The notes under the pieces were generated by a model, which saw only the letters and a list, made by a program, of their open reading frames with translations, ran no database searches and was not told the origin of the DNA. Positions 1-54,278 of a DNA stretch of 54,278 bases are shown one piece after another. The stretch is from an uncultured Christensenella sp. (GTDB lineage Bacteria > Bacillota > Clostridia > Christensenellales > Pumilibacteraceae). The stretch covers positions 1-54,278 of the forward strand of contig CATLHE010000012.1 of the NCBI GenBank assembly GCA_949948895.1, given 5' to 3'. Made by a program: the position numbers and the translations under genes. Positions within the stretch are counted from its first letter, which is position 1. Each line of letters starts with the position of its first letter.

Positions 1-74
1 AAGAAAAGCGTCATAATGCACGAAAAGGGTAAATAACGAAAAAACACCCTAAAAACGGCATTTGAGCATAGAAA

Positions 75-120
75 AAGACACACGCAGCGGAGATTTTAAC
101 GCTCCTTTTGCGTGTGTCTT
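75..120 (-). terminator. Leftward intrinsic terminator, probably of the tRNA-Ala transcript
   Basis: A 12-bp perfect inverted repeat (75-86 with 109-120) with a short inner GGAG/CTCC stem is followed on the minus strand by a run of five T. It lies just beyond the duplicated tRNA 3' end. I infer that it was the terminator of the leftward tRNA-Ala gene before the element inserted between the tRNA and this hairpin. Confidence 0.6.
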
Positions 121-122
121 GG

Positions 123-145
123 TGGTGGAGATAGTGGGACTCGAA
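123..145. repeat. attL-like duplicate of the tRNA-Ala 3' end
   Basis: These 23 bp are identical, in the same orientation, to 5703-5725, which is the 3' end of the tRNA-Ala gene including its encoded CCA. Phage integrases commonly target tRNA 3' ends and leave such a direct repeat at the distal boundary. The adjacent minus-strand integrase fragment fits this. The 130 bp between this site and the integrase stop hold nothing else I recognise. Confidence 0.82.
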
Positions 146-275
146 GCCGTGCGAGACGGTTAAAACGGGTAGAAATGGGTTATTTTCGGCCTAAAATTGG
201 TAATTTCGGCCATTGGATGGCCGATTTTGGAATAGTTTATTTACCAATTTTGGGGGCAAATTGGGGGCAAACAGG

Positions 276-452
276 CTAATAGTCAAGTTTTTGCCCTTCT
301 TTAATCAGATATTCGTCGGGTAAATCGGTATAAGTATTAGCTAGTTCGCCCGAACTGTGCCCTATAAATTCATCTCGCGCTACCGGTGCGACGCCACACA
401 TTTGGCACCGGGTGTAGAATGTAGTTCGTAAATCGTAAAGTTTGTGTGCATC
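276..452 (-). pseudogene. Tyrosine recombinase (phage integrase), C-terminal fragment
   Basis: The leftward reading frame encodes the end of a phage-type tyrosine integrase. It holds a box II-like HKLYDLRTTF segment with the conserved Arg, a GHSS motif, and ANTYTDL with the likely catalytic Tyr about 15 residues from the end. The usual HxxR histidine position is Tyr here, although a His lies three residues upstream. Everything N-terminal (core-binding domain, box I Arg, Lys) is missing. The frame stays open to about 515, but beyond about 452 it only reads the complement of the DGR variable repeat. The fragment sits beside the attL-like repeat, the expected place for the element's own integrase. 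It is almost certainly inactive. Confidence 0.8.
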
Positions 453-558
453 CTGTTCCAATGGTAACGGCAATTTCTGCTGTGTGTGGTCGAGCGGTGG
501 CGCGAACGGTTGCATTACATACTTTTCGCGGGCGGTGGCGCCGGCTTTCGCCGTCTAA
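439..558 (+). pseudogene. DGR target (variable) protein, C-terminal fragment
   Basis: The frame that is collinear with the template repeat reads ...GNGNFCCVWSSGGA...SRAVAPAFAV and stops at 556-558. This resembles the C-termini of DGR variable proteins with a C-type-lectin or sulfatase-modifying-factor-like fold (established for the class). An in-frame stop at 436-438 and the integrase remnant just upstream show that the N-terminal body of the protein is absent. The template still encodes a WWSRSP-type segment upstream of its hypervariable codons, and this has no counterpart here, so the variable repeat itself is cut at about 453. No start codon or RBS is available, so it is not expected to be expressed as a protein. 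Confidence 0.72.
454..551 (+). repeat. DGR variable repeat (VR), 5'-truncated
   Basis: This aligns without gaps to 1181-1278 (offset 727). I count 15 mismatches (positions 455, 458, 463, 464, 469, 470, 508, 509, 511, 512, 515, 520, 523, 524, 545). Every one lies opposite an adenine in the downstream copy: 8 A-to-G, 5 A-to-T and 2 A-to-C. The 3' part, a GC-rich block ending in gcggtggcgccgg, is invariant and would be the IMH (initiation of mutagenic homing) site. Adenine-only substitution is the diagnostic signature of mutagenic retrohoming. Confidence 0.93.
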
Positions 559-578
559 TCTCAGGATCCAAGCAATCA

Positions 579-596
579 CGCCCGCGGAAGCGGGCG
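579..596 (+). other. Hairpin with GGAA tetraloop downstream of VR
   Basis: A 7-bp GC stem (CGCCCGC/GCGGGCG) closes a GGAA loop 20 bp after the stop of the variable reading frame. In the Bordetella phage BPP-1 DGR, a GC-rich hairpin or cruciform with a GRNA-type tetraloop just after VR promotes homing. The loop here fits that pattern. That it has the same role is inference from position and sequence. Confidence 0.6.
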
Positions 597-624
597 CAAA
601 GGGATGAAAAGCCCCCGCGCCTTC

Positions 625-641
625 CGCCCGCGAAGCGGGCG
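625..641 (+). other. Second hairpin with the same stem, GAA loop
   Basis: This repeats the 7-bp stem of the 579-596 hairpin with a 3-nt GAA loop, 28 bp further on and just before avd. Stem and counter-stem sequences are identical, so the two hairpins could also exchange strands. It may be a duplicated homing element or a weak transcription block; there is no clear T run. Confidence 0.45.
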
Positions 642-660
642 AAAATTTTCAGGAAAAATT

Positions 661-1116
661 ATGTCAGTATTAAAATCGAACCGATCGGAAAGCAAAGCGG
701 AATTTATCAACACTGCGAACGAGATCTACACACGGACGATCACGTTTTTGACGCGATTATCGGCAAGATATTCGCGTCTGCTGGCGGCGGACGTTGCAAG
801 GCTCGCTTCCGAAGTGGTTGACAACGCCGAAAAGGCAAATAGTATATTCCCATCGGATTCCGTTCGGCGGGAACTGCGCGAGCGGCATCTGCTCGAAGCC
901 CGTGCTTCGCTTATGGCTCTCGACGTTAAGCTGTCGCTGTGCTATCAGATTATGATCCTGAACCCCGCAGGGTGTTTTGAAACTTCGTCGGGGAAGGCAG
1001 TCGAAAAGTCCGATGCGCTTAAACGCCTCGATAAGATGGCGCAGGCACTCGGGGATCTTATCGACAAAGAGAACACGCTCCTGACAGGCGTGTTAAAATC
1101 GGACAAAAAAGAGTAA
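661..1116 (+). CDS. avd: Avd-like DGR accessory protein (four-helix bundle)
   Basis: This 151-residue, helix-rich, charged protein lies between VR and TR, the normal position of avd. In characterised DGRs, Avd forms a basic pentameric barrel that binds the reverse transcriptase and template RNA and is needed for cDNA synthesis. The C-terminal pattern (KRLDKMAQALGDLIDKEN) and overall length fit the Avd/four-helix-bundle family. The ATG at 661 is chosen because an AGGAAA lies upstream and the protein then begins MSVLKSNRS. The longer in-frame ATG at 604 would read through the second hairpin as a Pro/Arg-rich leader and is less likely. The identification rests on position, size and pattern. Confidence 0.78.
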   Translation: MSVLKSNRSESKAEFINTANEIYTRTITFLTRLSARYSRLLAADVARLASEVVDNAEKANSIFPSDSVRRELRERHLLEARASLMALDVKLSLCYQIMILNPAGCFETSSGKAVEKSDALKRLDKMAQALGDLIDKENTLLTGVLKSDKKE

Positions 1117-1499
1117 GCTCTTTTCTGTGGGTGCATCTCTGTATATTCGCTGCTCGGCTGTGTGGTGGTCGCGCTCCCCCTATTACAATAATAACAACAA
1201 TTTCTGCTGTGTGTGGTCGAGCGGTGGCGCGAACAATAACAATACAAACAATTCGCGGGCGGTGGCGCCGGATTTCGCATTCTCCCTGAGAAGGTAGAAA
1301 GTCGAAAAAAGTAACTTTATGTGAACCGACTGATGCGAAAGGAGAGATGATTTCCCGGAAGAAATTCCAAAACTGTTCTTTGACGATCGTGCACGGACGC
1401 TTCTTGCATGGCGGGCTATGTGCGTAACCCGTTTCATGTGCACGATCAAAGCGGCTTAGAACGCACCCTACACCACAGCCGCGCGAGGTAACGAAAATT
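1117..1499 (+). ncRNA. DGR template RNA region (TR plus 3' spacer)
   Basis: The 383 bp between avd and the RT gene have no convincing protein gene and contain the template repeat (1181-1278) followed by about 220 nt of spacer. In BPP-1 the functional template RNA extends past TR into the spacer, which Avd/RT need. Here the spacer contains a perfect 10-bp long-range inverted repeat (1385-1394 with 1438-1447, GATCGTGCAC) enclosing 43 nt, which supports a folded RNA. RNA ends are unknown. Confidence 0.65.
1181..1278 (+). repeat. DGR template repeat (TR)
   Basis: This is the partner of the variable repeat at 454-551. Its reading frame has two asparagine clusters (AAT/AAC codons at 1187-1201 and 1232-1252), typical of TRs because adenine mutagenesis of AAY reaches many residues but no stop codon. 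The same frame continues upstream of 1181 with IRCSAVWWSRSP, showing that the original homology with the target gene was longer than the 98 bp now shared. The orientation is the same as avd and RT. Confidence 0.93.
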
Positions 1500-2693
1500 A
1501 TGACAAGCGACGAACGGCACGAAGCAAGGTACCAACGACGCAAAGCAAAACGTGAGCAACGCCGAAAAGACCGCGCCCGAGCGGTCGGCGGTTTAGCTCG
1601 CGTTTTTACCTACAACGCGATGTTTAAGGCAGGGCGAAAATGTTGCAACGGTGTGCGCTGGAAGAATAGCGTCCAACGCTTCGAGATGCACCTATTTTCG
1701 CAAACTGCAAAATGCCGCAGACTGCTGTTCGAGAAAAAATGGAAGCCCGGGAAGTACGTTGTTTTCCCGTTGAATGAGCGAGGCAAAAAGCGCATTATAA
1801 GCGCGCCGAGAATACAGGATCGTCAAGTACATAAAACCCTGAATCAGCGCGCTTTGATGCCGTTATATACGCCCGACATGATTAGCCACAACGGCGCCAA
1901 TCTTCCCGGCAAAGGCTTCCACTTTTCACTTCACGCGCTCGCAGACGAACTTAGGTGGCACTTCCGCCACTATGGAAGAGAAGGCTGGATCATTTTGACC
2001 GACTTTGAAAAATTCTTCCCCTCTGCACCGCATTCGGCGATCTATCAACGACACGAACGAATCCTACTGCATCCCAACATTCGGGATCTTGCCGACCGTT
2101 TTCTTGAACCCGGCGGCAAGGGACTGCCGCTCGGCGTTGAGATCAGTCAAATGGAGATGGTTGCGCTTCCGTCCCCGGTTGATAATTTTCTGAAATGTCA
2201 ACTTCATTTGAAAGGCGCCGGGCATCACATGGACGACTATGCGATACTCGTTCCGCCAGACGTTGATCCGAAAGACGTGCTCGCGCAATTCGTTAAAAAG
2301 GCGGAGAGCATCGGGCTGAAGGTCAGTCTCGCGAAAACGCGTATCCAGCCACTCACGAAGCCCTTCAAGTTCTGCAAGGCAAAGTTCCAGCTTACCGAAA
2401 CCGGTCGCGTTGTCATTCACGGCAATCGTCAAAGCGTTTACAGGTTCCGCAGAAAGCTGAAGGCGTTCAAAAGAAAAATCGAGAACAAAGAGAAAACACT
2501 CGAAGATCTATACACGCTCACACAGAGCTCTCTGGCATACTTCGAGAACTACGATGACCACAACCGCGTCTTGTCGTTGCGGCGGTTATTCTACAAGCTG
2601 TTCGGCTTTTCAGCCGAGAAAATCGAAAATTTTAAGGAGGACATCCAGCCATGCAATATGTGGTTCACAGACGACTACGTTGTAAGAGCTTAA
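1500..2693 (+). CDS. DGR-type reverse transcriptase
   Basis: This 397-residue RT copies the TR RNA into adenine-mutagenised cDNA for transfer to VR. Visible RT blocks in order: a basic N-terminus; RKxI-type KKRIISAPRIQDRQVH (about 96-112); motif A ILTDFEKFFPS with Asp168; GLPLGVEISQ with Ser216-Gln217, matching the SQ-type motif 4 of DGR RTs; HHMDDYAIL with the catalytic DD at 245-246; GLKVSLAKT and a FCKAKF motif 7. There is no maturase or endonuclease domain, as expected for a DGR rather than a group II intron. A GAGGT lies 8-12 bp before the ATG. Its 3' end overlaps the next gene by 43 bp. All catalytic motifs look intact. Confidence 0.93.
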   Translation: MTSDERHEARYQRRKAKREQRRKDRARAVGGLARVFTYNAMFKAGRKCCNGVRWKNSVQRFEMHLFSQTAKCRRLLFEKKWKPGKYVVFPLNERGKKRIISAPRIQDRQVHKTLNQRALMPLYTPDMISHNGANLPGKGFHFSLHALADELRWHFRHYGREGWIILTDFEKFFPSAPHSAIYQRHERILLHPNIRDLADRFLEPGGKGLPLGVEISQMEMVALPSPVDNFLKCQLHLKGAGHHMDDYAILVPPDVDPKDVLAQFVKKAESIGLKVSLAKTRIQPLTKPFKFCKAKFQLTETGRVVIHGNRQSVYRFRRKLKAFKRKIENKEKTLEDLYTLTQSSLAYFENYDDHNRVLSLRRLFYKLFGFSAEKIENFKEDIQPCNMWFTDDYVVRA

Positions 2694-3061
2694 GCGGCGA
2701 CGTCAATCTTCCGTTCGGAACGCTCTGCACCCTGAACGGCGAGATCCTCGAAAAAGACGGCAAACCGCTCTTTTTCGTAATGAGCGAAAACGCCCACCAA
2801 TACTTGGCGCGAAACGACGACGGGCACGGAATCGAGCGCGGGCGACTTACACAGGAGATCCAGAGCCGACTCCGACCGAAACCCAATCCGAAAGACGAAG
2901 CGAAACGCCTCGAAGCGTGGAACCGAATCTGGGACGACGAAAAATTGAAGCCTTACAAAATGCGTGAGCATCCCGACCACTGGTTATGGAATCACGCATT
3001 TTTTAATGCGGACATTGCGACGTTGCAATATATTCTCAAAGTCATCGAAGGAGGTGCATGA
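2651..3061 (+). CDS. Conserved phage late-region protein, function unknown
   Basis: The 136-residue soluble protein begins MQYVVHRRLRCKSLSG and contains SENAHQYLARNDDGxG and WLWNHAFFNA segments. I recognise this general pattern from tail/lysis regions of Firmicutes phages, but no function is known to me. A strong AAGGAGG lies 10 bp before the ATG, inside the end of the RT gene, and the 3' end overlaps the next ATG by 4 bp. This suggests translational coupling across the late-gene run. The original role was probably in the virion or lysis module. Confidence 0.75.
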   Translation: MQYVVHRRLRCKSLSGDVNLPFGTLCTLNGEILEKDGKPLFFVMSENAHQYLARNDDGHGIERGRLTQEIQSRLRPKPNPKDEAKRLEAWNRIWDDEKLKPYKMREHPDHWLWNHAFFNADIATLQYILKVIEGGA

Positions 3062-3414
3062 TGTTCAAAATCATTACGACCGGCGGGACGGAGCTCGGAA
3101 TGACCGACTCCGTCCGTTTTATTAAAGTGAGTTCCGAAGGCTCTTTTATCGAATCGACGAAAGACGAAGCCGTCGGCATAGCTTTCAAAGGCTCCCCCTA
3201 CAATCTGGCAGGGCAGAACGCTATCGACGGCGCCGAGACGGTTCTCATTGTCGAAACGGACGGCGGCGGGGAAGTCGCGGAGCTGCGCGTGAAAACCGCA
3301 CAGCAAGCCGAAGAACTCGCGCAATCGGATGAGACGGCGATCGCCCTTTATGAGCGTTTAGCGCAGCAGGACGAAGCCCTGATCGAGATCTACGAACAAA
3401 TTATAGGAGGTTAA
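3058..3414 (+). CDS. Small phage protein, unknown
   Basis: The 118-residue protein has a beta-rich N-terminal half (TGGTELGMTDSVRFIKVS...) and a C-terminal helix rich in Glu, Ala and Gln (residues about 80-118) that could form a coiled coil. The ATG overlaps the previous stop as ATGA, with GGAGG 4-8 bp upstream. Similar short proteins sit near the end of structural modules in Firmicutes prophages. No catalytic motif is visible. It is inferred to be co-transcribed with its neighbours. Confidence 0.65.
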   Translation: MMFKIITTGGTELGMTDSVRFIKVSSEGSFIESTKDEAVGIAFKGSPYNLAGQNAIDGAETVLIVETDGGGEVAELRVKTAQQAEELAQSDETAIALYERLAQQDEALIEIYEQIIGG

Positions 3415-3417
3415 AAG

Positions 3418-3603
3418 ATGGCAGTCAAAACTATCGCCTACAGTTACTGGCGAAGCATTCAGCGCGGCGCCCGCACTTTTGCGAGCATACCCGCCGAACT
3501 GAAGCCCGACGTTAAGACGATCGCCCGCGACGACGTTGCCGCTGGCATACTTACCGCCGAGCAATACGAGACGTTCATCGGCGAGCCGTTTACGGTTGAA
3601 TAA
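3418..3603 (+). CDS. Small phage protein with XkdX-like C-terminal motif
   Basis: The 61-residue protein has an RBS (AGGAGG) 6 bp before the ATG and begins 3 bp after the previous stop. The C-terminal ILTAEQYETFIGEPF resembles the ITAEQYxxIxG ending of XkdX-type phage tail proteins, but the N-terminus (YSYWRSIQRGARTFASIP) does not match what I know of that family. It may be an adaptor or remnant. Function unknown. Confidence 0.55.
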   Translation: MAVKTIAYSYWRSIQRGARTFASIPAELKPDVKTIARDDVAAGILTAEQYETFIGEPFTVE

Positions 3604-3615
3604 ATCGGAGGCTCA

Positions 3616-3822
3616 ATGAATACGGAACTCATCGCAAAGCTCTGCGCTCTGGTGGATCTCCAGAACGCAATTATCAGGGACATGGCAATCAGGCTTAACG
3701 AGCGCGACGACGTGGATCTTTACGAGCGGATCGCTGCCGCTCAAACGACCTATAACGCAACGCTCGGAACCGAATTGCCGCCCGCAGTTCAAATACTCAA
3801 AAAAGGAGAAGTAAACACATGA
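3616..3822 (+). CDS. Small phage hypothetical protein
   Basis: The 68-residue protein is largely helical and acidic at the centre (NERDDVDLYERI). An AATCGGAGG RBS precedes the ATG, and its last codons overlap the start of the following membrane protein by 4 bp (ATGA). I do not recognise a family. Tight spacing on both sides argues that it is a real member of the late-gene operon. Confidence 0.55.
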   Translation: MNTELIAKLCALVDLQNAIIRDMAIRLNERDDVDLYERIAAAQTTYNATLGTELPPAVQILKKGEVNT

Positions 3823-4226
3823 CGCTAACAGTCTGGCAGTTCGCTCTCGCAATCGGACTGCCGTCAGCATTCACGGGCGGGCTTGTCGGCCTGTTCTTTT
3901 GGAGACTACAACGCAAGATCGAAAAGCGCGACGCGGAGGCGGCTGCAGAAGCAGCACGCCGCGAAGAACGCGAAGCCCAGCGCGAAGAAGCCCGCGAAAA
4001 AAACGAACTCAACACGATCCGCGCCATCGGCGCATCTATCGCGCTCGGGGAAGCGACAGCCCGCGCCGTTCAGCGCATTCCAGACGCGCATTGTAACGGC
4101 GATATGCACGCCGCGCTCGATTATGCCCAGCGCGTAAAGCACGAGTTGAAGGACTTCCTGACGGAGCAGGGCGTTCAGGCTATCTATGCCGATCCGCCTG
4201 TTGCTCGGAAGAAAAGCAAAAAATAA
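3819..4226 (+). CDS. Phage membrane-anchored coiled-coil protein
   Basis: The 135-residue protein has one N-terminal membrane segment (residues about 5-27). A long charged helix follows, rich in Ala, Glu and Arg (about 30-70), then a conserved-looking ASIALGEATARAVQR and YAQRVKHELKDFLTEQG region. Proteins of this layout are common directly upstream of holin-like genes in Firmicutes prophages. A role in lysis or as a spanin-like or holin-associated factor is inference. RBS AAAGGAG, 4-bp overlap with the previous gene, 12 bp before the next. Confidence 0.65.
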   Translation: MTLTVWQFALAIGLPSAFTGGLVGLFFWRLQRKIEKRDAEAAAEAARREEREAQREEAREKNELNTIRAIGASIALGEATARAVQRIPDAHCNGDMHAALDYAQRVKHELKDFLTEQGVQAIYADPPVARKKSKK

Positions 4227-4238
4227 GGAGACAATCAC

Positions 4239-4709
4239 ATGGACGAATTGATCATCAACTTCATCAAAACCTACGGCTTGCCGCTCGGGCTCATCGCTCT
4301 GGGCGGCGTCGTTTTACTCTGCATCCTCAAATACGGGAATGTGTTCAGGAAGCTCGCCGAAAAATGGCGCCACTTCTTATATCTCACGATCACGATCGGC
4401 TTCTCGCTGATCGCGTCGGCGATCTATCTGGCGGCATCGGGGCAGTTCTCCGCGGAATACTTCTTCGCGGTCGGACTTGCTATTTTTACGCTTGATCAAG
4501 CCATTTACGCAATTATTAAGGCAACGCCCGCGGGCGACCTTGTAAGCGGCTTATTTGATAAACTCAAGGCGGCGATCAAGAAAAAGACCAGCGCAACGGC
4601 GGCGGAACTGCCTGTCGTCGAACAAAATGACGAAAATGCCGAAACGACCGCCCAGAACGGCGCCACACCGCCTACGGACGGCGGCAACGCACAAACACCC
4701 AATAAATAA
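4239..4709 (+). CDS. Phage holin-like membrane protein
   Basis: The 156-residue protein has three hydrophobic segments (residues about 10-32, 43-65 and 72-92), then a cytosolic basic stretch and a hydrophilic, Ala/Glu/Thr-rich tail. It is the last gene of the late-type operon and is followed by a strong terminator. Size, topology and position suggest a holin or other lysis-module membrane protein. No endolysin gene follows, so lysis would be incomplete, in line with a deleted prophage. The long polar tail is not typical of small holins, so holin remains tentative. Confidence 0.55.
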   Translation: MDELIINFIKTYGLPLGLIALGGVVLLCILKYGNVFRKLAEKWRHFLYLTITIGFSLIASAIYLAASGQFSAEYFFAVGLAIFTLDQAIYAIIKATPAGDLVSGLFDKLKAAIKKKTSATAAELPVVEQNDENAETTAQNGATPPTDGGNAQTPNK

Positions 4710-4712
4710 ACA

Positions 4713-4755
4713 AAGCCCGCAGACGGAAATACACGCCGTCCTGCGGGCTTTTTCT
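4713..4755 (+). terminator. Terminator of the phage late-type operon
   Basis: A GC-rich hairpin (AAGCCCGCAGACGG with its complement around a short AT loop) is followed by TTTTTCTTTTT. It separates the DGR/late genes from the HicAB module. Confidence 0.9.
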
Positions 4756-4800
4756 TTTTGCAAAAAAATTAAAAAAATCGCAATTTTCTTGCGAAAAAGT

Positions 4801-4830
4801 GTTGACTTTCGGTCAACAAAGTAGTATAAT
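4801..4830 (+). promoter_or_regulatory. hicAB promoter with palindromic operator over the -35
   Basis: TTGACT (4802-4807) and TATAAT (4825-4830) are separated by 17 bp. The -35 lies inside a perfect 6-bp palindrome GTTGAC-N5-GTCAAC (4801-4817). HicB antitoxins with a C-terminal DNA-binding domain autorepress their operon, so this palindrome is the likely HicB (or HicAB) operator. That assignment is inference. Confidence 0.75.
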
Positions 4831-4857
4831 AAGAATGTAAACAGGAGGTGGTAACAG

Positions 4858-5049
4858 ATGCCAATGACACCGAAAGAAATGGTCAAATACTTAAAGGCGA
4901 ACGGCTTCGAAGAAGTTCGACAACCGGGAACCTCGCACCTGAGACTGCGAAACCCACAAACGGGAAAACAGACAACGGTGCCAATGCACAGCAAGGAGCT
5001 GAAAAAAGGAACCGAACAAGCGATACTCAAGCAGGCAGGGCTGAAATAA
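4858..5049 (+). CDS. hicA: HicA-family mRNA interferase toxin
   Basis: The 63-residue protein has the dsRBD-like HicA fold signature: MTPKEMVKYLKANGFEEVRQPGTSHLRLRN with the catalytic His in GTSHLRL (residue 28 by count), then a VPMHSKELKKGT segment. HicA cleaves mRNA and slows growth until neutralised by HicB. AGGAGG lies 10-15 bp before the ATG. It sits between the late operon and the right end of the element, a usual place for an addiction module that stabilises a prophage even after it decays. Confidence 0.92.
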   Translation: MPMTPKEMVKYLKANGFEEVRQPGTSHLRLRNPQTGKQTTVPMHSKELKKGTEQAILKQAGLK

Positions 5050-5087
5050 GCCCTACCTGCACAAAATAAAAATAAGGAGATAAAAAC

Positions 5088-5564
5088 ATGAAAAATATAA
5101 TTTACCCTGCAGTCTTTCACAAAGCCGAAGAAGGTGGTTACTGGGTGGAATTTCCTGATCTGCCCGGCTGTGTAACCGAAGCCGATACACTCGAGGAAGC
5201 TGTTGTTATGGCGGGCGATGCGCTGTTTGTATGGTTTGACGATGAACAGCAAGAGCAACCCGCCCCGAGCGCAGTCTCCGATATTAAAGTCGAAGGCGAC
5301 GATTTTGTGACTCTCGTAAAAGCTGAACCCTACGAAAGCGAGGACGCGGTAAAGTTCCGCGCGGCCGTGGAAGTCGAGAACGGGCTCGCGCAGCGCAACC
5401 TTAACAAAAATCAGGCGGCGCTCATCTTAGGCGTTGACCGCTCATACTTCACTTATATCATCAGCGGGAAGAAAACCCCTTCACCTGATATGGCGAAGCG
5501 CATCGGGCTCTTGCTCGGCTTCGACTGGCGTGTGTTCTATGCAGACGGCGCCACCGCTTACTAA
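5088..5564 (+). CDS. hicB: HicB-family antitoxin with C-terminal XRE-type helix-turn-helix
   Basis: The 158-residue protein begins with the HicB partial RNase-H-like fold (YPAVFHKAEEGGYWVEFPDLPGC...), binds and masks HicA, and ends with a helix-turn-helix (LNKNQAALILGVDRSYFTYIISGK, about residues 106-130). The HTH would bind the palindrome at 4801-4817. It starts 38 bp after hicA with RBS AAGGAG. It is longer than minimal HicB proteins because of the HTH. A terminator follows. Confidence 0.92.
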   Translation: MKNIIYPAVFHKAEEGGYWVEFPDLPGCVTEADTLEEAVVMAGDALFVWFDDEQQEQPAPSAVSDIKVEGDDFVTLVKAEPYESEDAVKFRAAVEVENGLAQRNLNKNQAALILGVDRSYFTYIISGKKTPSPDMAKRIGLLLGFDWRVFYADGATAY

Positions 5565-5578
5565 ATCAACACAAAAGA

Positions 5579-5616
5579 AAAAGCCCTGCCGCTTCCGCGG
5601 TGGGGCTTTTCTTTTT
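5579..5616 (+). terminator. hicAB terminator
   Basis: The hairpin AAAAGCCCTGCCGC / GCGGTGGGGCTTTT with a TTCC loop is followed by CTTTTT. The 85 bp from here to the tRNA hold nothing recognisable. Confidence 0.85.
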
Positions 5617-5702
5617 GGCGCCTTACGGCGTCGGTAATGGTATGGATGCAACGAACCCGGTACTGTACACAAACAGCCCCCAGTGTTCGACTGCGCCCCC
5701 AA

Positions 5703-5725
5703 TGGTGGAGATAGTGGGACTCGAA
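5703..5725. repeat. attR-like site within tRNA-Ala
   Basis: This is a direct repeat of 123-145. Together the two copies bound a 5.58-kb insert (first base of one copy to first base of the other). An integrase fragment lies at one border and the hicAB addiction module at the other, as in tRNA-integrated prophages. Confidence 0.8.
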
Positions 5726-5778
5726 CCCATGACCTATGCGTTGCGAACGCATCGCTCTACCAACTGAGCTATATCCCC
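5703..5778 (-). tRNA. tRNA-Ala (anticodon CGC), element integration target
   Basis: A full cloverleaf can be drawn on the minus strand: 7-bp acceptor with the G3-U70 wobble that identifies alanine tRNAs, D-arm GCTC/GAGC, anticodon loop TTCGCAA (CGC, reading GCG), T-loop TTCGAGT and encoded CCA. The 3' 23 bp (5703-5725) are repeated at 123-145, so the gene remains intact at the right border of the integrated element. Confidence 0.95.
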
Positions 5779-5813
5779 GAAGTTGTTATGCCGTTATCCT
5801 CACGGCAAGACAT

Positions 5814-5842
5814 AGTGTAACATATAAAAATTTATTTGTAAA
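5814..5842 (-). promoter_or_regulatory. tRNA-Ala promoter
   Basis: On the minus strand, TTTACA (5842-5837) and TACACT (5819-5814) are separated by 17 bp, about 35 bp before the tRNA 5' end. Confidence 0.65.
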
Positions 5843-5939
5843 GTAAATTCTGCGGATATTTTTGCCAATGTGTAATTTTTCGCAGCCGTATTTATCGCGG
5901 CGGCTGAGGTTTTGCGCCCTGCTGTTTTATTTTCCGCTA

Positions 5940-5968
5940 TTGACATGCGCGCGAAAAAGCGGTATACT
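5940..5968 (+). promoter_or_regulatory. Promoter of the LytTR two-component genes
   Basis: TTGACA (5940-5945), 17 bp, TATACT (5963-5968). Transcription would begin near 5975. That is downstream of the ATG at 5862, so the regulator must start later, at TTG 6003. Confidence 0.8.
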
Positions 5969-6002
5969 ATTCGTATGTAACGATTATATCGGGGCGGCGG
6001 AA

Positions 6003-6731
6003 TTGAAAAACATAGCCATAGTCGAAGACGAAGACTCGGCGGCGGAAAAGCTCGTCGAGAGTATCAAGCGGTATCAGTCGGAATTCGACTGCGAGTTTAA
6101 TATCGTGCGTTTTCGCGACGCGGCGGATTTTCTCGACGGCTATAAAGCGGTTTACGCCGTCGTGTTCATGGATATTCAGATGCCAAGGTCAAACGGCATG
6201 GACGCGGCGTTCGAGCTCCGAAAGATGGATAAGTCCGTATCGCTCATATTTATCACCAACCTCATGCAGTACGCGCAAAAGGGCTACGAAGTGGATGCGG
6301 TGGGGTATATACTCAAACCCTTTACGTACTACGATTTTTCGTTGAAGTTTCGCAAGGCGCTCGATAGATACGTGATGTCCGAGGACCGCGACATAGCGCT
6401 CGACATTGCGGGCGGCATGGTCAGGATATCGTGCGACAGGCTCATGTATGTGGAGATACTCAAGCATAGACTTTACTATCATTTGGTGGACGACGTTATA
6501 CAAACTACGGGCGTGCTTTCCGCGGTGGAAAAGCAGTTGGAGAGTCGCGGGTTTTTGCGTTGCAATAACTGCTATCTCGTCAACCCGCAGTTTGTCGTGA
6601 GCGTTAAGGGTTCGACGGTGACCGTCGGCAACGACGAGCTTGCCATAAGTCGACCGCGACGGGCGGCGTTTCTGACCAACTTAGCGCAGTGGTTTGCATC
6701 GGGGCGTTCGGACGGAGCGGGCAAAAAATGA
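6003..6731 (+). CDS. LytTR-family response regulator (AgrA-like)
   Basis: The 242-residue protein has a receiver domain (about 1-125; acidic pocket VEDED, phospho-acceptor Asp57 in FMDIQMP, Lys in ILKPF) and a LytTR DNA-binding domain (about 140-235; YVEILKHRLYYHL, SRGFLRCNNCYLVN). Regulators of this class bind direct repeats at target promoters. The open frame extends upstream to an ATG at 5862, but a good promoter at 5940-5968 lies after that ATG, so TTG 6003 is preferred; it begins with the receiver core KNIAIVEDE. The stop overlaps the kinase start (ATGA). The neighbouring beta-glucanase genes may be its regulon, by proximity only. Confidence 0.9.
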   Translation: MKNIAIVEDEDSAAEKLVESIKRYQSEFDCEFNIVRFRDAADFLDGYKAVYAVVFMDIQMPRSNGMDAAFELRKMDKSVSLIFITNLMQYAQKGYEVDAVGYILKPFTYYDFSLKFRKALDRYVMSEDRDIALDIAGGMVRISCDRLMYVEILKHRLYYHLVDDVIQTTGVLSAVEKQLESRGFLRCNNCYLVNPQFVVSVKGSTVTVGNDELAISRPRRAAFLTNLAQWFASGRSDGAGKK

Positions 6732-8104
6732 CGGCGGGCGAACTGTTTACAAACTACGGCATGGTAATGATCGAATTTCTGTTCGAGCTTTACGTGTTTT
6801 TGTTTATGCTTGCGTCAAAGCTCAATCGCAAGCGCAGGTTTTGGCTGAGAACGGTCGGGTCTACGGCGGCGGTGCTCGCGGCGTCCATCGGCGTCGCCGC
6901 GTTTTATACCGCTTTCGGCGAAACGACTTGGGGCAGAGTGCTTGTGTATATCGTGCTTTTCGGCATGGTGTTCGCGCAAGGTCTTTTTATGTTCGGAGAA
7001 AACAAACAGACCGTATTGTTCTGTTCGGCAGCGGCGTACGCCGTACAAAACCTCGTTTACAACGTTTATCTTTTACAGTATTTTTTGGGTAAGCTCATAG
7101 GCATATACGACTTCGGCTCAGGCGCTTTGGGCGTATTCTTATTCCGACTCATGTACTATGCGGTGTTCGGTGCGCTGGCGACGGCGGCATGGTTTATCGG
7201 GCTTAAAAGAATGAGCCGCAAGCTCCCGATAGAACGGCTCGACTACGGCATATTCATTGTCGCCGTGTTCATACTCGTCGTGTCGGTCGTGCTGTGTTCC
7301 GTAGAAGACATTTATTTTACGCGCGCGGGCATCGACATCAATCAGCCGCGCGTCGAGGCTGACGCGCTTTTTGCGCTGAGAACGGCGAGCATAGTCATGA
7401 ACGCAGTTTGTTGCATAGCGATACTGCTTATAATGTATAAAACGCTCGAACAGCGCGGATTGCAGCGCGACGTCGAACAGCTCCGCCACGCGATACGCCA
7501 GAGCGAGCAGCAGTACCGCATAAGCAAAGACACCATCGACATGATCAATATCAAATGTCACGACATAAAATACAAACTCGACGCGGCGATAAAGGACGGC
7601 GCGTCGCCGGGTTCCGTCGCCGACCTCAGAAAATCGATAGCGATATACGACAGTAATATCGAAACGGGCAACAAGCTGTTGAACGTTCTGTTTACCGAAA
7701 AGAGCTTGTACTGCGAACAGCACGGCATTACGCTGTCGTGCATGATAGACGGTGCGCGGCTGTCGTTCATGGACGACGGCGATCTGTACTGTCTGTTCGG
7801 CAACATCGCGGACAACGCGCTCGAAGCCGTGACCAAACTTACCGAGCGCGAGCGCCGAGTCATAGACATAGTAGTAAGAGCCAAGGACGACATGGTCATC
7901 GTCTCCGCCGAAAACTTTTATATAGGCAATGCCGAACTGTCTGACGGCTTGCCCGTCACCACAAAGACGGACAAAAGCAACCACGGCTTCGGCATGGCGA
8001 GCATGCGCATGATAGTTCGCAAGTACGGTGGCGAAATGATAATCGACACCGACGGCGATATTTTCAAACTGACTATACTGTTTCCCGCGGCAAATCCGCG
8101 TTAA
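6728..8104 (+). CDS. GHKL sensor histidine kinase (AgrC/ComD-like)
   Basis: The 458-residue membrane sensor partners the LytTR regulator. About six transmembrane segments fill residues 10-220. A short coiled coil leads to the H-box CHDIKYKL with His278. A GHKL ATPase domain follows (N-box NIADNALEAV, G-box GFGMASMRMIVRKYGGEM). The lack of an extracellular domain suggests sensing within or at the membrane, as for peptide-sensing relatives; no signal-peptide gene is seen nearby. The start at ATG 6728 overlaps the regulator stop, replacing the longer frame from 6689 that would run through the regulator's 3' end. Confidence 0.9.
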   Translation: MTAGELFTNYGMVMIEFLFELYVFLFMLASKLNRKRRFWLRTVGSTAAVLAASIGVAAFYTAFGETTWGRVLVYIVLFGMVFAQGLFMFGENKQTVLFCSAAAYAVQNLVYNVYLLQYFLGKLIGIYDFGSGALGVFLFRLMYYAVFGALATAAWFIGLKRMSRKLPIERLDYGIFIVAVFILVVSVVLCSVEDIYFTRAGIDINQPRVEADALFALRTASIVMNAVCCIAILLIMYKTLEQRGLQRDVEQLRHAIRQSEQQYRISKDTIDMINIKCHDIKYKLDAAIKDGASPGSVADLRKSIAIYDSNIETGNKLLNVLFTEKSLYCEQHGITLSCMIDGARLSFMDDGDLYCLFGNIADNALEAVTKLTERERRVIDIVVRAKDDMVIVSAENFYIGNAELSDGLPVTTKTDKSNHGFGMASMRMIVRKYGGEMIIDTDGDIFKLTILFPAANPR

Positions 8105-8147
8105 AACAGCAAAATAAGTAAAATTTTTGCAATTAAAGAAAAGGGTA

Positions 8148-8176
8148 TTGACAACCGTCGCGAGCTATTTTAAAAT
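8148..8176 (+). promoter_or_regulatory. Promoter of the tandem-GH16 gene
   Basis: TTGACA (8148-8153), 17 bp, TAAAAT (8171-8176). A LytTR-type direct repeat could not be picked out by eye. Confidence 0.7.
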
Positions 8177-8208
8177 GTCAGAACCATACGGAAGTACATT
8201 ATGGGAGT

Positions 8209-9855
8209 ATGCGCTCTATGAAAAAGTTCGGGAAAATTGCGATATCACTCGCGTCGCTCATTGCGGCGAGCGCGTGTTTTTCCGCTTGCGGAACGCCCGA
8301 CGGCGACGGTAAGGACGAAATCCCCGAAAATCTCGGTTCTTATACCGGAATCAACAACAAGATAGCCGACTTTACAAAAGGCTTGCCGCACGACGTTTTT
8401 TACGTGCCGAACGGGTATAGCAACGGCGGCATGTTCGACTGCGATTGGAGCAGGGATAACGCCGTGTACGACGCGGACAGTCAATCGCTGCGCCTTAAAC
8501 TGACGAGCGGCGACAATAAAATATACGGCGCGGAATGTCAGACGCATGAGTCTTACGGCTACGGCTATTATTCCGTGCGCATGAAAGCGATAAAGCGCGA
8601 AGGCGTTGTTTCGTCGTTTTTTACATACACCAACCGTCCGCAGTGGGACGAGATAGATATAGAGTTCTTAGGCAAAGACACGACGAAAGTGCAGTTCAAT
8701 TATTTTACTAACGGCGTCGGCAAGCATGAAAAAGTCGTCGACCTCGGCTTTGACGCGTCCAAGGGCTTTCACGAGTACGGCTTTAAGTGGGAAGAGGACC
8801 AAATAACTTGGTACGTAGACGGCAAGGGCGTTTACCGCGCGACCGCAAACATCCCGTCGCACGACTCGAAAATAATGATGAACGTTTGGAACGGCAAGTC
8901 GGAAGGCGAAGGCAACGTAAAAAATTGGCTTGGCGTTTTTGACAAATCGGATTTTCCCGTTCCCGACGCAGAGTATAAATGGGTAAGCTATAAACCGCTG
9001 GAAGCTCAGGGCGGCGAAGATCCGGACCCGAATCCTACGCCCGATCCCGAACCGAAACCCGACCCGACACCGGACCCCGACCCCGATCCCGATCCCGAAC
9101 CGAAACCCGACCCGACGCCGGACCCCGACCCGACGCCGGACCCCGATCCCGATCCGGAACCCGAACCGAAACCCGATTACGGCAATTATACCGGCGTAAA
9201 CGACAAACTGGCGGATTTTACATACGGAAAGCGCGACGATCTGTTCGAGTACGCGCACGATTGGACTAACGGCGGCATGTTCGACTGCGTTTGGAGCAGA
9301 GACAACGTGGTGTACGACAGCGGCTCGCAGTCGCTTAGGTTGAAGATAACCGACGACAACGGCGTAAACAGGGCGGGCGAGTACCGCACTCAGCAAAAGT
9401 ACGGTTACGGATATTTTTCGGTGAACATGAAAGCGATAAAGCGCGACGGCGTTATAACTTCGCTGTTTACCTACACCGGTCCGAGCGACGGCACCGAGTG
9501 GCACGAGATAGATATAGAGATACTCGGCAACGATACCACCAAAGTGCAGTTCAACTATTTTACGAACGGCGTAGGCGGGCACGAGCATTTGTACGACTTG
9601 GGCTTTGACGCGTCCGAGGGCTTCCATGAGTACGGTTTCAAGTGGGAGCAAGACAAGATAACCTGGTACGTGGACGGAGTGGGCGTGTATTCCGCAACCA
9701 CGGATATCCCGTCGGTACCCGGCAAAATAATGATAAACGCCTGGCCCGGCAAGTCCGAAGGCGACGATAATGTCGTCGATTGGTCCGGTCGGTTCGACAG
9801 GGTATTCCCCGTGCCCGACGCCGAATACAAATGGATAGGGTATAAAGCTATCTAG
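8209..9855 (+). CDS. Lipoprotein with two GH16 beta-glucanase domains
   Basis: The 548-residue protein has a lipoprotein signal (hydrophobic 8-24, lipobox ending SAC at about 27). GH16 domain 1 spans about 40-265 with the catalytic EIDIE signature at about 148-152, then a Pro-Asp/Glu linker (about 266-324) and GH16 domain 2 (about 325-548) with a second EIDIE signature. GH16 enzymes of this lichenase type cleave beta-1,3-1,4 or beta-1,3 glucans. The domains are clearly related but differ by many residues, so they may differ in substrate. It would be anchored outside the cell. The start is 8209 or the ATG at 8218. It ends with TAG, showing that TAG is a normal stop here. Confidence 0.9.
   Translation: MRSMKKFGKIAISLASLIAASACFSACGTPDGDGKDEIPENLGSYTGINNKIADFTKGLPHDVFYVPNGYSNGGMFDCDWSRDNAVYDADSQSLRLKLTSGDNKIYGAECQTHESYGYGYYSVRMKAIKREGVVSSFFTYTNRPQWDEIDIEFLGKDTTKVQFNYFTNGVGKHEKVVDLGFDASKGFHEYGFKWEEDQITWYVDGKGVYRATANIPSHDSKIMMNVWNGKSEGEGNVKNWLGVFDKSDFPVPDAEYKWVSYKPLEAQGGEDPDPNPTPDPEPKPDPTPDPDPDPDPEPKPDPTPDPDPTPDPDPDPEPEPKPDYGNYTGVNDKLADFTYGKRDDLFEYAHDWTNGGMFDCVWSRDNVVYDSGSQSLRLKITDDNGVNRAGEYRTQQKYGYGYFSVNMKAIKRDGVITSLFTYTGPSDGTEWHEIDIEILGNDTTKVQFNYFTNGVGGHEHLYDLGFDASEGFHEYGFKWEQDKITWYVDGVGVYSATTDIPSVPGKIMINAWPGKSEGDDNVVDWSGRFDRVFPVPDAEYKWIGYKAI
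9027..9180 (+). repeat. Low-complexity Pro-Asp/Glu linker repeat
   Basis: Tandem GAYCCS-type codons encode a PEPKPDPTPDPDP-like unit about three times between the two GH16 domains. Such DNA is prone to slippage, so linker length may vary between strains without breaking frame when whole codon pairs are gained or lost. Confidence 0.8.
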
Positions 9856-9957
9856 TTTTTTCGGCGCGATAGTTTTGCGCCGAGAACGGAACGCATAAAA
9901 ACGGTTTAAACTCGCAAAAAGCGAGAAAACAATAAAATTCATATGGGAGAAAATGAT

Positions 9958-12417
9958 ATGAAAAACAAGAAAGTTGTGGGCGCGGTAGTCGCCTCGGCAT
10001 TGGCTTTTGCGCTTTGCGGCGGCGCGCTCGCGGGTTGCGGCAACGGCAAAGGCGACGGTAAGGAAAATCTTACCGACGAAACATTGAAAGCGACCAAAAT
10101 AGCCGATTACACGACGGGTTCGGCGGCGGATCGTTCGGCTGTTTTTCCGTCCACCGGTTTTGAAAACGGCGACGTTTTCAATACTTTCTGGAACGAAGAG
10201 AACGTATCGTTCGACAATAACATGGCGGAGCTTTCGCTTTCGCCCATGGAAGAGAAAGAGCAGGTATGGAATCCCGAGTACGATGCGGACGAGGCGGAGA
10301 GCAATCCTGACTACGACGTTCCCGAGATGAAGGACTGCCAAGCGAATTACTACGGCGGCGAGCTCCGCACGTCCAAATATTACGGTTACGGCGATTACGA
10401 AGTAAAAATGAAACCGTCAAGCGTTAAGGGTACTGCGAGCACGTTCTTCGTATGCACAGGTCCTTACGACGTCGATTACGAGACGGGCGAACCCAATAAG
10501 CACGACGAGATCGATATAGAGTTCCTCGGCTATGACACGACGTTCGTTCAGTTCAACTATTTCGTAGACGGAAAGGGCGAGCACGAATACAAATACAACC
10601 TCGGCTTTGACGCATCCAAAGATTTCCATACGTACGGCTTCCGTTGGACGAGCGAGTACATAGTATGGTTCGTAGACGGCAAACCCGTGCACAAAGTAAA
10701 AGCTTCGGCAAAAAATCCCATGCCCTCCACGGCAGGCAGGATACTCACCAACTACTGGACGGGTACCGAGCGTTCGGAAGCGTGGATGGGAAAATTCGAA
10801 GACGATTTCTCGGGCAAAGCGCAGTACGAGTATATAGCGACTTCGGCGGCGGCTCAGGACGATCCCACCGTCGCTCCGCCCGCCCCCCCCGTCGAGGCTC
10901 CCGAAGAAGGCTGGACGGGTATCGACGCATCGGGATTCAGCAAATACACCGAGCCTTATACCGTTTCGGCAACGGAGACCGAGATCAATATGTCTCATAC
11001 CGTTAAAGCGAGCGGATATTCTTGCAGCGGCATGGGGCTTGCGTCCAACTATTCCTGGATCAAGTTCAAAGTCAAAAACAATTCCGAAACGGACGAAGCG
11101 TATGTTCGCGTAGATATCAAAAGAGAGAATCCTTCCGCTTCGGGCATCATCGGTATCGATTCCGATTACGAAGGCGCGGAATATCTCAACGCGGACGGAG
11201 CGGCGCTTGTCAAGCTTGCGGCGGGCGATACCGCCGAAGTCGCTTGCAAGATAAGGTGCGAAAAGATCACGGTCGATCAATTGGTCGTATTCCTTAACTC
11301 CACCAACGGCGCGACGGCTACCGCGGGCGATATAACCATTTCCGATATACAAGGCATTACCGCCGAAGACGGCGAAGCTCCCGCACCCGTGGAAGAATCG
11401 AAAGTTCTTATCGGAACTGACGAAGTATCGTTTACCGGCGACGGATATACGGTTACGTCCTCGGACGACAAAAAGACCATGACGATTGCTTACGAAGATA
11501 TGACCGGTAACGCTTATAAAAACGTTTCGACTAACGTAGCCGACATTATCGGAGAAAATAACGTATTCAAATTCAAGATCGTCAATAACGGTTCGGCGAC
11601 CGCAAAGATCCGTATAGACATCGGTTGTCCCGTCGACGCGGTATATACGGGCGGCAATTACAGCAACCTTTCCGCCAAATACGAAGGCGACGTCGAGAGC
11701 TCGGGCAACGATTATCCGTACGGCGGCGGGGACTGGTTGCGCATTTCCGCAGGCGGTACCGTGACGGGTAAGATAGTGTTTAAGACGGGCGTCGGTTCGG
11801 ATAATATCAAGATCTACGTGGATTCCGCTCAGTATGACGACGATACCACGCATACTGGCAGCGTTGATATATCCGATATGAGCTTCGACACCGAAGAAAT
11901 AGAGACCGTAGACCCCGTTCTTCCCGAGGGCGAGGGCTGGACGGCGATTGATCTTGCCGGACTCAGCGCGTACGTTCCCGATGGCGGTGCAAACAAATTT
12001 AAGCACGAATCGGCGGCAAACGGCGTAAATATCAAGCACGATGAAAAACCCGTCGTAAGCTCCAACCTTAATCTTGCGCCCACATACGGCGAAAACAACG
12101 TCGTGCACATGAAGATCAAAAACAATCTCGACATAGCGGGGAAACTGCGCATCAACGTGCAAAGCGCGGCGGCGGGATATAAATGTGTGATCACGGGCGT
12201 GACCGTCGACGGAGCTCCGCTCGAGTTGTCCGATATCAGCGAGGACGAGTACAACGGCGTGACTATCGAGCTCGCCGCAAACGCCGAGATAGTGGTCGAG
12301 ATCACGATTAACGGCGGCGACAATCTCGCTTTCGGACTTAACAACATGGAAAGCGGCGCGGAAACGGGCGACGTTACCATAAGCGAAGTCGCTATGAAAG
12401 TTAAGGCGGCGGAATAA
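9958..12417 (+). CDS. GH16 lipoprotein with three C-terminal accessory modules
   Basis: The 819-residue secreted lipoprotein has lipobox LAGC (Cys at about 25). A GH16 domain (about 45-295) has EIDIEFLG at about 184 and the same FxVQFNYFVDGKGEHE stretch as the upstream protein. Three modules of about 150-175 residues follow, starting near 319, 483 and 661 and sharing a WTGID/LIGTD/WTAID opening and beta-sandwich character. They are probably glucan-binding or spacer modules, but I cannot assign a CBM family. GGGAGAA 4-10 bp before ATG 9958 decides the start over ATG 9943. It follows the tandem-GH16 gene by 100 bp. Confidence 0.88.
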   Translation: MKNKKVVGAVVASALAFALCGGALAGCGNGKGDGKENLTDETLKATKIADYTTGSAADRSAVFPSTGFENGDVFNTFWNEENVSFDNNMAELSLSPMEEKEQVWNPEYDADEAESNPDYDVPEMKDCQANYYGGELRTSKYYGYGDYEVKMKPSSVKGTASTFFVCTGPYDVDYETGEPNKHDEIDIEFLGYDTTFVQFNYFVDGKGEHEYKYNLGFDASKDFHTYGFRWTSEYIVWFVDGKPVHKVKASAKNPMPSTAGRILTNYWTGTERSEAWMGKFEDDFSGKAQYEYIATSAAAQDDPTVAPPAPPVEAPEEGWTGIDASGFSKYTEPYTVSATETEINMSHTVKASGYSCSGMGLASNYSWIKFKVKNNSETDEAYVRVDIKRENPSASGIIGIDSDYEGAEYLNADGAALVKLAAGDTAEVACKIRCEKITVDQLVVFLNSTNGATATAGDITISDIQGITAEDGEAPAPVEESKVLIGTDEVSFTGDGYTVTSSDDKKTMTIAYEDMTGNAYKNVSTNVADIIGENNVFKFKIVNNGSATAKIRIDIGCPVDAVYTGGNYSNLSAKYEGDVESSGNDYPYGGGDWLRISAGGTVTGKIVFKTGVGSDNIKIYVDSAQYDDDTTHTGSVDISDMSFDTEEIETVDPVLPEGEGWTAIDLAGLSAYVPDGGANKFKHESAANGVNIKHDEKPVVSSNLNLAPTYGENNVVHMKIKNNLDIAGKLRINVQSAAAGYKCVITGVTVDGAPLELSDISEDEYNGVTIELAANAEIVVEITINGGDNLAFGLNNMESGAETGDVTISEVAMKVKAAE

Positions 12418-12466
12418 CTTCGGAGAAAATATTTTGACAGGCTCGGCAGAAACAGGAAAGAAAAAG

Positions 12467-15400
12467 ATGACCAAAAAGCTCAAAACGCTCATACTCTCGT
12501 TGGGTATCGCGCTTGTAGTCGTTATCACGGTCATACTCGATGCGCTCACGCTCGGCGTCTTTGACGCCGAGCTGACCGCGCGTTTGGGCAGAACGGCGTC
12601 AAAGACGAGCGGCGATACTTACGGCGCCGATCTCGAATACGTCAAGAGCGATTTCGACAGCGCGAAAGACCTTTACGAGTACGAAACAAAACTGTGCGCG
12701 GAAGTCGCCCAAGACGGAACGACGCTGCTCAAAAACGACGGGCTTTTGCCGCTTGCAAAAGGCACGCAGTTCGATCTTTACAGCGTTTCGTCCGTCAATC
12801 TCGTGAGCGGCGGTTCGGGTTCGGGCTCGGGTAGTTTCGAGCTGACCGTCGATCTCAAAACGGGACTCGAGCACACGGGCTTTAAGGTCAATCAAAAGCT
12901 GTGGGATTTTTACAAGACGGGTAAAGGCAAAAATTACGGCAGGGGCGTCGGCGTCGTCAATTACGGCAGAGGCTGCGATTGGAAAATTGACGAGTGTCCC
13001 GTTTCCGTATTGGAGTCGGACGCCGCCGTCATGAACAGCATAGACAGAAGCAACGTCGCCATGTTCGTTATTTCGCGCACGGGCGGCGAGGGCGGCGACG
13101 AGCCTCGCGATATGTACGAGTTCGGCGGCGCGCGCGGCGAGCATTATCTCGAGCTCGATAAAAACGAGCGCGATACGGTCAAATTCCTCGGCGAGCATTA
13201 CGACAGCGTAATTATTCTCGTCAACTCCAATAACGCGTTCGAGCTCGGGTTTGTTTTCGATACCCAAGAATACAAAAACATCAAAGCCGTTATCAACTTC
13301 CCCGGCGCGGGACGGTTCGGCGTATACGGACTCGGATACGTTCTTCGCGGCTATGACGCGGATGGCAACGAGATATCTCCGTCCGGGCATTTGGTGGATA
13401 CGCTCGTATACGATAACTTCTCTTCGCCCGCGGCGCAAAACTTCGGTGACGCGGTGTTTACCGACGAGCAGGGCCGAGTTATCATGTACAGCGGCGGCGC
13501 GGTCACTTACGGCACCGGCATATACGGCAACGGCAAAGACCAGATAAACGAGGACGCGGGGCGTTGCCCGTTCTACTTTGTCACCTACAACGAGGGTATC
13601 TACGTAGGCTACAAGTATTACGAGACGCGCTACGAAGACGTCGTTTTGGGCAGGACCAATGTAGGCGAGTACGATTACGCTTCCACCGTGACTTATCCGT
13701 TCGGGTTCGGCGCGTCGTATACCTCGTTTAGTTGGAGCGATTTTTCGGTCACTGCGCCCGACGCGGACGGAAACGCTACAGCGTCCGTCACCGTCACTAA
13801 CACGGGCTCGCGCAGCGGCAAAGACGTTGTGCAGCTCTATTACCAAGCGCCGTACACCGATTACGACATAGCCAACCACGTGGAAAAAGCGGCGGTCAAT
13901 CTCGGCGGTTTCAAAAAGACGGGCATTATAGCGCCTCAAAAAAACGAGCGCGTCGAGATAGACTTTAATATCAACGATTTCAAGTCGTACGATGACAGCG
14001 GCGACGGCGGATACATTCTCGAGGCGGGCGACTATTACGTGACGCTCGCGCCCGACGCACATACCGCGGTAAACAACGTGCTCAAAAAGAAATGCGCGGG
14101 CGACGCGGCTGTTCTCGATCGTATATGCGAAACGTCCGAAGTCACGGGCGTAGAGCAATCGGAAAGCTCGGTGGAGTTTGCGTATAAGTTCACGCTTTCG
14201 GACGACGAGGCGATAGGCAACGTTAAGAACAGGTTTTCGTATGCTACGCTCATCGAGCGCTCTTCGTATCTTTCGCGCAATAATTGGGCGGCAATGGACA
14301 ACAACGGACTGCGTTACGCCACACAGCAGTCGGAAGTGGGCTGCGACGGCAAAAACCCGTGGGGCAACTACCATCTTGCGGCGTGCGCCGAGATAGACGG
14401 AAAGCAGTTCCGCGCGGTCATGCCCGACGGCTTGCTCGAAAAACTTACGTCGAGAGACTCGCTCAGACCCGAATCGGAAAAAGCCGATAACGGCGTAAAG
14501 CCTAAGCTCGGAGTCGATCACGGCATCGACCTAGTCGATATGCGCGGACTCGATTACGACGATCCGCTTTGGGAAATGTTTATGGAGCAGGTCACGGCGG
14601 AAGAGCTTTCTAAGCTCATCGCGGGCAGCGGACACAAGACGGTAGCCATGCCGTCGGTCAATAAGCCCGAGACCGTCGATCTCGACGGACCCGCGGGGCT
14701 CAATGTGGCGGGCGTTCACGGTTCCATTCCCATAGGCGACGGCTTGAAAGCGATGACTTGGGTGACCGAGTACATGCTTGCGAGCACGTGGGATATAGAT
14801 CTCGCAGAGAAAGTGGGCGAGGCTATCGGCGAGGACGGTTTGCACGGCGGCGCTCAGGGCTGGTACGGTCCGGGGCTCAACCTGCACCGCACGCCGTTTT
14901 CGGGACGCAACTTCGAATACTATTCCGAGGACGCGTATTTGAGCGGCATCATGGGCAAAGTGCAAGTGCGCGGCGCGGCTAAAAAAGGCATGTATGCGTT
15001 TGTCAAGCACTTCGCGCTCAACGATCAGGAAACGCACCGCGACCAGAACGGGCTTTTGACTTTCTCCAACGAGCAGGCTATGCGCGAACTGTATTTCAGA
15101 CCGTTCGAGCTGACCATACGCGACAATACGGTGACGGTCAATTATAACTCCGCTGTCAAGGACGAAAGCGGTAAGACCGTCGGCTACGAAATGAAACAGA
15201 CCGAAATGCCCGCATGCACCGCAGTCATGTCGTCGTTTAACAGGCTCGGCGCGACTTGGGCGGGCGGCAACTACGATCTTATCACGGGCGTGCTTCGCAA
15301 CGAGTTCGGGTTTAAAGGCATGGTCCTTACCGATTACGATACCGGCAACTACATGAAGAGCAACAATAAGCAGATGGTGGAAGCCGGCGGCGACATAAAG

Positions 15401-15760
15401 CTCAATATCAACGATCCCGAATGGTCGGGCGTGCTGTCGGGCAAGGACGTAAACGAGAATATCGCGTATGCGAAAAGCGCCGCGAAAAACGTTCTGTTTA
15501 CGGTAGCCAATTCGTCGGCTATGAACGGACACATCCACGGCTATCGCGTCATTCCGGGCTTTGCGTACTACAAGATAATCCCCATTGTGTGCAGCGTGCT
15601 TGCGGCAGCGGGATTAGGTGTGCTCGTTTGGCGGCTCGTAGTCGTGCTGCGTGCGCGTGAAAACGCCGCGACCGCAGAGGCGGTGAGCGCCGATAGCGAT
15701 ACCGAAATATCCAAAGAAGCCGCGGCGGTAAAGGAGCAAGGCGCGGACGGCGACGAGTAA
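12467..15760 (+). CDS. Membrane-anchored GH3 beta-glucosidase with permuted domain order
   Basis: The 1097-residue protein has an N-terminal membrane segment (about 5-27). A GH3 C-terminal-type domain comes first (EVAQDGTTLLKNDGLLPL near 85), then a fibronectin-like module (about 420-530) and the GH3 TIM barrel (about 690-1010) with KHFALNDQETHRD and the likely nucleophile Asp956 in VLTDYD. A second membrane segment (about 1036-1058) and an acidic tail end it. Classical GH3 enzymes have the barrel first, so this is the permuted arrangement known in some Firmicutes. It would release glucose from oligosaccharides made by the GH16 enzymes. AGGAAAG before ATG 12467 favours that start; TTG 12434 is possible. 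Confidence 0.88.
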   Translation: MTKKLKTLILSLGIALVVVITVILDALTLGVFDAELTARLGRTASKTSGDTYGADLEYVKSDFDSAKDLYEYETKLCAEVAQDGTTLLKNDGLLPLAKGTQFDLYSVSSVNLVSGGSGSGSGSFELTVDLKTGLEHTGFKVNQKLWDFYKTGKGKNYGRGVGVVNYGRGCDWKIDECPVSVLESDAAVMNSIDRSNVAMFVISRTGGEGGDEPRDMYEFGGARGEHYLELDKNERDTVKFLGEHYDSVIILVNSNNAFELGFVFDTQEYKNIKAVINFPGAGRFGVYGLGYVLRGYDADGNEISPSGHLVDTLVYDNFSSPAAQNFGDAVFTDEQGRVIMYSGGAVTYGTGIYGNGKDQINEDAGRCPFYFVTYNEGIYVGYKYYETRYEDVVLGRTNVGEYDYASTVTYPFGFGASYTSFSWSDFSVTAPDADGNATASVTVTNTGSRSGKDVVQLYYQAPYTDYDIANHVEKAAVNLGGFKKTGIIAPQKNERVEIDFNINDFKSYDDSGDGGYILEAGDYYVTLAPDAHTAVNNVLKKKCAGDAAVLDRICETSEVTGVEQSESSVEFAYKFTLSDDEAIGNVKNRFSYATLIERSSYLSRNNWAAMDNNGLRYATQQSEVGCDGKNPWGNYHLAACAEIDGKQFRAVMPDGLLEKLTSRDSLRPESEKADNGVKPKLGVDHGIDLVDMRGLDYDDPLWEMFMEQVTAEELSKLIAGSGHKTVAMPSVNKPETVDLDGPAGLNVAGVHGSIPIGDGLKAMTWVTEYMLASTWDIDLAEKVGEAIGEDGLHGGAQGWYGPGLNLHRTPFSGRNFEYYSEDAYLSGIMGKVQVRGAAKKGMYAFVKHFALNDQETHRDQNGLLTFSNEQAMRELYFRPFELTIRDNTVTVNYNSAVKDESGKTVGYEMKQTEMPACTAVMSSFNRLGATWAGGNYDLITGVLRNEFGFKGMVLTDYDTGNYMKSNNKQMVEAGGDIKLNINDPEWSGVLSGKDVNENIAYAKSAAKNVLFTVANSSAMNGHIHGYRVIPGFAYYKIIPIVCSVLAAAGLGVLVWRLVVVLRARENAATAEAVSADSDTEISKEAAAVKEQGADGDE

Positions 15761-15821
15761 ACGGCGCGGGCGAGGTCGCTTTTGCGGCGGTAAAAAACGC
15801 ATTATTGTACGGCGGATTTGA

Positions 15822-15850
15822 TTGACATTCCATACGTAGCGCGGTATACT
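15822..15850 (+). promoter_or_regulatory. Promoter of the zinc-ribbon gene
   Basis: TTGACA (15822-15827), 17 bp, TATACT (15845-15850), followed by a leader of about 95 nt. Confidence 0.75.
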
Positions 15851-15951
15851 GTAGATACAAGTTTTAAATCGGCTTACTTATAAAGTTTGGTTACTCTCTT
15901 CGTTAGTGGCGGTTTTAAAAATTGAATCTTTAAAGGAGATAACCGACTACT

Positions 15952-16131
15952 ATGACCGATAAGGTTTTGACTTGCAGAGACTGCGGCAAGGAATTCACGT
16001 TTACCGCCGGCGAGCAGGAGTTTTACGCGGAAAAGGGTTTCGAGCATGAGCCCACGCGTTGCCCCGAGTGCCGTAAGGCTTACAAAGCGCAGCGCGCCGC
16101 GGCGAGAAATCGTCACAACGACAACAAATAA
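15952..16131 (+). CDS. Small zinc-ribbon protein
   Basis: This 59-residue gene carries two CxxC pairs (TCRDCGKEF and RCPECRKAY) about 30 residues apart, forming a probable zinc ribbon, and a basic tail rich in Arg, Ala and Asn. It matches the general pattern of 'probable zinc-ribbon' proteins of Firmicutes, whose function is unknown; RNA or ribosome association is a guess. AAAGGAG 12-18 bp before the ATG, its own promoter and its own terminator make it a monocistronic gene. Confidence 0.85.
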   Translation: MTDKVLTCRDCGKEFTFTAGEQEFYAEKGFEHEPTRCPECRKAYKAQRAAARNRHNDNK

Positions 16132-16141
16132 TCATTAACAA

Positions 16142-16172
16142 AACGCCCCGACTTACCGTCGGGGCGTTTTCA
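16142..16172 (+). terminator. Terminator of the zinc-ribbon gene
   Basis: The perfect hairpin AACGCCCCGAC / GTCGGGGCGTT is followed by TTTTC. The intergenic repeat element begins directly after it. Confidence 0.9.
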
Positions 16173-16627
16173 AACCAAATGTTTGACGAATGTCGTGTGT
16201 GGACGTAGTTGATGATCGTGCGTTACACCCGAATAATAGCAGTGTGTATTTATGGGTTGTCGTTTGTTTAGCGTTGTCGTTCTGCGGCGGTTCGCCTAGA
16301 TCCTTCGGCTTCGCCTCAGGATGACAGGTATCGATATCGGTATATTCTGTATGAAGGTAAGAAAGTTAACTCTCGTTTCTTGTCATTCTGAACGCAGTGA
16401 AGAATCTAGGCGAACCGCCGCATGGTTGCCACTCCAAACCAATCGTAACCAAACCGTAGGGCGGGCAGACTCTTGCCCGCCGCTATGGTTTATTTGACGC
16501 GTCATGAGCGGAGCGCAGGGGGCTGCGCTCCCTACGAAAGGTAGGCGAAATGTAACGCTATTATTCGGGTGTGACGCAAAACCAACAATGCAAGCAAACA
16601 CACGACAGTCGTCTGACATTTGGTTGG
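16171..16627. mobile_element. MITE-like intergenic element 1
   Basis: About 457 bp lie between a zinc-ribbon terminator and the prsA-like promoter. The ends are about 65-bp inverted copies of the hairpin / CACACGACA / TTCGGGTGT block (left 16171-16237, right about 16558-16627). The interior carries two oppositely oriented copies of a GGCGGTTCGCCTAGAT...GAATGACA-type palindromic sequence (about 16283-16328 and 16380-16425) and a short GGGCGGGCAGACTCTTGCCCGCC hairpin region. No transposase is present, so it would be non-autonomous if mobile. Confidence 0.65.
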
Positions 16628-16674
16628 GGGGGGGAATAATTTGTATATAAAACGGAAAAAACCTATTAAAACGT

Positions 16675-16703
16675 TTGATTTTCTCGGCGCGGTTTAGTAT
16701 AAT
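16675..16703 (+). promoter_or_regulatory. Promoter of the PrsA-like gene
   Basis: TTGATT (16675-16680), 17 bp, TATAAT (16698-16703). The leader is about 128 nt and includes a CCCGC-TATC-GGCGGG-type hairpin (about 16737-16751). Confidence 0.75.
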
Positions 16704-16837
16704 GATAAACGGAATTATGTCCATAAGTCTAAGTGCCCGCTATCGGCGGGCGCGAGCGAGTGGGGATAAGTACGGCAGGTGCCGACCGAACGGCGCGGGA
16801 GCCGATCAAACGATAAATCTCTTTATAGGTGTTATAG

Positions 16838-18535
16838 ATGTTTAAACGTTTAGTAATAAGCATACTTACGATAGTGATGGCGGCGACCATGCTCACGGGC
16901 TGCTCGTTTTTCAAGCACAATAACGAACGCGACTACCGTCAGGTAGCGGCGGAGATAAAGTCGTACGAGATAACCAATACCGTACGCAATGATGACGACG
17001 AGCCCGAGACCAAGGTCTACAAAACGCAAAAGCGCACCATTTACAAGTACGACCTCGTGGAGTACGTAAACAACAACTATTCCTCGCTTTCGCAGTCCGC
17101 GTCCACGGCAAAAGGCATAATAGAAGCCGCAATGGAAATGCTCGTAGACACCGAGCTCGTAATTAACGAGGCGGACGCGCTTATCGACGCGGGACTCGTA
17201 AAATGGGGTATCACCGAGCGTAACAACGTCAAAAAGCAGATATATTCGGTTATCGACAGCACCATACTGTCTATCGAGAACGAAATACTCGACGAGCGCG
17301 ACAAACCGCATATCGAAACCGATTCCGACTCGAGCGATGCCGAAACGACCTATCCCGTCAAGCCCGTGGAAACGGACGAGGACTACACGCCCGAGGACAC
17401 CGTGGAATGGGAGCCCGAGCTTATCAACTATCCCGGACTTTCGGGCGACAGCGAGAAACGCTCGCTCGAGAGCGAAGCGCTCCGTCGGTTCATATCGCTG
17501 TTATACGACAGAGTAAAAGACGACTTCCGCGTTACCGACGAGGACCGCAAAAAGTTCGACGCCGATAAAAAACTCATCGAGAACACGATCAACACGAAAG
17601 GCATATCTTACGTGTATCCCATACTTGGCGACACGCACTATATGTATTATATCAGCGGCAAGAACATTGAGCGCTCGTTCAAGATAAACGCGCTCAAAGA
17701 CTATCTTACGGACAGCGTTACAGTAAGCGACGAGGAAGTGTACGCGTCGTACCGCTCGATGCTCAACATGCAAACGAGTTCGTTCTCGCAGAGCGCGGCG
17801 GCGTTTGACTCGGCAATGTCTGCGGGCAATACCGTACTGTTCTATCCCAACGACGATTATTTCTACGTCAAGCACATTCTGCTCCCGTTCTCCGACGCGC
17901 AAACGGCTGAGCTCAAAGCCTATAAAGAGCGTGCAGGAGTGACCGAAGCGCAGATAGAAGGCTTCCGTCGGCAGCTCGCCGCGGGCATCGTGTGCTATCC
18001 GCACGTGAACGGCGAGGATGATCTTTCGCATCCCATGACGGTCGACGAAGTAATGGGCGAGATACGCGCAAAAATGCTCCCGTTGCAGGACGAGGACGAT
18101 ACTCGGCTCGCCAACCTCGCGTTCGACGATCTTATTTACAAATACAACACCGACCCCGGCGCGTTCGACAACAACAAGGGCTACGTCGTCAAAAACTCCA
18201 AGGACGGCAACAGCTATATGGAAGAGTTTACCGACGCGGCGCTGTACATGCGCAAAAACCTCAAAGTAGGCGACGTGTACTACGAGAAAGTAATAACCGA
18301 TTACGGCGTTCACATCATGTACTTTGCAGACACGACCAAGGTCGGCGCGGTCGATCTTTACGACTACACCACGCCCGGCAAGGTCGAACAGTATTACGAT
18401 CTTATCGCCGAGCCCATTCGCACGACACGCGAGAACGCGCGTTACAGCACGTGGGAAGCGGAGATACTCAACTACAATTACAAAAAGCAAGCAACGCTAT
18501 ACAAGGACCGTTATTCCGATCTTTGGGAAGACTGA
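16838..18535 (+). CDS. PrsA/SurA-like parvulin peptidyl-prolyl isomerase lipoprotein
   Basis: The 565-residue lipoprotein has signal residues 1-21 and lipobox LTGC. A long helical N-terminal chaperone-like region follows, with an acidic low-complexity stretch (about 155-200). A rotamase-type domain occupies about 345-505, opening VKHILLPFSDAQ and closing VITDYGVHIMYF. Extracytoplasmic foldases of this type help secreted proteins fold. The parvulin domain is interrupted by an insert of about 90 residues between its first strand and the FDDLIYKYNTDPG helix region, making it longer than Bacillus PrsA. It heads the block before ybaB-recR but is separated by about 50 bp. Confidence 0.82.
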   Translation: MFKRLVISILTIVMAATMLTGCSFFKHNNERDYRQVAAEIKSYEITNTVRNDDDEPETKVYKTQKRTIYKYDLVEYVNNNYSSLSQSASTAKGIIEAAMEMLVDTELVINEADALIDAGLVKWGITERNNVKKQIYSVIDSTILSIENEILDERDKPHIETDSDSSDAETTYPVKPVETDEDYTPEDTVEWEPELINYPGLSGDSEKRSLESEALRRFISLLYDRVKDDFRVTDEDRKKFDADKKLIENTINTKGISYVYPILGDTHYMYYISGKNIERSFKINALKDYLTDSVTVSDEEVYASYRSMLNMQTSSFSQSAAAFDSAMSAGNTVLFYPNDDYFYVKHILLPFSDAQTAELKAYKERAGVTEAQIEGFRRQLAAGIVCYPHVNGEDDLSHPMTVDEVMGEIRAKMLPLQDEDDTRLANLAFDDLIYKYNTDPGAFDNNKGYVVKNSKDGNSYMEEFTDAALYMRKNLKVGDVYYEKVITDYGVHIMYFADTTKVGAVDLYDYTTPGKVEQYYDLIAEPIRTTRENARYSTWEAEILNYNYKKQATLYKDRYSDLWED

Positions 18536-18589
18536 TAAGTAAAAGATCGACAGGGTATAGCAAATATAATTTAAGGATAGGTGAATTTT

Positions 18590-18922
18590 ATGGGTAAGTT
18601 CGGCGGCTACGGCGGCGGTGGCGGCGGCATGAATATGCAGCAAATGATGAAGCAGGCGCAAAAACTGCAAGAGCAAATGGCGAAAGCGCGCGAGGACTTG
18701 GAAGAAGCGCGCGTTATGGGTTCTGCGGGCGGCGGTGCGGTTACTGTTACGCTGTCGGGCAGCAAGCGGTTCATTTCCATATCGATCAAACCCGAAGTGG
18801 TCGATCCCGATGACGTGGAAATGCTGGAAGACCTTATCACGGCGGCGACTAACGAGGCGTATGCGGAAGCGGACGAGCTCGTTAAGAACAGCCCGCTCTC
18901 TCAGCTCGGCGGCGCGTTTTAA
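18590..18922 (+). CDS. YbaB/EbfC nucleoid-associated protein
   Basis: The 110-residue protein has a Gly/Met-rich N-terminus and the core MQQMMKQAQKLQEQMAKAREDLEEARV, then a beta-rich GGGAVTVTLSGSKRFISISI. Family members are dimers that bind DNA. ATG 18590 is chosen over GTG 18581 because it gives the usual short Gly-rich start and a better-spaced AGGATAGG. The stop overlaps the recR start (TAATG), the conserved ybaB-recR arrangement. Confidence 0.93.
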   Translation: MGKFGGYGGGGGGMNMQQMMKQAQKLQEQMAKAREDLEEARVMGSAGGGAVTVTLSGSKRFISISIKPEVVDPDDVEMLEDLITAATNEAYAEADELVKNSPLSQLGGAF

Positions 18923-19506
18923 TGAAAGAGATAAAAAGCATTGCCGCGCTCGCGGCGCGTTTTTCGACGCTGCCGGGCGTAGGCCAGAAAACGGCGTTGC
19001 GCTATGCGTACGCCGTTATTGATATGACGGAAGACCAGGTCGACGCGTTTTGCGCCGCGCTCAAAGAAGTAAAAAGCAGCGTCAAGCTGTGCTCGGTGTG
19101 CGGCAACTTTACCGACTCGGACGTTTGCGATATCTGCGCGTCGCGCTCGGCAAAAAAGATCTGCGTGGTGTCGTACCCCAAAGATATAGCGGCTATCGAA
19201 AAGTCGGGCGCGTTCGACGGCGTTTATCACGTGCTTCACGGAACGCTTTCGCCCATGGATAACCGCACTCCCGACGACCTTAATATAAAATCGCTGTTGT
19301 CGCGACTGAGCGGCGTGGACGAAGTAATAGTCGCGACCAATCCCGACGTAGAAGGCGAAGCCACAGCGGTGTATCTCGCGCGGCTTATTAAACCCTTGGG
19401 CGTGCCGGTATCGCGTATCGCGCAGGGCATTTCCATGGGCTCGGAATTGGAATACGCCGACGCAGTGACGCTATCGCAGGCGCTGTACCGCAGAACGTCG
19501 CTGTAA
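18922..19506 (+). CDS. recR: Recombination protein RecR
   Basis: The 194-residue protein has an N-terminal helix-hairpin-helix (LPGVGQKTALRYA), a four-cysteine zinc finger (CSVCGNFTDSDVCDIC, about residues 54-69), a Toprim domain (VVSYPKDIAAIEKSG to about 170), and a Walker-like C-terminus. RecR acts with RecFO at gapped DNA. It is translationally coupled to ybaB. Length is normal for the family. Confidence 0.96.
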   Translation: MKEIKSIAALAARFSTLPGVGQKTALRYAYAVIDMTEDQVDAFCAALKEVKSSVKLCSVCGNFTDSDVCDICASRSAKKICVVSYPKDIAAIEKSGAFDGVYHVLHGTLSPMDNRTPDDLNIKSLLSRLSGVDEVIVATNPDVEGEATAVYLARLIKPLGVPVSRIAQGISMGSELEYADAVTLSQALYRRTSL

Positions 19507-19565
19507 CGGGTTTTTTGAGCGCGACGGCAGTCGGCTTAAAAACACGACAAAATGCCGCAAAAGCG

Positions 19566-19595
19566 TTTGACAAAACCATATCCTCGTGATATAAT
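19566..19595 (+). promoter_or_regulatory. Promoter upstream of the tRNA-Thr region
   Basis: TTGACA (19566-19571), 18 bp, TATAAT (19590-19595). It would transcribe the tRNA-like remnant and tRNA-Thr. Confidence 0.7.
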
Positions 19596-19654
19596 TAAAA
19601 CCGCAACTGCGAATGATATTCGTTCGGCACCATGTCGAGAATACAGGCAGTAAT

Positions 19655-19722
19655 GCTACTGTGGCTCAGTTGGATCGGCTGATTCGTAATACTCGCTCCG
19701 CTCGTGCTACGTAGCAGCAGGT
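19655..19722 (+). pseudogene. Broken tandem copy of tRNA-Thr
   Basis: The first about 36 nt copy the 5' part of the tRNA-Thr at 19807 (acceptor, D-arm, anticodon loop TTCGTAA) with small changes. The copy is then interrupted by about 20 nt of unrelated sequence before a GCAGCAGGT segment resumes, and no T-arm or acceptor 3' half follows. It cannot fold as a tRNA. GC-rich palindromic sequence follows up to about 19785. Confidence 0.7.
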
Positions 19723-19806
19723 TTCGTCGCTGGCGCGACGACGTCCCTAACGGGACGCGGCGGTTCTTCTCCCCGCCGAACCCACAATTAAATATCTTGC
19801 GTTTAT

Positions 19807-19882
19807 GCTACTGTGGCTCAGTTGGTAGAGCAGCTGATTCGTAATCAGCAGGTCGGCGGTTCGAGTCCGCCCAGTAGCTCCA
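19807..19882 (+). tRNA. tRNA-Thr (anticodon CGT)
   Basis: The cloverleaf has acceptor GCTACTG/CAGTAGC, D-stem GCTC/GAGC, anticodon stem GCTGA/TCAGC with loop TTCGTAA (CGT, reading ACG), T-arm GGCGG-TTCGAGT-CCGCC, discriminator T and encoded CCA. A degenerate copy lies 150 bp upstream. Confidence 0.95.
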
Positions 19883-19883
19883 A

Positions 19884-19907
19884 AGCCCTCAAGCTATGCT
19901 TGGGGGC
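19884..19907 (+). terminator. Hairpin after tRNA-Thr
   Basis: AGCCCTCAAGC / GCTTGGGGGCT forms a stem with one G-T pair around a 2-nt AT spacer. There is no T run, so termination efficiency is uncertain. Confidence 0.4.
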
Positions 19908-19962
19908 TATAACGTTGCGGATAAAATGTCGAGTTCTTATAACCATACCGATAAGAATATTC

Positions 19963-19991
19963 TTGACATAGGTATGCGAGAGTGTTATAGT
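19963..19991 (+). promoter_or_regulatory. Promoter of the transporter-SDR operon
   Basis: TTGACA (19963-19968), 17 bp, TATAGT (19986-19991). It starts a leader of about 195 nt that contains a structured region and a terminator. Confidence 0.8.
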
Positions 19992-20014
19992 ATTCATGCC
20001 GTTTGACGACAGAC

Positions 20015-20115
20015 AGTTCGTGACCATCCTATCTTGCGCAACGCCCGTACCGAAATAATAGGGCGATCGCGCTAAACCAAAACTAGGGAAGGATGGGCGC
20101 AGTGCGCCCTTTTTT
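20015..20115 (+). promoter_or_regulatory. Candidate preQ1-type riboswitch with terminator
   Basis: The leader can pair CCATCC (near 20023) with GGATGG (near 20091), and CGCCC with GGGCG inside. It carries an A-rich CCAAAACTAGGG segment like the 3' tail of preQ1 aptamers, then a perfect terminator GGGCGC-AGT-GCGCCC-TTTTTT (20095-20115). The downstream gene is a queuosine-precursor-type transporter, a classic preQ1 target. I cannot match a class (I, II or III) with certainty. Confidence 0.5.
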
Positions 20116-20192
20116 ATTGAAGTGCGGTGGGTATACATCGTATTGGGCGCGCCTTGTACATGTCGACTTCATTCGGCCGAAGGAGTTGCATT

Positions 20193-20969
20193 ATGTTAAA
20201 ACAAAGGATCAAAAACGAGTTCTGCGAGTTTCGCGCGCTGATGAAAAGCGTTCCGACGCTTATAGTCGTGATATTTATAATGTCGGTGTTTGCCATGAAC
20301 CTTTTGGCGAACAAGAGCATCGATATTCCCGTAGAGTGGCTCGCGCTCGATTGCGGCATAATCGTGTCGTGGTTCGCGTTTTTCACGATGGACGTCGTGA
20401 CCAAGCACTTCGGACCAAAAGCGGCGACCGAACTGACAGTGCTCGCGATAGTCGTCAATCTGCTGTTTTGTCTTTTGCTGTACATCGGCAGCGTCATTCC
20501 CGGCATGTGGGGCGAGGCGTTCGTCGAGGGAAGCGAGGGGCTTTTAAACGGAGCGCTGGACAGCACTTTCGGCGGGACTTGGTACGTTGTGTTCGGGAGC
20601 ACGGCGGCGTTTCTCGTCGCGGCGGTCATAAATAATATTACCAATTTCGCTATCGGTAAGGCGTTTAAAAAGAACCCCGACGGACTGCCCGCGTATATCC
20701 TTCGCGCATACGTTTCGACGGCGATAGGGCAATTCATAGACAATCTCATCTTCGCGCTCATAGTCAGTCACTTCTTTTTCGGCTGGACGCTCGTGCAGTG
20801 TGTGACTTGCGCCGTTACGGGAATGCTTGTAGAGCTGTTATGCGAGGCTGTGTTCTTTTATCCCGGATACGCCGTGACCAAGCGTTGGAAAGAACGCGGC
20901 GTGGGCGCAGAATACTTCGAGCTTAAAAAGGAGAAGCAAAGTGAAAATACTGATAACGGGAACGAGTAG
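20193..20969 (+). CDS. VUT/YhhQ-family queuosine precursor transporter
   Basis: The 258-residue membrane protein has about six hydrophobic segments. Family features include NLLANKSIDIPV near the N-terminus, FFTMDVVTKHFGPKAA and the conserved RAYVSTAIGQFIDNLIFALI block. YhhQ relatives import preQ0/preQ1 or queuine for tRNA modification. ATG 20193 is chosen for its AAGGAG (20180-20185); the upstream ATG at 20127 lacks an RBS. A structured leader with terminator precedes it. Its last 29 bp overlap the SDR gene, suggesting coupling. Confidence 0.88.
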   Translation: MLKQRIKNEFCEFRALMKSVPTLIVVIFIMSVFAMNLLANKSIDIPVEWLALDCGIIVSWFAFFTMDVVTKHFGPKAATELTVLAIVVNLLFCLLLYIGSVIPGMWGEAFVEGSEGLLNGALDSTFGGTWYVVFGSTAAFLVAAVINNITNFAIGKAFKKNPDGLPAYILRAYVSTAIGQFIDNLIFALIVSHFFFGWTLVQCVTCAVTGMLVELLCEAVFFYPGYAVTKRWKERGVGAEYFELKKEKQSENTDNGNE

Positions 20970-21588
20970 CGGCATAGGTAAGGCGATAGCCGAAAAGTTT
21001 TTGGCATGCGGGCACGCTGTCATAGGCATGGATGTAGCCGCCGCAACGGTAGCGCACGGCGCGTATTCGCATATAGTTACCGACGTATTTTCGGGCGAAC
21101 TGCCCGAGATAGACGGCGTTGAAATACTGATAAACAATGCGGGCGTTCAGGATTCGGGTCGGGATATCGACGTCAATCTGAAAGGCAGTATGCGCATCAC
21201 CGAGAAGTACGCGTTTCAAAAAGATATCAAGAGCGTGCTGTTTATCGCGTCTGCGAGCGCGTCCACGGGCGCGGAGTTTCCCGAGTACGCCGCGAGCAAG
21301 GGCGGAATGGTCGCGTATATGAAAAACGTCGCGCTTCGCGCGGCGAAATTCGGCGCGACGGTCAACAGCCTTTCGCCGGGCGGAGTGCGGACGGCGCTCA
21401 ACGCGCACGTCATGAACGATCCCGAGCTTTGGGCGCAAATAATGAACGAAACGCTACTCCCTAAGTGGGCGGAGCCCGAAGAGATAGCGGAGTGGGCGTA
21501 TTTCATGACGGTCGTCAACCGCTCGGCAACGGCGCAGGATATCCTTATAGATAACGGCGAAGCGGCAAAATCGAATTTCGTGTGGTAA
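20941..21588 (+). CDS. Short-chain dehydrogenase/reductase
   Basis: The 215-residue Rossmann-fold enzyme has the nucleotide-binding GTSSGIG (7-13), NNAG, and the catalytic YAASK (about 118-122, Tyr and Lys) after a Ser-rich strand. It is shorter than typical FabG (about 245 residues). The substrate is unknown. GTG start with AAGGAG 7-12 bp upstream, inside the transporter gene. Co-transcription with a preQ1-type transporter is the only contextual clue, and a link to queuosine metabolism is unproven. Confidence 0.85.
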   Translation: MKILITGTSSGIGKAIAEKFLACGHAVIGMDVAAATVAHGAYSHIVTDVFSGELPEIDGVEILINNAGVQDSGRDIDVNLKGSMRITEKYAFQKDIKSVLFIASASASTGAEFPEYAASKGGMVAYMKNVALRAAKFGATVNSLSPGGVRTALNAHVMNDPELWAQIMNETLLPKWAEPEEIAEWAYFMTVVNRSATAQDILIDNGEAAKSNFVW

Positions 21589-21660
21589 GTCGGGCGCTTC
21601 GCGTTGCGCGCGTATATAATATGTACCGACGGTAAATGATCCAAATTATTATTAGAGAAA

Positions 21661-22479
21661 ATGAGGCGAGAAATGCTTAACGGCTTTTACGAATCGACGG
21701 ACGGGTACGGCAGGATATCCGTCAAGAGCAATTACCATACGCATAATTATTTGTGCGGGCATGCGGGCGGCACGGTGTGCGACTATGTGAAAAAAGCGGT
21801 CGAGTTCGGATTGGAGACTTTGGGCGTATCCGATCATTGCGCGTCGCCGCTCGGCACGGTCGAGCCTTATATCACGCCAAAAACGATGGACAGACTGTAT
21901 CTGCCGCAGTTTGACGAGGCGAGAAAGATTTACGGCGAGCGTATACGCATACTGTCGGCGGTGGAGATAGAGTATTTCTCGGGGCATGACGAGTATTACT
22001 CGGAACTTTTGAAAAAGCTAGATTATCTTGTGCTCGGTCAGCACGAGTATATTTTAAAAGGCGCGCGGCGTAATTCTTTTTGCGACGGACTGAGCGAAGC
22101 CGACGTAGTCGCATATTTCTACTGCGCGATCGAAGGACTGCGTTCGGGTAAGTTCGCATTGTTCGCACACCCCGATCTTATTTTCTATCGCAAACCGAAG
22201 ATAACGCTCGGCATGGCAGAGGCGTTCGATCGCGCGATACGCGCCGCTGTCGAGAACAATGTTGCGGTAGAGCTCAACGCCAACGGTATTCGCAATCACG
22301 GGTTCAGGTACCCGACGGATATGCTAATAGAACTGTGCAAAAAATACGACGCGAAAGTTGTCGTCTCTTCCGATTGCCACAGCCCCGACGAGTTTATCGA
22401 CGAAAACTTGCTCAGACTGTACGCTTATGCACAGAACAATAAGCTAAATATAACAGACGAACTGAACTTAAAGAATTAA
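21661..22479 (+). CDS. PHP-domain phosphoesterase (HisJ/histidinol-phosphatase-like)
   Basis: The 272-residue protein has PHP metal-binding motifs: HTHNYLCGHA near residue 21, VSDHC near 56, EIEYFSGH near 100, LGQHEY, FAHPDL and the terminal SSDCHSPD. This is the HisJ-type layout. No other histidine genes are near, so a different phosphomonoester substrate is possible. Start is ATG 21661 or ATG 21673, the latter with GAGG 6 bp upstream. It is followed by a terminator and lies 72 bp after the SDR gene. Confidence 0.82.
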   Translation: MRREMLNGFYESTDGYGRISVKSNYHTHNYLCGHAGGTVCDYVKKAVEFGLETLGVSDHCASPLGTVEPYITPKTMDRLYLPQFDEARKIYGERIRILSAVEIEYFSGHDEYYSELLKKLDYLVLGQHEYILKGARRNSFCDGLSEADVVAYFYCAIEGLRSGKFALFAHPDLIFYRKPKITLGMAEAFDRAIRAAVENNVAVELNANGIRNHGFRYPTDMLIELCKKYDAKVVVSSDCHSPDEFIDENLLRLYAYAQNNKLNITDELNLKN

Positions 22480-22483
22480 AAAA

Positions 22484-22512
22484 TCCCCGTCGACATATCG
22501 TCGTCGGGGAAA
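22484..22512 (+). terminator. Terminator after the PHP gene
   Basis: TCCCCGTCGA / TCGTCGGGGA hairpin, A-flanked on both sides, so it could also work leftward. The next 130 bp hold only an AT-rich spacer with a small ACACTA/TAGTGT dyad. Confidence 0.65.
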
Positions 22513-22642
22513 CATGTGCCGAATGATCGGCGTATTTGCAAAGCTATTTGAGATTTCAAAGAAAAATCATTTGCTTTACACTAGTATAGTGTGCGATCCG
22601 CCCGCGCATTATTCATTTTTTTAAATTTTTATTTAAAATCGG

Positions 22643-22717
22643 TTGACAAATAAAAATGTAAGGCATATAATAATGCTATCGGTTGCCTATTGCTAACCAA
22701 AGTTTGCCAAGGCTAAC
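22643..22717 (+). promoter_or_regulatory. feo promoter with two downstream operators
   Basis: TTGACA (22643-22648), 17 bp, TATAAT (22666-22671). Two dyads follow: GGTTGCC-N4-GCTAACC (22681-22698) and GTTTGCC-AA-GGCTAAC (22702-22717), 21 bp apart and covering the transcription start and early leader. The half-sites resemble the GTTAGGCTAAC-like boxes of the DtxR/IdeR family of iron repressors. The regulator itself is not in the window. Confidence 0.65.
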
Positions 22718-22741
22718 CGATATTATTTCACGGAGGTTATC

Positions 22742-22969
22742 ATGCCGCTTATACTTGCGCCGCAGGGCGAGACAATGACCGTAGTGCGCGTAGCCGCGGA
22801 ATCCAAGATCAAAAGACATTTGAGCGATATGGGCGTGACGCTCGGCGCGGATATAACATTGCTCACAGGCTCCGCGGGCAACACTGTGGTCAACGTAGGC
22901 GGAATGCGTATCGCGCTTGACGTCAACATAGCGCGTTCTATAATAGTTTGTAAAAAATCGGCGGCGTAG
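22742..22969 (+). CDS. feoA: FeoA-domain protein (first copy)
   Basis: The 75-residue SH3-like FeoA protein (VRVAAESKIKRHLSDMGVTLGADITLLTG...INVARSIIV) is thought to support FeoB at the inner face of the membrane. CGGAGG RBS. It is the first gene of the ferrous iron uptake operon. Two FeoA copies before FeoB is a common clostridial arrangement, and the pair are clearly diverged from each other. It ends with TAG. Confidence 0.9.
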   Translation: MPLILAPQGETMTVVRVAAESKIKRHLSDMGVTLGADITLLTGSAGNTVVNVGGMRIALDVNIARSIIVCKKSAA

Positions 22970-23027
22970 ATAAAAGGGACGAATGTTTTCAAGCCCCGTC
23001 TTAATGCCGCTTATTTTTCGGATATCG

Positions 23028-23043
23028 GTTAGCTGTTGCTAAC
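23028..23043 (+). promoter_or_regulatory. Third iron-repressor-like palindrome
   Basis: The perfect palindrome GTTAGC-TGTT-GCTAAC lies between the two feoA genes and shares half-sites with the two operators at 22681-22717. There is no obvious -10 after it, so it may act as a roadblock or cooperative site. Confidence 0.55.
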
Positions 23044-23061
23044 TATAAACAAGGAGTAAAA

Positions 23062-23298
23062 ATGATCAAATTGTTATCGGAATTCAAACCGACGGAAGCG
23101 GGTAAGGTAGTACGCGTCGGTGGCGAGGGACGCATGCGTCGGCGGCTGTTGGATATGGGCATAACGCCGGGAGCGGAAGTCGTTATGCGCAAAGTCGCGC
23201 CGCTCGGTGACCCGATAGAGGTCACGCTCAGGGGCTACGAACTGACGCTCCGCAAAGCGGAAGCGGCGTGCGTAGAGGTTGAGATCGGCGATAGGTAA
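23062..23298 (+). CDS. feoA: FeoA-domain protein (second copy)
   Basis: The 78-residue FeoA protein has the family core VRVGGEGRMRRRLLDMGITPGAEVVMRKVAPLGDPIEV and LRKAEAACVEVE. It is closer to canonical FeoA than the first copy, having the GDPIE motif. RBS AAGGAG before the ATG; 44 bp before feoB. Confidence 0.93.
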   Translation: MIKLLSEFKPTEAGKVVRVGGEGRMRRRLLDMGITPGAEVVMRKVAPLGDPIEVTLRGYELTLRKAEAACVEVEIGDR

Positions 23299-23342
23299 GA
23301 GCTATTCGTCGCTATAAATAAAGAATATTACGGAGGTAATAA

Positions 23343-25718
23343 ATGAGGATCTTTGCCTTAGCGGGAAACCCCAACTGCGGCAAGACTACGCTGTTCAATG
23401 CGCTGACCGGCGCGACTGCGCACGTCGGGAATTGGCCGGGCGTTACCGTGGACAAGCGCGAGGGCGTTTACAAAAAGTGCAGCGAAAAGATCGGCATCGT
23501 AGATCTGCCGGGGATATATTCGCTTTCGCCGTATACGCCCGAGGAAGTGATATCGCGCAACTACATACTCGGCGGCGAGCCGTCGGGCATAATCAATATC
23601 ATAGACGCGACCAATCTCGAACGCAACCTGTATCTCACGATGCAGTTGTTGGAGACCGACGTTCCCGTTATCGTCGCGCTCAACATGATGGACGAGGTGG
23701 ATAAGTCGGGCGATAAAGTCGACGTCGCCGCGCTCGAAGAAAAGTTGGGCGTGCCCGTAATGCCTATATCGGCGCTCACGGGCGCAGGCATAAAAGAGCT
23801 TATGACCCGCGCGGTAGCGCTGTCCGAAAAGCGCGAGGGCACGACCGTGCTTCCGTCGTCGCTTCGCGAGATAGTCGAGCTGAAAGCGTTTTACGAAAAA
23901 GAGGGCGTGTCTTCGCCGTTATTCCACGCGGTCAAACTGCTCGAGAACGACGAGCTCGAACTCGAGTTCCGCGGCGCAAAAGCGGCGCGCGAAAAGGTGT
24001 GCGGCATTGCCTCAGCCGGAGAGGAGACTGCGGCGGCAAGCGACGATTGCGTCGATTATGAGGCGGTCGTTGCCGACGAGCGGTATAAATACATATCCGA
24101 AAAACTCGCGCCCGCCAAGACGCGTAAAACGACGAAGCCGACGCTTACAAAGTCGGATAAGATCGATCGCTTGCTTACGCACCGCGTATGGGCGATACCT
24201 ATTTTTATAGTGATGATGTTTTTCGTGTTCCACTTTACGTTTTCGGAAAATCTGTTCTTCCTTAACGGGTTTACCGAAAGCCAAGCCTGGATGCCGTCGC
24301 TCGTCGATCTCGGACTTGCCGTCGAAGAAAACGGCGAGACTGTCTATAATAATTTCGGCGTGCAGCTTTTATCGGTGATCTACGACGGCGCGGTATTCTC
24401 GCCGGGCGTGATACTTACCAACTTGCTCAACCTTATACTCGATTCTATTTCCGGCGGAATAGTCGGCGGCATGGAATCGGCGGGCGCGGCGGCGTGGGCT
24501 ACGGGGCTTGTCGGGGACGGCATACTCGGCGGAATATTCGCGGTGCTCGGTTTCCTGCCTCAGATACTCGTGCTGTTCCTGTTCTTTTCCATACTCGAAG
24601 ACTCCGGCTATATGGCGCGTATCGCGTTCGTTTTGGACAGAGTATTCAGAAAGTTCGGCGTTTCGGGCAGGGCGTTCATGCCCATGATAATGGGTTTCGG
24701 GTGTTCGGTGCCCGCCGCTATAAACACGCGCACGCTCGCGGACGAAAAAGAGCGTACGGCTACCATTCGCGTGATACCCTTTTTCTCGTGCGGCGCTAAG
24801 CTTCCCATACTTACCGCCGTCGCGGGCGGAATAGTGGCGGCGTTCGGTATAGGCAATGCCGACGTGATAACCTTTGCAATGTACGCTCTCGGCGTAGTCG
24901 CGGCTATCGTGTGCCTGATGCTCATGCGCAACACGTCGCTCAAAGGCGAGACCCCGCCGTTTATCATGGAGCTGCCCGCATACCACCGCCCGAGATTCAA
25001 AAACCTCATGCTTCATCTGTGGGACAAGACAAAGCACTTTGTCAAAAAGGCGTTTACCATCATATTTGCCTCCACTGTGATCATCTGGCTGTTCTCGCAC
25101 CTTTCTTGGAATTGGCACTATCTTTCCGACGAGCAGATGAACGAATCCATACTCGCGTCGATAGGCATGTTTATTCAGCCCCTGTTCACTCCGCTCGGGT
25201 TCGGGTCGCAGCTCGGTCGCTTCGGCTGGGTGTTTGCTGTAGCGGCAATCACGGGACTTATCGCCAAAGAAAACGTTATAGCTACTTTCACCACGCTCGC
25301 CATTTGCATAGGCGCATATATGGGCGAGGGCACGGAAGAAGGAATAGAGGAGCTTGCGGGACTCATATCGGTGATCCAAGCCGATACCGGCATAAGCATG
25401 CAAGCGTTTACCGCCGCGCTCATATCGTTCATCGCGTTCAACATGACTACGATACCTTGCTTTGCCGCATGCGCGACGGCAAAGGGCGAACTCCAAAAAG
25501 GCAAGTTCAAATGGACGGTCGCGTTTTGGCTGGCGTCGAGTTATATCGTAGGCTCTATGGTGTATACCGTCGGAGCATGGGTATGGCCGCTCGCTATCTG
25601 GCTCGCAGTGATCGCCGCGGTGATCGCGCTCATCGTGCTACGCAATAAAGGCAAGTTCGATATAACCAAAATATTCAAAAGAAAGAAAAAAGTCAAAAAT
25701 ACGGAGGCGGAATCATGA
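23343..25718 (+). CDS. feoB: Ferrous iron transporter FeoB
   Basis: The 791-residue Fe(II) permease has an N-terminal GTPase domain with G1 GNPNCGKTT (8-16), G3 DLPG and G4 NMMDE, a GDI-like helical domain, an extra charged region (about 220-270), then the membrane domain with two gate regions, including GFGCSVPA and TTIPCFA. The C-terminal cytosolic tail is Lys-rich. Full length for the family. Strong CGGAGG RBS. Its end overlaps the small Cys-rich gene by 4 bp (ATGA). Iron control is suggested by the upstream palindromes. Confidence 0.97.
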   Translation: MRIFALAGNPNCGKTTLFNALTGATAHVGNWPGVTVDKREGVYKKCSEKIGIVDLPGIYSLSPYTPEEVISRNYILGGEPSGIINIIDATNLERNLYLTMQLLETDVPVIVALNMMDEVDKSGDKVDVAALEEKLGVPVMPISALTGAGIKELMTRAVALSEKREGTTVLPSSLREIVELKAFYEKEGVSSPLFHAVKLLENDELELEFRGAKAAREKVCGIASAGEETAAASDDCVDYEAVVADERYKYISEKLAPAKTRKTTKPTLTKSDKIDRLLTHRVWAIPIFIVMMFFVFHFTFSENLFFLNGFTESQAWMPSLVDLGLAVEENGETVYNNFGVQLLSVIYDGAVFSPGVILTNLLNLILDSISGGIVGGMESAGAAAWATGLVGDGILGGIFAVLGFLPQILVLFLFFSILEDSGYMARIAFVLDRVFRKFGVSGRAFMPMIMGFGCSVPAAINTRTLADEKERTATIRVIPFFSCGAKLPILTAVAGGIVAAFGIGNADVITFAMYALGVVAAIVCLMLMRNTSLKGETPPFIMELPAYHRPRFKNLMLHLWDKTKHFVKKAFTIIFASTVIIWLFSHLSWNWHYLSDEQMNESILASIGMFIQPLFTPLGFGSQLGRFGWVFAVAAITGLIAKENVIATFTTLAICIGAYMGEGTEEGIEELAGLISVIQADTGISMQAFTAALISFIAFNMTTIPCFAACATAKGELQKGKFKWTVAFWLASSYIVGSMVYTVGAWVWPLAIWLAVIAAVIALIVLRNKGKFDITKIFKRKKKVKNTEAES

Positions 25719-25897
25719 GCGGCGTGGATATAGCCGTAATAGCCATCGTGTCGGCGCTGTTCGCCGTCGCACTCGGGTTTATAGTATACCGCAAGCTAAA
25801 AGGCAAGAGCGGATGCGATTGCTCGGACTGCGGCGCATGTAAGAGCTGCTCGCACTGCCGGGCGCGCATGCAAAAAAACAAGGATAAAAAACAGTGA
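25715..25897 (+). CDS. FeoB-associated Cys-rich membrane protein
   Basis: The 60-residue protein has one membrane segment (about 5-24) and a Cys-rich cytosolic tail (CDCSDCGACKSCSHC, seven Cys) ending in Lys. This matches the FeoB-associated Cys-rich small proteins of Firmicutes, possibly a metal-handling partner of FeoB analogous to FeoC. It overlaps feoB by 4 bp and is followed by a terminator. Confidence 0.92.
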   Translation: MSGVDIAVIAIVSALFAVALGFIVYRKLKGKSGCDCSDCGACKSCSHCRARMQKNKDKKQ

Positions 25898-25906
25898 TAC
25901 ACTGAG

Positions 25907-25929
25907 AGGACGGTATATGCCGTCCTTTT
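25907..25929 (+). terminator. feo operon terminator
   Basis: AGGACGG / CCGTCCT hairpin with a TATATG loop followed by TTTTG. Confidence 0.85.
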
Positions 25930-25960
25930 GTCGTTTTTGTGCTTGGCGAAGCGTAGCCCG

Positions 25961-26205
25961 CAAGCCTTACGCTTGGCGATTGACGTGTGTAAGCATGGGG
26001 AGACTTATTTTGGGGAGCACCCGAATAATTGCGTGGGATGGTGAGGGGGTGACAGGTGGTTTGGCTTTGTCGTTCTGCGGCGGATCGCCTAGATTCTTCG
26101 CCTGCGGCTCAGAATGACAAGAGAATATATGAACCGCTCTTATTCGGGTGTAACATAAAATTAACATGTACGCCAACACACGACAGGCGTCAAACATTTG
26201 GTTTG
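25961..26205. mobile_element. MITE-like intergenic element 2
   Basis: About 245 bp are inserted between the feo terminator and the mrnC promoter. The left end is a diverged inverted copy (hairpin CAAGC-N5-GCTTG at 25961, CACCCGAATAAT at about 26018). The right end (about 26130-26205) has TTATTCGGGTGTAAC, CACACGACA and hairpin CAAAC-N5-GTTTG. The core carries one GGCGGATCGCCTAGATTCTTC...GAATGACA palindromic sequence (26078-26121). It is the same build as element 1 with a shorter interior. Confidence 0.62.
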
Positions 26206-26219
26206 AGGGTTTGAAATCC

Positions 26220-26248
26220 TTGACTTATACAGCCGCAACCATTATAAT
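26220..26248 (+). promoter_or_regulatory. Promoter of mrnC-thyX-rlmB
   Basis: TTGACT (26220-26225), 17 bp, TATAAT (26243-26248), beginning 14 bp after element 2. Transcription should start near 26255, which argues against the GTG at 26255 as start codon. Confidence 0.78.
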
Positions 26249-26278
26249 AATAATGTGGAAAAAACGGGCGCGGAAAGA

Positions 26279-26683
26279 ATGACGCCTACTGCGCTTGCGT
26301 TTGTAGGCGACGCCGTGTACGCGCTGTACGTGCGCACTCGGCTGGTAAAAGAAACCGACCTTGCGGGCGGATCGTTGCACTTAGCGTCGTCAAAGTACGT
26401 GAACGCCGCGGCGCAGGCGTCGGCGTTTGAAATGCTCGGCGCAAGCGGCGCGCTCACAGCGGACGAGGCCGAGATAGCCCACCGCGCGCGAAACGCGCAC
26501 GTCCACACCCGTACCAAAGCCGCGTCGGTAGCGGACTACCACCGCGCCACGGGACTCGAAGCGCTCATCGGGTACTTGCATCTGACCGGCAATATAGAAA
26601 GATGCGAAAATATCCTGACGCTGTGCTTCGAGCACACGAAACAAGCGCTCGAAAAAACAAATAAACCCACGCTCGGCACATAA
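26279..26683 (+). CDS. mrnC: Mini-ribonuclease III
   Basis: This 134-residue RNase III-like catalytic domain without a dsRBD matures 23S rRNA in Firmicutes. Motifs: LAFVGDAVYALYVRTRL (catalytic Asp), HLASSKYVNAAAQA, RARNAHVHT and GLEALIGYLHL with the second acidic site. ATG 26279 is preferred over GTG 26255 because the promoter predicts a start at about 26255 and because homologues begin just before the LAYIGDAVY motif. The neighbours thyX and rlmB form the usual Firmicutes order. Confidence 0.92.
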   Translation: MTPTALAFVGDAVYALYVRTRLVKETDLAGGSLHLASSKYVNAAAQASAFEMLGASGALTADEAEIAHRARNAHVHTRTKAASVADYHRATGLEALIGYLHLTGNIERCENILTLCFEHTKQALEKTNKPTLGT

Positions 26684-26726
26684 CCCCGCGCAAGCGGATA
26701 CCCATACAAAACATAAAGGAAAAACC

Positions 26727-27482
26727 ATGAAAGTCACACCCAAAGTCAAACTCATTCGCTATACCGCCGATCCCGAAGCCACCGTTGCGCTCGCCGCAAA
26801 ACTGTGCTATTCCGACCGCGAGCTCGACGATCTCACGGACAACATCATGGCAAAGGATAACTCGACGTTTATAGCGCGGTTGACCGACATGGGACACCTG
26901 TCGCCCATAGAACACGCATCGTTCACATTTTCGGTCGAGGGCGTATCGCGGGCGTTTTTGGCGCAGATCACAAGGCATAGGATCGCGTCATTCTCGGTGC
27001 GGTCGCAACGCTACGTCTCGGAAGACTCGTTCAACTACGTAGTCCCGCCCGCCATCGAAGCGCTCGGTGCGGCGGCAGTAGCGCGGTACGTCGGACAAAT
27101 GGACACAATCATGGACTGGTACCGCGACTGGCAGAGCGCGCTCGGCAGAGGCGAAAAATCCAACGAGGATGCGCGTTTCATCCTGCCCAACGCATGCGAA
27201 ACGAAAATGATATTCACAATGAACGCGCGCGAGCTCATGCACTTTTTCGAACTGCGCTGCTGCAACCGCGCGCAGTGGGAGATACGTAACGTGGCGTGGC
27301 AAATGCTCGGCGAAGTACTCAAGGTCGCGCCCAACCTGTTCCGCGACTGCGGACCCGGGTGCCTGCGCGGCGAATGCCCCGAGGGCGCAAAATCCTGCGG
27401 CAAGCGCGCGGAAGTCAAAGCGCGCCGCGACGAGATATTAAAAGCTTCGGCAGATAAAAAATCCCAAAAATCCGACAAATAA
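26727..27482 (+). CDS. thyX: Flavin-dependent thymidylate synthase
   Basis: The 251-residue enzyme makes dTMP from dUMP with FAD, NADPH and methylene-tetrahydrofolate. The ThyX signature RHRxxS is present in ITRHRIASFSVRSQRY (about 87-102), with H-S-P-I-E-H near 58 and a C-terminal NARELMHFFELRCC segment. The Cys- and Lys-rich tail (CGPGCLRGECPEGAKSCG) may bind metal, as in some clostridial ThyX. Ordinary RBS (AAAGGAA). Stop overlaps the start region of rlmB. Confidence 0.95.
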   Translation: MKVTPKVKLIRYTADPEATVALAAKLCYSDRELDDLTDNIMAKDNSTFIARLTDMGHLSPIEHASFTFSVEGVSRAFLAQITRHRIASFSVRSQRYVSEDSFNYVVPPAIEALGAAAVARYVGQMDTIMDWYRDWQSALGRGEKSNEDARFILPNACETKMIFTMNARELMHFFELRCCNRAQWEIRNVAWQMLGEVLKVAPNLFRDCGPGCLRGECPEGAKSCGKRAEVKARRDEILKASADKKSQKSDK

Positions 27483-27496
27483 CCGGCGAGGCGAGT

Positions 27497-28234
27497 ATCA
27501 AGATCTATGGCAAAAACGCCGTTCTCGAACGGCTGAAATCTGGCGGCGGCATGAACAGGATAGACCTGTTATGCGGCGCAAAGCACGACGACCGCGTGAG
27601 CGAAATAATAGCAAAAGCCAAGCGCGCGGGCGTAGCGATTAGGTTTTGCGAGCGCGCGGCGCTCGACAAAGCGTCGGAAGGCGCGGCGCATCAGGGCTGT
27701 ATCGGCTACGCGGTCGACTTTACATACTCGGACGTAGACGAAGTCTTCGCGGTAGCGGAAGCGCGCGGCGAAAAACCATTTATAGTAGTGCTCGACGGGA
27801 TAGAAGACCCGCACAACTTCGGCAGCATACTGAGAACGTGCGAGTGCGGCGGCGTGCACGGCGTTATAATCGGCAAGAACCGCCAAGTCCCCGTAAACGA
27901 CACCGTGATCAAAGTCGCGGAAGGCGCGGCGGAATACATAAAGATCGTCCGCGCAGTGAACATTAACGAAAGCATACGGTACCTGAAATCGCAAGGCGTG
28001 TGGGTGTACGCGCTCGCCGCCGACGGCACGGATATTTACCGCGAAGACCTGACCGGCGCAGTCGCACTGGTCGTAGGCGCGGAAGGCAAGGGCGTGTCGC
28101 GGCTAACCCGCGAACTGTGCGACGGCACGCTCGCGCTCCCTATGCGCGGCAAGATAAACTCCCTCAACGCATCGGTCGCCGCGGCGCTCGGCATATACGC
28201 CAAAGTCGAGTGCGACAGGCGCAAAACCGAATAA
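27497..28234 (+). CDS. rlmB: 23S rRNA 2'-O-methyltransferase RlmB/TrmH family
   Basis: The SPOUT methyltransferase has a substrate-binding N-domain (GKNAVLERLKSG...), then the knotted domain with DGIEDPHNFGSILRTCECGGV, VVGAEGKGVSRL and LPMRGKINSLNASVAAALGIY. The first in-frame ATG (27551) would delete the conserved IYGKNAVLERLKSG opening. No ATG, GTG or TTG exists between the upstream stop (27455) and 27551. A GAGG sits 5 bp before an ATC at 27497, which would give (M)KIYGKNAVLE, so I place the start there as a probable non-standard AUC (or AUA at 27479). A sequencing error remains possible. Confidence 0.8.
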   Translation: MKIYGKNAVLERLKSGGGMNRIDLLCGAKHDDRVSEIIAKAKRAGVAIRFCERAALDKASEGAAHQGCIGYAVDFTYSDVDEVFAVAEARGEKPFIVVLDGIEDPHNFGSILRTCECGGVHGVIIGKNRQVPVNDTVIKVAEGAAEYIKIVRAVNINESIRYLKSQGVWVYALAADGTDIYREDLTGAVALVVGAEGKGVSRLTRELCDGTLALPMRGKINSLNASVAAALGIYAKVECDRRKTE

Positions 28235-28353
28235 CCCGCGGAATAGAGCATACATATTTAATCGATACTAGTTACGTATAATTCCGCATAAATCAATTCG
28301 ACGTCGCCGAGCCGCGCTTGGCGATATGATACGAAAAGGTATGACGAGTTCCG

Positions 28354-28423
28354 ATTTTATTCGGGTGTTACCTACAACAAACTACAAAAGCCAATACACG
28401 ACAAACATCCAAGCTGTGCTTGG
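28354..28423 (+). repeat. Solo copy of the TTCGGGTGT-hairpin repeat
   Basis: TTATTCGGGTGTTAC, about 35 nt of variable sequence, ATACACGACA and hairpin CCAAG-CTGTG-CTTGG, then the start of another copy (TCGGGAGTAAC at 28424). It lies between rlmB and tpiA, where I see no clear promoter or gene. Confidence 0.7.
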
Positions 28424-28475
28424 TCGGGAGTAACAATAATCAAATCCCCAATGTAAATACACGAGAGGTAAAAAA

Positions 28476-29228
28476 ATGAGGAAAGCAATAATAGCAGGCA
28501 ACTGGAAAATGAACAAGACCGCCGCGGAAGCTAAAGAGCTCGTAACGGCGCTCCTGCCCAAAGTAAAGAACGCGAAGTGCGACGTAGTCGTATGCGTTCC
28601 GTTCACGGACATCGCGCTCGTCGCGGAGCTCTGCCGCGGCAGCAATATAAAGGTCGGCGCGCAGAACATAGCATGGGCGGACAACGGCGCGTTCACGGGC
28701 GAGATAAGCGCGGCAATGCTCAAGGAAGCGGGCGCGGAATACGTTATCATAGGCCACAGCGAACGCAGACAGTACTTCGGCGAGACCGACAAAAGCGTCA
28801 ACGCGCGGCTTAAACAGGCGCTTATTAACGGGCTCAAACCCATCGTGTGCGTAGGCGAAAAACTCGAGGACCGCGAGGGCGGCAATACCGAAAAAGTCTG
28901 CAAGACCCAGGTCGTGGGCGCGTTCGAGACCGTATCGGCGGACGACGCGGCAAAAACGGTCATCGCGTACGAACCCGTTTGGGCGATCGGCACGGGCAAG
29001 ACCGCTACAGACGAGCAGGCTAACGAGACCATCGGGTATATCCGCTCGGTAGTAAAAGAGCTTTACGGCGCGAAGATAGCGGACGCAATGCGCATACAGT
29101 ACGGCGGCAGCATGAACGCTAAGAACGTGGACTCGCTCATGGCTCAGCCCGAAGTGGACGGCGGACTCATCGGCGGCGCAAGTCTAAAAGCCGACGACTT
29201 TGCATATATTGTAAACGCCGCAAAATAA
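28476..29228 (+). CDS. tpiA: Triosephosphate isomerase
   Basis: The 250-residue TIM barrel interconverts DHAP and glyceraldehyde 3-phosphate. Seen: AGNWKMNK (catalytic Lys), IGHSERR (catalytic His), AYEPVWAIGTGKTA (catalytic Glu and loop 6) and the phosphate-binding GGSMNAKN/GGLIGGASL. RBS GAGAGG. It is followed by gpmI at 60 bp, forming a lower-glycolysis pair. All active-site residues are present. Confidence 0.98.
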   Translation: MRKAIIAGNWKMNKTAAEAKELVTALLPKVKNAKCDVVVCVPFTDIALVAELCRGSNIKVGAQNIAWADNGAFTGEISAAMLKEAGAEYVIIGHSERRQYFGETDKSVNARLKQALINGLKPIVCVGEKLEDREGGNTEKVCKTQVVGAFETVSADDAAKTVIAYEPVWAIGTGKTATDEQANETIGYIRSVVKELYGAKIADAMRIQYGGSMNAKNVDSLMAQPEVDGGLIGGASLKADDFAYIVNAAK

Positions 29229-29288
29229 ACGCGTACAAATAATCGCGCCGCGCGGCGCAAAAGCATATGAAATATCGGAGATTTTATC

Positions 29289-30803
29289 ATGAACGCACTT
29301 ATCATTCTCGACGGATTCGGTTATAACGAAGGCGAGTACGGCAACGCCGTAAAATCGGCAAGCACGCCGTTCATCGACTCGCTCATGGCTAAGTACCCGC
29401 ACACGCTCATCAACGCGTCGGGCTATGCCGTCGGGCTTCCCGAAGGTCAAATGGGCAACAGCGAGGTCGGGCATCTCAACCTCGGCGCAGGTCGGGTAGT
29501 ATACCAAGACATAACCACCATAGACGACGCGATAAAGAACGGCTCGTTCGATCAAAACCCCGCGTTCGGTAAAGCGATAGACGCCGCGATCGAGAACAAC
29601 TCGGCAATGCACCTCGTGGGGTTGCTCAGCAACGGCGGCGTGCACAGCATGAACACGCACCTTTACGCCCTGCTCGCGCTGTGCAAAAAACGCGGCCTCA
29701 AAAAAGTGTACGTGCATGCCATCACCGACGGCAGAGACGTTCCGCCCGACTCGGGCAGAAGCTTTATCGCTGAGCTTTCGGACAAGATCAAAGCGCTCGG
29801 CGTGGGCAAGATAGCCACGGTCGTAGGCAGGTATTACTATATGGACCGCGACAACCGCTGGGAGCGCGTGGAGCGCGGCTACAACGCGGTGTTCGCGGCG
29901 AGCGGCAAGCATTTCTCGTCAGCCGACTCGGCGGTCGCGTCAAGCTATGCCGCAGGCACAATGGACGAGTTCATCGAGCCCGTCGTCATCGGCGACTATA
30001 CCGGCGTCAATGCGGGCGACTCCATGATATTCTATAACTTCCGCGCCGACCGCGCGCGTCAGATCTCTCGCGCCATAACCGAACCGGAGTTCGACAACTT
30101 CGCGCGCAAGGGCGGGTACAAAAAGATCACGTACGTCGGCATGACGCAGTACGACGTCACGCTCAACAACATAGAAACGGCGTTCCCGCCGCGCCATCTC
30201 AAAAACACGCTCGGCGAATACCTTGCCGATAAAGGCTTGACCCAAGCCCGCGTTGCCGAGACCGAAAAGTACGCGCACGTAACGTTCTTCTTTAACGGCG
30301 GCGTGGAAAAACCCAACGACGGCGAAACGCGCGTTCTCGTCGCCAGCCCCAAGGTCGCGACTTACGACCTACAGCCCGAAATGAGCGCTTTCGAAGTAGC
30401 CGACAAAGCAGTGGAACAGATCGAAAGCGGCAAGGACGTACTCATACTCAACTTTGCCAACTGCGACATGGTCGGGCATACGGGCGTTTTGTACGCGGCG
30501 GTCAAAGCAGTAGAAGCGGTCGACGCATGCCTGAAACGCGTAGTCGAAGCTGTGTGGAGATCGGGCGGCACCGCGATCGTGACGGCGGACCACGGCAATG
30601 CCGAAGTCATGATGTTCGACAGCGGCTCGCCCTGCACTTCGCACACGACCAACCTCGTGCCGTTCGTTGTCGCGGGCGATAAGTATGTAGGCAAAACGCT
30701 CAAAGCGGGCAAAGCGCTCTGCGACGTAGCGCCTACGCTACTCGATATCATGGGCGTGGAAAAACCCGCCGAAATGACGGGCGAGAGCATAATAGAAAAA
30801 TAA
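29289..30803 (+). CDS. gpmI: 2,3-bisphosphoglycerate-independent phosphoglycerate mutase
   Basis: The 504-residue Mn-dependent enzyme interconverts 3- and 2-phosphoglycerate. Metal and active-site motifs: ILDGFGYN at the N-terminus, GNSEVGHLNLGAGRVVYQD (catalytic Ser), ITDGRDVPP, RYYYMDRDNRWERV, FFFNGGVE, CDMVGHTG and the terminal ADHGNAEVM. Length is normal. GGAG RBS. It ends in a strong terminator. Confidence 0.98.
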   Translation: MNALIILDGFGYNEGEYGNAVKSASTPFIDSLMAKYPHTLINASGYAVGLPEGQMGNSEVGHLNLGAGRVVYQDITTIDDAIKNGSFDQNPAFGKAIDAAIENNSAMHLVGLLSNGGVHSMNTHLYALLALCKKRGLKKVYVHAITDGRDVPPDSGRSFIAELSDKIKALGVGKIATVVGRYYYMDRDNRWERVERGYNAVFAASGKHFSSADSAVASSYAAGTMDEFIEPVVIGDYTGVNAGDSMIFYNFRADRARQISRAITEPEFDNFARKGGYKKITYVGMTQYDVTLNNIETAFPPRHLKNTLGEYLADKGLTQARVAETEKYAHVTFFFNGGVEKPNDGETRVLVASPKVATYDLQPEMSAFEVADKAVEQIESGKDVLILNFANCDMVGHTGVLYAAVKAVEAVDACLKRVVEAVWRSGGTAIVTADHGNAEVMMFDSGSPCTSHTTNLVPFVVAGDKYVGKTLKAGKALCDVAPTLLDIMGVEKPAEMTGESIIEK

Positions 30804-30823
30804 TCGAATTTAAAAGCATCAAA

Positions 30824-30856
30824 CAAAGCTCACTGTCTGATAGGCAGTGAGCTTTG
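30824..30856 (+). terminator. gpmI terminator
   Basis: Perfect 12-bp stem CAAAGCTCACTG / CAGTGAGCTTTG with a 9-nt loop; only a short T-rich tail (TTCG) follows. Confidence 0.75.
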
Positions 30857-30900
30857 TTCGACTTGGTGTAATATACAAATACAAATAAGCGAGGCAAGAA

Positions 30901-31143
30901 ATGAACGATACGACATTGCTTGATAACTTGGATAAAATGCACACAACTCAAATGGGTACGGAAAGAATCAAGCGAAACTTGAATATAGCCGTAGAAGACG
31001 TAGTGGCGTACTGTATAGAAAAAATAAAAGCCCGCGGATGTAAAATAACGCGTAACGGCAAGAATTGGTATGCGGAGTCAGATGATTGCATAATTACCGT
31101 AAACGCTTACAGTTACACGATAATAACGGCGCACAAAAAATAA
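30901..31143 (+). CDS. DUF3781-type small protein
   Basis: The 80-residue protein with LLDNLDKMHTTQMGTERIKRNL, RNGKNWYAES and CIITVNAYSYTIITAHK matches the pattern I associate with DUF3781, a family of unknown function in Firmicutes. It has its own spacing after the gpmI terminator, with AGGCAAG as a weak RBS, and is probably expressed alone. Element 3 begins 14 bp after its stop. Confidence 0.82.
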   Translation: MNDTTLLDNLDKMHTTQMGTERIKRNLNIAVEDVVAYCIEKIKARGCKITRNGKNWYAESDDCIITVNAYSYTIITAHKK

Positions 31144-31156
31144 TGCAAGTGTGCTC

Positions 31157-31442
31157 GCAATCACAGATTGTCTCTGTCGTGTGTGGGCGAGATCGGTAAT
31201 TGTGCATTACACCCGATTAAAGTGAAACATGTTATTGGTTGTCGTTAATCTGACAAGACAACCATGCGGCGGTTCGCCTGGATCCTTCGCTGACGCTCAG
31301 GATGACAAGTGAGCGATAATGACTTTAACATCGTAGTGCATGACGACTCGTCACGCCGCTGTTTTTCGCAACGCATTTATTCGGGTGTAACGTAAAATGA
31401 ATGAAAATGTAAGCACACGACAAAAATCCAAACTGCGTTTGG
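31157..31442. mobile_element. MITE-like intergenic element 3
   Basis: About 286 bp with inverted ends: left hairpin GCAAT-N5-ATTGT, then TGTCGTGTGTG and CATTACACCCGATTA; right TTATTCGGGTGTAAC, GCACACGACA and hairpin CCAAA-CTGCG-TTTGG (31428-31442). The core holds a GGCGGTTCGCCTGGATCCTTC...GGATGACA palindrome (31262-31306). Same family as elements 1 and 2. Confidence 0.62.
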
Positions 31443-31652
31443 TCGGGTGTAACAATAAACAAACAATCAAAGTAAACACACGACATACGTCCAACATTTG
31501 GTTGGCACACGACAAGCGTCCAACATTTGGCTTGCGGCGCGCCGAGGTCGTCGCGCCCTACGAACGTATGACGATAAGCCACGTTTTTATTCGGGTGTTT
31601 AGTCATTTAATTGTTTACGTAAACACACGACAGACGTCAAACATTTGGTTTG
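31443..31652. repeat. Further tandem and solo copies of the hairpin repeat
   Basis: Directly after element 3 comes a TCGGGTGTAAC copy ending in hairpin CCAAC-N5-GTTGG (31491-31505). An extra CACACGACAAGCGTCCAAC fragment follows (31506-31534), then a separate TTTATTCGGGTGT copy ending in CAAAC-N5-GTTTG (31588-31652). The last hairpin overlaps the end of the ClC coding region. I see no gene in 31144-31636. Confidence 0.7.
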
Positions 31653-33226
31653 GCGGATATGTATTCGCAGATCTGAGAATAGAACAGTTCGGGATCGACG
31701 CGCTCTGCGTGAATGGTTATTATATCGCCGGGCATAAGCACCGTCTCGCCGTCGGGAACGAGCTCCTCGCCGTTTCTTAAAAGCTCGGTGACGAGCGAGT
31801 TGTACGGCCATAAAATATTGCGCACGCGCTTAAACGCTATCGGCGAATCGTCGAACACGCGTCCTACCGTCACGATATTCTTTGCCGACGGCGGTATGGG
31901 CGTTTGGCGTTGCAGTTTTTCGAGCATGTGCTCGTACAGCGGCGCGGTCTTTGTAAAATCGGTTATGACCGTTGCGATAGTCACGGCTATCACGCACGGC
32001 AATAGGTTGGTGAAGCTCCCCGTCAGCTCGACCGATAGCGCAATGGCCGTTATCGGCGCGCGCACCGACGCCGCGAAAAACGCACACACGCACAGCATTG
32101 TCACATTGGGCATGAACGCGGGATCGAGCCCGCATTTTTCCATGAGCTCGGTAAACAGTATGCCGAACAGCCCGCCTATGGCGATCATCGGCAGGAACAG
32201 TCCGCCCGTCGCGCCCGACCCGCTTGCTAGCGTCGTGGTGATAAACCGCAATGCGAGTACGGCAAAAACAAGCCACATTGCAATGCCGTTATAGGAATGT
32301 TCGAGCGACGCTTCGCCGCTACCCACCGATAAATGTAATAACAGTCCGCATACCGCGGTCAGGAGAAAGGCGGGCAACAGCCGCAGTACGGAGTTATGTA
32401 TCTTGTCGAACAGCTTACCGAATATCGCTATCAGGCGATTGAACGCAGTGCCGAGCGCGGCGCAGCAAAGCCCCGCGCCGAGCGCGACGGCACAGAGCGT
32501 AAACAGTTCGGTGCCGTCGGGCGTAGTCGGTTTTAAAAACGGCAGTACGCAAAACCCCGAGGCTATGCCGAGCGAGTTGAGATAGGGTATGTGCGCAAAG
32601 CCGTAAAACATGCCTTGAGACACCGTAACGGCGAGTATCACCGCCGACAGCGACGAGGCGAGAATGTACGGCGAAAACCGCCTGTGCGTTTCCTCGAACG
32701 CGAAGCATATTCCCGTAAGCGGCGCATTGAACGCCGCGGCAAGCCCCGCGCTCGCGCCGCCCGTTATGAGGTAACGCCGAAACTCGACGGGCTTTTTGGC
32801 GGCTTTGCCCAAGCCTTCGCCTATCATACTGCCCATACCGACGGACGGCCCCTCGCTGCCGAGCGGCAATCCCGAAAGAAACGCGAGCAGGCTGCCCGCG
32901 ATAAGCGCGGCGAGCGTTCTCAGCCATTTGATGCGCAGTACGCCTCTGGCGCAGCCCTCCGCCATCGGTATGCCGCTGCCTTTTGCCGATGGACACAGTG
33001 TTTGAACGACGGCTGTGAGCATGCAGCACAAAAGCGCGAGCGTGACGAGACACACGGCGGTGAGCGCGACGCTGCCGTTTTCGTACAGCCCGAAAGTAAA
33101 GCCCAAGACTATTTTGGCGCATACCGTAAACAGCGCGACTGCCGCTCCGCAGATCGCGCCGGTTATGCAGCCGTACAGCAACGGGTGCAATAACGATCGT
33201 ATGAATTTTTGTCTGAGCCGTGTCAC
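31637..33226 (-). CDS. ClC-family chloride channel or H+/Cl- antiporter with TrkA-C domain
   Basis: The 529-residue protein has 10 or more membrane helices. ClC filter motifs include GSEGPSVG (about 123-130) and GSGATGGLFLPMIAIGG (about 345-360). The Glu in GSEGP is the gating or proton-coupling residue. A cytosolic RCK-C/TrkA-C domain covers about 445-520 (NILWPYNSLVTELLRNGEEL...GDIITIHAE). It is the last gene of a leftward operon, 40 bp after the LTA-synthase-like gene. Its final residues (SAKPNV) and stop codon lie inside an intergenic repeat hairpin. Confidence 0.93.
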   Translation of the reverse strand: MTRLRQKFIRSLLHPLLYGCITGAICGAAVALFTVCAKIVLGFTFGLYENGSVALTAVCLVTLALLCCMLTAVVQTLCPSAKGSGIPMAEGCARGVLRIKWLRTLAALIAGSLLAFLSGLPLGSEGPSVGMGSMIGEGLGKAAKKPVEFRRYLITGGASAGLAAAFNAPLTGICFAFEETHRRFSPYILASSLSAVILAVTVSQGMFYGFAHIPYLNSLGIASGFCVLPFLKPTTPDGTELFTLCAVALGAGLCCAALGTAFNRLIAIFGKLFDKIHNSVLRLLPAFLLTAVCGLLLHLSVGSGEASLEHSYNGIAMWLVFAVLALRFITTTLASGSGATGGLFLPMIAIGGLFGILFTELMEKCGLDPAFMPNVTMLCVCAFFAASVRAPITAIALSVELTGSFTNLLPCVIAVTIATVITDFTKTAPLYEHMLEKLQRQTPIPPSAKNIVTVGRVFDDSPIAFKRVRNILWPYNSLVTELLRNGEELVPDGETVLMPGDIITIHAERVDPELFYSQICEYISAKPNV

Positions 33227-33266
33227 GTTGTTATGTTTCCGAAAAGCGCAAAAAAGCGCATAAGTA

Positions 33267-35294
33267 TTATTTATCGTTTAGTTGTCTGAGTCTCTCGTAG
33301 TAGGTGTCGGCGTTTCCGCCGCCGAAGTAATTGCCCGCGAACAGTCTGTTCACGTGCGATATCTTGTCGAGGAGCGTCAGGCATTTTTGCTCGACTTCCG
33401 CAACGTATTCTTCGTCCGCGTCGGCGGCTCTGTACGTTATGCGGCTGAGCGAGTTGAAATACAGTTTATCGGTTATAAATCTGTCGTAAGCGCGCGAGTA
33501 CAGCACAGAGCTCTCGTCGTTGAACGCGCTCACGCCGTACATGAGATTCTTAAAGCCTTTTATTCCGAGCAGGTCGAGTATGGTGGGGTAAATATCGGCA
33601 ACGCACGTAAACTTTTGTATGTGCGGGTTGCCTATATTTTGCTCGCCGACCTTGATCATCACAGGCACTCTGTAAAGCTCGGTGTAGTTATCCGCTTTGT
33701 ACGAATAAATGTTCTTTACGTAATTGCTTATGCCTTGGTAGTAAGTATTGTGATCGCCGAAAAGCGTTATTATCGTTTTGTCTGCGAGCCCGTGCTCTTC
33801 AAGATAGTCAAGCATGATCCCGATAGCTTTATCGAAGTCCATGCCCGCGGCGCAGTAGTATCTGAGCGCGTTGCCGTCGTCGTCCGCTTTGTAGGGCAGG
33901 ATGTTAAGCTCGTCCATCTTGTCGTAATACGGTTTGAGGTTTTGGCGGTACGCATACTGTCCGTGCTGTGTTATCGTGGTGATATACGTATTGAACCGTC
34001 TGTCGGTGGGGAACATATCCGCGGCGCATGCCTGCATCATTTCCGAATCGAGATTGCGTTCGCCGAGCCCCGTATCGTCGTCGGCTATGTCCATATCCTC
34101 CATCGCGGTGTAGCTCTCGAACCCGAGCGCGTGCGTATGGTGAACGTTGCGGTTGTAAAACGTCTTGTAACCGTCGTGGAACGAGTTGCTCTCAATGCCG
34201 TACAGCGCTTTTAAGGTATTGGGCAGGCTGTACGGGAGAGTATTGGTGGGGTACTCGTAGTTGATGTATTCGTAGAGCGGGTAATTGCCGATGATAGATT
34301 TGTTTTCGGAAATGTCCGTTTTTTCGAGCGAGTGCGCATTGTCGAGAACGACCGTCGAATTGCTCTCGTACAGGCGGTACAGATTGGGATAAAGCTCGTG
34401 AAGATCGGCTATCACTTCGGCGGTCGAACGGTGTTCGCCGACGAGCTTATAAAAGCCGTTGGGATAACGCTCGGCGTCTAATAGGAACGTGAACCACTCG
34501 AAGCTCTCGCAGAGTATGGTGACTACGTTATAGCCCTCGGCTATTCCGCCGTAAGTTTCGTCGAGTTCCGTCGTTTCGGCATAGACGAATTCGCCCAATT
34601 CGTTGCGGTCGCCCACGTCGATATCCGAAAACCAAAACCCGCGGGCGAGCTCGCTCGCAAAGTTGGCTATCATGCCCTTATTGGAATAAGTGCCGCGCTC
34701 GGTCTGGTAGAGACGGTATGTCAGGTCATTGGCGTTGTTTTTGTAATTGGCAAAATACAAAAGCAAGCTGTCCGCGCCGATAGCTACGGCGAGCAGTACA
34801 GAAGTCACGATATACACCGTCCTGCCGCGCGCGGGCTTGGGCATGCGACGGCGCAATAATTGCCCGAGCGTGCAGTACAGCGAGATTATTATAGCCGAAA
34901 CAAAAACATACGCAAAGCTTATAGGCACGCTCTCGACAATAGCCATTGCATCCGAGCGCAGGTTGAGCATTGCGAAATCGAACACGGTGTTGGTGCTGTC
35001 GTATATGATTATGAAGATCATATCGAGTATAAAGTTTATGCCGAGCGCTGTGACGAATATCGAGTATCGGCTTTTATGATTGGGCAAATACAGCGAAACG
35101 AGACAGGGCAGGGCGATAAACACAAGATAGATCCACGGCTCGGTCATGTAAAACCTGCCGCTCGTTACCGCTATTCCAGTAAGCTCCATCAAGACCGCGG
35201 CGAGAATATAGCCCAGCATGAGGTAGTTTCGTCCCGCAAACAGCTTGAGTGCCGCGCCTGTTTGTTTGAGTCTGAGCTTGGTCGTATCTTTCAT
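33267..35294 (-). CDS. LTA-synthase-like membrane sulfatase/phosphoglycerol transferase
   Basis: The 675-residue protein has five N-terminal membrane helices (about 18-190) and an extracellular alkaline-phosphatase-fold domain: metal-binding Glu in ILCESFEWF, the likely nucleophile Thr in LPNTLKALYG, the H-H-rich NRNVHHTHALGFE, and the metal site LFGDHNTYY. LtaS-type enzymes polymerise glycerol phosphate from phosphatidylglycerol onto glycolipids. The exact polymer is unknown here. It abuts the upstream membrane gene with no gap, implying coupling, and precedes clc. Confidence 0.9.
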   Translation of the reverse strand: MKDTTKLRLKQTGAALKLFAGRNYLMLGYILAAVLMELTGIAVTSGRFYMTEPWIYLVFIALPCLVSLYLPNHKSRYSIFVTALGINFILDMIFIIIYDSTNTVFDFAMLNLRSDAMAIVESVPISFAYVFVSAIIISLYCTLGQLLRRRMPKPARGRTVYIVTSVLLAVAIGADSLLLYFANYKNNANDLTYRLYQTERGTYSNKGMIANFASELARGFWFSDIDVGDRNELGEFVYAETTELDETYGGIAEGYNVVTILCESFEWFTFLLDAERYPNGFYKLVGEHRSTAEVIADLHELYPNLYRLYESNSTVVLDNAHSLEKTDISENKSIIGNYPLYEYINYEYPTNTLPYSLPNTLKALYGIESNSFHDGYKTFYNRNVHHTHALGFESYTAMEDMDIADDDTGLGERNLDSEMMQACAADMFPTDRRFNTYITTITQHGQYAYRQNLKPYYDKMDELNILPYKADDDGNALRYYCAAGMDFDKAIGIMLDYLEEHGLADKTIITLFGDHNTYYQGISNYVKNIYSYKADNYTELYRVPVMIKVGEQNIGNPHIQKFTCVADIYPTILDLLGIKGFKNLMYGVSAFNDESSVLYSRAYDRFITDKLYFNSLSRITYRAADADEEYVAEVEQKCLTLLDKISHVNRLFAGNYFGGGNADTYYERLRQLNDK

Positions 35295-36080
35295 TTACAG
35301 CACCATCGTCACTATAGACGCCCAATAACTCACGTGAAAACCGCGTTGCGTGAGCATGAATATCGCGGCGTAAGCAAACGTCAAAGCGAAATAACACTCG
35401 GTGTATAAATGCGTCGTCGTAAACGTTTCGAATATATATTCCAAAAGCCCGTACACGGCGACCAGAAAGATCGCGCCGTACGGCACGGTGTATTTTGCGG
35501 GAAACAGCATGGACATGCCGTACTGAACGAGCGCGGCGGCGGCAAAGCCGAGCCACAAATGAAAGGCGTAGTAGAAATAAACGGAAATATTGGTAAGCGC
35601 GGTCGCGAGCGTGACGCCCATGCCCATTTCTTTTTGCATTTTGAGATTGAATCCGAAGACCGCGCTCACAATGAAGACTGCGACGGCGCACACCGCGATG
35701 ACGGACAGCGCGCGCGTAAGCCGCACGGGACGCTTTTTCGCGCGGAACAGCCGCACTTCGCATTTGTGTTTTATAAATTCGTTAAGCGCTACTATAAACG
35801 CCGTGCACAGTATGCCGAGGATAATATAGTAAACAACTTCGGACAGCGTGCCGTAATATATTTTATCGAGCAGCGGCTCAAACAGCCACAAAAGCCTTGT
35901 CAAAAGCAAGAAAGCAAGCGTAACTCCCGCCGCGCCGAGCATAGTAAAAGCGCGCCGCTTTATTCCCTTGGGAACGCTTGCGTATGCCGCTCTGTAATCG
36001 CCGTGCAGATTTTTACCGGTGCCGCCGTCGCGACCTATATAGATAAAGCGATCGTCGGAATGTGTTTGTTCGGGAGTTTC
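35295..36080 (-). CDS. Polytopic membrane protein, unknown function
   Basis: The 261-residue protein has a hydrophilic N-terminus (about 1-40) and about seven membrane segments. I do not recognise a family. Its stop abuts the LTA-synthase-like gene, so it may act with it in teichoic acid or envelope assembly, by proximity only. ATG 36080 is preferred over a frame opening at 36110 (GTG), which would overlap the upstream kinase gene by 22 bp. No strong RBS is visible. Confidence 0.72.
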   Translation of the reverse strand, partial: ETPEQTHSDDRFIYIGRDGGTGKNLHGDYRAAYASVPKGIKRRAFTMLGAAGVTLAFLLLTRLLWLFEPLLDKIYYGTLSEVVYYIILGILCTAFIVALNEFIKHKCEVRLFRAKKRPVRLTRALSVIAVCAVAVFIVSAVFGFNLKMQKEMGMGVTLATALTNISVYFYYAFHLWLGFAAAALVQYGMSMLFPAKYTVPYGAIFLVAVYGLLEYIFETFTTTHLYTECYFALTFAYAAIFMLTQRGFHVSYWASIVTMVL

Positions 36081-36088
36081 CATTTGTT

Positions 36089-36673
36089 TTATTCGTTTTG
36101 TAGCGCGCACGTCACGTCGTGCATCGATTTGATAAACTCGGCTTCCGAAGAGTTGTAAAACAACAGCAGGTCGACTTCGGGATCGTCATTCGGCGGCGCG
36201 GGAACGGAAAAGTCGATGGTTTTGACGTAGTCGTTCCAATGCGATATTTTATATCCGTCGCGGTCGGAATGTCGTTTCATCATGCGCTCTCTGCATACGT
36301 CTTCGTTTGTCACGACCCAAATAACTGTAAGCCGCGCGCCGCGGTCGGATATGCGTTTTTTCAGTTCGGACAGCAGTTCTGGGTTTCGGAGCTCGCGCGT
36401 AAACGGCGCGTTGATTATTACGGTGTCGGCATAGCCGAGCGCTTCGAGCCCGAGCGCAAGTATCGTCTCGTATTCGTAGTCGCGGACGTTTTCTTCAAAA
36501 AAGTCGGAACTGCGGTTATACGGTTTTTTGGCTACTCTGAAAATCTGTTTGGACAACGGTATAAGCGTGTCCTTATCCAAGTACACCACGTTTCCGAGCG
36601 CTTTCGCGAGCTTTCGGGATACGTATGTTTTGCCGCAAGCAGGCGGTGAAGAAACCAAGATCAGCTTTTTCAT
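36089..36673 (-). CDS. P-loop nucleoside-triphosphatase/kinase-like protein
   Basis: The 194-residue AAA_33/zeta-toxin-like P-loop protein has Walker A SSPPACGKTYVS (8-19), then KDTLIPLSKQ, an NAPFTREL strand, and a lid-like ERMMKRHSDRD arginine segment. Such proteins phosphorylate small molecules or sugars. The substrate is unknown. It heads the leftward operon with the TTGACA/TAAAAT promoter at 36725-36696 and AAAGG upstream of the ATG. Confidence 0.75.
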   Translation of the reverse strand: MKKLILVSSPPACGKTYVSRKLAKALGNVVYLDKDTLIPLSKQIFRVAKKPYNRSSDFFEENVRDYEYETILALGLEALGYADTVIINAPFTRELRNPELLSELKKRISDRGARLTVIWVVTNEDVCRERMMKRHSDRDGYKISHWNDYVKTIDFSVPAPPNDDPEVDLLLFYNSSEAEFIKSMHDVTCALQNE

Positions 36674-36695
36674 TACGCAACCTTTAATAATAGGT

Positions 36696-36725
36696 ATTTT
36701 ATCAAACGCCGCTCGTTTTTGTCAA
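36696..36725 (-). promoter_or_regulatory. Promoter of the leftward kinase-ltaS-like-clc operon
   Basis: On the minus strand TTGACA (36725-36720), 18 bp, TAAAAT (36701-36696), about 23 bp before the kinase ATG. It is divergent from the TPP riboswitch promoter. Confidence 0.75.
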
Positions 36726-36773
36726 GCGTCTTAACCCACGCTTTGAAATTTGTGACGAACTGCGCGGTTTTGT

Positions 36774-36802
36774 TTGACAACGGTGCGCTCATGTTGTATA
36801 CT
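36774..36802 (+). promoter_or_regulatory. Promoter of the TPP riboswitch-thiT transcript
   Basis: TTGACA (36774-36779), 17 bp, TATACT (36797-36802). Confidence 0.8.
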
Positions 36803-36821
36803 CTAAAAGAACTAAATAAAT

Positions 36822-36913
36822 CGTCAGGGGCGCAACCAAAGTTGCTGAGACGTCGATGTATTCGCGGCGGTACCCTATGAACCTGTGAGTTAGTACTCGC
36901 GTAGGGAGTAACC
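36822..36913 (+). ncRNA. TPP riboswitch (THI element)
   Basis: Conserved THI-box parts appear in order: CAGGGGCGC, the CTGAGA motif (36845-36850), then ACCCTATGAACCTG (about 36882-36895, consensus ACCCTTTGAACCTG), GTTAGTACTCGCG and the closing TAGGGA. It senses thiamine pyrophosphate. A terminator follows at 36929-36962, so binding should reduce thiT transcription. Confidence 0.93.
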
Positions 36914-36928
36914 GTGTTTTGGAGCTTA

Positions 36929-36962
36929 ATGCGCTTGTGTATAACGACAAGCGCATTTTTGT
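36929..36962 (+). terminator. Riboswitch-controlled terminator
   Basis: AATGCGCTTGT / ACAAGCGCATT stem followed by TTTTTGTTTTT, 15 bp after the TPP aptamer. A further CGTAGGCG/CGCCTACG dyad lies before thiT in a 200-bp stretch with no gene. Confidence 0.9.
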
Positions 36963-37169
36963 TTTTCGGCGGCGTATGCATCGAACGTAGGCGAACTACG
37001 TGCTTGCGCGCACGCTGCGCCTGTTGTCCGCCTACGTCGTGCCTCCGCCGCCGAGTCGTGGCGATCATGCGTCTCGCGATAGCGCGTCAGCCGTCGTACC
37101 GCCGTAGTCGCCCAATACCTTTTATACTTCCGTTTTACGGGATCCATTATAAAACCCAAGGAGGACATT

Positions 37170-38435
37170 ATGCTCGATCAGATCAAAAACTATTTCGTCA
37201 ATTTCGACGGACTCACCGACACGTGCCGAACGATCGCGCTGTGGATAACGATCGCGCTCGTTGTCGCGTTTGTCACGACCAAGGTATTCCTGATCGTGCT
37301 TAAAAAACGCTCGAAAAAGTACGGCGAGGAAACGCTTGTAGGCGCGAACTCTATAGTCAATTCGGCATGGATAATAGTCGCTCTCGTCGTTGCGGCAATT
37401 ATTATCGTCACGTTTTTTTCGTGTTATCTCGTAGAGGTGTCGCGCGGCGACGATACGCTCGTACCCATACTGTTTTATCCGCTTATAGTTCTCGCCGCCG
37501 TCGCTGTGGGGTGCGCCGCGGCGCTGTTTTTCAAGCCCGTCAAACTCACGCGCATAATCTGCGCATGCGTCGCGGGTTGCGCGCTTATCGCCGCCGTCGT
37601 GTGCATGATAGTCTATTCGCTCGGCGACGAAGCGGGAGAAGCCTTGAGCGACGTCGGGCTTTACATAAGCGCTATCGCGCTTGTCGCGGCGATAATCGTG
37701 TTTGCCGTGTTTGCCGACAGAAAATCCAAGCCGTTCGATACGCGGTCGATAACGTTTGCCGCCGTGTGCGTCGCGCTCAGCTTTGCTCTGTCGTATGTGC
37801 GACTTTTCAAAATGCCGATGGGCGGAAGCATAACGTTTGCGTCCATGCTGCCGCTCATGCTGTTCGCGTTTATGTTCGGTTGTCGAAAGGGCATACTCGT
37901 AGGGCTCGTATACGGCGTTCTTCAAGCGATACAGGATCCGTGGATAATCCATCCCGCGCAGTTCGCGCTCGATTATGCGGTCGCGTTTATGGCGATAGGG
38001 CTCACGGGCTGTTTCAAGAACCTCGGGCTGTTTAAAGGCAATATGCGAGCACAGTTCGCGCTCGGCGCGATAACGGCATGCCTCTTGCGGCTTTTGAGCC
38101 ATTATTTTGCGGGTGTGTTCGCGTTCGGCACGTACGGCGAGTTTTATGCGGCAGAGTATAATATGCCCGCGCTCGCCAACCCGTATCTGTATTCGTTCGT
38201 CTATCAATGCATGTATCTCATACCCGAGCTTGCGATAGTGCTTGCCGTGAGCATGATAGTGTTTGCGTCGTCCAATTTCCGTAAGCAGATAGAAAAATAT
38301 TCGGAGCGCGCCGAAAAATCGGGCGCGTCGGTCGTGCATGCGCAGGAAACGGGCGAGGCGACCGAGCCGCTTGAAGTAAGCACGGAGACCGCGGCGCGAG
38401 CGAATATCGAGAACGAAGAAGCGCCCAACGCTTAA
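37170..38435 (+). CDS. thiT: Thiamine ECF transporter S component ThiT with N-terminal extension
   Basis: The 421-residue protein's last part (about 190-390) is a full ThiT domain: SYVRLFKMPMGGSITFASMLPLMLFAFMFG and GLVYGVLQAIQDPWIIHPAQFALDYAVAFM contain the thiamine-binding region. ThiT alone is about 180-200 residues. Here about 190 extra residues with four or five membrane helices precede it, and an acidic tail follows. ThiT binds thiamine and works with the shared EcfAA'T module. TPP riboswitch control supports the call. Strong AAGGAGG before the ATG. Confidence 0.92.
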   Translation: MLDQIKNYFVNFDGLTDTCRTIALWITIALVVAFVTTKVFLIVLKKRSKKYGEETLVGANSIVNSAWIIVALVVAAIIIVTFFSCYLVEVSRGDDTLVPILFYPLIVLAAVAVGCAAALFFKPVKLTRIICACVAGCALIAAVVCMIVYSLGDEAGEALSDVGLYISAIALVAAIIVFAVFADRKSKPFDTRSITFAAVCVALSFALSYVRLFKMPMGGSITFASMLPLMLFAFMFGCRKGILVGLVYGVLQAIQDPWIIHPAQFALDYAVAFMAIGLTGCFKNLGLFKGNMRAQFALGAITACLLRLLSHYFAGVFAFGTYGEFYAAEYNMPALANPYLYSFVYQCMYLIPELAIVLAVSMIVFASSNFRKQIEKYSERAEKSGASVVHAQETGEATEPLEVSTETAARANIENEEAPNA

Positions 38436-38498
38436 AAGCGCAAAACGAGACGGAATTCGATCGAGTAAACCGTAAACGCAGTCGCTTTACTCATTCGA

Positions 38499-39005
38499 TC
38501 AAAGCCGTTTATATGCGACCGCTATTCTTCCGGACGGCGAGTCGACGATCTTTTCGGTCTCAAAGCCGTTCTTTTTCCAAAAGTAGCTCGATTGAGGATT
38601 GCTTATCTCGAACCCGAGTCCTATGCGCTTTATGCCCAAAGTAACAACATAATTTATAAATTCGTTTATAATACTTGTGCCTATACCTGTTCGGGACTGA
38701 TTGCCGTCGACCATGAAAAAACCTATCCACGCGGATTCGCTATCGGGATATCTCATCAAAAAGTCCATTACGGCGATCAAATTGCCGCCGTCAAAAAAGC
38801 CGAGATAGTGTTTGTCGTTTTTATTCAGTTTTTTCGGGCGTTTTGCGATATCTTCCGCGATCATGTCGCGGTCGACCGAAGCTCCGCAATATTCCGAGTA
38901 CTGCGGGTTTGTCGTAAATAGATTGTATACCGTTTCGATATAGCTCGTGTCCAGCTCTCGCGCGTCGTAACGAGAAGATACTTTTTGAGTGTCGCATGAT
39001 TTCAT
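38499..39005 (-). CDS. GNAT-family N-acetyltransferase
   Basis: The 168-residue protein has the GNAT fold: YLGFFDGGNLIAVMDFLMRYP, WIGFFMVDGNQSRTGIGTSIINEF (motif A, acetyl-CoA pyrophosphate loop near R/Q-x-x-G-x-G) and SSYFWKKNGFE (motif B). The substrate is unknown. ATG 39005 (MKSCDTQ) is preferred over a frame opening at 39089, which would add an AT-rich hydrophobic leader read from intergenic DNA. It is expressed alone, facing away from thiT. Confidence 0.85.
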   Translation of the reverse strand: MKSCDTQKVSSRYDARELDTSYIETVYNLFTTNPQYSEYCGASVDRDMIAEDIAKRPKKLNKNDKHYLGFFDGGNLIAVMDFLMRYPDSESAWIGFFMVDGNQSRTGIGTSIINEFINYVVTLGIKRIGLGFEISNPQSSYFWKKNGFETEKIVDSPSGRIAVAYKRL

Positions 39006-39076
39006 GATTCGTGCTCTTTTTATCGATTTTTTCTTGAATACATTATACAAAAAAACAATAATAAAGTAAATTAAAT

Positions 39077-39117
39077 AAGCGCGCCGCATTTACTGTTCAT
39101 GAATGCGGCGCGCTTTT
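39077..39117 (-). terminator. Terminator of the MarR-ADH-ALDH operon
   Basis: 14-bp perfect stem AAGCGCGCCGCATT / AATGCGGCGCGCTT around an 11-nt loop; on the minus strand it is followed by a T-rich tail. Confidence 0.85.
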
Positions 39118-39125
39118 CAATGGAT

Positions 39126-40505
39126 TTATTTAAGAAACATTTTGACGAGCGAGTCTCTTTTTTTGCTGTACGGCTGATATCGTATCGGCAGGTCTATCCA
39201 AGTGCGTTTATCGACTATGCTCTTGTAATGGCTGAACGTGTCGAAGCCCGATTTTCCGTGGTACGAGCCCAGCCCGCTCGCGCCGAACCCGCCGAACGCC
39301 ATGTGCGGCGTGGCGAGATGAATGACGGTATCGTTCACGCACCCGCCGCCGAACCCGAGCGAAGAGGTGAGTCTTTTTATGCGTTTGCGGTCGGACGAGA
39401 ATATATAAAAGGCGAGCGGCGCGTCGTGGTTTGACACATGATCGACTATTTCCGATTCGTCGTCGTAGGTCAGTATCGGAAGCACCGGTCCGAATATCTC
39501 TTCCTGCATTACGGGGTCGCTCGGCGTTACGTCTATCATGACGGTGGGCTCGATCTTGAGCGAAGCTTCGTCGCCCTTGCCGCCGCATACAGTTTTTTGC
39601 GGGTCGATAAGCCCCATGACGCGCTCGTAGTGGCGCTTAGAGATCATCTTGCCGTACGCGTCGTTTTCGAGCGGCGATCTGCCATACTGTTTTTCTATTT
39701 GCTTTTTGAGCTCTTCGACAAGCTTGTCGCGCACGCGCCGCGCGCACAGAACGTAATCGGGCGCGACGCACGTTTGCCCTACGTTCAAAAATTTGCCCCA
39801 GGCTATGCGTCTTGCCGCAAGCGCTATCTTTGCCGTTTCGTCTACTATGCACGGGCTTTTGCCGCCGAGTTCCAGCGTGACGGGCGTGAGCGTCTTTGCC
39901 GCGTTTTCGTATATCTTGGTCCCGACGGCTTTGCTGCCCGTAAAGAAAATATAGTCGAACTTCTGCGCAGAGAGCGCGTCGTTGGTTTCGCCGCCGCCGA
40001 GTATGACCGCTACATATTCGGGCGGGAACACTTTTTCTATCAAGGCTTTTATCGCTTCGCCTACGTTGGGCGACGACGAGCTCGTTTTAAGAACTACGGT
40101 GTTTCCCGCCGCTACCGCGTCTATTATCGGATCGATCGAAAGCAGGAAAGGATAGTTCCACGGACTGAGCACGAGCACCGTGCCGAACGGCGAGGGAAGA
40201 CGATAGCTTTTTGCTACGGCGTGCGCCAACGGCGTTTTGACGCGCTTGGGCTTGGCGTAGCTTTTGAGGTGTTTTATCATGAACGAAAGCTCGCTCATCG
40301 CAAGTCCCGTTTCGCACATATAACTCTCGCTCGCGCTTTTGCCGAGATCTTTTTCGAGCGCGGCGTGGAGCGCGTCGAGATTGGCTTTTATCGCTTCGCG
40401 GAGCGCTTTGAGCATGCGCAACCGCGTTTTTACGTTGAGCGTCGCGCCGCTCTTGAAGTAGGCTTTTTGACTTTCCACAATGGTCTGTATTTGTTCGACT
40501 GTCAT
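39126..40505 (-). CDS. Aldehyde dehydrogenase
   Basis: The 459-residue NAD(P)-dependent ALDH of the class-3/YwdH type. Landmarks: SPWNYPFLLSIDP, VLGGGETND, FFTGSKAVG, the general base Glu in LELGGKSPCIVD and catalytic Cys in NVGQTCVAPDYVL, then EEIFGPVLPIL. The C-terminus ends with hydrophobic and basic residues. It oxidises aldehydes to acids, or the reverse when CoA-independent reduction is favourable. It begins 1 bp after the Fe-ADH stop in the same operon. Confidence 0.95.
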   Translation of the reverse strand: MTVEQIQTIVESQKAYFKSGATLNVKTRLRMLKALREAIKANLDALHAALEKDLGKSASESYMCETGLAMSELSFMIKHLKSYAKPKRVKTPLAHAVAKSYRLPSPFGTVLVLSPWNYPFLLSIDPIIDAVAAGNTVVLKTSSSSPNVGEAIKALIEKVFPPEYVAVILGGGETNDALSAQKFDYIFFTGSKAVGTKIYENAAKTLTPVTLELGGKSPCIVDETAKIALAARRIAWGKFLNVGQTCVAPDYVLCARRVRDKLVEELKKQIEKQYGRSPLENDAYGKMISKRHYERVMGLIDPQKTVCGGKGDEASLKIEPTVMIDVTPSDPVMQEEIFGPVLPILTYDDESEIVDHVSNHDAPLAFYIFSSDRKRIKRLTSSLGFGGGCVNDTVIHLATPHMAFGGFGASGLGSYHGKSGFDTFSHYKSIVDKRTWIDLPIRYQPYSKKRDSLVKMFLK

Positions 40506-40506
40506 G

Positions 40507-41712
40507 TTATACTTCTCCGTTTTTTAGTTTGAGGTACATTTGCTTGAGCTTCTTTTTGCTCCACAGCACGGGAACGGGGTACAGCGGATTCGCTTCCTTG
40601 TCGGCGTGCGCGGCGAGCTCGTCTATATCGCGCTCGTCGATGCAATCGAAAGTCTTGCCTATGCCGAATCGCGCGTTCATCTCTTCTATCTTGGATATGA
40701 CGCGTTCGGCGGCTTCCGCTTTGGGCGTGGACTTGTCCGCAAGCCCGCAGTACACGGCGATCTTTTTGAGTTTGCCTTGCGCCGCTTTGCCGTACTCGCG
40801 GAGCACTATAGGCAGGATCACGGCGTTGGCAAGCCCGTGCGGAACGTTGTATTTTCCGCCGAGCCCGTGCGCCAAGGCGTGAACGTAACCTACGTACGCT
40901 TTGGAAAAAGCGCGCCCCGCTTTGTGTGCCGCTATTAGCATGTTGCGCCTCGCTTCGCGCGTGCCGTCCTCGACCGACGCCGTCAGGTTGTCGAATACGA
41001 GCTTGACAGCTTCGAGCGCGTCGCGCCGCGTGGACTTGTTTCCGCTCTTGCCTATAAACGCTTCTATGGCGTGCGTGAGCGCGTCCATGCCCGTGGTGGA
41101 TACGACGGACGCCGGCAAAGTCATGGTCACGCTCTCGTCGAGCACCGCGTAGCGCGGAATGAGCGGAAAGTCGTTTATGGCGTACTTGTGCCGCGTCTTG
41201 CTGTCCACGACGACGCAGGCAAGCGTTGTCTCGCTGCCCGTGCCGGCGGTTGTCGGTATGGCGGTAAGAAGGGGTATCTTCTTTCTTACTTTGAGTATGC
41301 CTTTAAGCTTGCCGAGAGTTTTTTTGGGGCGGGCGACGAGCGCGCCTACGCCTTTGGCGCAGTCCATGGGCGAGCCGCCGCCAAACGCTATAAGACAGTC
41401 GCAGCCGTCGGAATTGTAAAGCTCGAGCGCCGCCGCGACGTTGTCCGTCGTGGGGTTTGCGACCACCCTGTCGTATACGGAATAATCCAAACCGTTTGCG
41501 GTAAGGCTGTCCGTGAGCCCGTCCGTGAGCCGAAGCTCCGCTATGGTCTTGTCGGTTACGATGAGCGGTTTGCGCTTATAGTTGTTTTTTAGTACGCCCG
41601 CCACGTCGTCGATCTTGACTATAAGCTCGGGATCGCGGTAGGGCAACAGCGGTAATGCGACTTTGAAAACGAATTGAAATACGCGGCAGTACGCCGCTTT
41701 GAAAATATTCAT
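40507..41712 (-). CDS. Iron-containing alcohol dehydrogenase
   Basis: The 401-residue group III ADH has FGGGSPMDCAKG (NAD binding), PTTAGTGSETT, DALTHAIEA, the metal-ligand HALAHGLGGKYNVPHG, and a further His region near the C-terminus. The start is ATG 41712 with GAGGTAG upstream; the frame extending to 41850 overlaps the MarR gene and is a shadow. Together with the next gene it can convert alcohol to aldehyde to acid. Actual substrates are unknown. Confidence 0.94.
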   Translation of the reverse strand: MNIFKAAYCRVFQFVFKVALPLLPYRDPELIVKIDDVAGVLKNNYKRKPLIVTDKTIAELRLTDGLTDSLTANGLDYSVYDRVVANPTTDNVAAALELYNSDGCDCLIAFGGGSPMDCAKGVGALVARPKKTLGKLKGILKVRKKIPLLTAIPTTAGTGSETTLACVVVDSKTRHKYAINDFPLIPRYAVLDESVTMTLPASVVSTTGMDALTHAIEAFIGKSGNKSTRRDALEAVKLVFDNLTASVEDGTREARRNMLIAAHKAGRAFSKAYVGYVHALAHGLGGKYNVPHGLANAVILPIVLREYGKAAQGKLKKIAVYCGLADKSTPKAEAAERVISKIEEMNARFGIGKTFDCIDERDIDELAAHADKEANPLYPVPVLWSKKKLKQMYLKLKNGEV

Positions 41713-41716
41713 CGGT

Positions 41717-42184
41717 CTACCTCGCGTTTTTATTTTTGCGCTCTTCGAGCAGTTTGTTGTAGTACTCTTCGAGGTTGCCGCAAATGCAGTCGAGCGTCGC
41801 GTAAAACTCGCGGCGGCGCTCGGGTGTGAGCGAGTCGTCCATACCGGCATTTACGGCGCGCGCCGCTTTCTCGTCGATAAAGCGGGCGACGCGCTTGCCC
41901 TCTTCGGTCAGGCGTATCGTCGCTTTGCGCTTACCGCCGTCGGCTACGACGTATTGCTTTTCGATAAGGAGTGCGAGCGCGCGCGATATAGCCGCTTTGT
42001 CTTCCAAAGTCAGCTTTGCAAGCTCCACCGAAGTCAGCCCGTCCTTGCTGTTGGACAAGCAGTAAATACACATCACGTGTATGGCTTGAAGATCAAAGTT
42101 CTTCATCTCGTAAAGCTTGATCTTGTGTACAAGCTTGTTGAGTCTCAGAATAGACATTGTAAAGTTTTCGAATAGTTCGTCCAT
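41717..42184 (-). CDS. MarR-family transcriptional regulator
   Basis: The 155-residue winged-helix repressor (IHVMCIYCLSNSKDGLTSVELAKLTLEDKAAISRALALLIEKQYVV, wing GGKRKATIRLTEEG). It is the first gene of the operon with Fe-ADH 4 bp downstream. Two similar palindromes flank its promoter, so it probably represses the operon until an aldehyde or other ligand is present. Confidence 0.93.
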   Translation of the reverse strand: MDELFENFTMSILRLNKLVHKIKLYEMKNFDLQAIHVMCIYCLSNSKDGLTSVELAKLTLEDKAAISRALALLIEKQYVVADGGKRKATIRLTEEGKRVARFIDEKAARAVNAGMDDSLTPERRREFYATLDCICGNLEEYYNKLLEERKNKNAR

Positions 42185-42210
42185 ACCGTCCCCGCGTAAC
42201 GATTATTTAT

Positions 42211-42284
42211 TGTTGATAAATCAACAACGAGCATATTATAGCGTCCTCGGCGGGATTTGTCAAACGATTGGTTGATGAATCATC
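42211..42284 (-). promoter_or_regulatory. marR-adh-aldh promoter flanked by two operators
   Basis: On the minus strand TTGACA (42263-42258), 17 bp, TATAAT (42240-42235). A perfect palindrome TTGTTGAT-A-ATCAACAA-like dyad (42211-42227) covers the start site and a related GTTGATGAATCATC (42271-42284) lies upstream of the -35. Both share TTGATRAATCA, typical in size for MarR dimers. Confidence 0.75.
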
Positions 42285-42304
42285 ATAGGAGATAAATTTT
42301 GTAC

Positions 42305-42330
42305 AAAAAACGCGCACGAATGCGCGTCGA
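42305..42330 (-). terminator. Terminator of the 42.3-kb membrane gene
   Basis: ACGCGCATTCGTGCGCGT hairpin followed on the minus strand by TTTTTTG. Confidence 0.85.
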
Positions 42331-42346
42331 AGTTTTGAGGATAAAT

Positions 42347-42781
42347 TTATTCGTCGTAGCTGTACGAGGGGAGTTTGAGAGTGTCGGGTAAGCGCGGATC
42401 GCCGTAGAACTCGACGGGGTCGCCGAGCCGATGGCGTTTTTTGCACTTAAACGTAAGTTCGGGAACGCTATCGTCGACGAAGAGTTTGATAACGTAACCG
42501 AGCTCGTCGGAATCGGAGTCGGTGTCAACGCGAACGTCTACGACTTTGCCAATGCCTCCTGTCGGAGTGAGGCGAGGCCGCGCAGCTTTTTTCTCTGCGT
42601 GACGAGACATGAGACTGACGATTATTATCGAGCCGACGATAATAAGAGCAAATCCGCCGAGCCCGACGCCTAAAAGAATGTAACCGAGCGGAACTATTTC
42701 CGCACTTGCAAGCCCCCCGCCGACAAAACCCATGGTAAGAGTAATAGCGAGAGCGGATATCAAAATCACTGTCTTGTGCAT
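42347..42781 (-). CDS. Two-helix membrane protein, unknown function
   Basis: The 144-residue protein has two N-terminal membrane segments (about 3-24 and 32-57), then a basic patch (RHAEKKAARPR) and a soluble beta-rich domain (GGIGKVVDVRVDTDSD...GYVIKLF) that resembles small NfeD/OB-like domains in outline only. Start is ATG 42781 or 42796. It is read alone and ends at a terminator. The 200 bp upstream hold nothing clear except the divergent tRNA-Ser promoter. Confidence 0.68.
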   Translation of the reverse strand: MHKTVILISALAITLTMGFVGGGLASAEIVPLGYILLGVGLGGFALIIVGSIIIVSLMSRHAEKKAARPRLTPTGGIGKVVDVRVDTDSDSDELGYVIKLFVDDSVPELTFKCKKRHRLGDPVEFYGDPRLPDTLKLPSYSYDE

Positions 42782-42957
42782 GCCGTCGCGCGCCATAAAA
42801 AATCCTCGAATAAATAAACTTCGATCATTATAAAACGGAATGGCAAAAAACGCAAGCGAAAGCAGGGGGACTATGATGGGCTCGGGTACCTACGATCCAA
42901 TCGGTTGCGGGGCGTCGCCGCGTAGAGACGGAGTAAAGAAAAAAATCGGCAAAACAC

Positions 42958-42986
42958 TTGACAAAGAACCGAATATAACATATAAT
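42958..42986 (+). promoter_or_regulatory. tRNA-Ser promoter
   Basis: TTGACA (42958-42963), 17 bp, TATAAT (42981-42986). Confidence 0.8.
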
Positions 42987-43001
42987 TATTAAGCTTGACA
43001 T

Positions 43002-43092
43002 GGAGAAGTACCCAAGTGGCTCAAGGGGCTCCCCTGCTAAGGGAGTAGTTCGGTAACACGGAGCGCGGGTTCAAATCCCGCCTTCTCCGCCA
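43002..43092 (+). tRNA. tRNA-Ser (anticodon GCT)
   Basis: Acceptor GGAGAAG/CTTCTCC, long variable arm (GTTCGGTAACACGGAGC region) typical of class II tRNAs, anticodon loop CTGCTAA (GCT, reading AGC), T-loop TTCAAAT, G discriminator and encoded CCA. Confidence 0.96.
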
Positions 43093-43111
43093 ATCGCCGT
43101 CGAAAAAGTTC

Positions 43112-43146
43112 CCGTCAATTATTCATATCGAATATATTGACGGGGA
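43112..43146 (+). terminator. Hairpin after tRNA-Ser
   Basis: CCCGTCAAT / ATTGACGGG stem around about 16 nt of AT-rich loop. A second dyad AAAGAC...GTCTTT lies at 43239-43265. The remaining 43.1-43.37 kb is AT-rich with no gene seen. Confidence 0.5.
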
Positions 43147-43366
43147 TGCGATGATAACCGTCCTAATTGACGAAATAACGATGTCATATATGATGTAAAA
43201 TGCAGTGAGCATGATAAGCCTGAATAGTAAATTACAAGAAAGACGGTCTGAATGGACTGTCTTTGTTATTTAATCAGTTTTGATGTTTAACGATTTTCAG
43301 ATGAGTTTTCCAAACAGAAATGTTTTGCGCGGTTATTAGGAAATAAATTTTAACAGGGGGAGCAAT

Positions 43367-44707
43367 ATGAAAAAAAGTCGGGCAACGCTTTGCGTGGTAT
43401 TATTAAGTTTATTAATAATCGTAATTATTTTAGCATTGGTGGTTGTTGGCGTCGCATCGATAAGATTTGCCGTGATATTACTTGAGTTTTTATCTGTAGT
43501 GGTTAAAAATGCAGTGAGAATTACAATTGAAGTAATGACGGCTTTGGTATTGCTTACTTTACTTTTGATGTTTATCTATCATACTTTCTTAGATAAATTC
43601 ATACATGCCTCGTCAAAAGCCGATTTATGTACGGCGCCTGTTCGAATGAGGAAATTATTTTATGATCGCAAATTTACAGATAGAAAAATAAATGTTTTGC
43701 GTGACAAAGTTACCTTACTGTTAGACAAAAAAGATGAGACTTGTAATGCTTATGCATATAAAAATAATAGTATAGTTATAACAAACGGATTTAACAATTC
43801 TCCAATAAATGACTCGGAAAAGAAAGCCGTTTTATTTCATGAGTTCGCTCATCTTATAAATAAGGATAATCATAAGAAATATATTCGATCCGGTATTAAT
43901 AGATTTATTATATTGTTTTTTATGCTAAGCACTGCATTTTTTTACGTCATATCAATTTGCGCCATGCTTTATTCGGCGCCTTACGCAGAAAAATCATTTT
44001 TATATATGCTTTCATTGTTTAACGGGATGATAGAGTTTTTTATATTTACATTATGTCATTTGATAGATTTTGCAATCGAATTGCTTGATTCGTGGAAATC
44101 TCGTAAAGCCGAATATGAAGCAGATAGATTTGCGGCATATCTTGGATTGAAAGATCCTTTAATTAGCTTTTTTAATAAATTTGAAAAAGCTAAGGGGAGC
44201 CGATATGACTTTTTCGATACTCATCCGAGTATTGCCAAAAGAATAAATGCATTAGAAAATTTTACACAATGCGACTTAATAATAAAGTATGGGGGGTTTA
44301 TGAAGTTTGCCGATTATAAACTCGATGAGATACAGCCGTCGCAGTTTTATATTTCTTCGCAAAAAATAAGTCGGGTAGAAGAATGGTTTGATAAAAACGA
44401 TATGAGCAAATTCGAGCCGATACCCATTAAAATCTTGGACGGCGTACCCGTCATGACTGACGGGCATATGCGGGCGGTCGTCGCCATACGCGCGGGATTG
44501 GACAAAGTGCCCGTCGTATACGATGAGGACGAATTGGATTGGGAAATGTATCGCGAGTATGTCAAGGCATGTCGAAAAAGGAATATCGCGTCGCCTTACG
44601 ATTTATTGAACCGTGTAATCCCGCACGACGCATACGTAACGGAATGGATAGGCTGGTGCGAAGCGTTGCAAAGAAGTTCGACAGAAAAAAACCGAATCGG
44701 ATCGTAA
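43367..44707 (+). CDS. Membrane M48 metallopeptidase fused to a ParB-like domain
   Basis: The 446-residue protein has two N-terminal membrane helices (about 8-32 and 38-70), then an M48-type peptidase with HEFAH (158-162) and the third zinc ligand in EYEAD (249-253). Helices at about 180-205 and 215-235 and FFDTHPSIAKRINAL are as in HtpX/Ste24 relatives. From about 314 a ParB/sulfiredoxin-like domain follows (DEIQPSQFYIS, PIPIKILDGVPVMTDGHMRAV, WCEAL). I know no such fusion. The DNA is AT-rich until about 44390 and then matches the GC-richer neighbours. AGGGGGAG RBS. Confidence 0.8.
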   Translation: MKKSRATLCVVLLSLLIIVIILALVVVGVASIRFAVILLEFLSVVVKNAVRITIEVMTALVLLTLLLMFIYHTFLDKFIHASSKADLCTAPVRMRKLFYDRKFTDRKINVLRDKVTLLLDKKDETCNAYAYKNNSIVITNGFNNSPINDSEKKAVLFHEFAHLINKDNHKKYIRSGINRFIILFFMLSTAFFYVISICAMLYSAPYAEKSFLYMLSLFNGMIEFFIFTLCHLIDFAIELLDSWKSRKAEYEADRFAAYLGLKDPLISFFNKFEKAKGSRYDFFDTHPSIAKRINALENFTQCDLIIKYGGFMKFADYKLDEIQPSQFYISSQKISRVEEWFDKNDMSKFEPIPIKILDGVPVMTDGHMRAVVAIRAGLDKVPVVYDEDELDWEMYREYVKACRKRNIASPYDLLNRVIPHDAYVTEWIGWCEALQRSSTEKNRIGS

Positions 44708-44783
44708 CCGAAAAATGTTTTTATAAATTTCGTTGTTTGTCAAGGCTATCGGCGAGATAAAAAATGAAACATAAAACACAGAA

Positions 44784-44809
44784 AAACGCGCCTTAAATCG
44801 CGTTTTTTT
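44784..44809 (+). terminator. Terminator after the M48-ParB gene
   Basis: AAACGCG / CGCGTTT stem, loop CCTTAAAT, followed by TTTTTTATTTG. Confidence 0.85.
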
Positions 44810-44873
44810 ATTTGCTTTATCGATATTTTATGTCGATTATGCGACAAACCGTAATGATAAAAATCGACAGGTA

Positions 44874-44902
44874 TTGACAAGCGAATCGGTATATGTTACA
44901 CT
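44874..44902 (+). promoter_or_regulatory. Promoter of the esterase lipoprotein gene
   Basis: TTGACA (44874-44879), 17 bp, TACACT (44897-44902). The leader of about 40 nt contains the RBS AAGGGGGA. Confidence 0.7.
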
Positions 44903-44947
44903 CAATTTGCAGTAATGCATAATAATATTCACAAGGGGGACAGACTT

Positions 44948-47211
44948 ATGAAATAGAAACGGATAGTTCCGCTTCTTATTGGCGTAACTGCTTTTACGGG
45001 GCTTGCGGCCTGCGGAGGCAAAAACGATGGAGGAGGTAATAATCCCGCTCCTTCCATAGATGCCGACGTTATCTTTAACGTCACTATTCCCGAGGCGTTA
45101 AAGAGCGGGGAAAAAATTACGATAGGGTCTAACATAAACAGTTGGACGCCGTCCGACTTGGACTATGCTTTTACGAAAGTAGACGATCTTCATTATACGC
45201 TTTCTATCGATTTGGACACTTCGTCAGAGGTGAAGATAGAATACAAGTATACGAAACAAGTAGAGGGAATGACCGTCGCCGATCAATGGAGAGCTACCGA
45301 AAAAGACGCGCAGGGCGGAGAACTCGGTAACAGACTGTTGACGGTGCCGGCAAATAATTCCGAACCCATAATAGTCAACGACACAGTAGCGCAGTTTGCC
45401 GATCCGACTGCGCCCATAGAGCATACCGTCGTCGGCAATCTCGATATAATCGAAGACTTTGCGATGCCGCAGTTTGCCGACGGCAGAAAGAGAAACATAA
45501 GAGTGTGGACGCCCGAGGATTACGACAAGGACGACACCGCAAAAAGATATCCCGTCGTGTATATGCACGACGCTCAAAACCTGTTCGACAGCGCGACGTC
45601 TTTTGCGGGCGAGTGGAAGGTTGACGAGACGATTACCGACTTAATGAAAGACAGTACGTTGAGCGGCGGCGCCATAGTGGTCGGTATCGACAATTCCGAG
45701 TATCGCATGAGAGAGTATACTCCCAATTGGGGCGATACGAAAACGCCGAGGGCGATAAATACGGCGAGTTTATCGTCGAGACGTTAAAACCGTATATAGA
45801 CGAGCATTACAATACTCTTACCGATAAAGAGAATACGATGATTGCGGGTTCGTCCATGGGCGGGCTCATATCGTTCGCCACGGGCTTGGCTCATCCCGAC
45901 GTATTCGGAATGGTGGGCGCGTTCTCGTCTTCGTTCCAAATTCCGACCCAAGAAAACAGGCAGGCGTTTATAAACGGTCTCGATTACAGTAAAGATCTTC
46001 CGAGACTGTATTTGGATGCCGGCAAGCAAGAAACGCTGTACACCTATATTTCGCCGGTAAGCAACGAGCTTCATAAAGCCGGTTATCCCCAAGAAAAGAT
46101 TTTCACCTTGATCGATGAAAACGGCACGCATTCGGAGACGTCTTGGTGCAAGCGTTTCCCCGACGCGCTCACGTGGCTTATGTCAAATAAGGACGGCAAT
46201 TTCAAACCTGCCGAAGCAACATTGACGGCGAACCTGAAACTGTCGTCCAAAGCCGCATCGTACTTGGACAGCCTCGCCGTAGACGGCGCGGAGCTCAGGC
46301 TGTACACGGGAAGCCTTGCGGCGTCGCCCGTCTTTGAAAAGATAGACGCAACTACTTACAAGGCGACGATGGAAGTCGACGAGGACGCGCAAATTCAATA
46401 CCGTGTTTTGTTCTATAAAGCGAACACCATCGAGATATTCGGTTTGGACGCAAGCGGCGAAACGCTTTCTTCTTCGGTCGTTTGCGACGGATTGGAGACT
46501 TCGATCGATATCAACGTAGACGACTTTGACAAGGTTTCCAAACTCGATTTGGATATACGCGTGCCCGAAAAGACAGACGAATACTTTGCAACGTATGAAG
46601 ACGCGGATGCCGAGCTTATCCTTTACACGGGGTCTTTGGCGGGCTCGTACTATCCCGCCAAGATAGACGCTACGACCTATAATCTGACGGTATTTGTGGA
46701 ACCCGGTACGACCATAAGATTCCAAACGTTATACTACGGTCCGAAGGTCGAGCTGTTTGAAACTTTGGAGGACGGGTCCGACCTGACTGCCTGGAATACC
46801 GTTACCGCCGATAGCGAAGGCCTTGTGGAAAAGACGTATACCGTCAAAGGCTGGCAGGTCCCGATCAATGTAAATATCGAAGTCACCGTTCCGGAAATAA
46901 CCGTGCCCGAGGGCGAGCGTTTGGAGATACAGTTGTACGGCGGAAGTTTCGGAAGCAGTTGGAGAAACGCTTTGACTTTGACTCATAAAGAGGGCAACAC
47001 CTACTCGGCGACCGTAAAAGTCATGTCGGGAACGGTATCTTTCAACGTCGGTTATATACTGTTTAAAGCCGACGCGACGGCTCCGTACGCTCAAGTGATC
47101 GATAAAAATACGCAGAGCAAAGTGGTCAAGATCGCATTTGCCGACTTCGATCCGAATAACCTTACGACTGTCGATTTTATTCACAGTATGACCGAGTTCG
47201 AACCGAGATAG
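44948..47211 (+). pseudogene. Disrupted esterase lipoprotein (PF00756-type) with accessory modules
   Basis: It starts ATG AAA TAG: the third codon of a lipoprotein signal (KRIVPLLIGVTAFTGLAAC) is an amber stop. The frame then runs through a starch-binding-like beta domain (about 45010-45420) and the start of an esterase-D/feruloyl-esterase-like alpha/beta hydrolase. Near 45743-45752 it is broken: the protein continues in the -1 frame (AEGDKYGEFIVETLKPYIDEHY, nucleophile GSSMGG, ...ENGTHSETSW). Three related beta modules of about 95 residues each (TGSLAASP, TGSLAGSY, GGSFGSS) form the C-terminus. Two lesions make it a likely pseudogene, though the promoter, RBS and terminator are intact. A sequencing error could explain either one. 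Confidence 0.82.
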
Positions 47212-47233
47212 ATCGAATATGATCGAGTTTAAA

Positions 47234-47269
47234 GCGGAAGGAGGGTAATATATCTTCCTTCCGTTTTTA
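47234..47269 (+). terminator. Terminator after the esterase pseudogene
   Basis: GCGGAAGGA / TCCTTCCG stem with a 12-nt loop followed by TTTTTAT. Confidence 0.85.
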
Positions 47270-47382
47270 TTTAGTCAATTATCGCGTAAGCGCCGAAAAA
47301 ACCTCGCGCGTCAAGCGACTTATAATATCGTCCGCGACGCAAAAATCGATGCGAAAATATCAAAAAGCGGAACTTTTATCGT

Positions 47383-47412
47383 TTGCTATGTTTTAGTCAA
47401 AAGTGATATAAT
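47383..47412 (+). promoter_or_regulatory. Promoter of the OmpR-type regulator
   Basis: TTGCTA (47383-47388), 18 bp, TATAAT (47407-47412). Confidence 0.6.
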
Positions 47413-47445
47413 GGCTCTAAACCGAAACAAAAGGCGGGTCGCGAA

Positions 47446-48108
47446 TTGAAAAGAATATTGATTGTAGACGATGATATTTACATCGGCGATATGATGGAAG
47501 AAGTTTTAAAAAGAGAGGGCTACGCCGTATCGCGCGCTTATTCGGGCACGGAAGCGGTACTCGTTCTTTCGGGGAGTAAGCCCGACTTGATAGTTCTCGA
47601 TCTCATGCTTCCGGGGCTGAGCGGCGAAGAGGTCTTGTCTAAAATAAAAGGCATACCCGTTATCGTCGTAAGCGCCAAGCTCGGCGTTGACGATAAGGTG
47701 AGCGTGCTTCTCGGCGGCGCGGCGGATTATATCACCAAGCCGTTCGACATAAAAGAGTTTGTCGCGCGCGTCGCCGTGCAACTGCGAGGAGACGCAGCCA
47801 AGGCGCAAGAAACGCTGAGCTTTTCAGATATCGAGCTATGCGCCGACACGCGCTCGGTCACGGTCGCAAATAAAGAGCTCAGGCTGACAAGGACGGAATA
47901 CGCCATACTCAAAACACTGCTGCTTAACCGCGCGCAAGTGGTCACAAAGTCCGCGTTGCTCGACCGTATCGGCTCTGAAACGCCCGATTGCACGGAGAGC
48001 TCGCTCAAGATCCACATAAGCAATCTTCGCAAGAAGCTGAGAGACGCGGGCGGCAAAGACTATATCGAGGCAGTGTGGGGCATAGGGTTCAAGCTCAAAA
48101 CCGAATGA
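47446..48108 (+). CDS. OmpR/PhoB-family response regulator
   Basis: The 220-residue protein has a receiver domain (acidic DDD at 8-10, Asp52 in VLDLMLPG, Lys in TKPF) and a winged-helix output domain (LRLTRTEYAILKTLLLNRAQVVTK...SSLKIHISNLRKKL...VWGIGFKL). It starts at TTG 47446. Followed by an ABC transporter and a small kinase, it resembles BceRS/BcrR-type antimicrobial-peptide response clusters. Phased repeats just after its stop are its probable binding sites. Confidence 0.93.
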   Translation: MKRILIVDDDIYIGDMMEEVLKREGYAVSRAYSGTEAVLVLSGSKPDLIVLDLMLPGLSGEEVLSKIKGIPVIVVSAKLGVDDKVSVLLGGAADYITKPFDIKEFVARVAVQLRGDAAKAQETLSFSDIELCADTRSVTVANKELRLTRTEYAILKTLLLNRAQVVTKSALLDRIGSETPDCTESSLKIHISNLRKKLRDAGGKDYIEAVWGIGFKLKTE

Positions 48109-48109
48109 T

Positions 48110-48166
48110 CTTTACCGTTTCTTTATGATTTCCTTTACCGCTTTCTTTACTATCGTGGTCTAGAAT
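48110..48166 (+). promoter_or_regulatory. ABC operon promoter with four phased CTTTA repeats
   Basis: CTTTA(C/T) begins at 48110, 48121, 48133 and 48145, spaced 11, 12 and 12 bp, so all face one side of the helix. Units 1 and 3 share CTTTACCG. TAGAAT at 48161-48166 is a -10, and no good -35 exists because the last repeat occupies that region. This is typical of an activated promoter bound by OmpR-type regulators. That the 47446 regulator binds here is inference. Confidence 0.65.
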
Positions 48167-48196
48167 GAGGGAGACAAGAGTAAAGGAGGTTTCAAT

Positions 48197-49126
48197 ATGG
48201 AGTATGTGCTTCAAACAAGCGACTTGAAAAAAACGTACGGACACTACACGGCGCTCAACGGTCTGTCCATGAACGTGCCCAAAGGCAGTATTTACGGCTT
48301 TGTCGGAAAGAACGGATCGGGCAAAACAACGCTCATTCGGCTCGTGTGCGGGTTGCAACAGCCGACGGAAGGCGAACTGCAAATTTACGGCGTGGGGCAC
48401 AACGACAGGGCTATATCCAAGGTGCGGCGCAAACTCGGCGCGGTCGTCGAGACTCCGTCCATCTATCTGAGCATGACGGCGGAGGAAAACCTTAAAGAGC
48501 AGTACCGCATTTTGGGCATGCCGTCGTTTGAGGATATTGCCGAGCTTTTAAAGCTTGTCGGGCTGGAAAACACCGGCAAAAAGACAGCCAAGAATTTTTC
48601 GCTCGGTATGCGGCAACGCCTCGGCATAGCCATCGCGCTTGCGGGACAGCCCGATTTTCTGATACTTGACGAACCGGTGAACGGGCTCGATCCGCAGGGT
48701 ATCGTGGAGATACGTGAGCTTATACTAAAGCTCAATCGCGAGCGTGGAATAACCGTGCTCATATCTAGTCATATACTCGACGAATTGGCTAAGCTCGCGA
48801 CGCATTTCGGGTTTATCGACCGCGGCAGAGTGGTCAGGGAATTGAGCGCCGCGGAGTTGGAATCCGCATGTCGCAAGCGCGTCGAGATCGCGGTCACGGA
48901 TATCAAAGCGCTTTGCAAGGCGCTCGACGGTTTCGGCTTGGAGTATGCCGTTACGTCGGATGCGCGGGCGGAGATATACGGCGAGCTCGATATTACCGAG
49001 CTCACGCTCAAACTGTACGAGTCGGGCTGTCGCGTGCTGGCTTTAAACGAACGCAACGAGGATCTCGAATCCTTTTATATCAATCTTGTGGGAGGCGATC
49101 GAAATGAACAGACTATTGATCGCTAA
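48197..49126 (+). CDS. ABC transporter ATP-binding protein (BcrA/lantibiotic-immunity type)
   Basis: The 309-residue ATPase has Walker A GKNGSGKTTL (about 36-45), Q-loop, signature SLGMRQRLGIA, Walker B FLILDEP and a switch His in SSHILDEL. The extra C-terminal domain is as in BcrA-like proteins. It drives the permease that follows, whose start overlaps its end by 23 bp. AAAGGAGG RBS. Likely export or removal of a peptide antibiotic, by family and context. Confidence 0.93.
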   Translation: MEYVLQTSDLKKTYGHYTALNGLSMNVPKGSIYGFVGKNGSGKTTLIRLVCGLQQPTEGELQIYGVGHNDRAISKVRRKLGAVVETPSIYLSMTAEENLKEQYRILGMPSFEDIAELLKLVGLENTGKKTAKNFSLGMRQRLGIAIALAGQPDFLILDEPVNGLDPQGIVEIRELILKLNRERGITVLISSHILDELAKLATHFGFIDRGRVVRELSAAELESACRKRVEIAVTDIKALCKALDGFGLEYAVTSDARAEIYGELDITELTLKLYESGCRVLALNERNEDLESFYINLVGGDRNEQTIDR

Positions 49127-49907
49127 CTTGATGCGTTTAAAGCACAGTAAACTGTTTTGGGCGGCGCTTGCCGTAATGGCAGCCGTGCCCACCGTGGCAA
49201 TATTCAGCAAACTGATATACGGCACCAACAGAGCGGTAGACGACGCGATGTTTTTGTATCCGATACTCATAGGCGTGGCGGTCGCCATATTCATAGGCAT
49301 ATTTATGGGCACCGAATACAGCGAAGGCACTATACGCAACAAGCTGATGATAGGTCACACCCGACCGATGATATATCTCGCCAATCTGATAACTGCGTTT
49401 GGGGCGGCATTGGCAATGCTTGTCGCATATATGTTACCGCTATTGGTCTTGGGATTTTCCATTTTCGGCACGCCTTTCATGAGCGGCGCGACGTTCGCAA
49501 AAATATTTTTCGTCTCTTTGACTGCGATCCTGTCGTTTTGTGCGTTGCATATGATGGTCAGCATGATCTATGCCAATAAAGCGGGCGCGTCCGTCGTCAA
49601 CCTTCTTACTGCGTTTTTGATGCTGTTTATAGCGTCATGGCTGCTGTCAAAGCTCAGCGAGCCCGAGTTCATCACGGCATACGGCACGGGAAGCGGGACG
49701 GAACTTATACGTAATTCGGCTTATTTGGAGGGTGGACTCAGGATTTTTTGTCAGATGCTTGTCGATCTGCTCCCCATGGGACAGGCGATGCAGATAGCGC
49801 TCGGCGTGTGCGACAAATTATGGGTGCTGCCGATATATTCCGTAGCGCTCACCGCGGTGTGCACCGTCGTCGGTATCGCGGTATTCAATAAAAAGAACAT
49901 AAAGTAA
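49104..49907 (+). CDS. ABC-2 type permease
   Basis: The 267-residue integral membrane protein has six hydrophobic segments and the family's GTEYSEGTIRNKLMIGHTR loop between helices 2 and 3. ATG 49104 has GGGAGG 9 bp upstream; the frame from 49086 lacks an RBS. It pairs with the overlapping ATPase gene. No second permease is present, so the transporter may be a homodimeric permease with two ATPases. Confidence 0.9.
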   Translation: MNRLLIANLMRLKHSKLFWAALAVMAAVPTVAIFSKLIYGTNRAVDDAMFLYPILIGVAVAIFIGIFMGTEYSEGTIRNKLMIGHTRPMIYLANLITAFGAALAMLVAYMLPLLVLGFSIFGTPFMSGATFAKIFFVSLTAILSFCALHMMVSMIYANKAGASVVNLLTAFLMLFIASWLLSKLSEPEFITAYGTGSGTELIRNSAYLEGGLRIFCQMLVDLLPMGQAMQIALGVCDKLWVLPIYSVALTAVCTVVGIAVFNKKNIK

Positions 49908-49925
49908 AAGGAGCTATAAAGTAAG

Positions 49926-50852
49926 GTGATCTGGCTATGCGTCGCATGCGCGTGTTTGGCTTTGACCGTGATAGCGCTTGTAATAAAGATAGCGGTGATG
50001 AAAAGCGATATAAAGTCTATAGGCGCCGATTTCAAGGATAAAACGGAGAGCGATACCAATACGCCCGTAACGGTCTCAGGTATCGATAGGTCTGTCAAGC
50101 GCCTCGCCGCGGACATTAACGTCGCGCTCAAAAAACTGCGAAAACAGCGCTTGCGTTACGAGCGAGGCGACGCGGAACTGAAAAACGCGATCACGGGCAT
50201 TTCCCACGATCTCAGAACCCCGCTTACGGCGATAGAAGGGTACTTGGAACTTTTGGAGCGCGAGAAAAAGAGCAAGACCGTCGAGAAGTACCTCGGTATC
50301 ATCAAGAACCGCACAGACGCATTGAAACAGCTCTCCGACGAATTGTTCCGCTACTCGGTCATAGTGTCGCCCGACCACGGCGGTCAAAAAGAACGCGTAA
50401 GCGTGAACGCCGTATTGGAAGAAAGCGTGGTGGGGTATTATGCCGCGCTTAGTCAAAAGAATATAGTTCCGAAGATAACCATGCCTTCGGAGTCGGTAAG
50501 CCGCACGGTCGAGCGTGCGGCTTTGTCGCGTGTTTTTTCCAATCTGATAGGCAATGCGATAAAATACAGCGACGGCGATCTTTGTATCGAACTGAACGAG
50601 AACGGCACGCTGACTTTTTCCAATGCGGCGTCGGAGTTGACGGAGGTGCAGGTGAATAAGCTGTTCGACCGTTTTTATACGGTGGAAAACGCGAGAAGAT
50701 CCACGGGGCTCGGACTGTCGATAACAAAAGTGCTTGTCGAACAGATGAAAGGAACTATCTCGGCAAGCTATGCCGACGGCAGGCTGACAATAAAAGTCGA
50801 GCTTCCCGCAGGCGACGGAGCCGAAAGCTTGAGTGCGCTGGCTAAGGCGTGA
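49926..50852 (+). CDS. Small sensor histidine kinase
   Basis: The 308-residue kinase has one membrane segment (about 2-22), a short coiled region, HisKA with His94 in GISHDLRTPLTAIEGY and HATPase_c (NLIGNAIKYS, GLGLSITKVLVEQM). There is almost no extracellular domain, so it probably senses through a partner, as BceS-like intramembrane kinases do with their transporter; those usually have two helices, and here only one is clear. GTG start 19 bp after the permease. Its place after the transporter rather than beside the regulator is less common. Confidence 0.9.
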   Translation: MIWLCVACACLALTVIALVIKIAVMKSDIKSIGADFKDKTESDTNTPVTVSGIDRSVKRLAADINVALKKLRKQRLRYERGDAELKNAITGISHDLRTPLTAIEGYLELLEREKKSKTVEKYLGIIKNRTDALKQLSDELFRYSVIVSPDHGGQKERVSVNAVLEESVVGYYAALSQKNIVPKITMPSESVSRTVERAALSRVFSNLIGNAIKYSDGDLCIELNENGTLTFSNAASELTEVQVNKLFDRFYTVENARRSTGLGLSITKVLVEQMKGTISASYADGRLTIKVELPAGDGAESLSALAKA

Positions 50853-50903
50853 TATTTGTGCGCGGCGCGATCGATCGGTATTTATAAGGAGCATGAGAAA
50901 CGT

Positions 50904-50932
50904 TTGACTTCTTTTTAAATAACGCATATAAT
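50904..50932 (+). promoter_or_regulatory. Promoter of the transglutaminase-like gene
   Basis: TTGACT (50904-50909), 17 bp, TATAAT (50927-50932). Confidence 0.75.
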
Positions 50933-51028
50933 ATGTCATAGTAAATTCCGAAGCGGCGAGAGCGGCGAGGTTTCAGTCGCGCGGAAACAAAAGGCGGGCA
51001 GTAATTGCTCGTTTTTTTCGGAGGTGTT

Positions 51029-54000
51029 ATGAAAAAGGTTTTGACACGCAAAGCGTTTGTCACCGTAGTCGTGGTCTTGGCATGCCTTTTGGGTTTTGCC
51101 TTGTTTGCGGCGACGCTTCGGTACGGGCAGGGATCTGCGCTCGCCGAAGACAAAAACGAGGGCAAAACGTTTTACTACAACGAGCTCAAAAACAGCGAGC
51201 TCGCGCAAAGGTTTTACAAAGTCATGTCCGATATGGAAGCGGACGGTTCTTTTGCTAACGGCACGACGGAGTACGATCTGACAAAAGTGCTTTCGCAAAA
51301 AGAGCTTACCGACTACATAATCAACGATTCGCCCAAGATCCCCGTAGCGTTCGGCGCGGCTCGCGACGCGTTCTATATGGATCATCCCGATCTGTTCTAT
51401 CTTGACGTTTACAAACTGTATCTGTCGGCGGGGCAAAAGTCCGACGGCTCGTACGTTGCGTATATCGATTCGGGTATGGCGGATAACTACTATGCCGATC
51501 ATACGGTGAGTTCTGCCGCCGAAGTGCAGGAGAACGTCGCTAAGTACGAGACGGCGTTAAACGCATTGGTCGCCGCCGCCCGCGCAAAAAGCACGAACGC
51601 AGTCGAGCAAATTCGTTTTGTCAATGCCGAGCTCGCGGCAAACGTAGAATACGACTACGGCGCCCGCGACGATTCGCTTAACGGCAACGTTGTGTACGAC
51701 GGATATGTGCATACCGCTTACGGCGCGCTCCAAAACGGCAAGGCGCTGTGCGACGGTTATGCCCGCGCTTTTAAAGCGGTAATGGACAGACTCGATATCC
51801 CGTGCGTGCTTATCCAAGGCTCGGCGTTTACCGAAAGCGTGCCCGCGGGCATGCAGGCGGGTTATATCTCGCATATGTGGAACGCTGTCAAGGTCGACGG
51901 TCTGTGGTACGGCGTGGACGTCACATGGAACAGCTCGGCAGTCAATCCCGAAAAGTATCTTTTAGTCGGCGACGACGTAATGTCCGTCAAGCACGTAGAG
52001 GACGGCGTCATCTCCTCGTCGGGCTTCGAGCTCAAATATCCCGCGATACGCCCGCTCGATTACGGCGTGAACAGCGACAACAGCGGCTTTGTGTTCAAGG
52101 ACAGCGGTGCGATAGGCGACGTTAAGTTCGGATATATCCAAAGCGTTACCAATCCCGAAGCTTACGGCTTGGTTCTGGGCGTGAGCTACGACGGCAAGAA
52201 CGCAGAGACACTGTTGGAAGAGGGTAAGTATCTTGCCTTCCGTTACAGCGACGACACCCCGTGGATAGGTTTTCAGGCATGGGTGGAAATGATGGAGCTC
52301 AACGCCGATATGTCCAACGCCAACGTAGACGATTATGCGTGTTTGGACGTTGCGGGCGAGCAAGTCAGGTTTGCGGTTTTCACGCACGAGCCCGATGACG
52401 AATATGATTTCTTCGGAGATAAGTTTACCATATTATACGACGCCGCGAACATTACCGCGGGCAACACCGTCGCGATAAGCACGGCGTATAAAAACACCAA
52501 GTACGGCGCATACATTCCCTCGCCGTACGTAAAAAAGATGACGCCCGACGAAAAGGGATATATCAAGTCGTTCGAGCCGCTTACCGTGACGCTCGAGTAT
52601 AGCGAAGATCTTGTGCCCGTTGACGAAAGTCTGCCTGTCGGCGTCCAATTGACGGGTACCAGCTCCGATCTCGCCGATTATGCCAAGATAACCGATATTA
52701 CGTGGAATGCGGCGGAGAATAAGCTTTCGTTTACGCTTGCGCCCAGTAAGCAGTATATCCACAACTGCGAAGTCTACCGTTTTGTTCCTACCAATCTCGT
52801 GAGCAAGCGCAGCGGCAAAGTGCCCGACGAAGCGCGGCTGTCGTTCAAGATGAAACAGGTGGTCTGCTCCAAAGTGTTCAACGATGGCAGACTGTACATG
52901 AAAGTGTTCGGTGCGCCGCAGTTTGTGAGCGCGAGCGACGAGTCACTCAACAGTTTTGCCGACGCTTCGGGTAAACCGATAGTGGGCGATCAAAGAAGTC
53001 CGCTCATGCTCGTCGTAAACGACACGACCAAAAAAGAAGCCGACGACATGAAAGACGCGCTCCTTGCCGATCCCGATATCGGGCTCGAAGCGGGAGATAT
53101 CTCCGCGAGCTCGACATATCAGATAGACCTTCAAATGTGCGGACTTGTACAAAAGGTGCCTTCCGGCAGCTTCATGCAAGTCGGTTTCGGATTCCCCGAC
53201 GGATACGGTCCCGAAGACGCGGGCGTAACGTTTACCGTATACCACTACACGAGAAAGCCCAACGGCGATATCGACACCGTCACGGAAGTGCCGTGCGTCA
53301 TAACCGAGTACGGTATCATAGCCACCGTAAACAGCTTTTCTCCGTTCATGGTCTGCGCCATTCCCGCAAGCAAAGCTTCGACCGATAAAAACTTATTGGC
53401 GTACGTAAACGGCGTCGGCGGTTCCGTCGACGAGCTCGATATAGTCACTCTTGCGAGCGGAGACAGCATAACATATAATATCGCCGCGGACGACGGTTAC
53501 GCTATTTCGCGCGTGCTCCTCAACGGCAACGATATAAAGTCGAAGGTAGGCGCGGACGGCAAGCTCACGCTCACTTATGCAGATCTTAATTCGAGCAATA
53601 CCTTGGCGGTGTCGTTTGTTTCCGAGCGCGCGGCGGCGTTTTATGCCGATAACGGCGTAACGCTCATACATAAAGAGCTCGTAGTCGACAGCAAAGATAT
53701 GATACAAGCGGCATACTCGACGCCCAAAGCTCCCGGCAAAAAGAGCAACGTCGGCATGATCGTAGGTATCGTTATAGGCGTTGTGCTCGTTCTCGCGGGA
53801 GTCGCCGTAGCGCTGTTCTTTGTTCTTCGCAAAAAACAACCCCAAAAAGCAACGGCTACCGCGACGCGTTCGTCGAAAAATGCTTCTACGACCGCGGCGG
53901 ATAAAAAAACTGCGACTGCTCAAAAGACCGCAGTCAACAAAAATACGGCGACCGTAGCCCCGACGCGCAATACGCCGCCTGCGGCGCCGACGAGACCCGC

Positions 54001-54106
54001 TCCCACGAAGAGCGCGTCGTCGACATCGACGAGACCCGCTCCTACGAAGAGCGCTACGACGAGACCTACTCAGTCGAGACCGACGGACGGCAATCGTAAG
54101 AAATAA
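51029..54106 (+). CDS. Membrane-anchored transglutaminase-like surface protein
   Basis: The 1025-residue protein has signal/anchor residues 1-38. A transglutaminase-like cysteine-protease-fold domain (about 40-330) carries a visible triad: Cys241 in LCDGYARAFKAV, His282 in HMWNAVKVDG and Asp297 in WYGVDVTWN. About 570 residues of beta-rich extracellular modules follow. A C-terminal membrane helix (about 908-930) and a Thr/Lys/Ala/Pro-rich cytosolic tail (about 931-1025, with TRPAPTKSA repeats) end it. The substrate is unknown; peptidoglycan or protein peptides are possible. ATG 51029 is chosen for GGAGG 5-9 bp upstream. It has its own promoter and terminator. Confidence 0.88.
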   Translation: MKKVLTRKAFVTVVVVLACLLGFALFAATLRYGQGSALAEDKNEGKTFYYNELKNSELAQRFYKVMSDMEADGSFANGTTEYDLTKVLSQKELTDYIINDSPKIPVAFGAARDAFYMDHPDLFYLDVYKLYLSAGQKSDGSYVAYIDSGMADNYYADHTVSSAAEVQENVAKYETALNALVAAARAKSTNAVEQIRFVNAELAANVEYDYGARDDSLNGNVVYDGYVHTAYGALQNGKALCDGYARAFKAVMDRLDIPCVLIQGSAFTESVPAGMQAGYISHMWNAVKVDGLWYGVDVTWNSSAVNPEKYLLVGDDVMSVKHVEDGVISSSGFELKYPAIRPLDYGVNSDNSGFVFKDSGAIGDVKFGYIQSVTNPEAYGLVLGVSYDGKNAETLLEEGKYLAFRYSDDTPWIGFQAWVEMMELNADMSNANVDDYACLDVAGEQVRFAVFTHEPDDEYDFFGDKFTILYDAANITAGNTVAISTAYKNTKYGAYIPSPYVKKMTPDEKGYIKSFEPLTVTLEYSEDLVPVDESLPVGVQLTGTSSDLADYAKITDITWNAAENKLSFTLAPSKQYIHNCEVYRFVPTNLVSKRSGKVPDEARLSFKMKQVVCSKVFNDGRLYMKVFGAPQFVSASDESLNSFADASGKPIVGDQRSPLMLVVNDTTKKEADDMKDALLADPDIGLEAGDISASSTYQIDLQMCGLVQKVPSGSFMQVGFGFPDGYGPEDAGVTFTVYHYTRKPNGDIDTVTEVPCVITEYGIIATVNSFSPFMVCAIPASKASTDKNLLAYVNGVGGSVDELDIVTLASGDSITYNIAADDGYAISRVLLNGNDIKSKVGADGKLTLTYADLNSSNTLAVSFVSERAAAFYADNGVTLIHKELVVDSKDMIQAAYSTPKAPGKKSNVGMIVGIVIGVVLVLAGVAVALFFVLRKKQPQKATATATRSSKNASTTAADKKTATAQKTAVNKNTATVAPTRNTPPAAPTRPAPTKSASSTSTRPAPTKSATTRPTQSRPTDGNRKK

Positions 54107-54123
54107 GCGATGACTCTGTAAAC

Positions 54124-54150
54124 AAAAAGGACGGTTATCCGTCCTTTTTT
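54124..54150 (+). terminator. Terminator of the transglutaminase-like gene
   Basis: AAAAAGGACGG / CCGTCCTTTTTT hairpin with a TTAT loop. Confidence 0.9.
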
Positions 54151-54163
54151 GTTGTATGCCGAA

Positions 54164-54186
54164 AACCCCGCGATAGTCGCGGGGTT
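54164..54186. other. Perfect GC-rich hairpin
   Basis: AACCCCGCGA / TCGCGGGGTT with a TAG loop, 14 bp after the previous terminator. It could be a second, leftward stop. No T run on the plus strand. Confidence 0.5.
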
Positions 54187-54220
54187 CAGTAGAGGTTCAC
54201 CGATGAAATAGACAAAAAAA

Positions 54221-54277
54221 CTCCGATTGTGATATAGTGAAGTTGGTCTGGCAGCCAACAAGAAAACACAATCGGAG
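54221..54277 (-). terminator. Nested inverted repeat at the window end, probable leftward terminator
   Basis: CTCCGATTGTG (54221-54231) is exactly inverted at 54267-54277, enclosing an inner GTTGG/CCAAC dyad. On the minus strand the stem is followed by seven T. It may terminate a leftward gene beyond the window or mark the end of a mobile element. I cannot tell which. Confidence 0.45.
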
Positions 54278-54278
54278 G

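Follow-up and report, generated by a model that had tools for sequence, protein, structure and literature searches.

A 54,278-nucleotide stretch of DNA from an uncultured Christensenella sp. (hereafter the window) carries a diversity-generating retroelement (DGR) that apparently lacks its target gene, and a large deletion has most probably beheaded that gene in a recent prophage, leaving a DGR that may still rewrite the gene-less stub. The evidence, drawn from comparison of sequences, consists of repeat differences confined to template adenines, open frames for a reverse transcriptase (RT) and an Avd-like protein that are under purifying selection, a target gene retained in a close phage, the truncation of the variable repeat (VR), and an integrase tail fused to the truncated end. 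The preliminary description of this DNA had recognized a genuine DGR, which our analysis bears out, and had missed its incompleteness: the VR is truncated at its 5′ end, no target gene is present, and an integrase tail lies upstream. If the junction is real, the locus represents a DGR caught after target loss, with a close phage still holding the target, and it would offer a natural test of homing at a 5′-truncated, non-coding VR and of the lifetime of the machinery without a target. It also carries a warning that detection of a template repeat (TR), a VR and an RT does not prove that a protein is diversified. The features of the locus are as follows (window coordinates, strand, description).

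123-151, minus: att-like repeat of 29 bp that copies the 3′ end of tRNA-Ala and shares 93% identity with 5703-5731
276-446, minus: last 56 aa and stop codon of a phage integrase (tyrosine-type), N-terminal part missing, identified by similarity to genome G004
447-451, no strand: junction between integrase tail and VR stub, with no clear microhomology by eye
452-551, plus: VR stub; the 5′ ~24 nt and the whole upstream target gene are absent
527-545, plus: GC-rich segment (527-544) resembling an IMH, then marker base C545 (A1272 in the TR), from comparison with relatives
556-558, plus: stop codon of the lost target gene (frame ...SRAVAPAFAV*), with the same ending in the target of phage contig L040
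579-596, plus: 7-bp GC-rich hairpin with a GGAA (GRNA) loop, downstream of the VR; folds as DNA
661-1116, plus: avd-like gene, 151 aa, predicted helical bundle (phrog_30516, phrog_3206, structure model)
1155-1278, plus: TR, AAY-rich; the part matched by the VR stub is 1179-1278
1297-1512, plus: RT-2 structured RNA (RF03077), full-length match, 145.3 bits against a gathering threshold of 40, spanning the TR-RT spacer
1500-2693, plus: DGR reverse transcriptase, 397 aa (SQ motif, HMDD box), from profile and structure-sequence matches
2651-4709, plus: phage genes of unknown function downstream of the RT, in the same order in phage contig L003
4858-5564, plus: HicA-HicB toxin-antitoxin pair, no coding difference from L003
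5623-5702, minus: 3′ coding tail of a phage serine integrase (...IGGAVEHWGLFVYSTGFVASIPLPTP*) at the attachment site; the same residues end the L003 integrase
5703-5778, minus: tRNA-Ala (CGC), integration site, intact; right end of the remnant

Repeats, Avd and reverse transcriptase

The prototype of this class of element is that of BPP-1, with its RT-Avd-TR-VR logic and adenine mutagenesis. In the window, the gap-free alignment of 454-551 (VR) with 1181-1278 (TR) that had been described previously is confirmed at an offset of 727, and the homology proves two bases longer (452-551 and 1179-1278). All 15 mismatches lie opposite TR adenines (8 A>G, 5 A>T and 2 A>C), as had been claimed, and none of the 72 non-adenine TR positions differs from the VR. 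Counted per TR base, 15 of 15 mismatches on 28 adenines of 98 positions correspond to a hypergeometric P of 2e-10; with base 545 dropped, the values are 14 of 14 on 27 adenines of 93 (P = 1.4e-9). When the VR is instead taken as the template, the mismatches are distributed among G (8), T (5) and C (1), and thus 1179-1278 is the template. The differences occupy codon positions 1 (6) and 2 (9) of an asparagine/tyrosine-rich frame and create no stop codon. The TR is rich in AAY, and the asparagine-rich template design that had been proposed is supported. The VR scaffold follows the TR of the window itself rather than that of L003, from which it differs at 10 of 73 non-adenine sites; 27 of 28 TR adenines are common to the window and L003. 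A search of the window's own genome with the TR (E up to 1) returned only the TR and the VR stub, and no second target.

The attribution of all 15 differences to hypermutation holds for 14 of them. A C at VR position 545 opposite an A at TR position 1272 is constant in seven of seven distinct VR/TR pairs of close relatives (L004, L005, L008, L009, L040 paired with L003, Pioen, and Dulem virus 34), and this fixed difference is therefore not a product of random hypermutation. Judged from these comparisons, the position, which lies just 3′ of the GC-rich repeat end, marks the boundary of the copied sequence. In BPP-1, the difference between IMH and IMH* marks the boundary in like manner. Downstream of the VR, the hairpin at 579-596 is matched in folding by 8 of 200 shuffled sequences. 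The same stem occurs in L040 with a GACA loop, and both GGAA and GACA fit the GRNA pattern. Comparable hairpins were found by scanning L040, L008 and L009, and the same scan revealed none of at least 6 bp in L004 or L005. The accessible part of one study sets out a rule for GRNA-loop hairpins and a distance range of 4-34 bp, both of which the window hairpin fits, and describes in BPP-1 the GC-rich IMH and 3′ GRNA-loop hairpin that the window shares (PMC3240598). The window contains an IMH-like end followed by a GRNA-loop hairpin, as is characteristic of DGRs.

The avd-like gene had been described as intact, and its frame is open; it encodes 151 aa, matches phrog_3206, and occupies the same place in relatives. 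The strongest match is to phrog_30516, a family of unknown function (8.5e-70). An Avd-type accessory gene is thus found, though it resembles phrog_3206, the family that bears the label 'Avd protein of DGR', only weakly (0.004). The model of the product is a helical bundle with a pLDDT of 84.6. No Pfam family matched the product, and its alignment found no sequence match among PDB chains up to E 1. The corresponding fold search yielded nothing at E 0.001 (best 2gsc, E 0.036), and none of the best 50 of 489 fold matches is described as Avd.

The RT likewise has an open frame containing the SQ motif and, in agreement with the MDD motif noted earlier, a catalytic HMDD box at 2226-2237 (residues 243-246). 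This box is also present in L003, whereas five relatives have YxDD (YMDD in four and YADD in L006). The protein matches Pfam RVT_1 (1.7e-8) and phrog_1423 (1.2e-66). Among PADLOC profiles of other RT classes, 13 families match, the best being a generic RT (2.8e-14), with RT_UG17 at 7e-9. Against solved structures, 8ub7 ranks first (E 1.9e-14), above group II intron and retron-type RTs (4e-4 for the group II intron RT, and 4e-4 or worse overall), and a seven-sequence profile gives 6e-17 for 8ub7 against 6e-8 in the same comparison. The database table entry for 8ub7 reads 'Reverse transcriptase', and we take it to be the BPP-1 DGR RT, to which the window RT is only distantly related; unlike BPP-1, the window has no target gene. 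An RT of the DGR clade is characterized by SQ together with a YxDD-type box; the window RT, with its SQ motif, the top rank of 8ub7 and a box reading HMDD, may belong to that clade. Relative to L003, dN/dS is 0.04 for avd (dS 0.33) and 0.06 for the RT (dS 0.30). On these values, both genes are under purifying selection relative to this close phage and were thus kept functional over that divergence, although the ratios mostly reflect the time before the deletion. The adenine-only mismatches, the Avd-like gene, the RT with its SQ motif, the template design, the IMH-like end and the hairpin all argue for a genuine DGR.

RT-2 RNA in the template-RT spacer

The spacer between TR and RT is spanned by a match to the RT-2 RNA. 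Eight of nine searched loci of relatives contain this RNA, which ends at the RT start each time; the ninth, L040, lies on a contig that ends before that region. The match occupies 1297-1512 in the window, 738-954 in L003 and 4636-4856 in L051, with further loci designated L071-L075. Among 391 genomes of the class, RT-2 was matched at E 1e-5 in six, the window's own genome included, and five of these matches exceed the cut-off; none was detected in 14 control genomes. In each of the other five genomes, an RT-like match follows downstream, and there is a repeat pair whose mismatches fall mostly at adenines (7/7, 14/14, 4/5, 12/12 and 8/10, in 70-nt stretches), the last of these being the genome whose match is below the cut-off. 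Altogether, 14 of 14 RT-2 loci (the window, eight relatives and five genomes) immediately precede an RT within a DGR context, and at 12 of them a TR/VR-like pair is present in the same stretch. The two loci that lack a pair of their own are L003, which pairs with L040, and L006, where the TR is recognized only by similarity to the window. This distribution suggests that RT-2 represents the spacer part of the DGR template transcript, which would supply a function for this Rfam family. In the part of the literature covered, we found no statement linking RT-2 RNA to DGRs; in the accessible portions of two papers, RF03077 is only named, in a table (PMC11701678), and the RT-motif paper is only cited (PMC8143477). 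Two observations were made in passing on related loci: L005 contains a match to a Type II hammerhead ribozyme at 12564-12652 (40.9 bits against a threshold of 37), and in the DGR of L075 (genome G409) a single TR is apparently accompanied by two VRs (4940, 5481 and 5994).

Relatives, the missing target and the prophage remnant

Two IMG/VR contigs provide the closest comparison. L003 (3300006131_000241) is 95.9% identical to window 562-5710, with avd, TR, RT and HicAB in the same order, and L040 (3300014964_000176), whose 268-bp overlap with L003 shows 100% identity, carries the target gene. L040 encodes Baseplate_J, Tail_P2_I and a target of 663 aa. The C-terminus of this target shows a resemblance to DUF6273 that falls short of the curated cut-off (E 0.0005), and its model has a pLDDT of 31.8, too low to be used. 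Together, these contigs differ from the window in retaining the target and phage genes, in the TR scaffold (10 of 73 non-adenine sites) and, for L003, in possessing a serine integrase. The L040 VR differs from the L003 TR at 17 of 115 positions, 15 of them at adenines (marker included). Seven further loci were scanned for repeat pairs. Two of these, L007 and L010, duplicated the results for L005 and L004. No VR/TR pair emerged from L006, where the stretch begins 1,249 bases ahead of the RT. In the four distinct cassettes, the adenine-site share of differences is 14/16 (L004), 15/15 (L005), 11/11 (L008) and 11/11 (L009), with P values of 1e-7 to 1e-10. The order avd, TR, RT is conserved in the relatives, and a target gene with the VR at its 3′ end is present in L040, L004, L005, L008 and Pioen, whereas the window retains only the stub. 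In L009, a target homologue at 4895-6906 is split over two frames near 6301-6430. Among viral contigs, a pattern built on the VR core had 0 matches and one built on the IMH had 2.

At greater distance, the Faecalibacterium phages Pioen (PP479940), Roos (PP479939) and Taranis (MG711467) are all 64% similar in DNA to window 658-1711. The Pioen gene order is baseplate J-like, hypothetical, target-like orf24, orf25, avd-like orf26, TR, RT-2 RNA and RT, and its Avd and RT are 69% and 52% identical to those of the window. According to the accessible part of a study of Roos and Pioen, their targets contain DUF6273 and reads vary at their VRs (PMC11792537). By these similarities, the window cassette is of the same kind as the DGRs of these three phages, which are complete, and its state is what is unusual: its target gene has gone, as has most of the phage.

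The truncation itself is sharp. The identity between the L040 VR and the L003 TR starts 24 nt further 5′ than the window VR, and in the relatives generally VR/TR identity begins well upstream of the point at which the window sequence changes abruptly, position 452. On the other side of the junction, the frame read from 446 down to 279 is 88% identical in amino acids to the last residues encoded by an open frame of 426 codons in G004, and nucleotide homology to that frame stops at window 446. In the G004 protein, Pfam recognizes the SAM-like and central domains of phage integrases; the 56-aa tail alone gives no meaningful Pfam match and is presumably tyrosine-type, in part by its motifs. A 5′-truncated VR, the absence of the target and an antisense integrase tail upstream thus describe a decapitated cassette within a prophage remnant. 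We found no like case of a target-less DGR in the part of the literature covered. The accessible portions of two papers describe truncated RTs and missing repeats near contig ends (PMC3521204, PMC8144416).

About 5.25 kb of phage is left in the window; Pioen and Dulem virus 34 (a circular record), at 51.9 and 45.0 kb, show roughly how large a full phage is. From 3418 onward the genes are almost the same as in L003, except orf4239 (18 differences, mostly near its end), and identity between window and L003 drops to 0.91 around 4612-4762. Much of the 3′ part is nearly identical, a sign that the phage may have been alive not long ago. Since dS for avd and RT is about 0.3 relative to L003 while the 3′ genes are near-identical, the remnant is mosaic relative to L003, and its history is not simple.

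The missing phage sequence was sought in the window's own assembly. L003 5140-10132 had no match in a search run without a positive control, and L040 1-5380 and L022 1134-14016, the latter being the remainder of the L003 contig, matched only CRISPR spacers (one and two matches, respectively, all exact, 36-37 nt long and inside the CRISPR array). The assembly is 94.5% complete and the window starts at a contig end, so that the assembly may lack phage parts or a further target, and a sibling phage with different genes could have been missed by the search. The array belongs to a Type I-C CRISPR-Cas locus (L043, G000:C13:44596-52323) with 105 exact repeats that extends up to near a contig end. Three of its 111 intervals match phage parts of L040/L003 that are absent from the window, exactly and preceded by CTT, CTT and CTC, and none of the 111 matches the retained remnant; five sets of shuffled spacers gave 0 matches. 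Two intervals, of 99 and 133 nt, probably represent joins that were not resolved. We considered CRISPR self-targeting as the cause of the deletion and rejected this split as evidence for it: with some 5 kb retained out of the 29 kb of phage sequence that is known, a 3:0 split would arise in roughly half of cases.

The serine-integrase tail at 5623-5702 favours an assignment of the left-hand piece to a second element in the same tRNA site. The repeat at 123-151 and the HicAB-integrase neighbourhood seen in L044 are compatible with a left-hand piece derived from the same prophage. In L003, the serine integrase frame (5065-6639) appears to cross its own attachment site, such that the last ~25 codons would stay at the tRNA after integration. 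Beside the same tRNA-Ala in genome G007 (L059) is a similar-looking tail (..IFVNGVAGFVAYQ*, translated for L059 only), and DNA similarity places a similar integrase tail beside the tRNA-Ala of G016 (L061). Integrase-tail frames of 113 and 44 codons also adjoin tRNA-Ala(CGC) in L031 (G006:C107) and L036 (G010:C10). These latter tails, apparently in the opposite orientation and in two genomes of the genus, apparently reflect a recurrent insertion site.

Origin and present state of the locus

From this configuration we infer past homing, a deletion event and its recency, and a possible present activity. A temperate tailed phage, kin of Pioen and Roos, would have integrated at the 3′ end of tRNA-Ala(CGC) with a DGR ordered target(VR), avd, TR, RT-2 RNA, RT. 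With Avd, RT and the TR/RT-2 RNA, cDNA mutated at adenines would have been produced and would have taken the place of the VR in a tail-fibre-like target. The remainder of the prophage would then have been lost in a later deletion, together with the body of the target gene and ~24 nt from the 5′ end of the VR, which left the stub joined to an integrase tail within the same attachment locus. Because the machinery, the IMH-like end and the hairpin remain, the element may still rewrite the ~100-nt stub, presumably less efficiently, with no protein being diversified. In BPP-1, deletion of the first 20 bp of the VR reduces homing, which still occurs, and upstream sequence is dispensable, according to the accessible part of the study (PMC3240598).

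Within this account of a real deletion, the cassette might be inert now, the RT or Avd being no longer active, which we regard as possible if somewhat doubtful. The loss of the target gene and the HMDD box in place of YxDD are in keeping with such decay; against it, both frames are open with low dN/dS relative to L003 (values that mostly predate the deletion), and HMDD is common to L003. Less probable is that the DGR is complete in the living cell and that an assembly or binning artefact joined the integrase tail to the VR, which we consider unlikely. The junction lies 452 bases from the contig end, the near-phage contigs break close by (L003 starts at window 562, just after the VR, and L040 ends at window 827, in avd), and the integrase tail was not found in the L003 contig, which carries a serine integrase. 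However, the two sides of the junction share no stretch, by eye, that would mislead an assembler, there is no N run in the window, the rest of the phage was not found elsewhere in the assembly, and the left piece carries a tRNA-Ala 3′ end and so fits the same locus.

Turning from whether a deletion occurred to how, it is very improbable that the DGR caused its own deletion, with the end of a TR-derived cDNA joining the integrase gene rather than the 5′ side of the VR. The junction falls inside the TR-matching region, and mutated adenines 455 and 458 are within a few bases of it, but an ordinary deletion after ordinary homing fits the stub equally well. Were a self-made deletion true, VRs would be especially prone to deletion, and DGRs could eliminate the very genes that they diversify. 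Finally, the chance that the repeats are an ordinary duplication diverged by mutation, beside a group II intron or retron RT, is negligible: RT profile matches are generic and include non-DGR classes, but every difference falls at a template adenine, the order of avd, TR and RT is kept in relatives, and 8ub7 outranks the intron and retron-type RTs. That ranking, with the absence of any intron or retron RNA family in window 1-6000 up to E 0.1, leads us to reject a group II intron or retron origin.

Beyond the remnant, the gene at 8209-9855 contains an internal duplication (8422-8994 and 9268-9846, 72% identical in DNA), and the next gene shares a shorter similarity with it at 10504-10682. The products of this region (8209-12417) are, by their look, presumably GH16-type secreted proteins.
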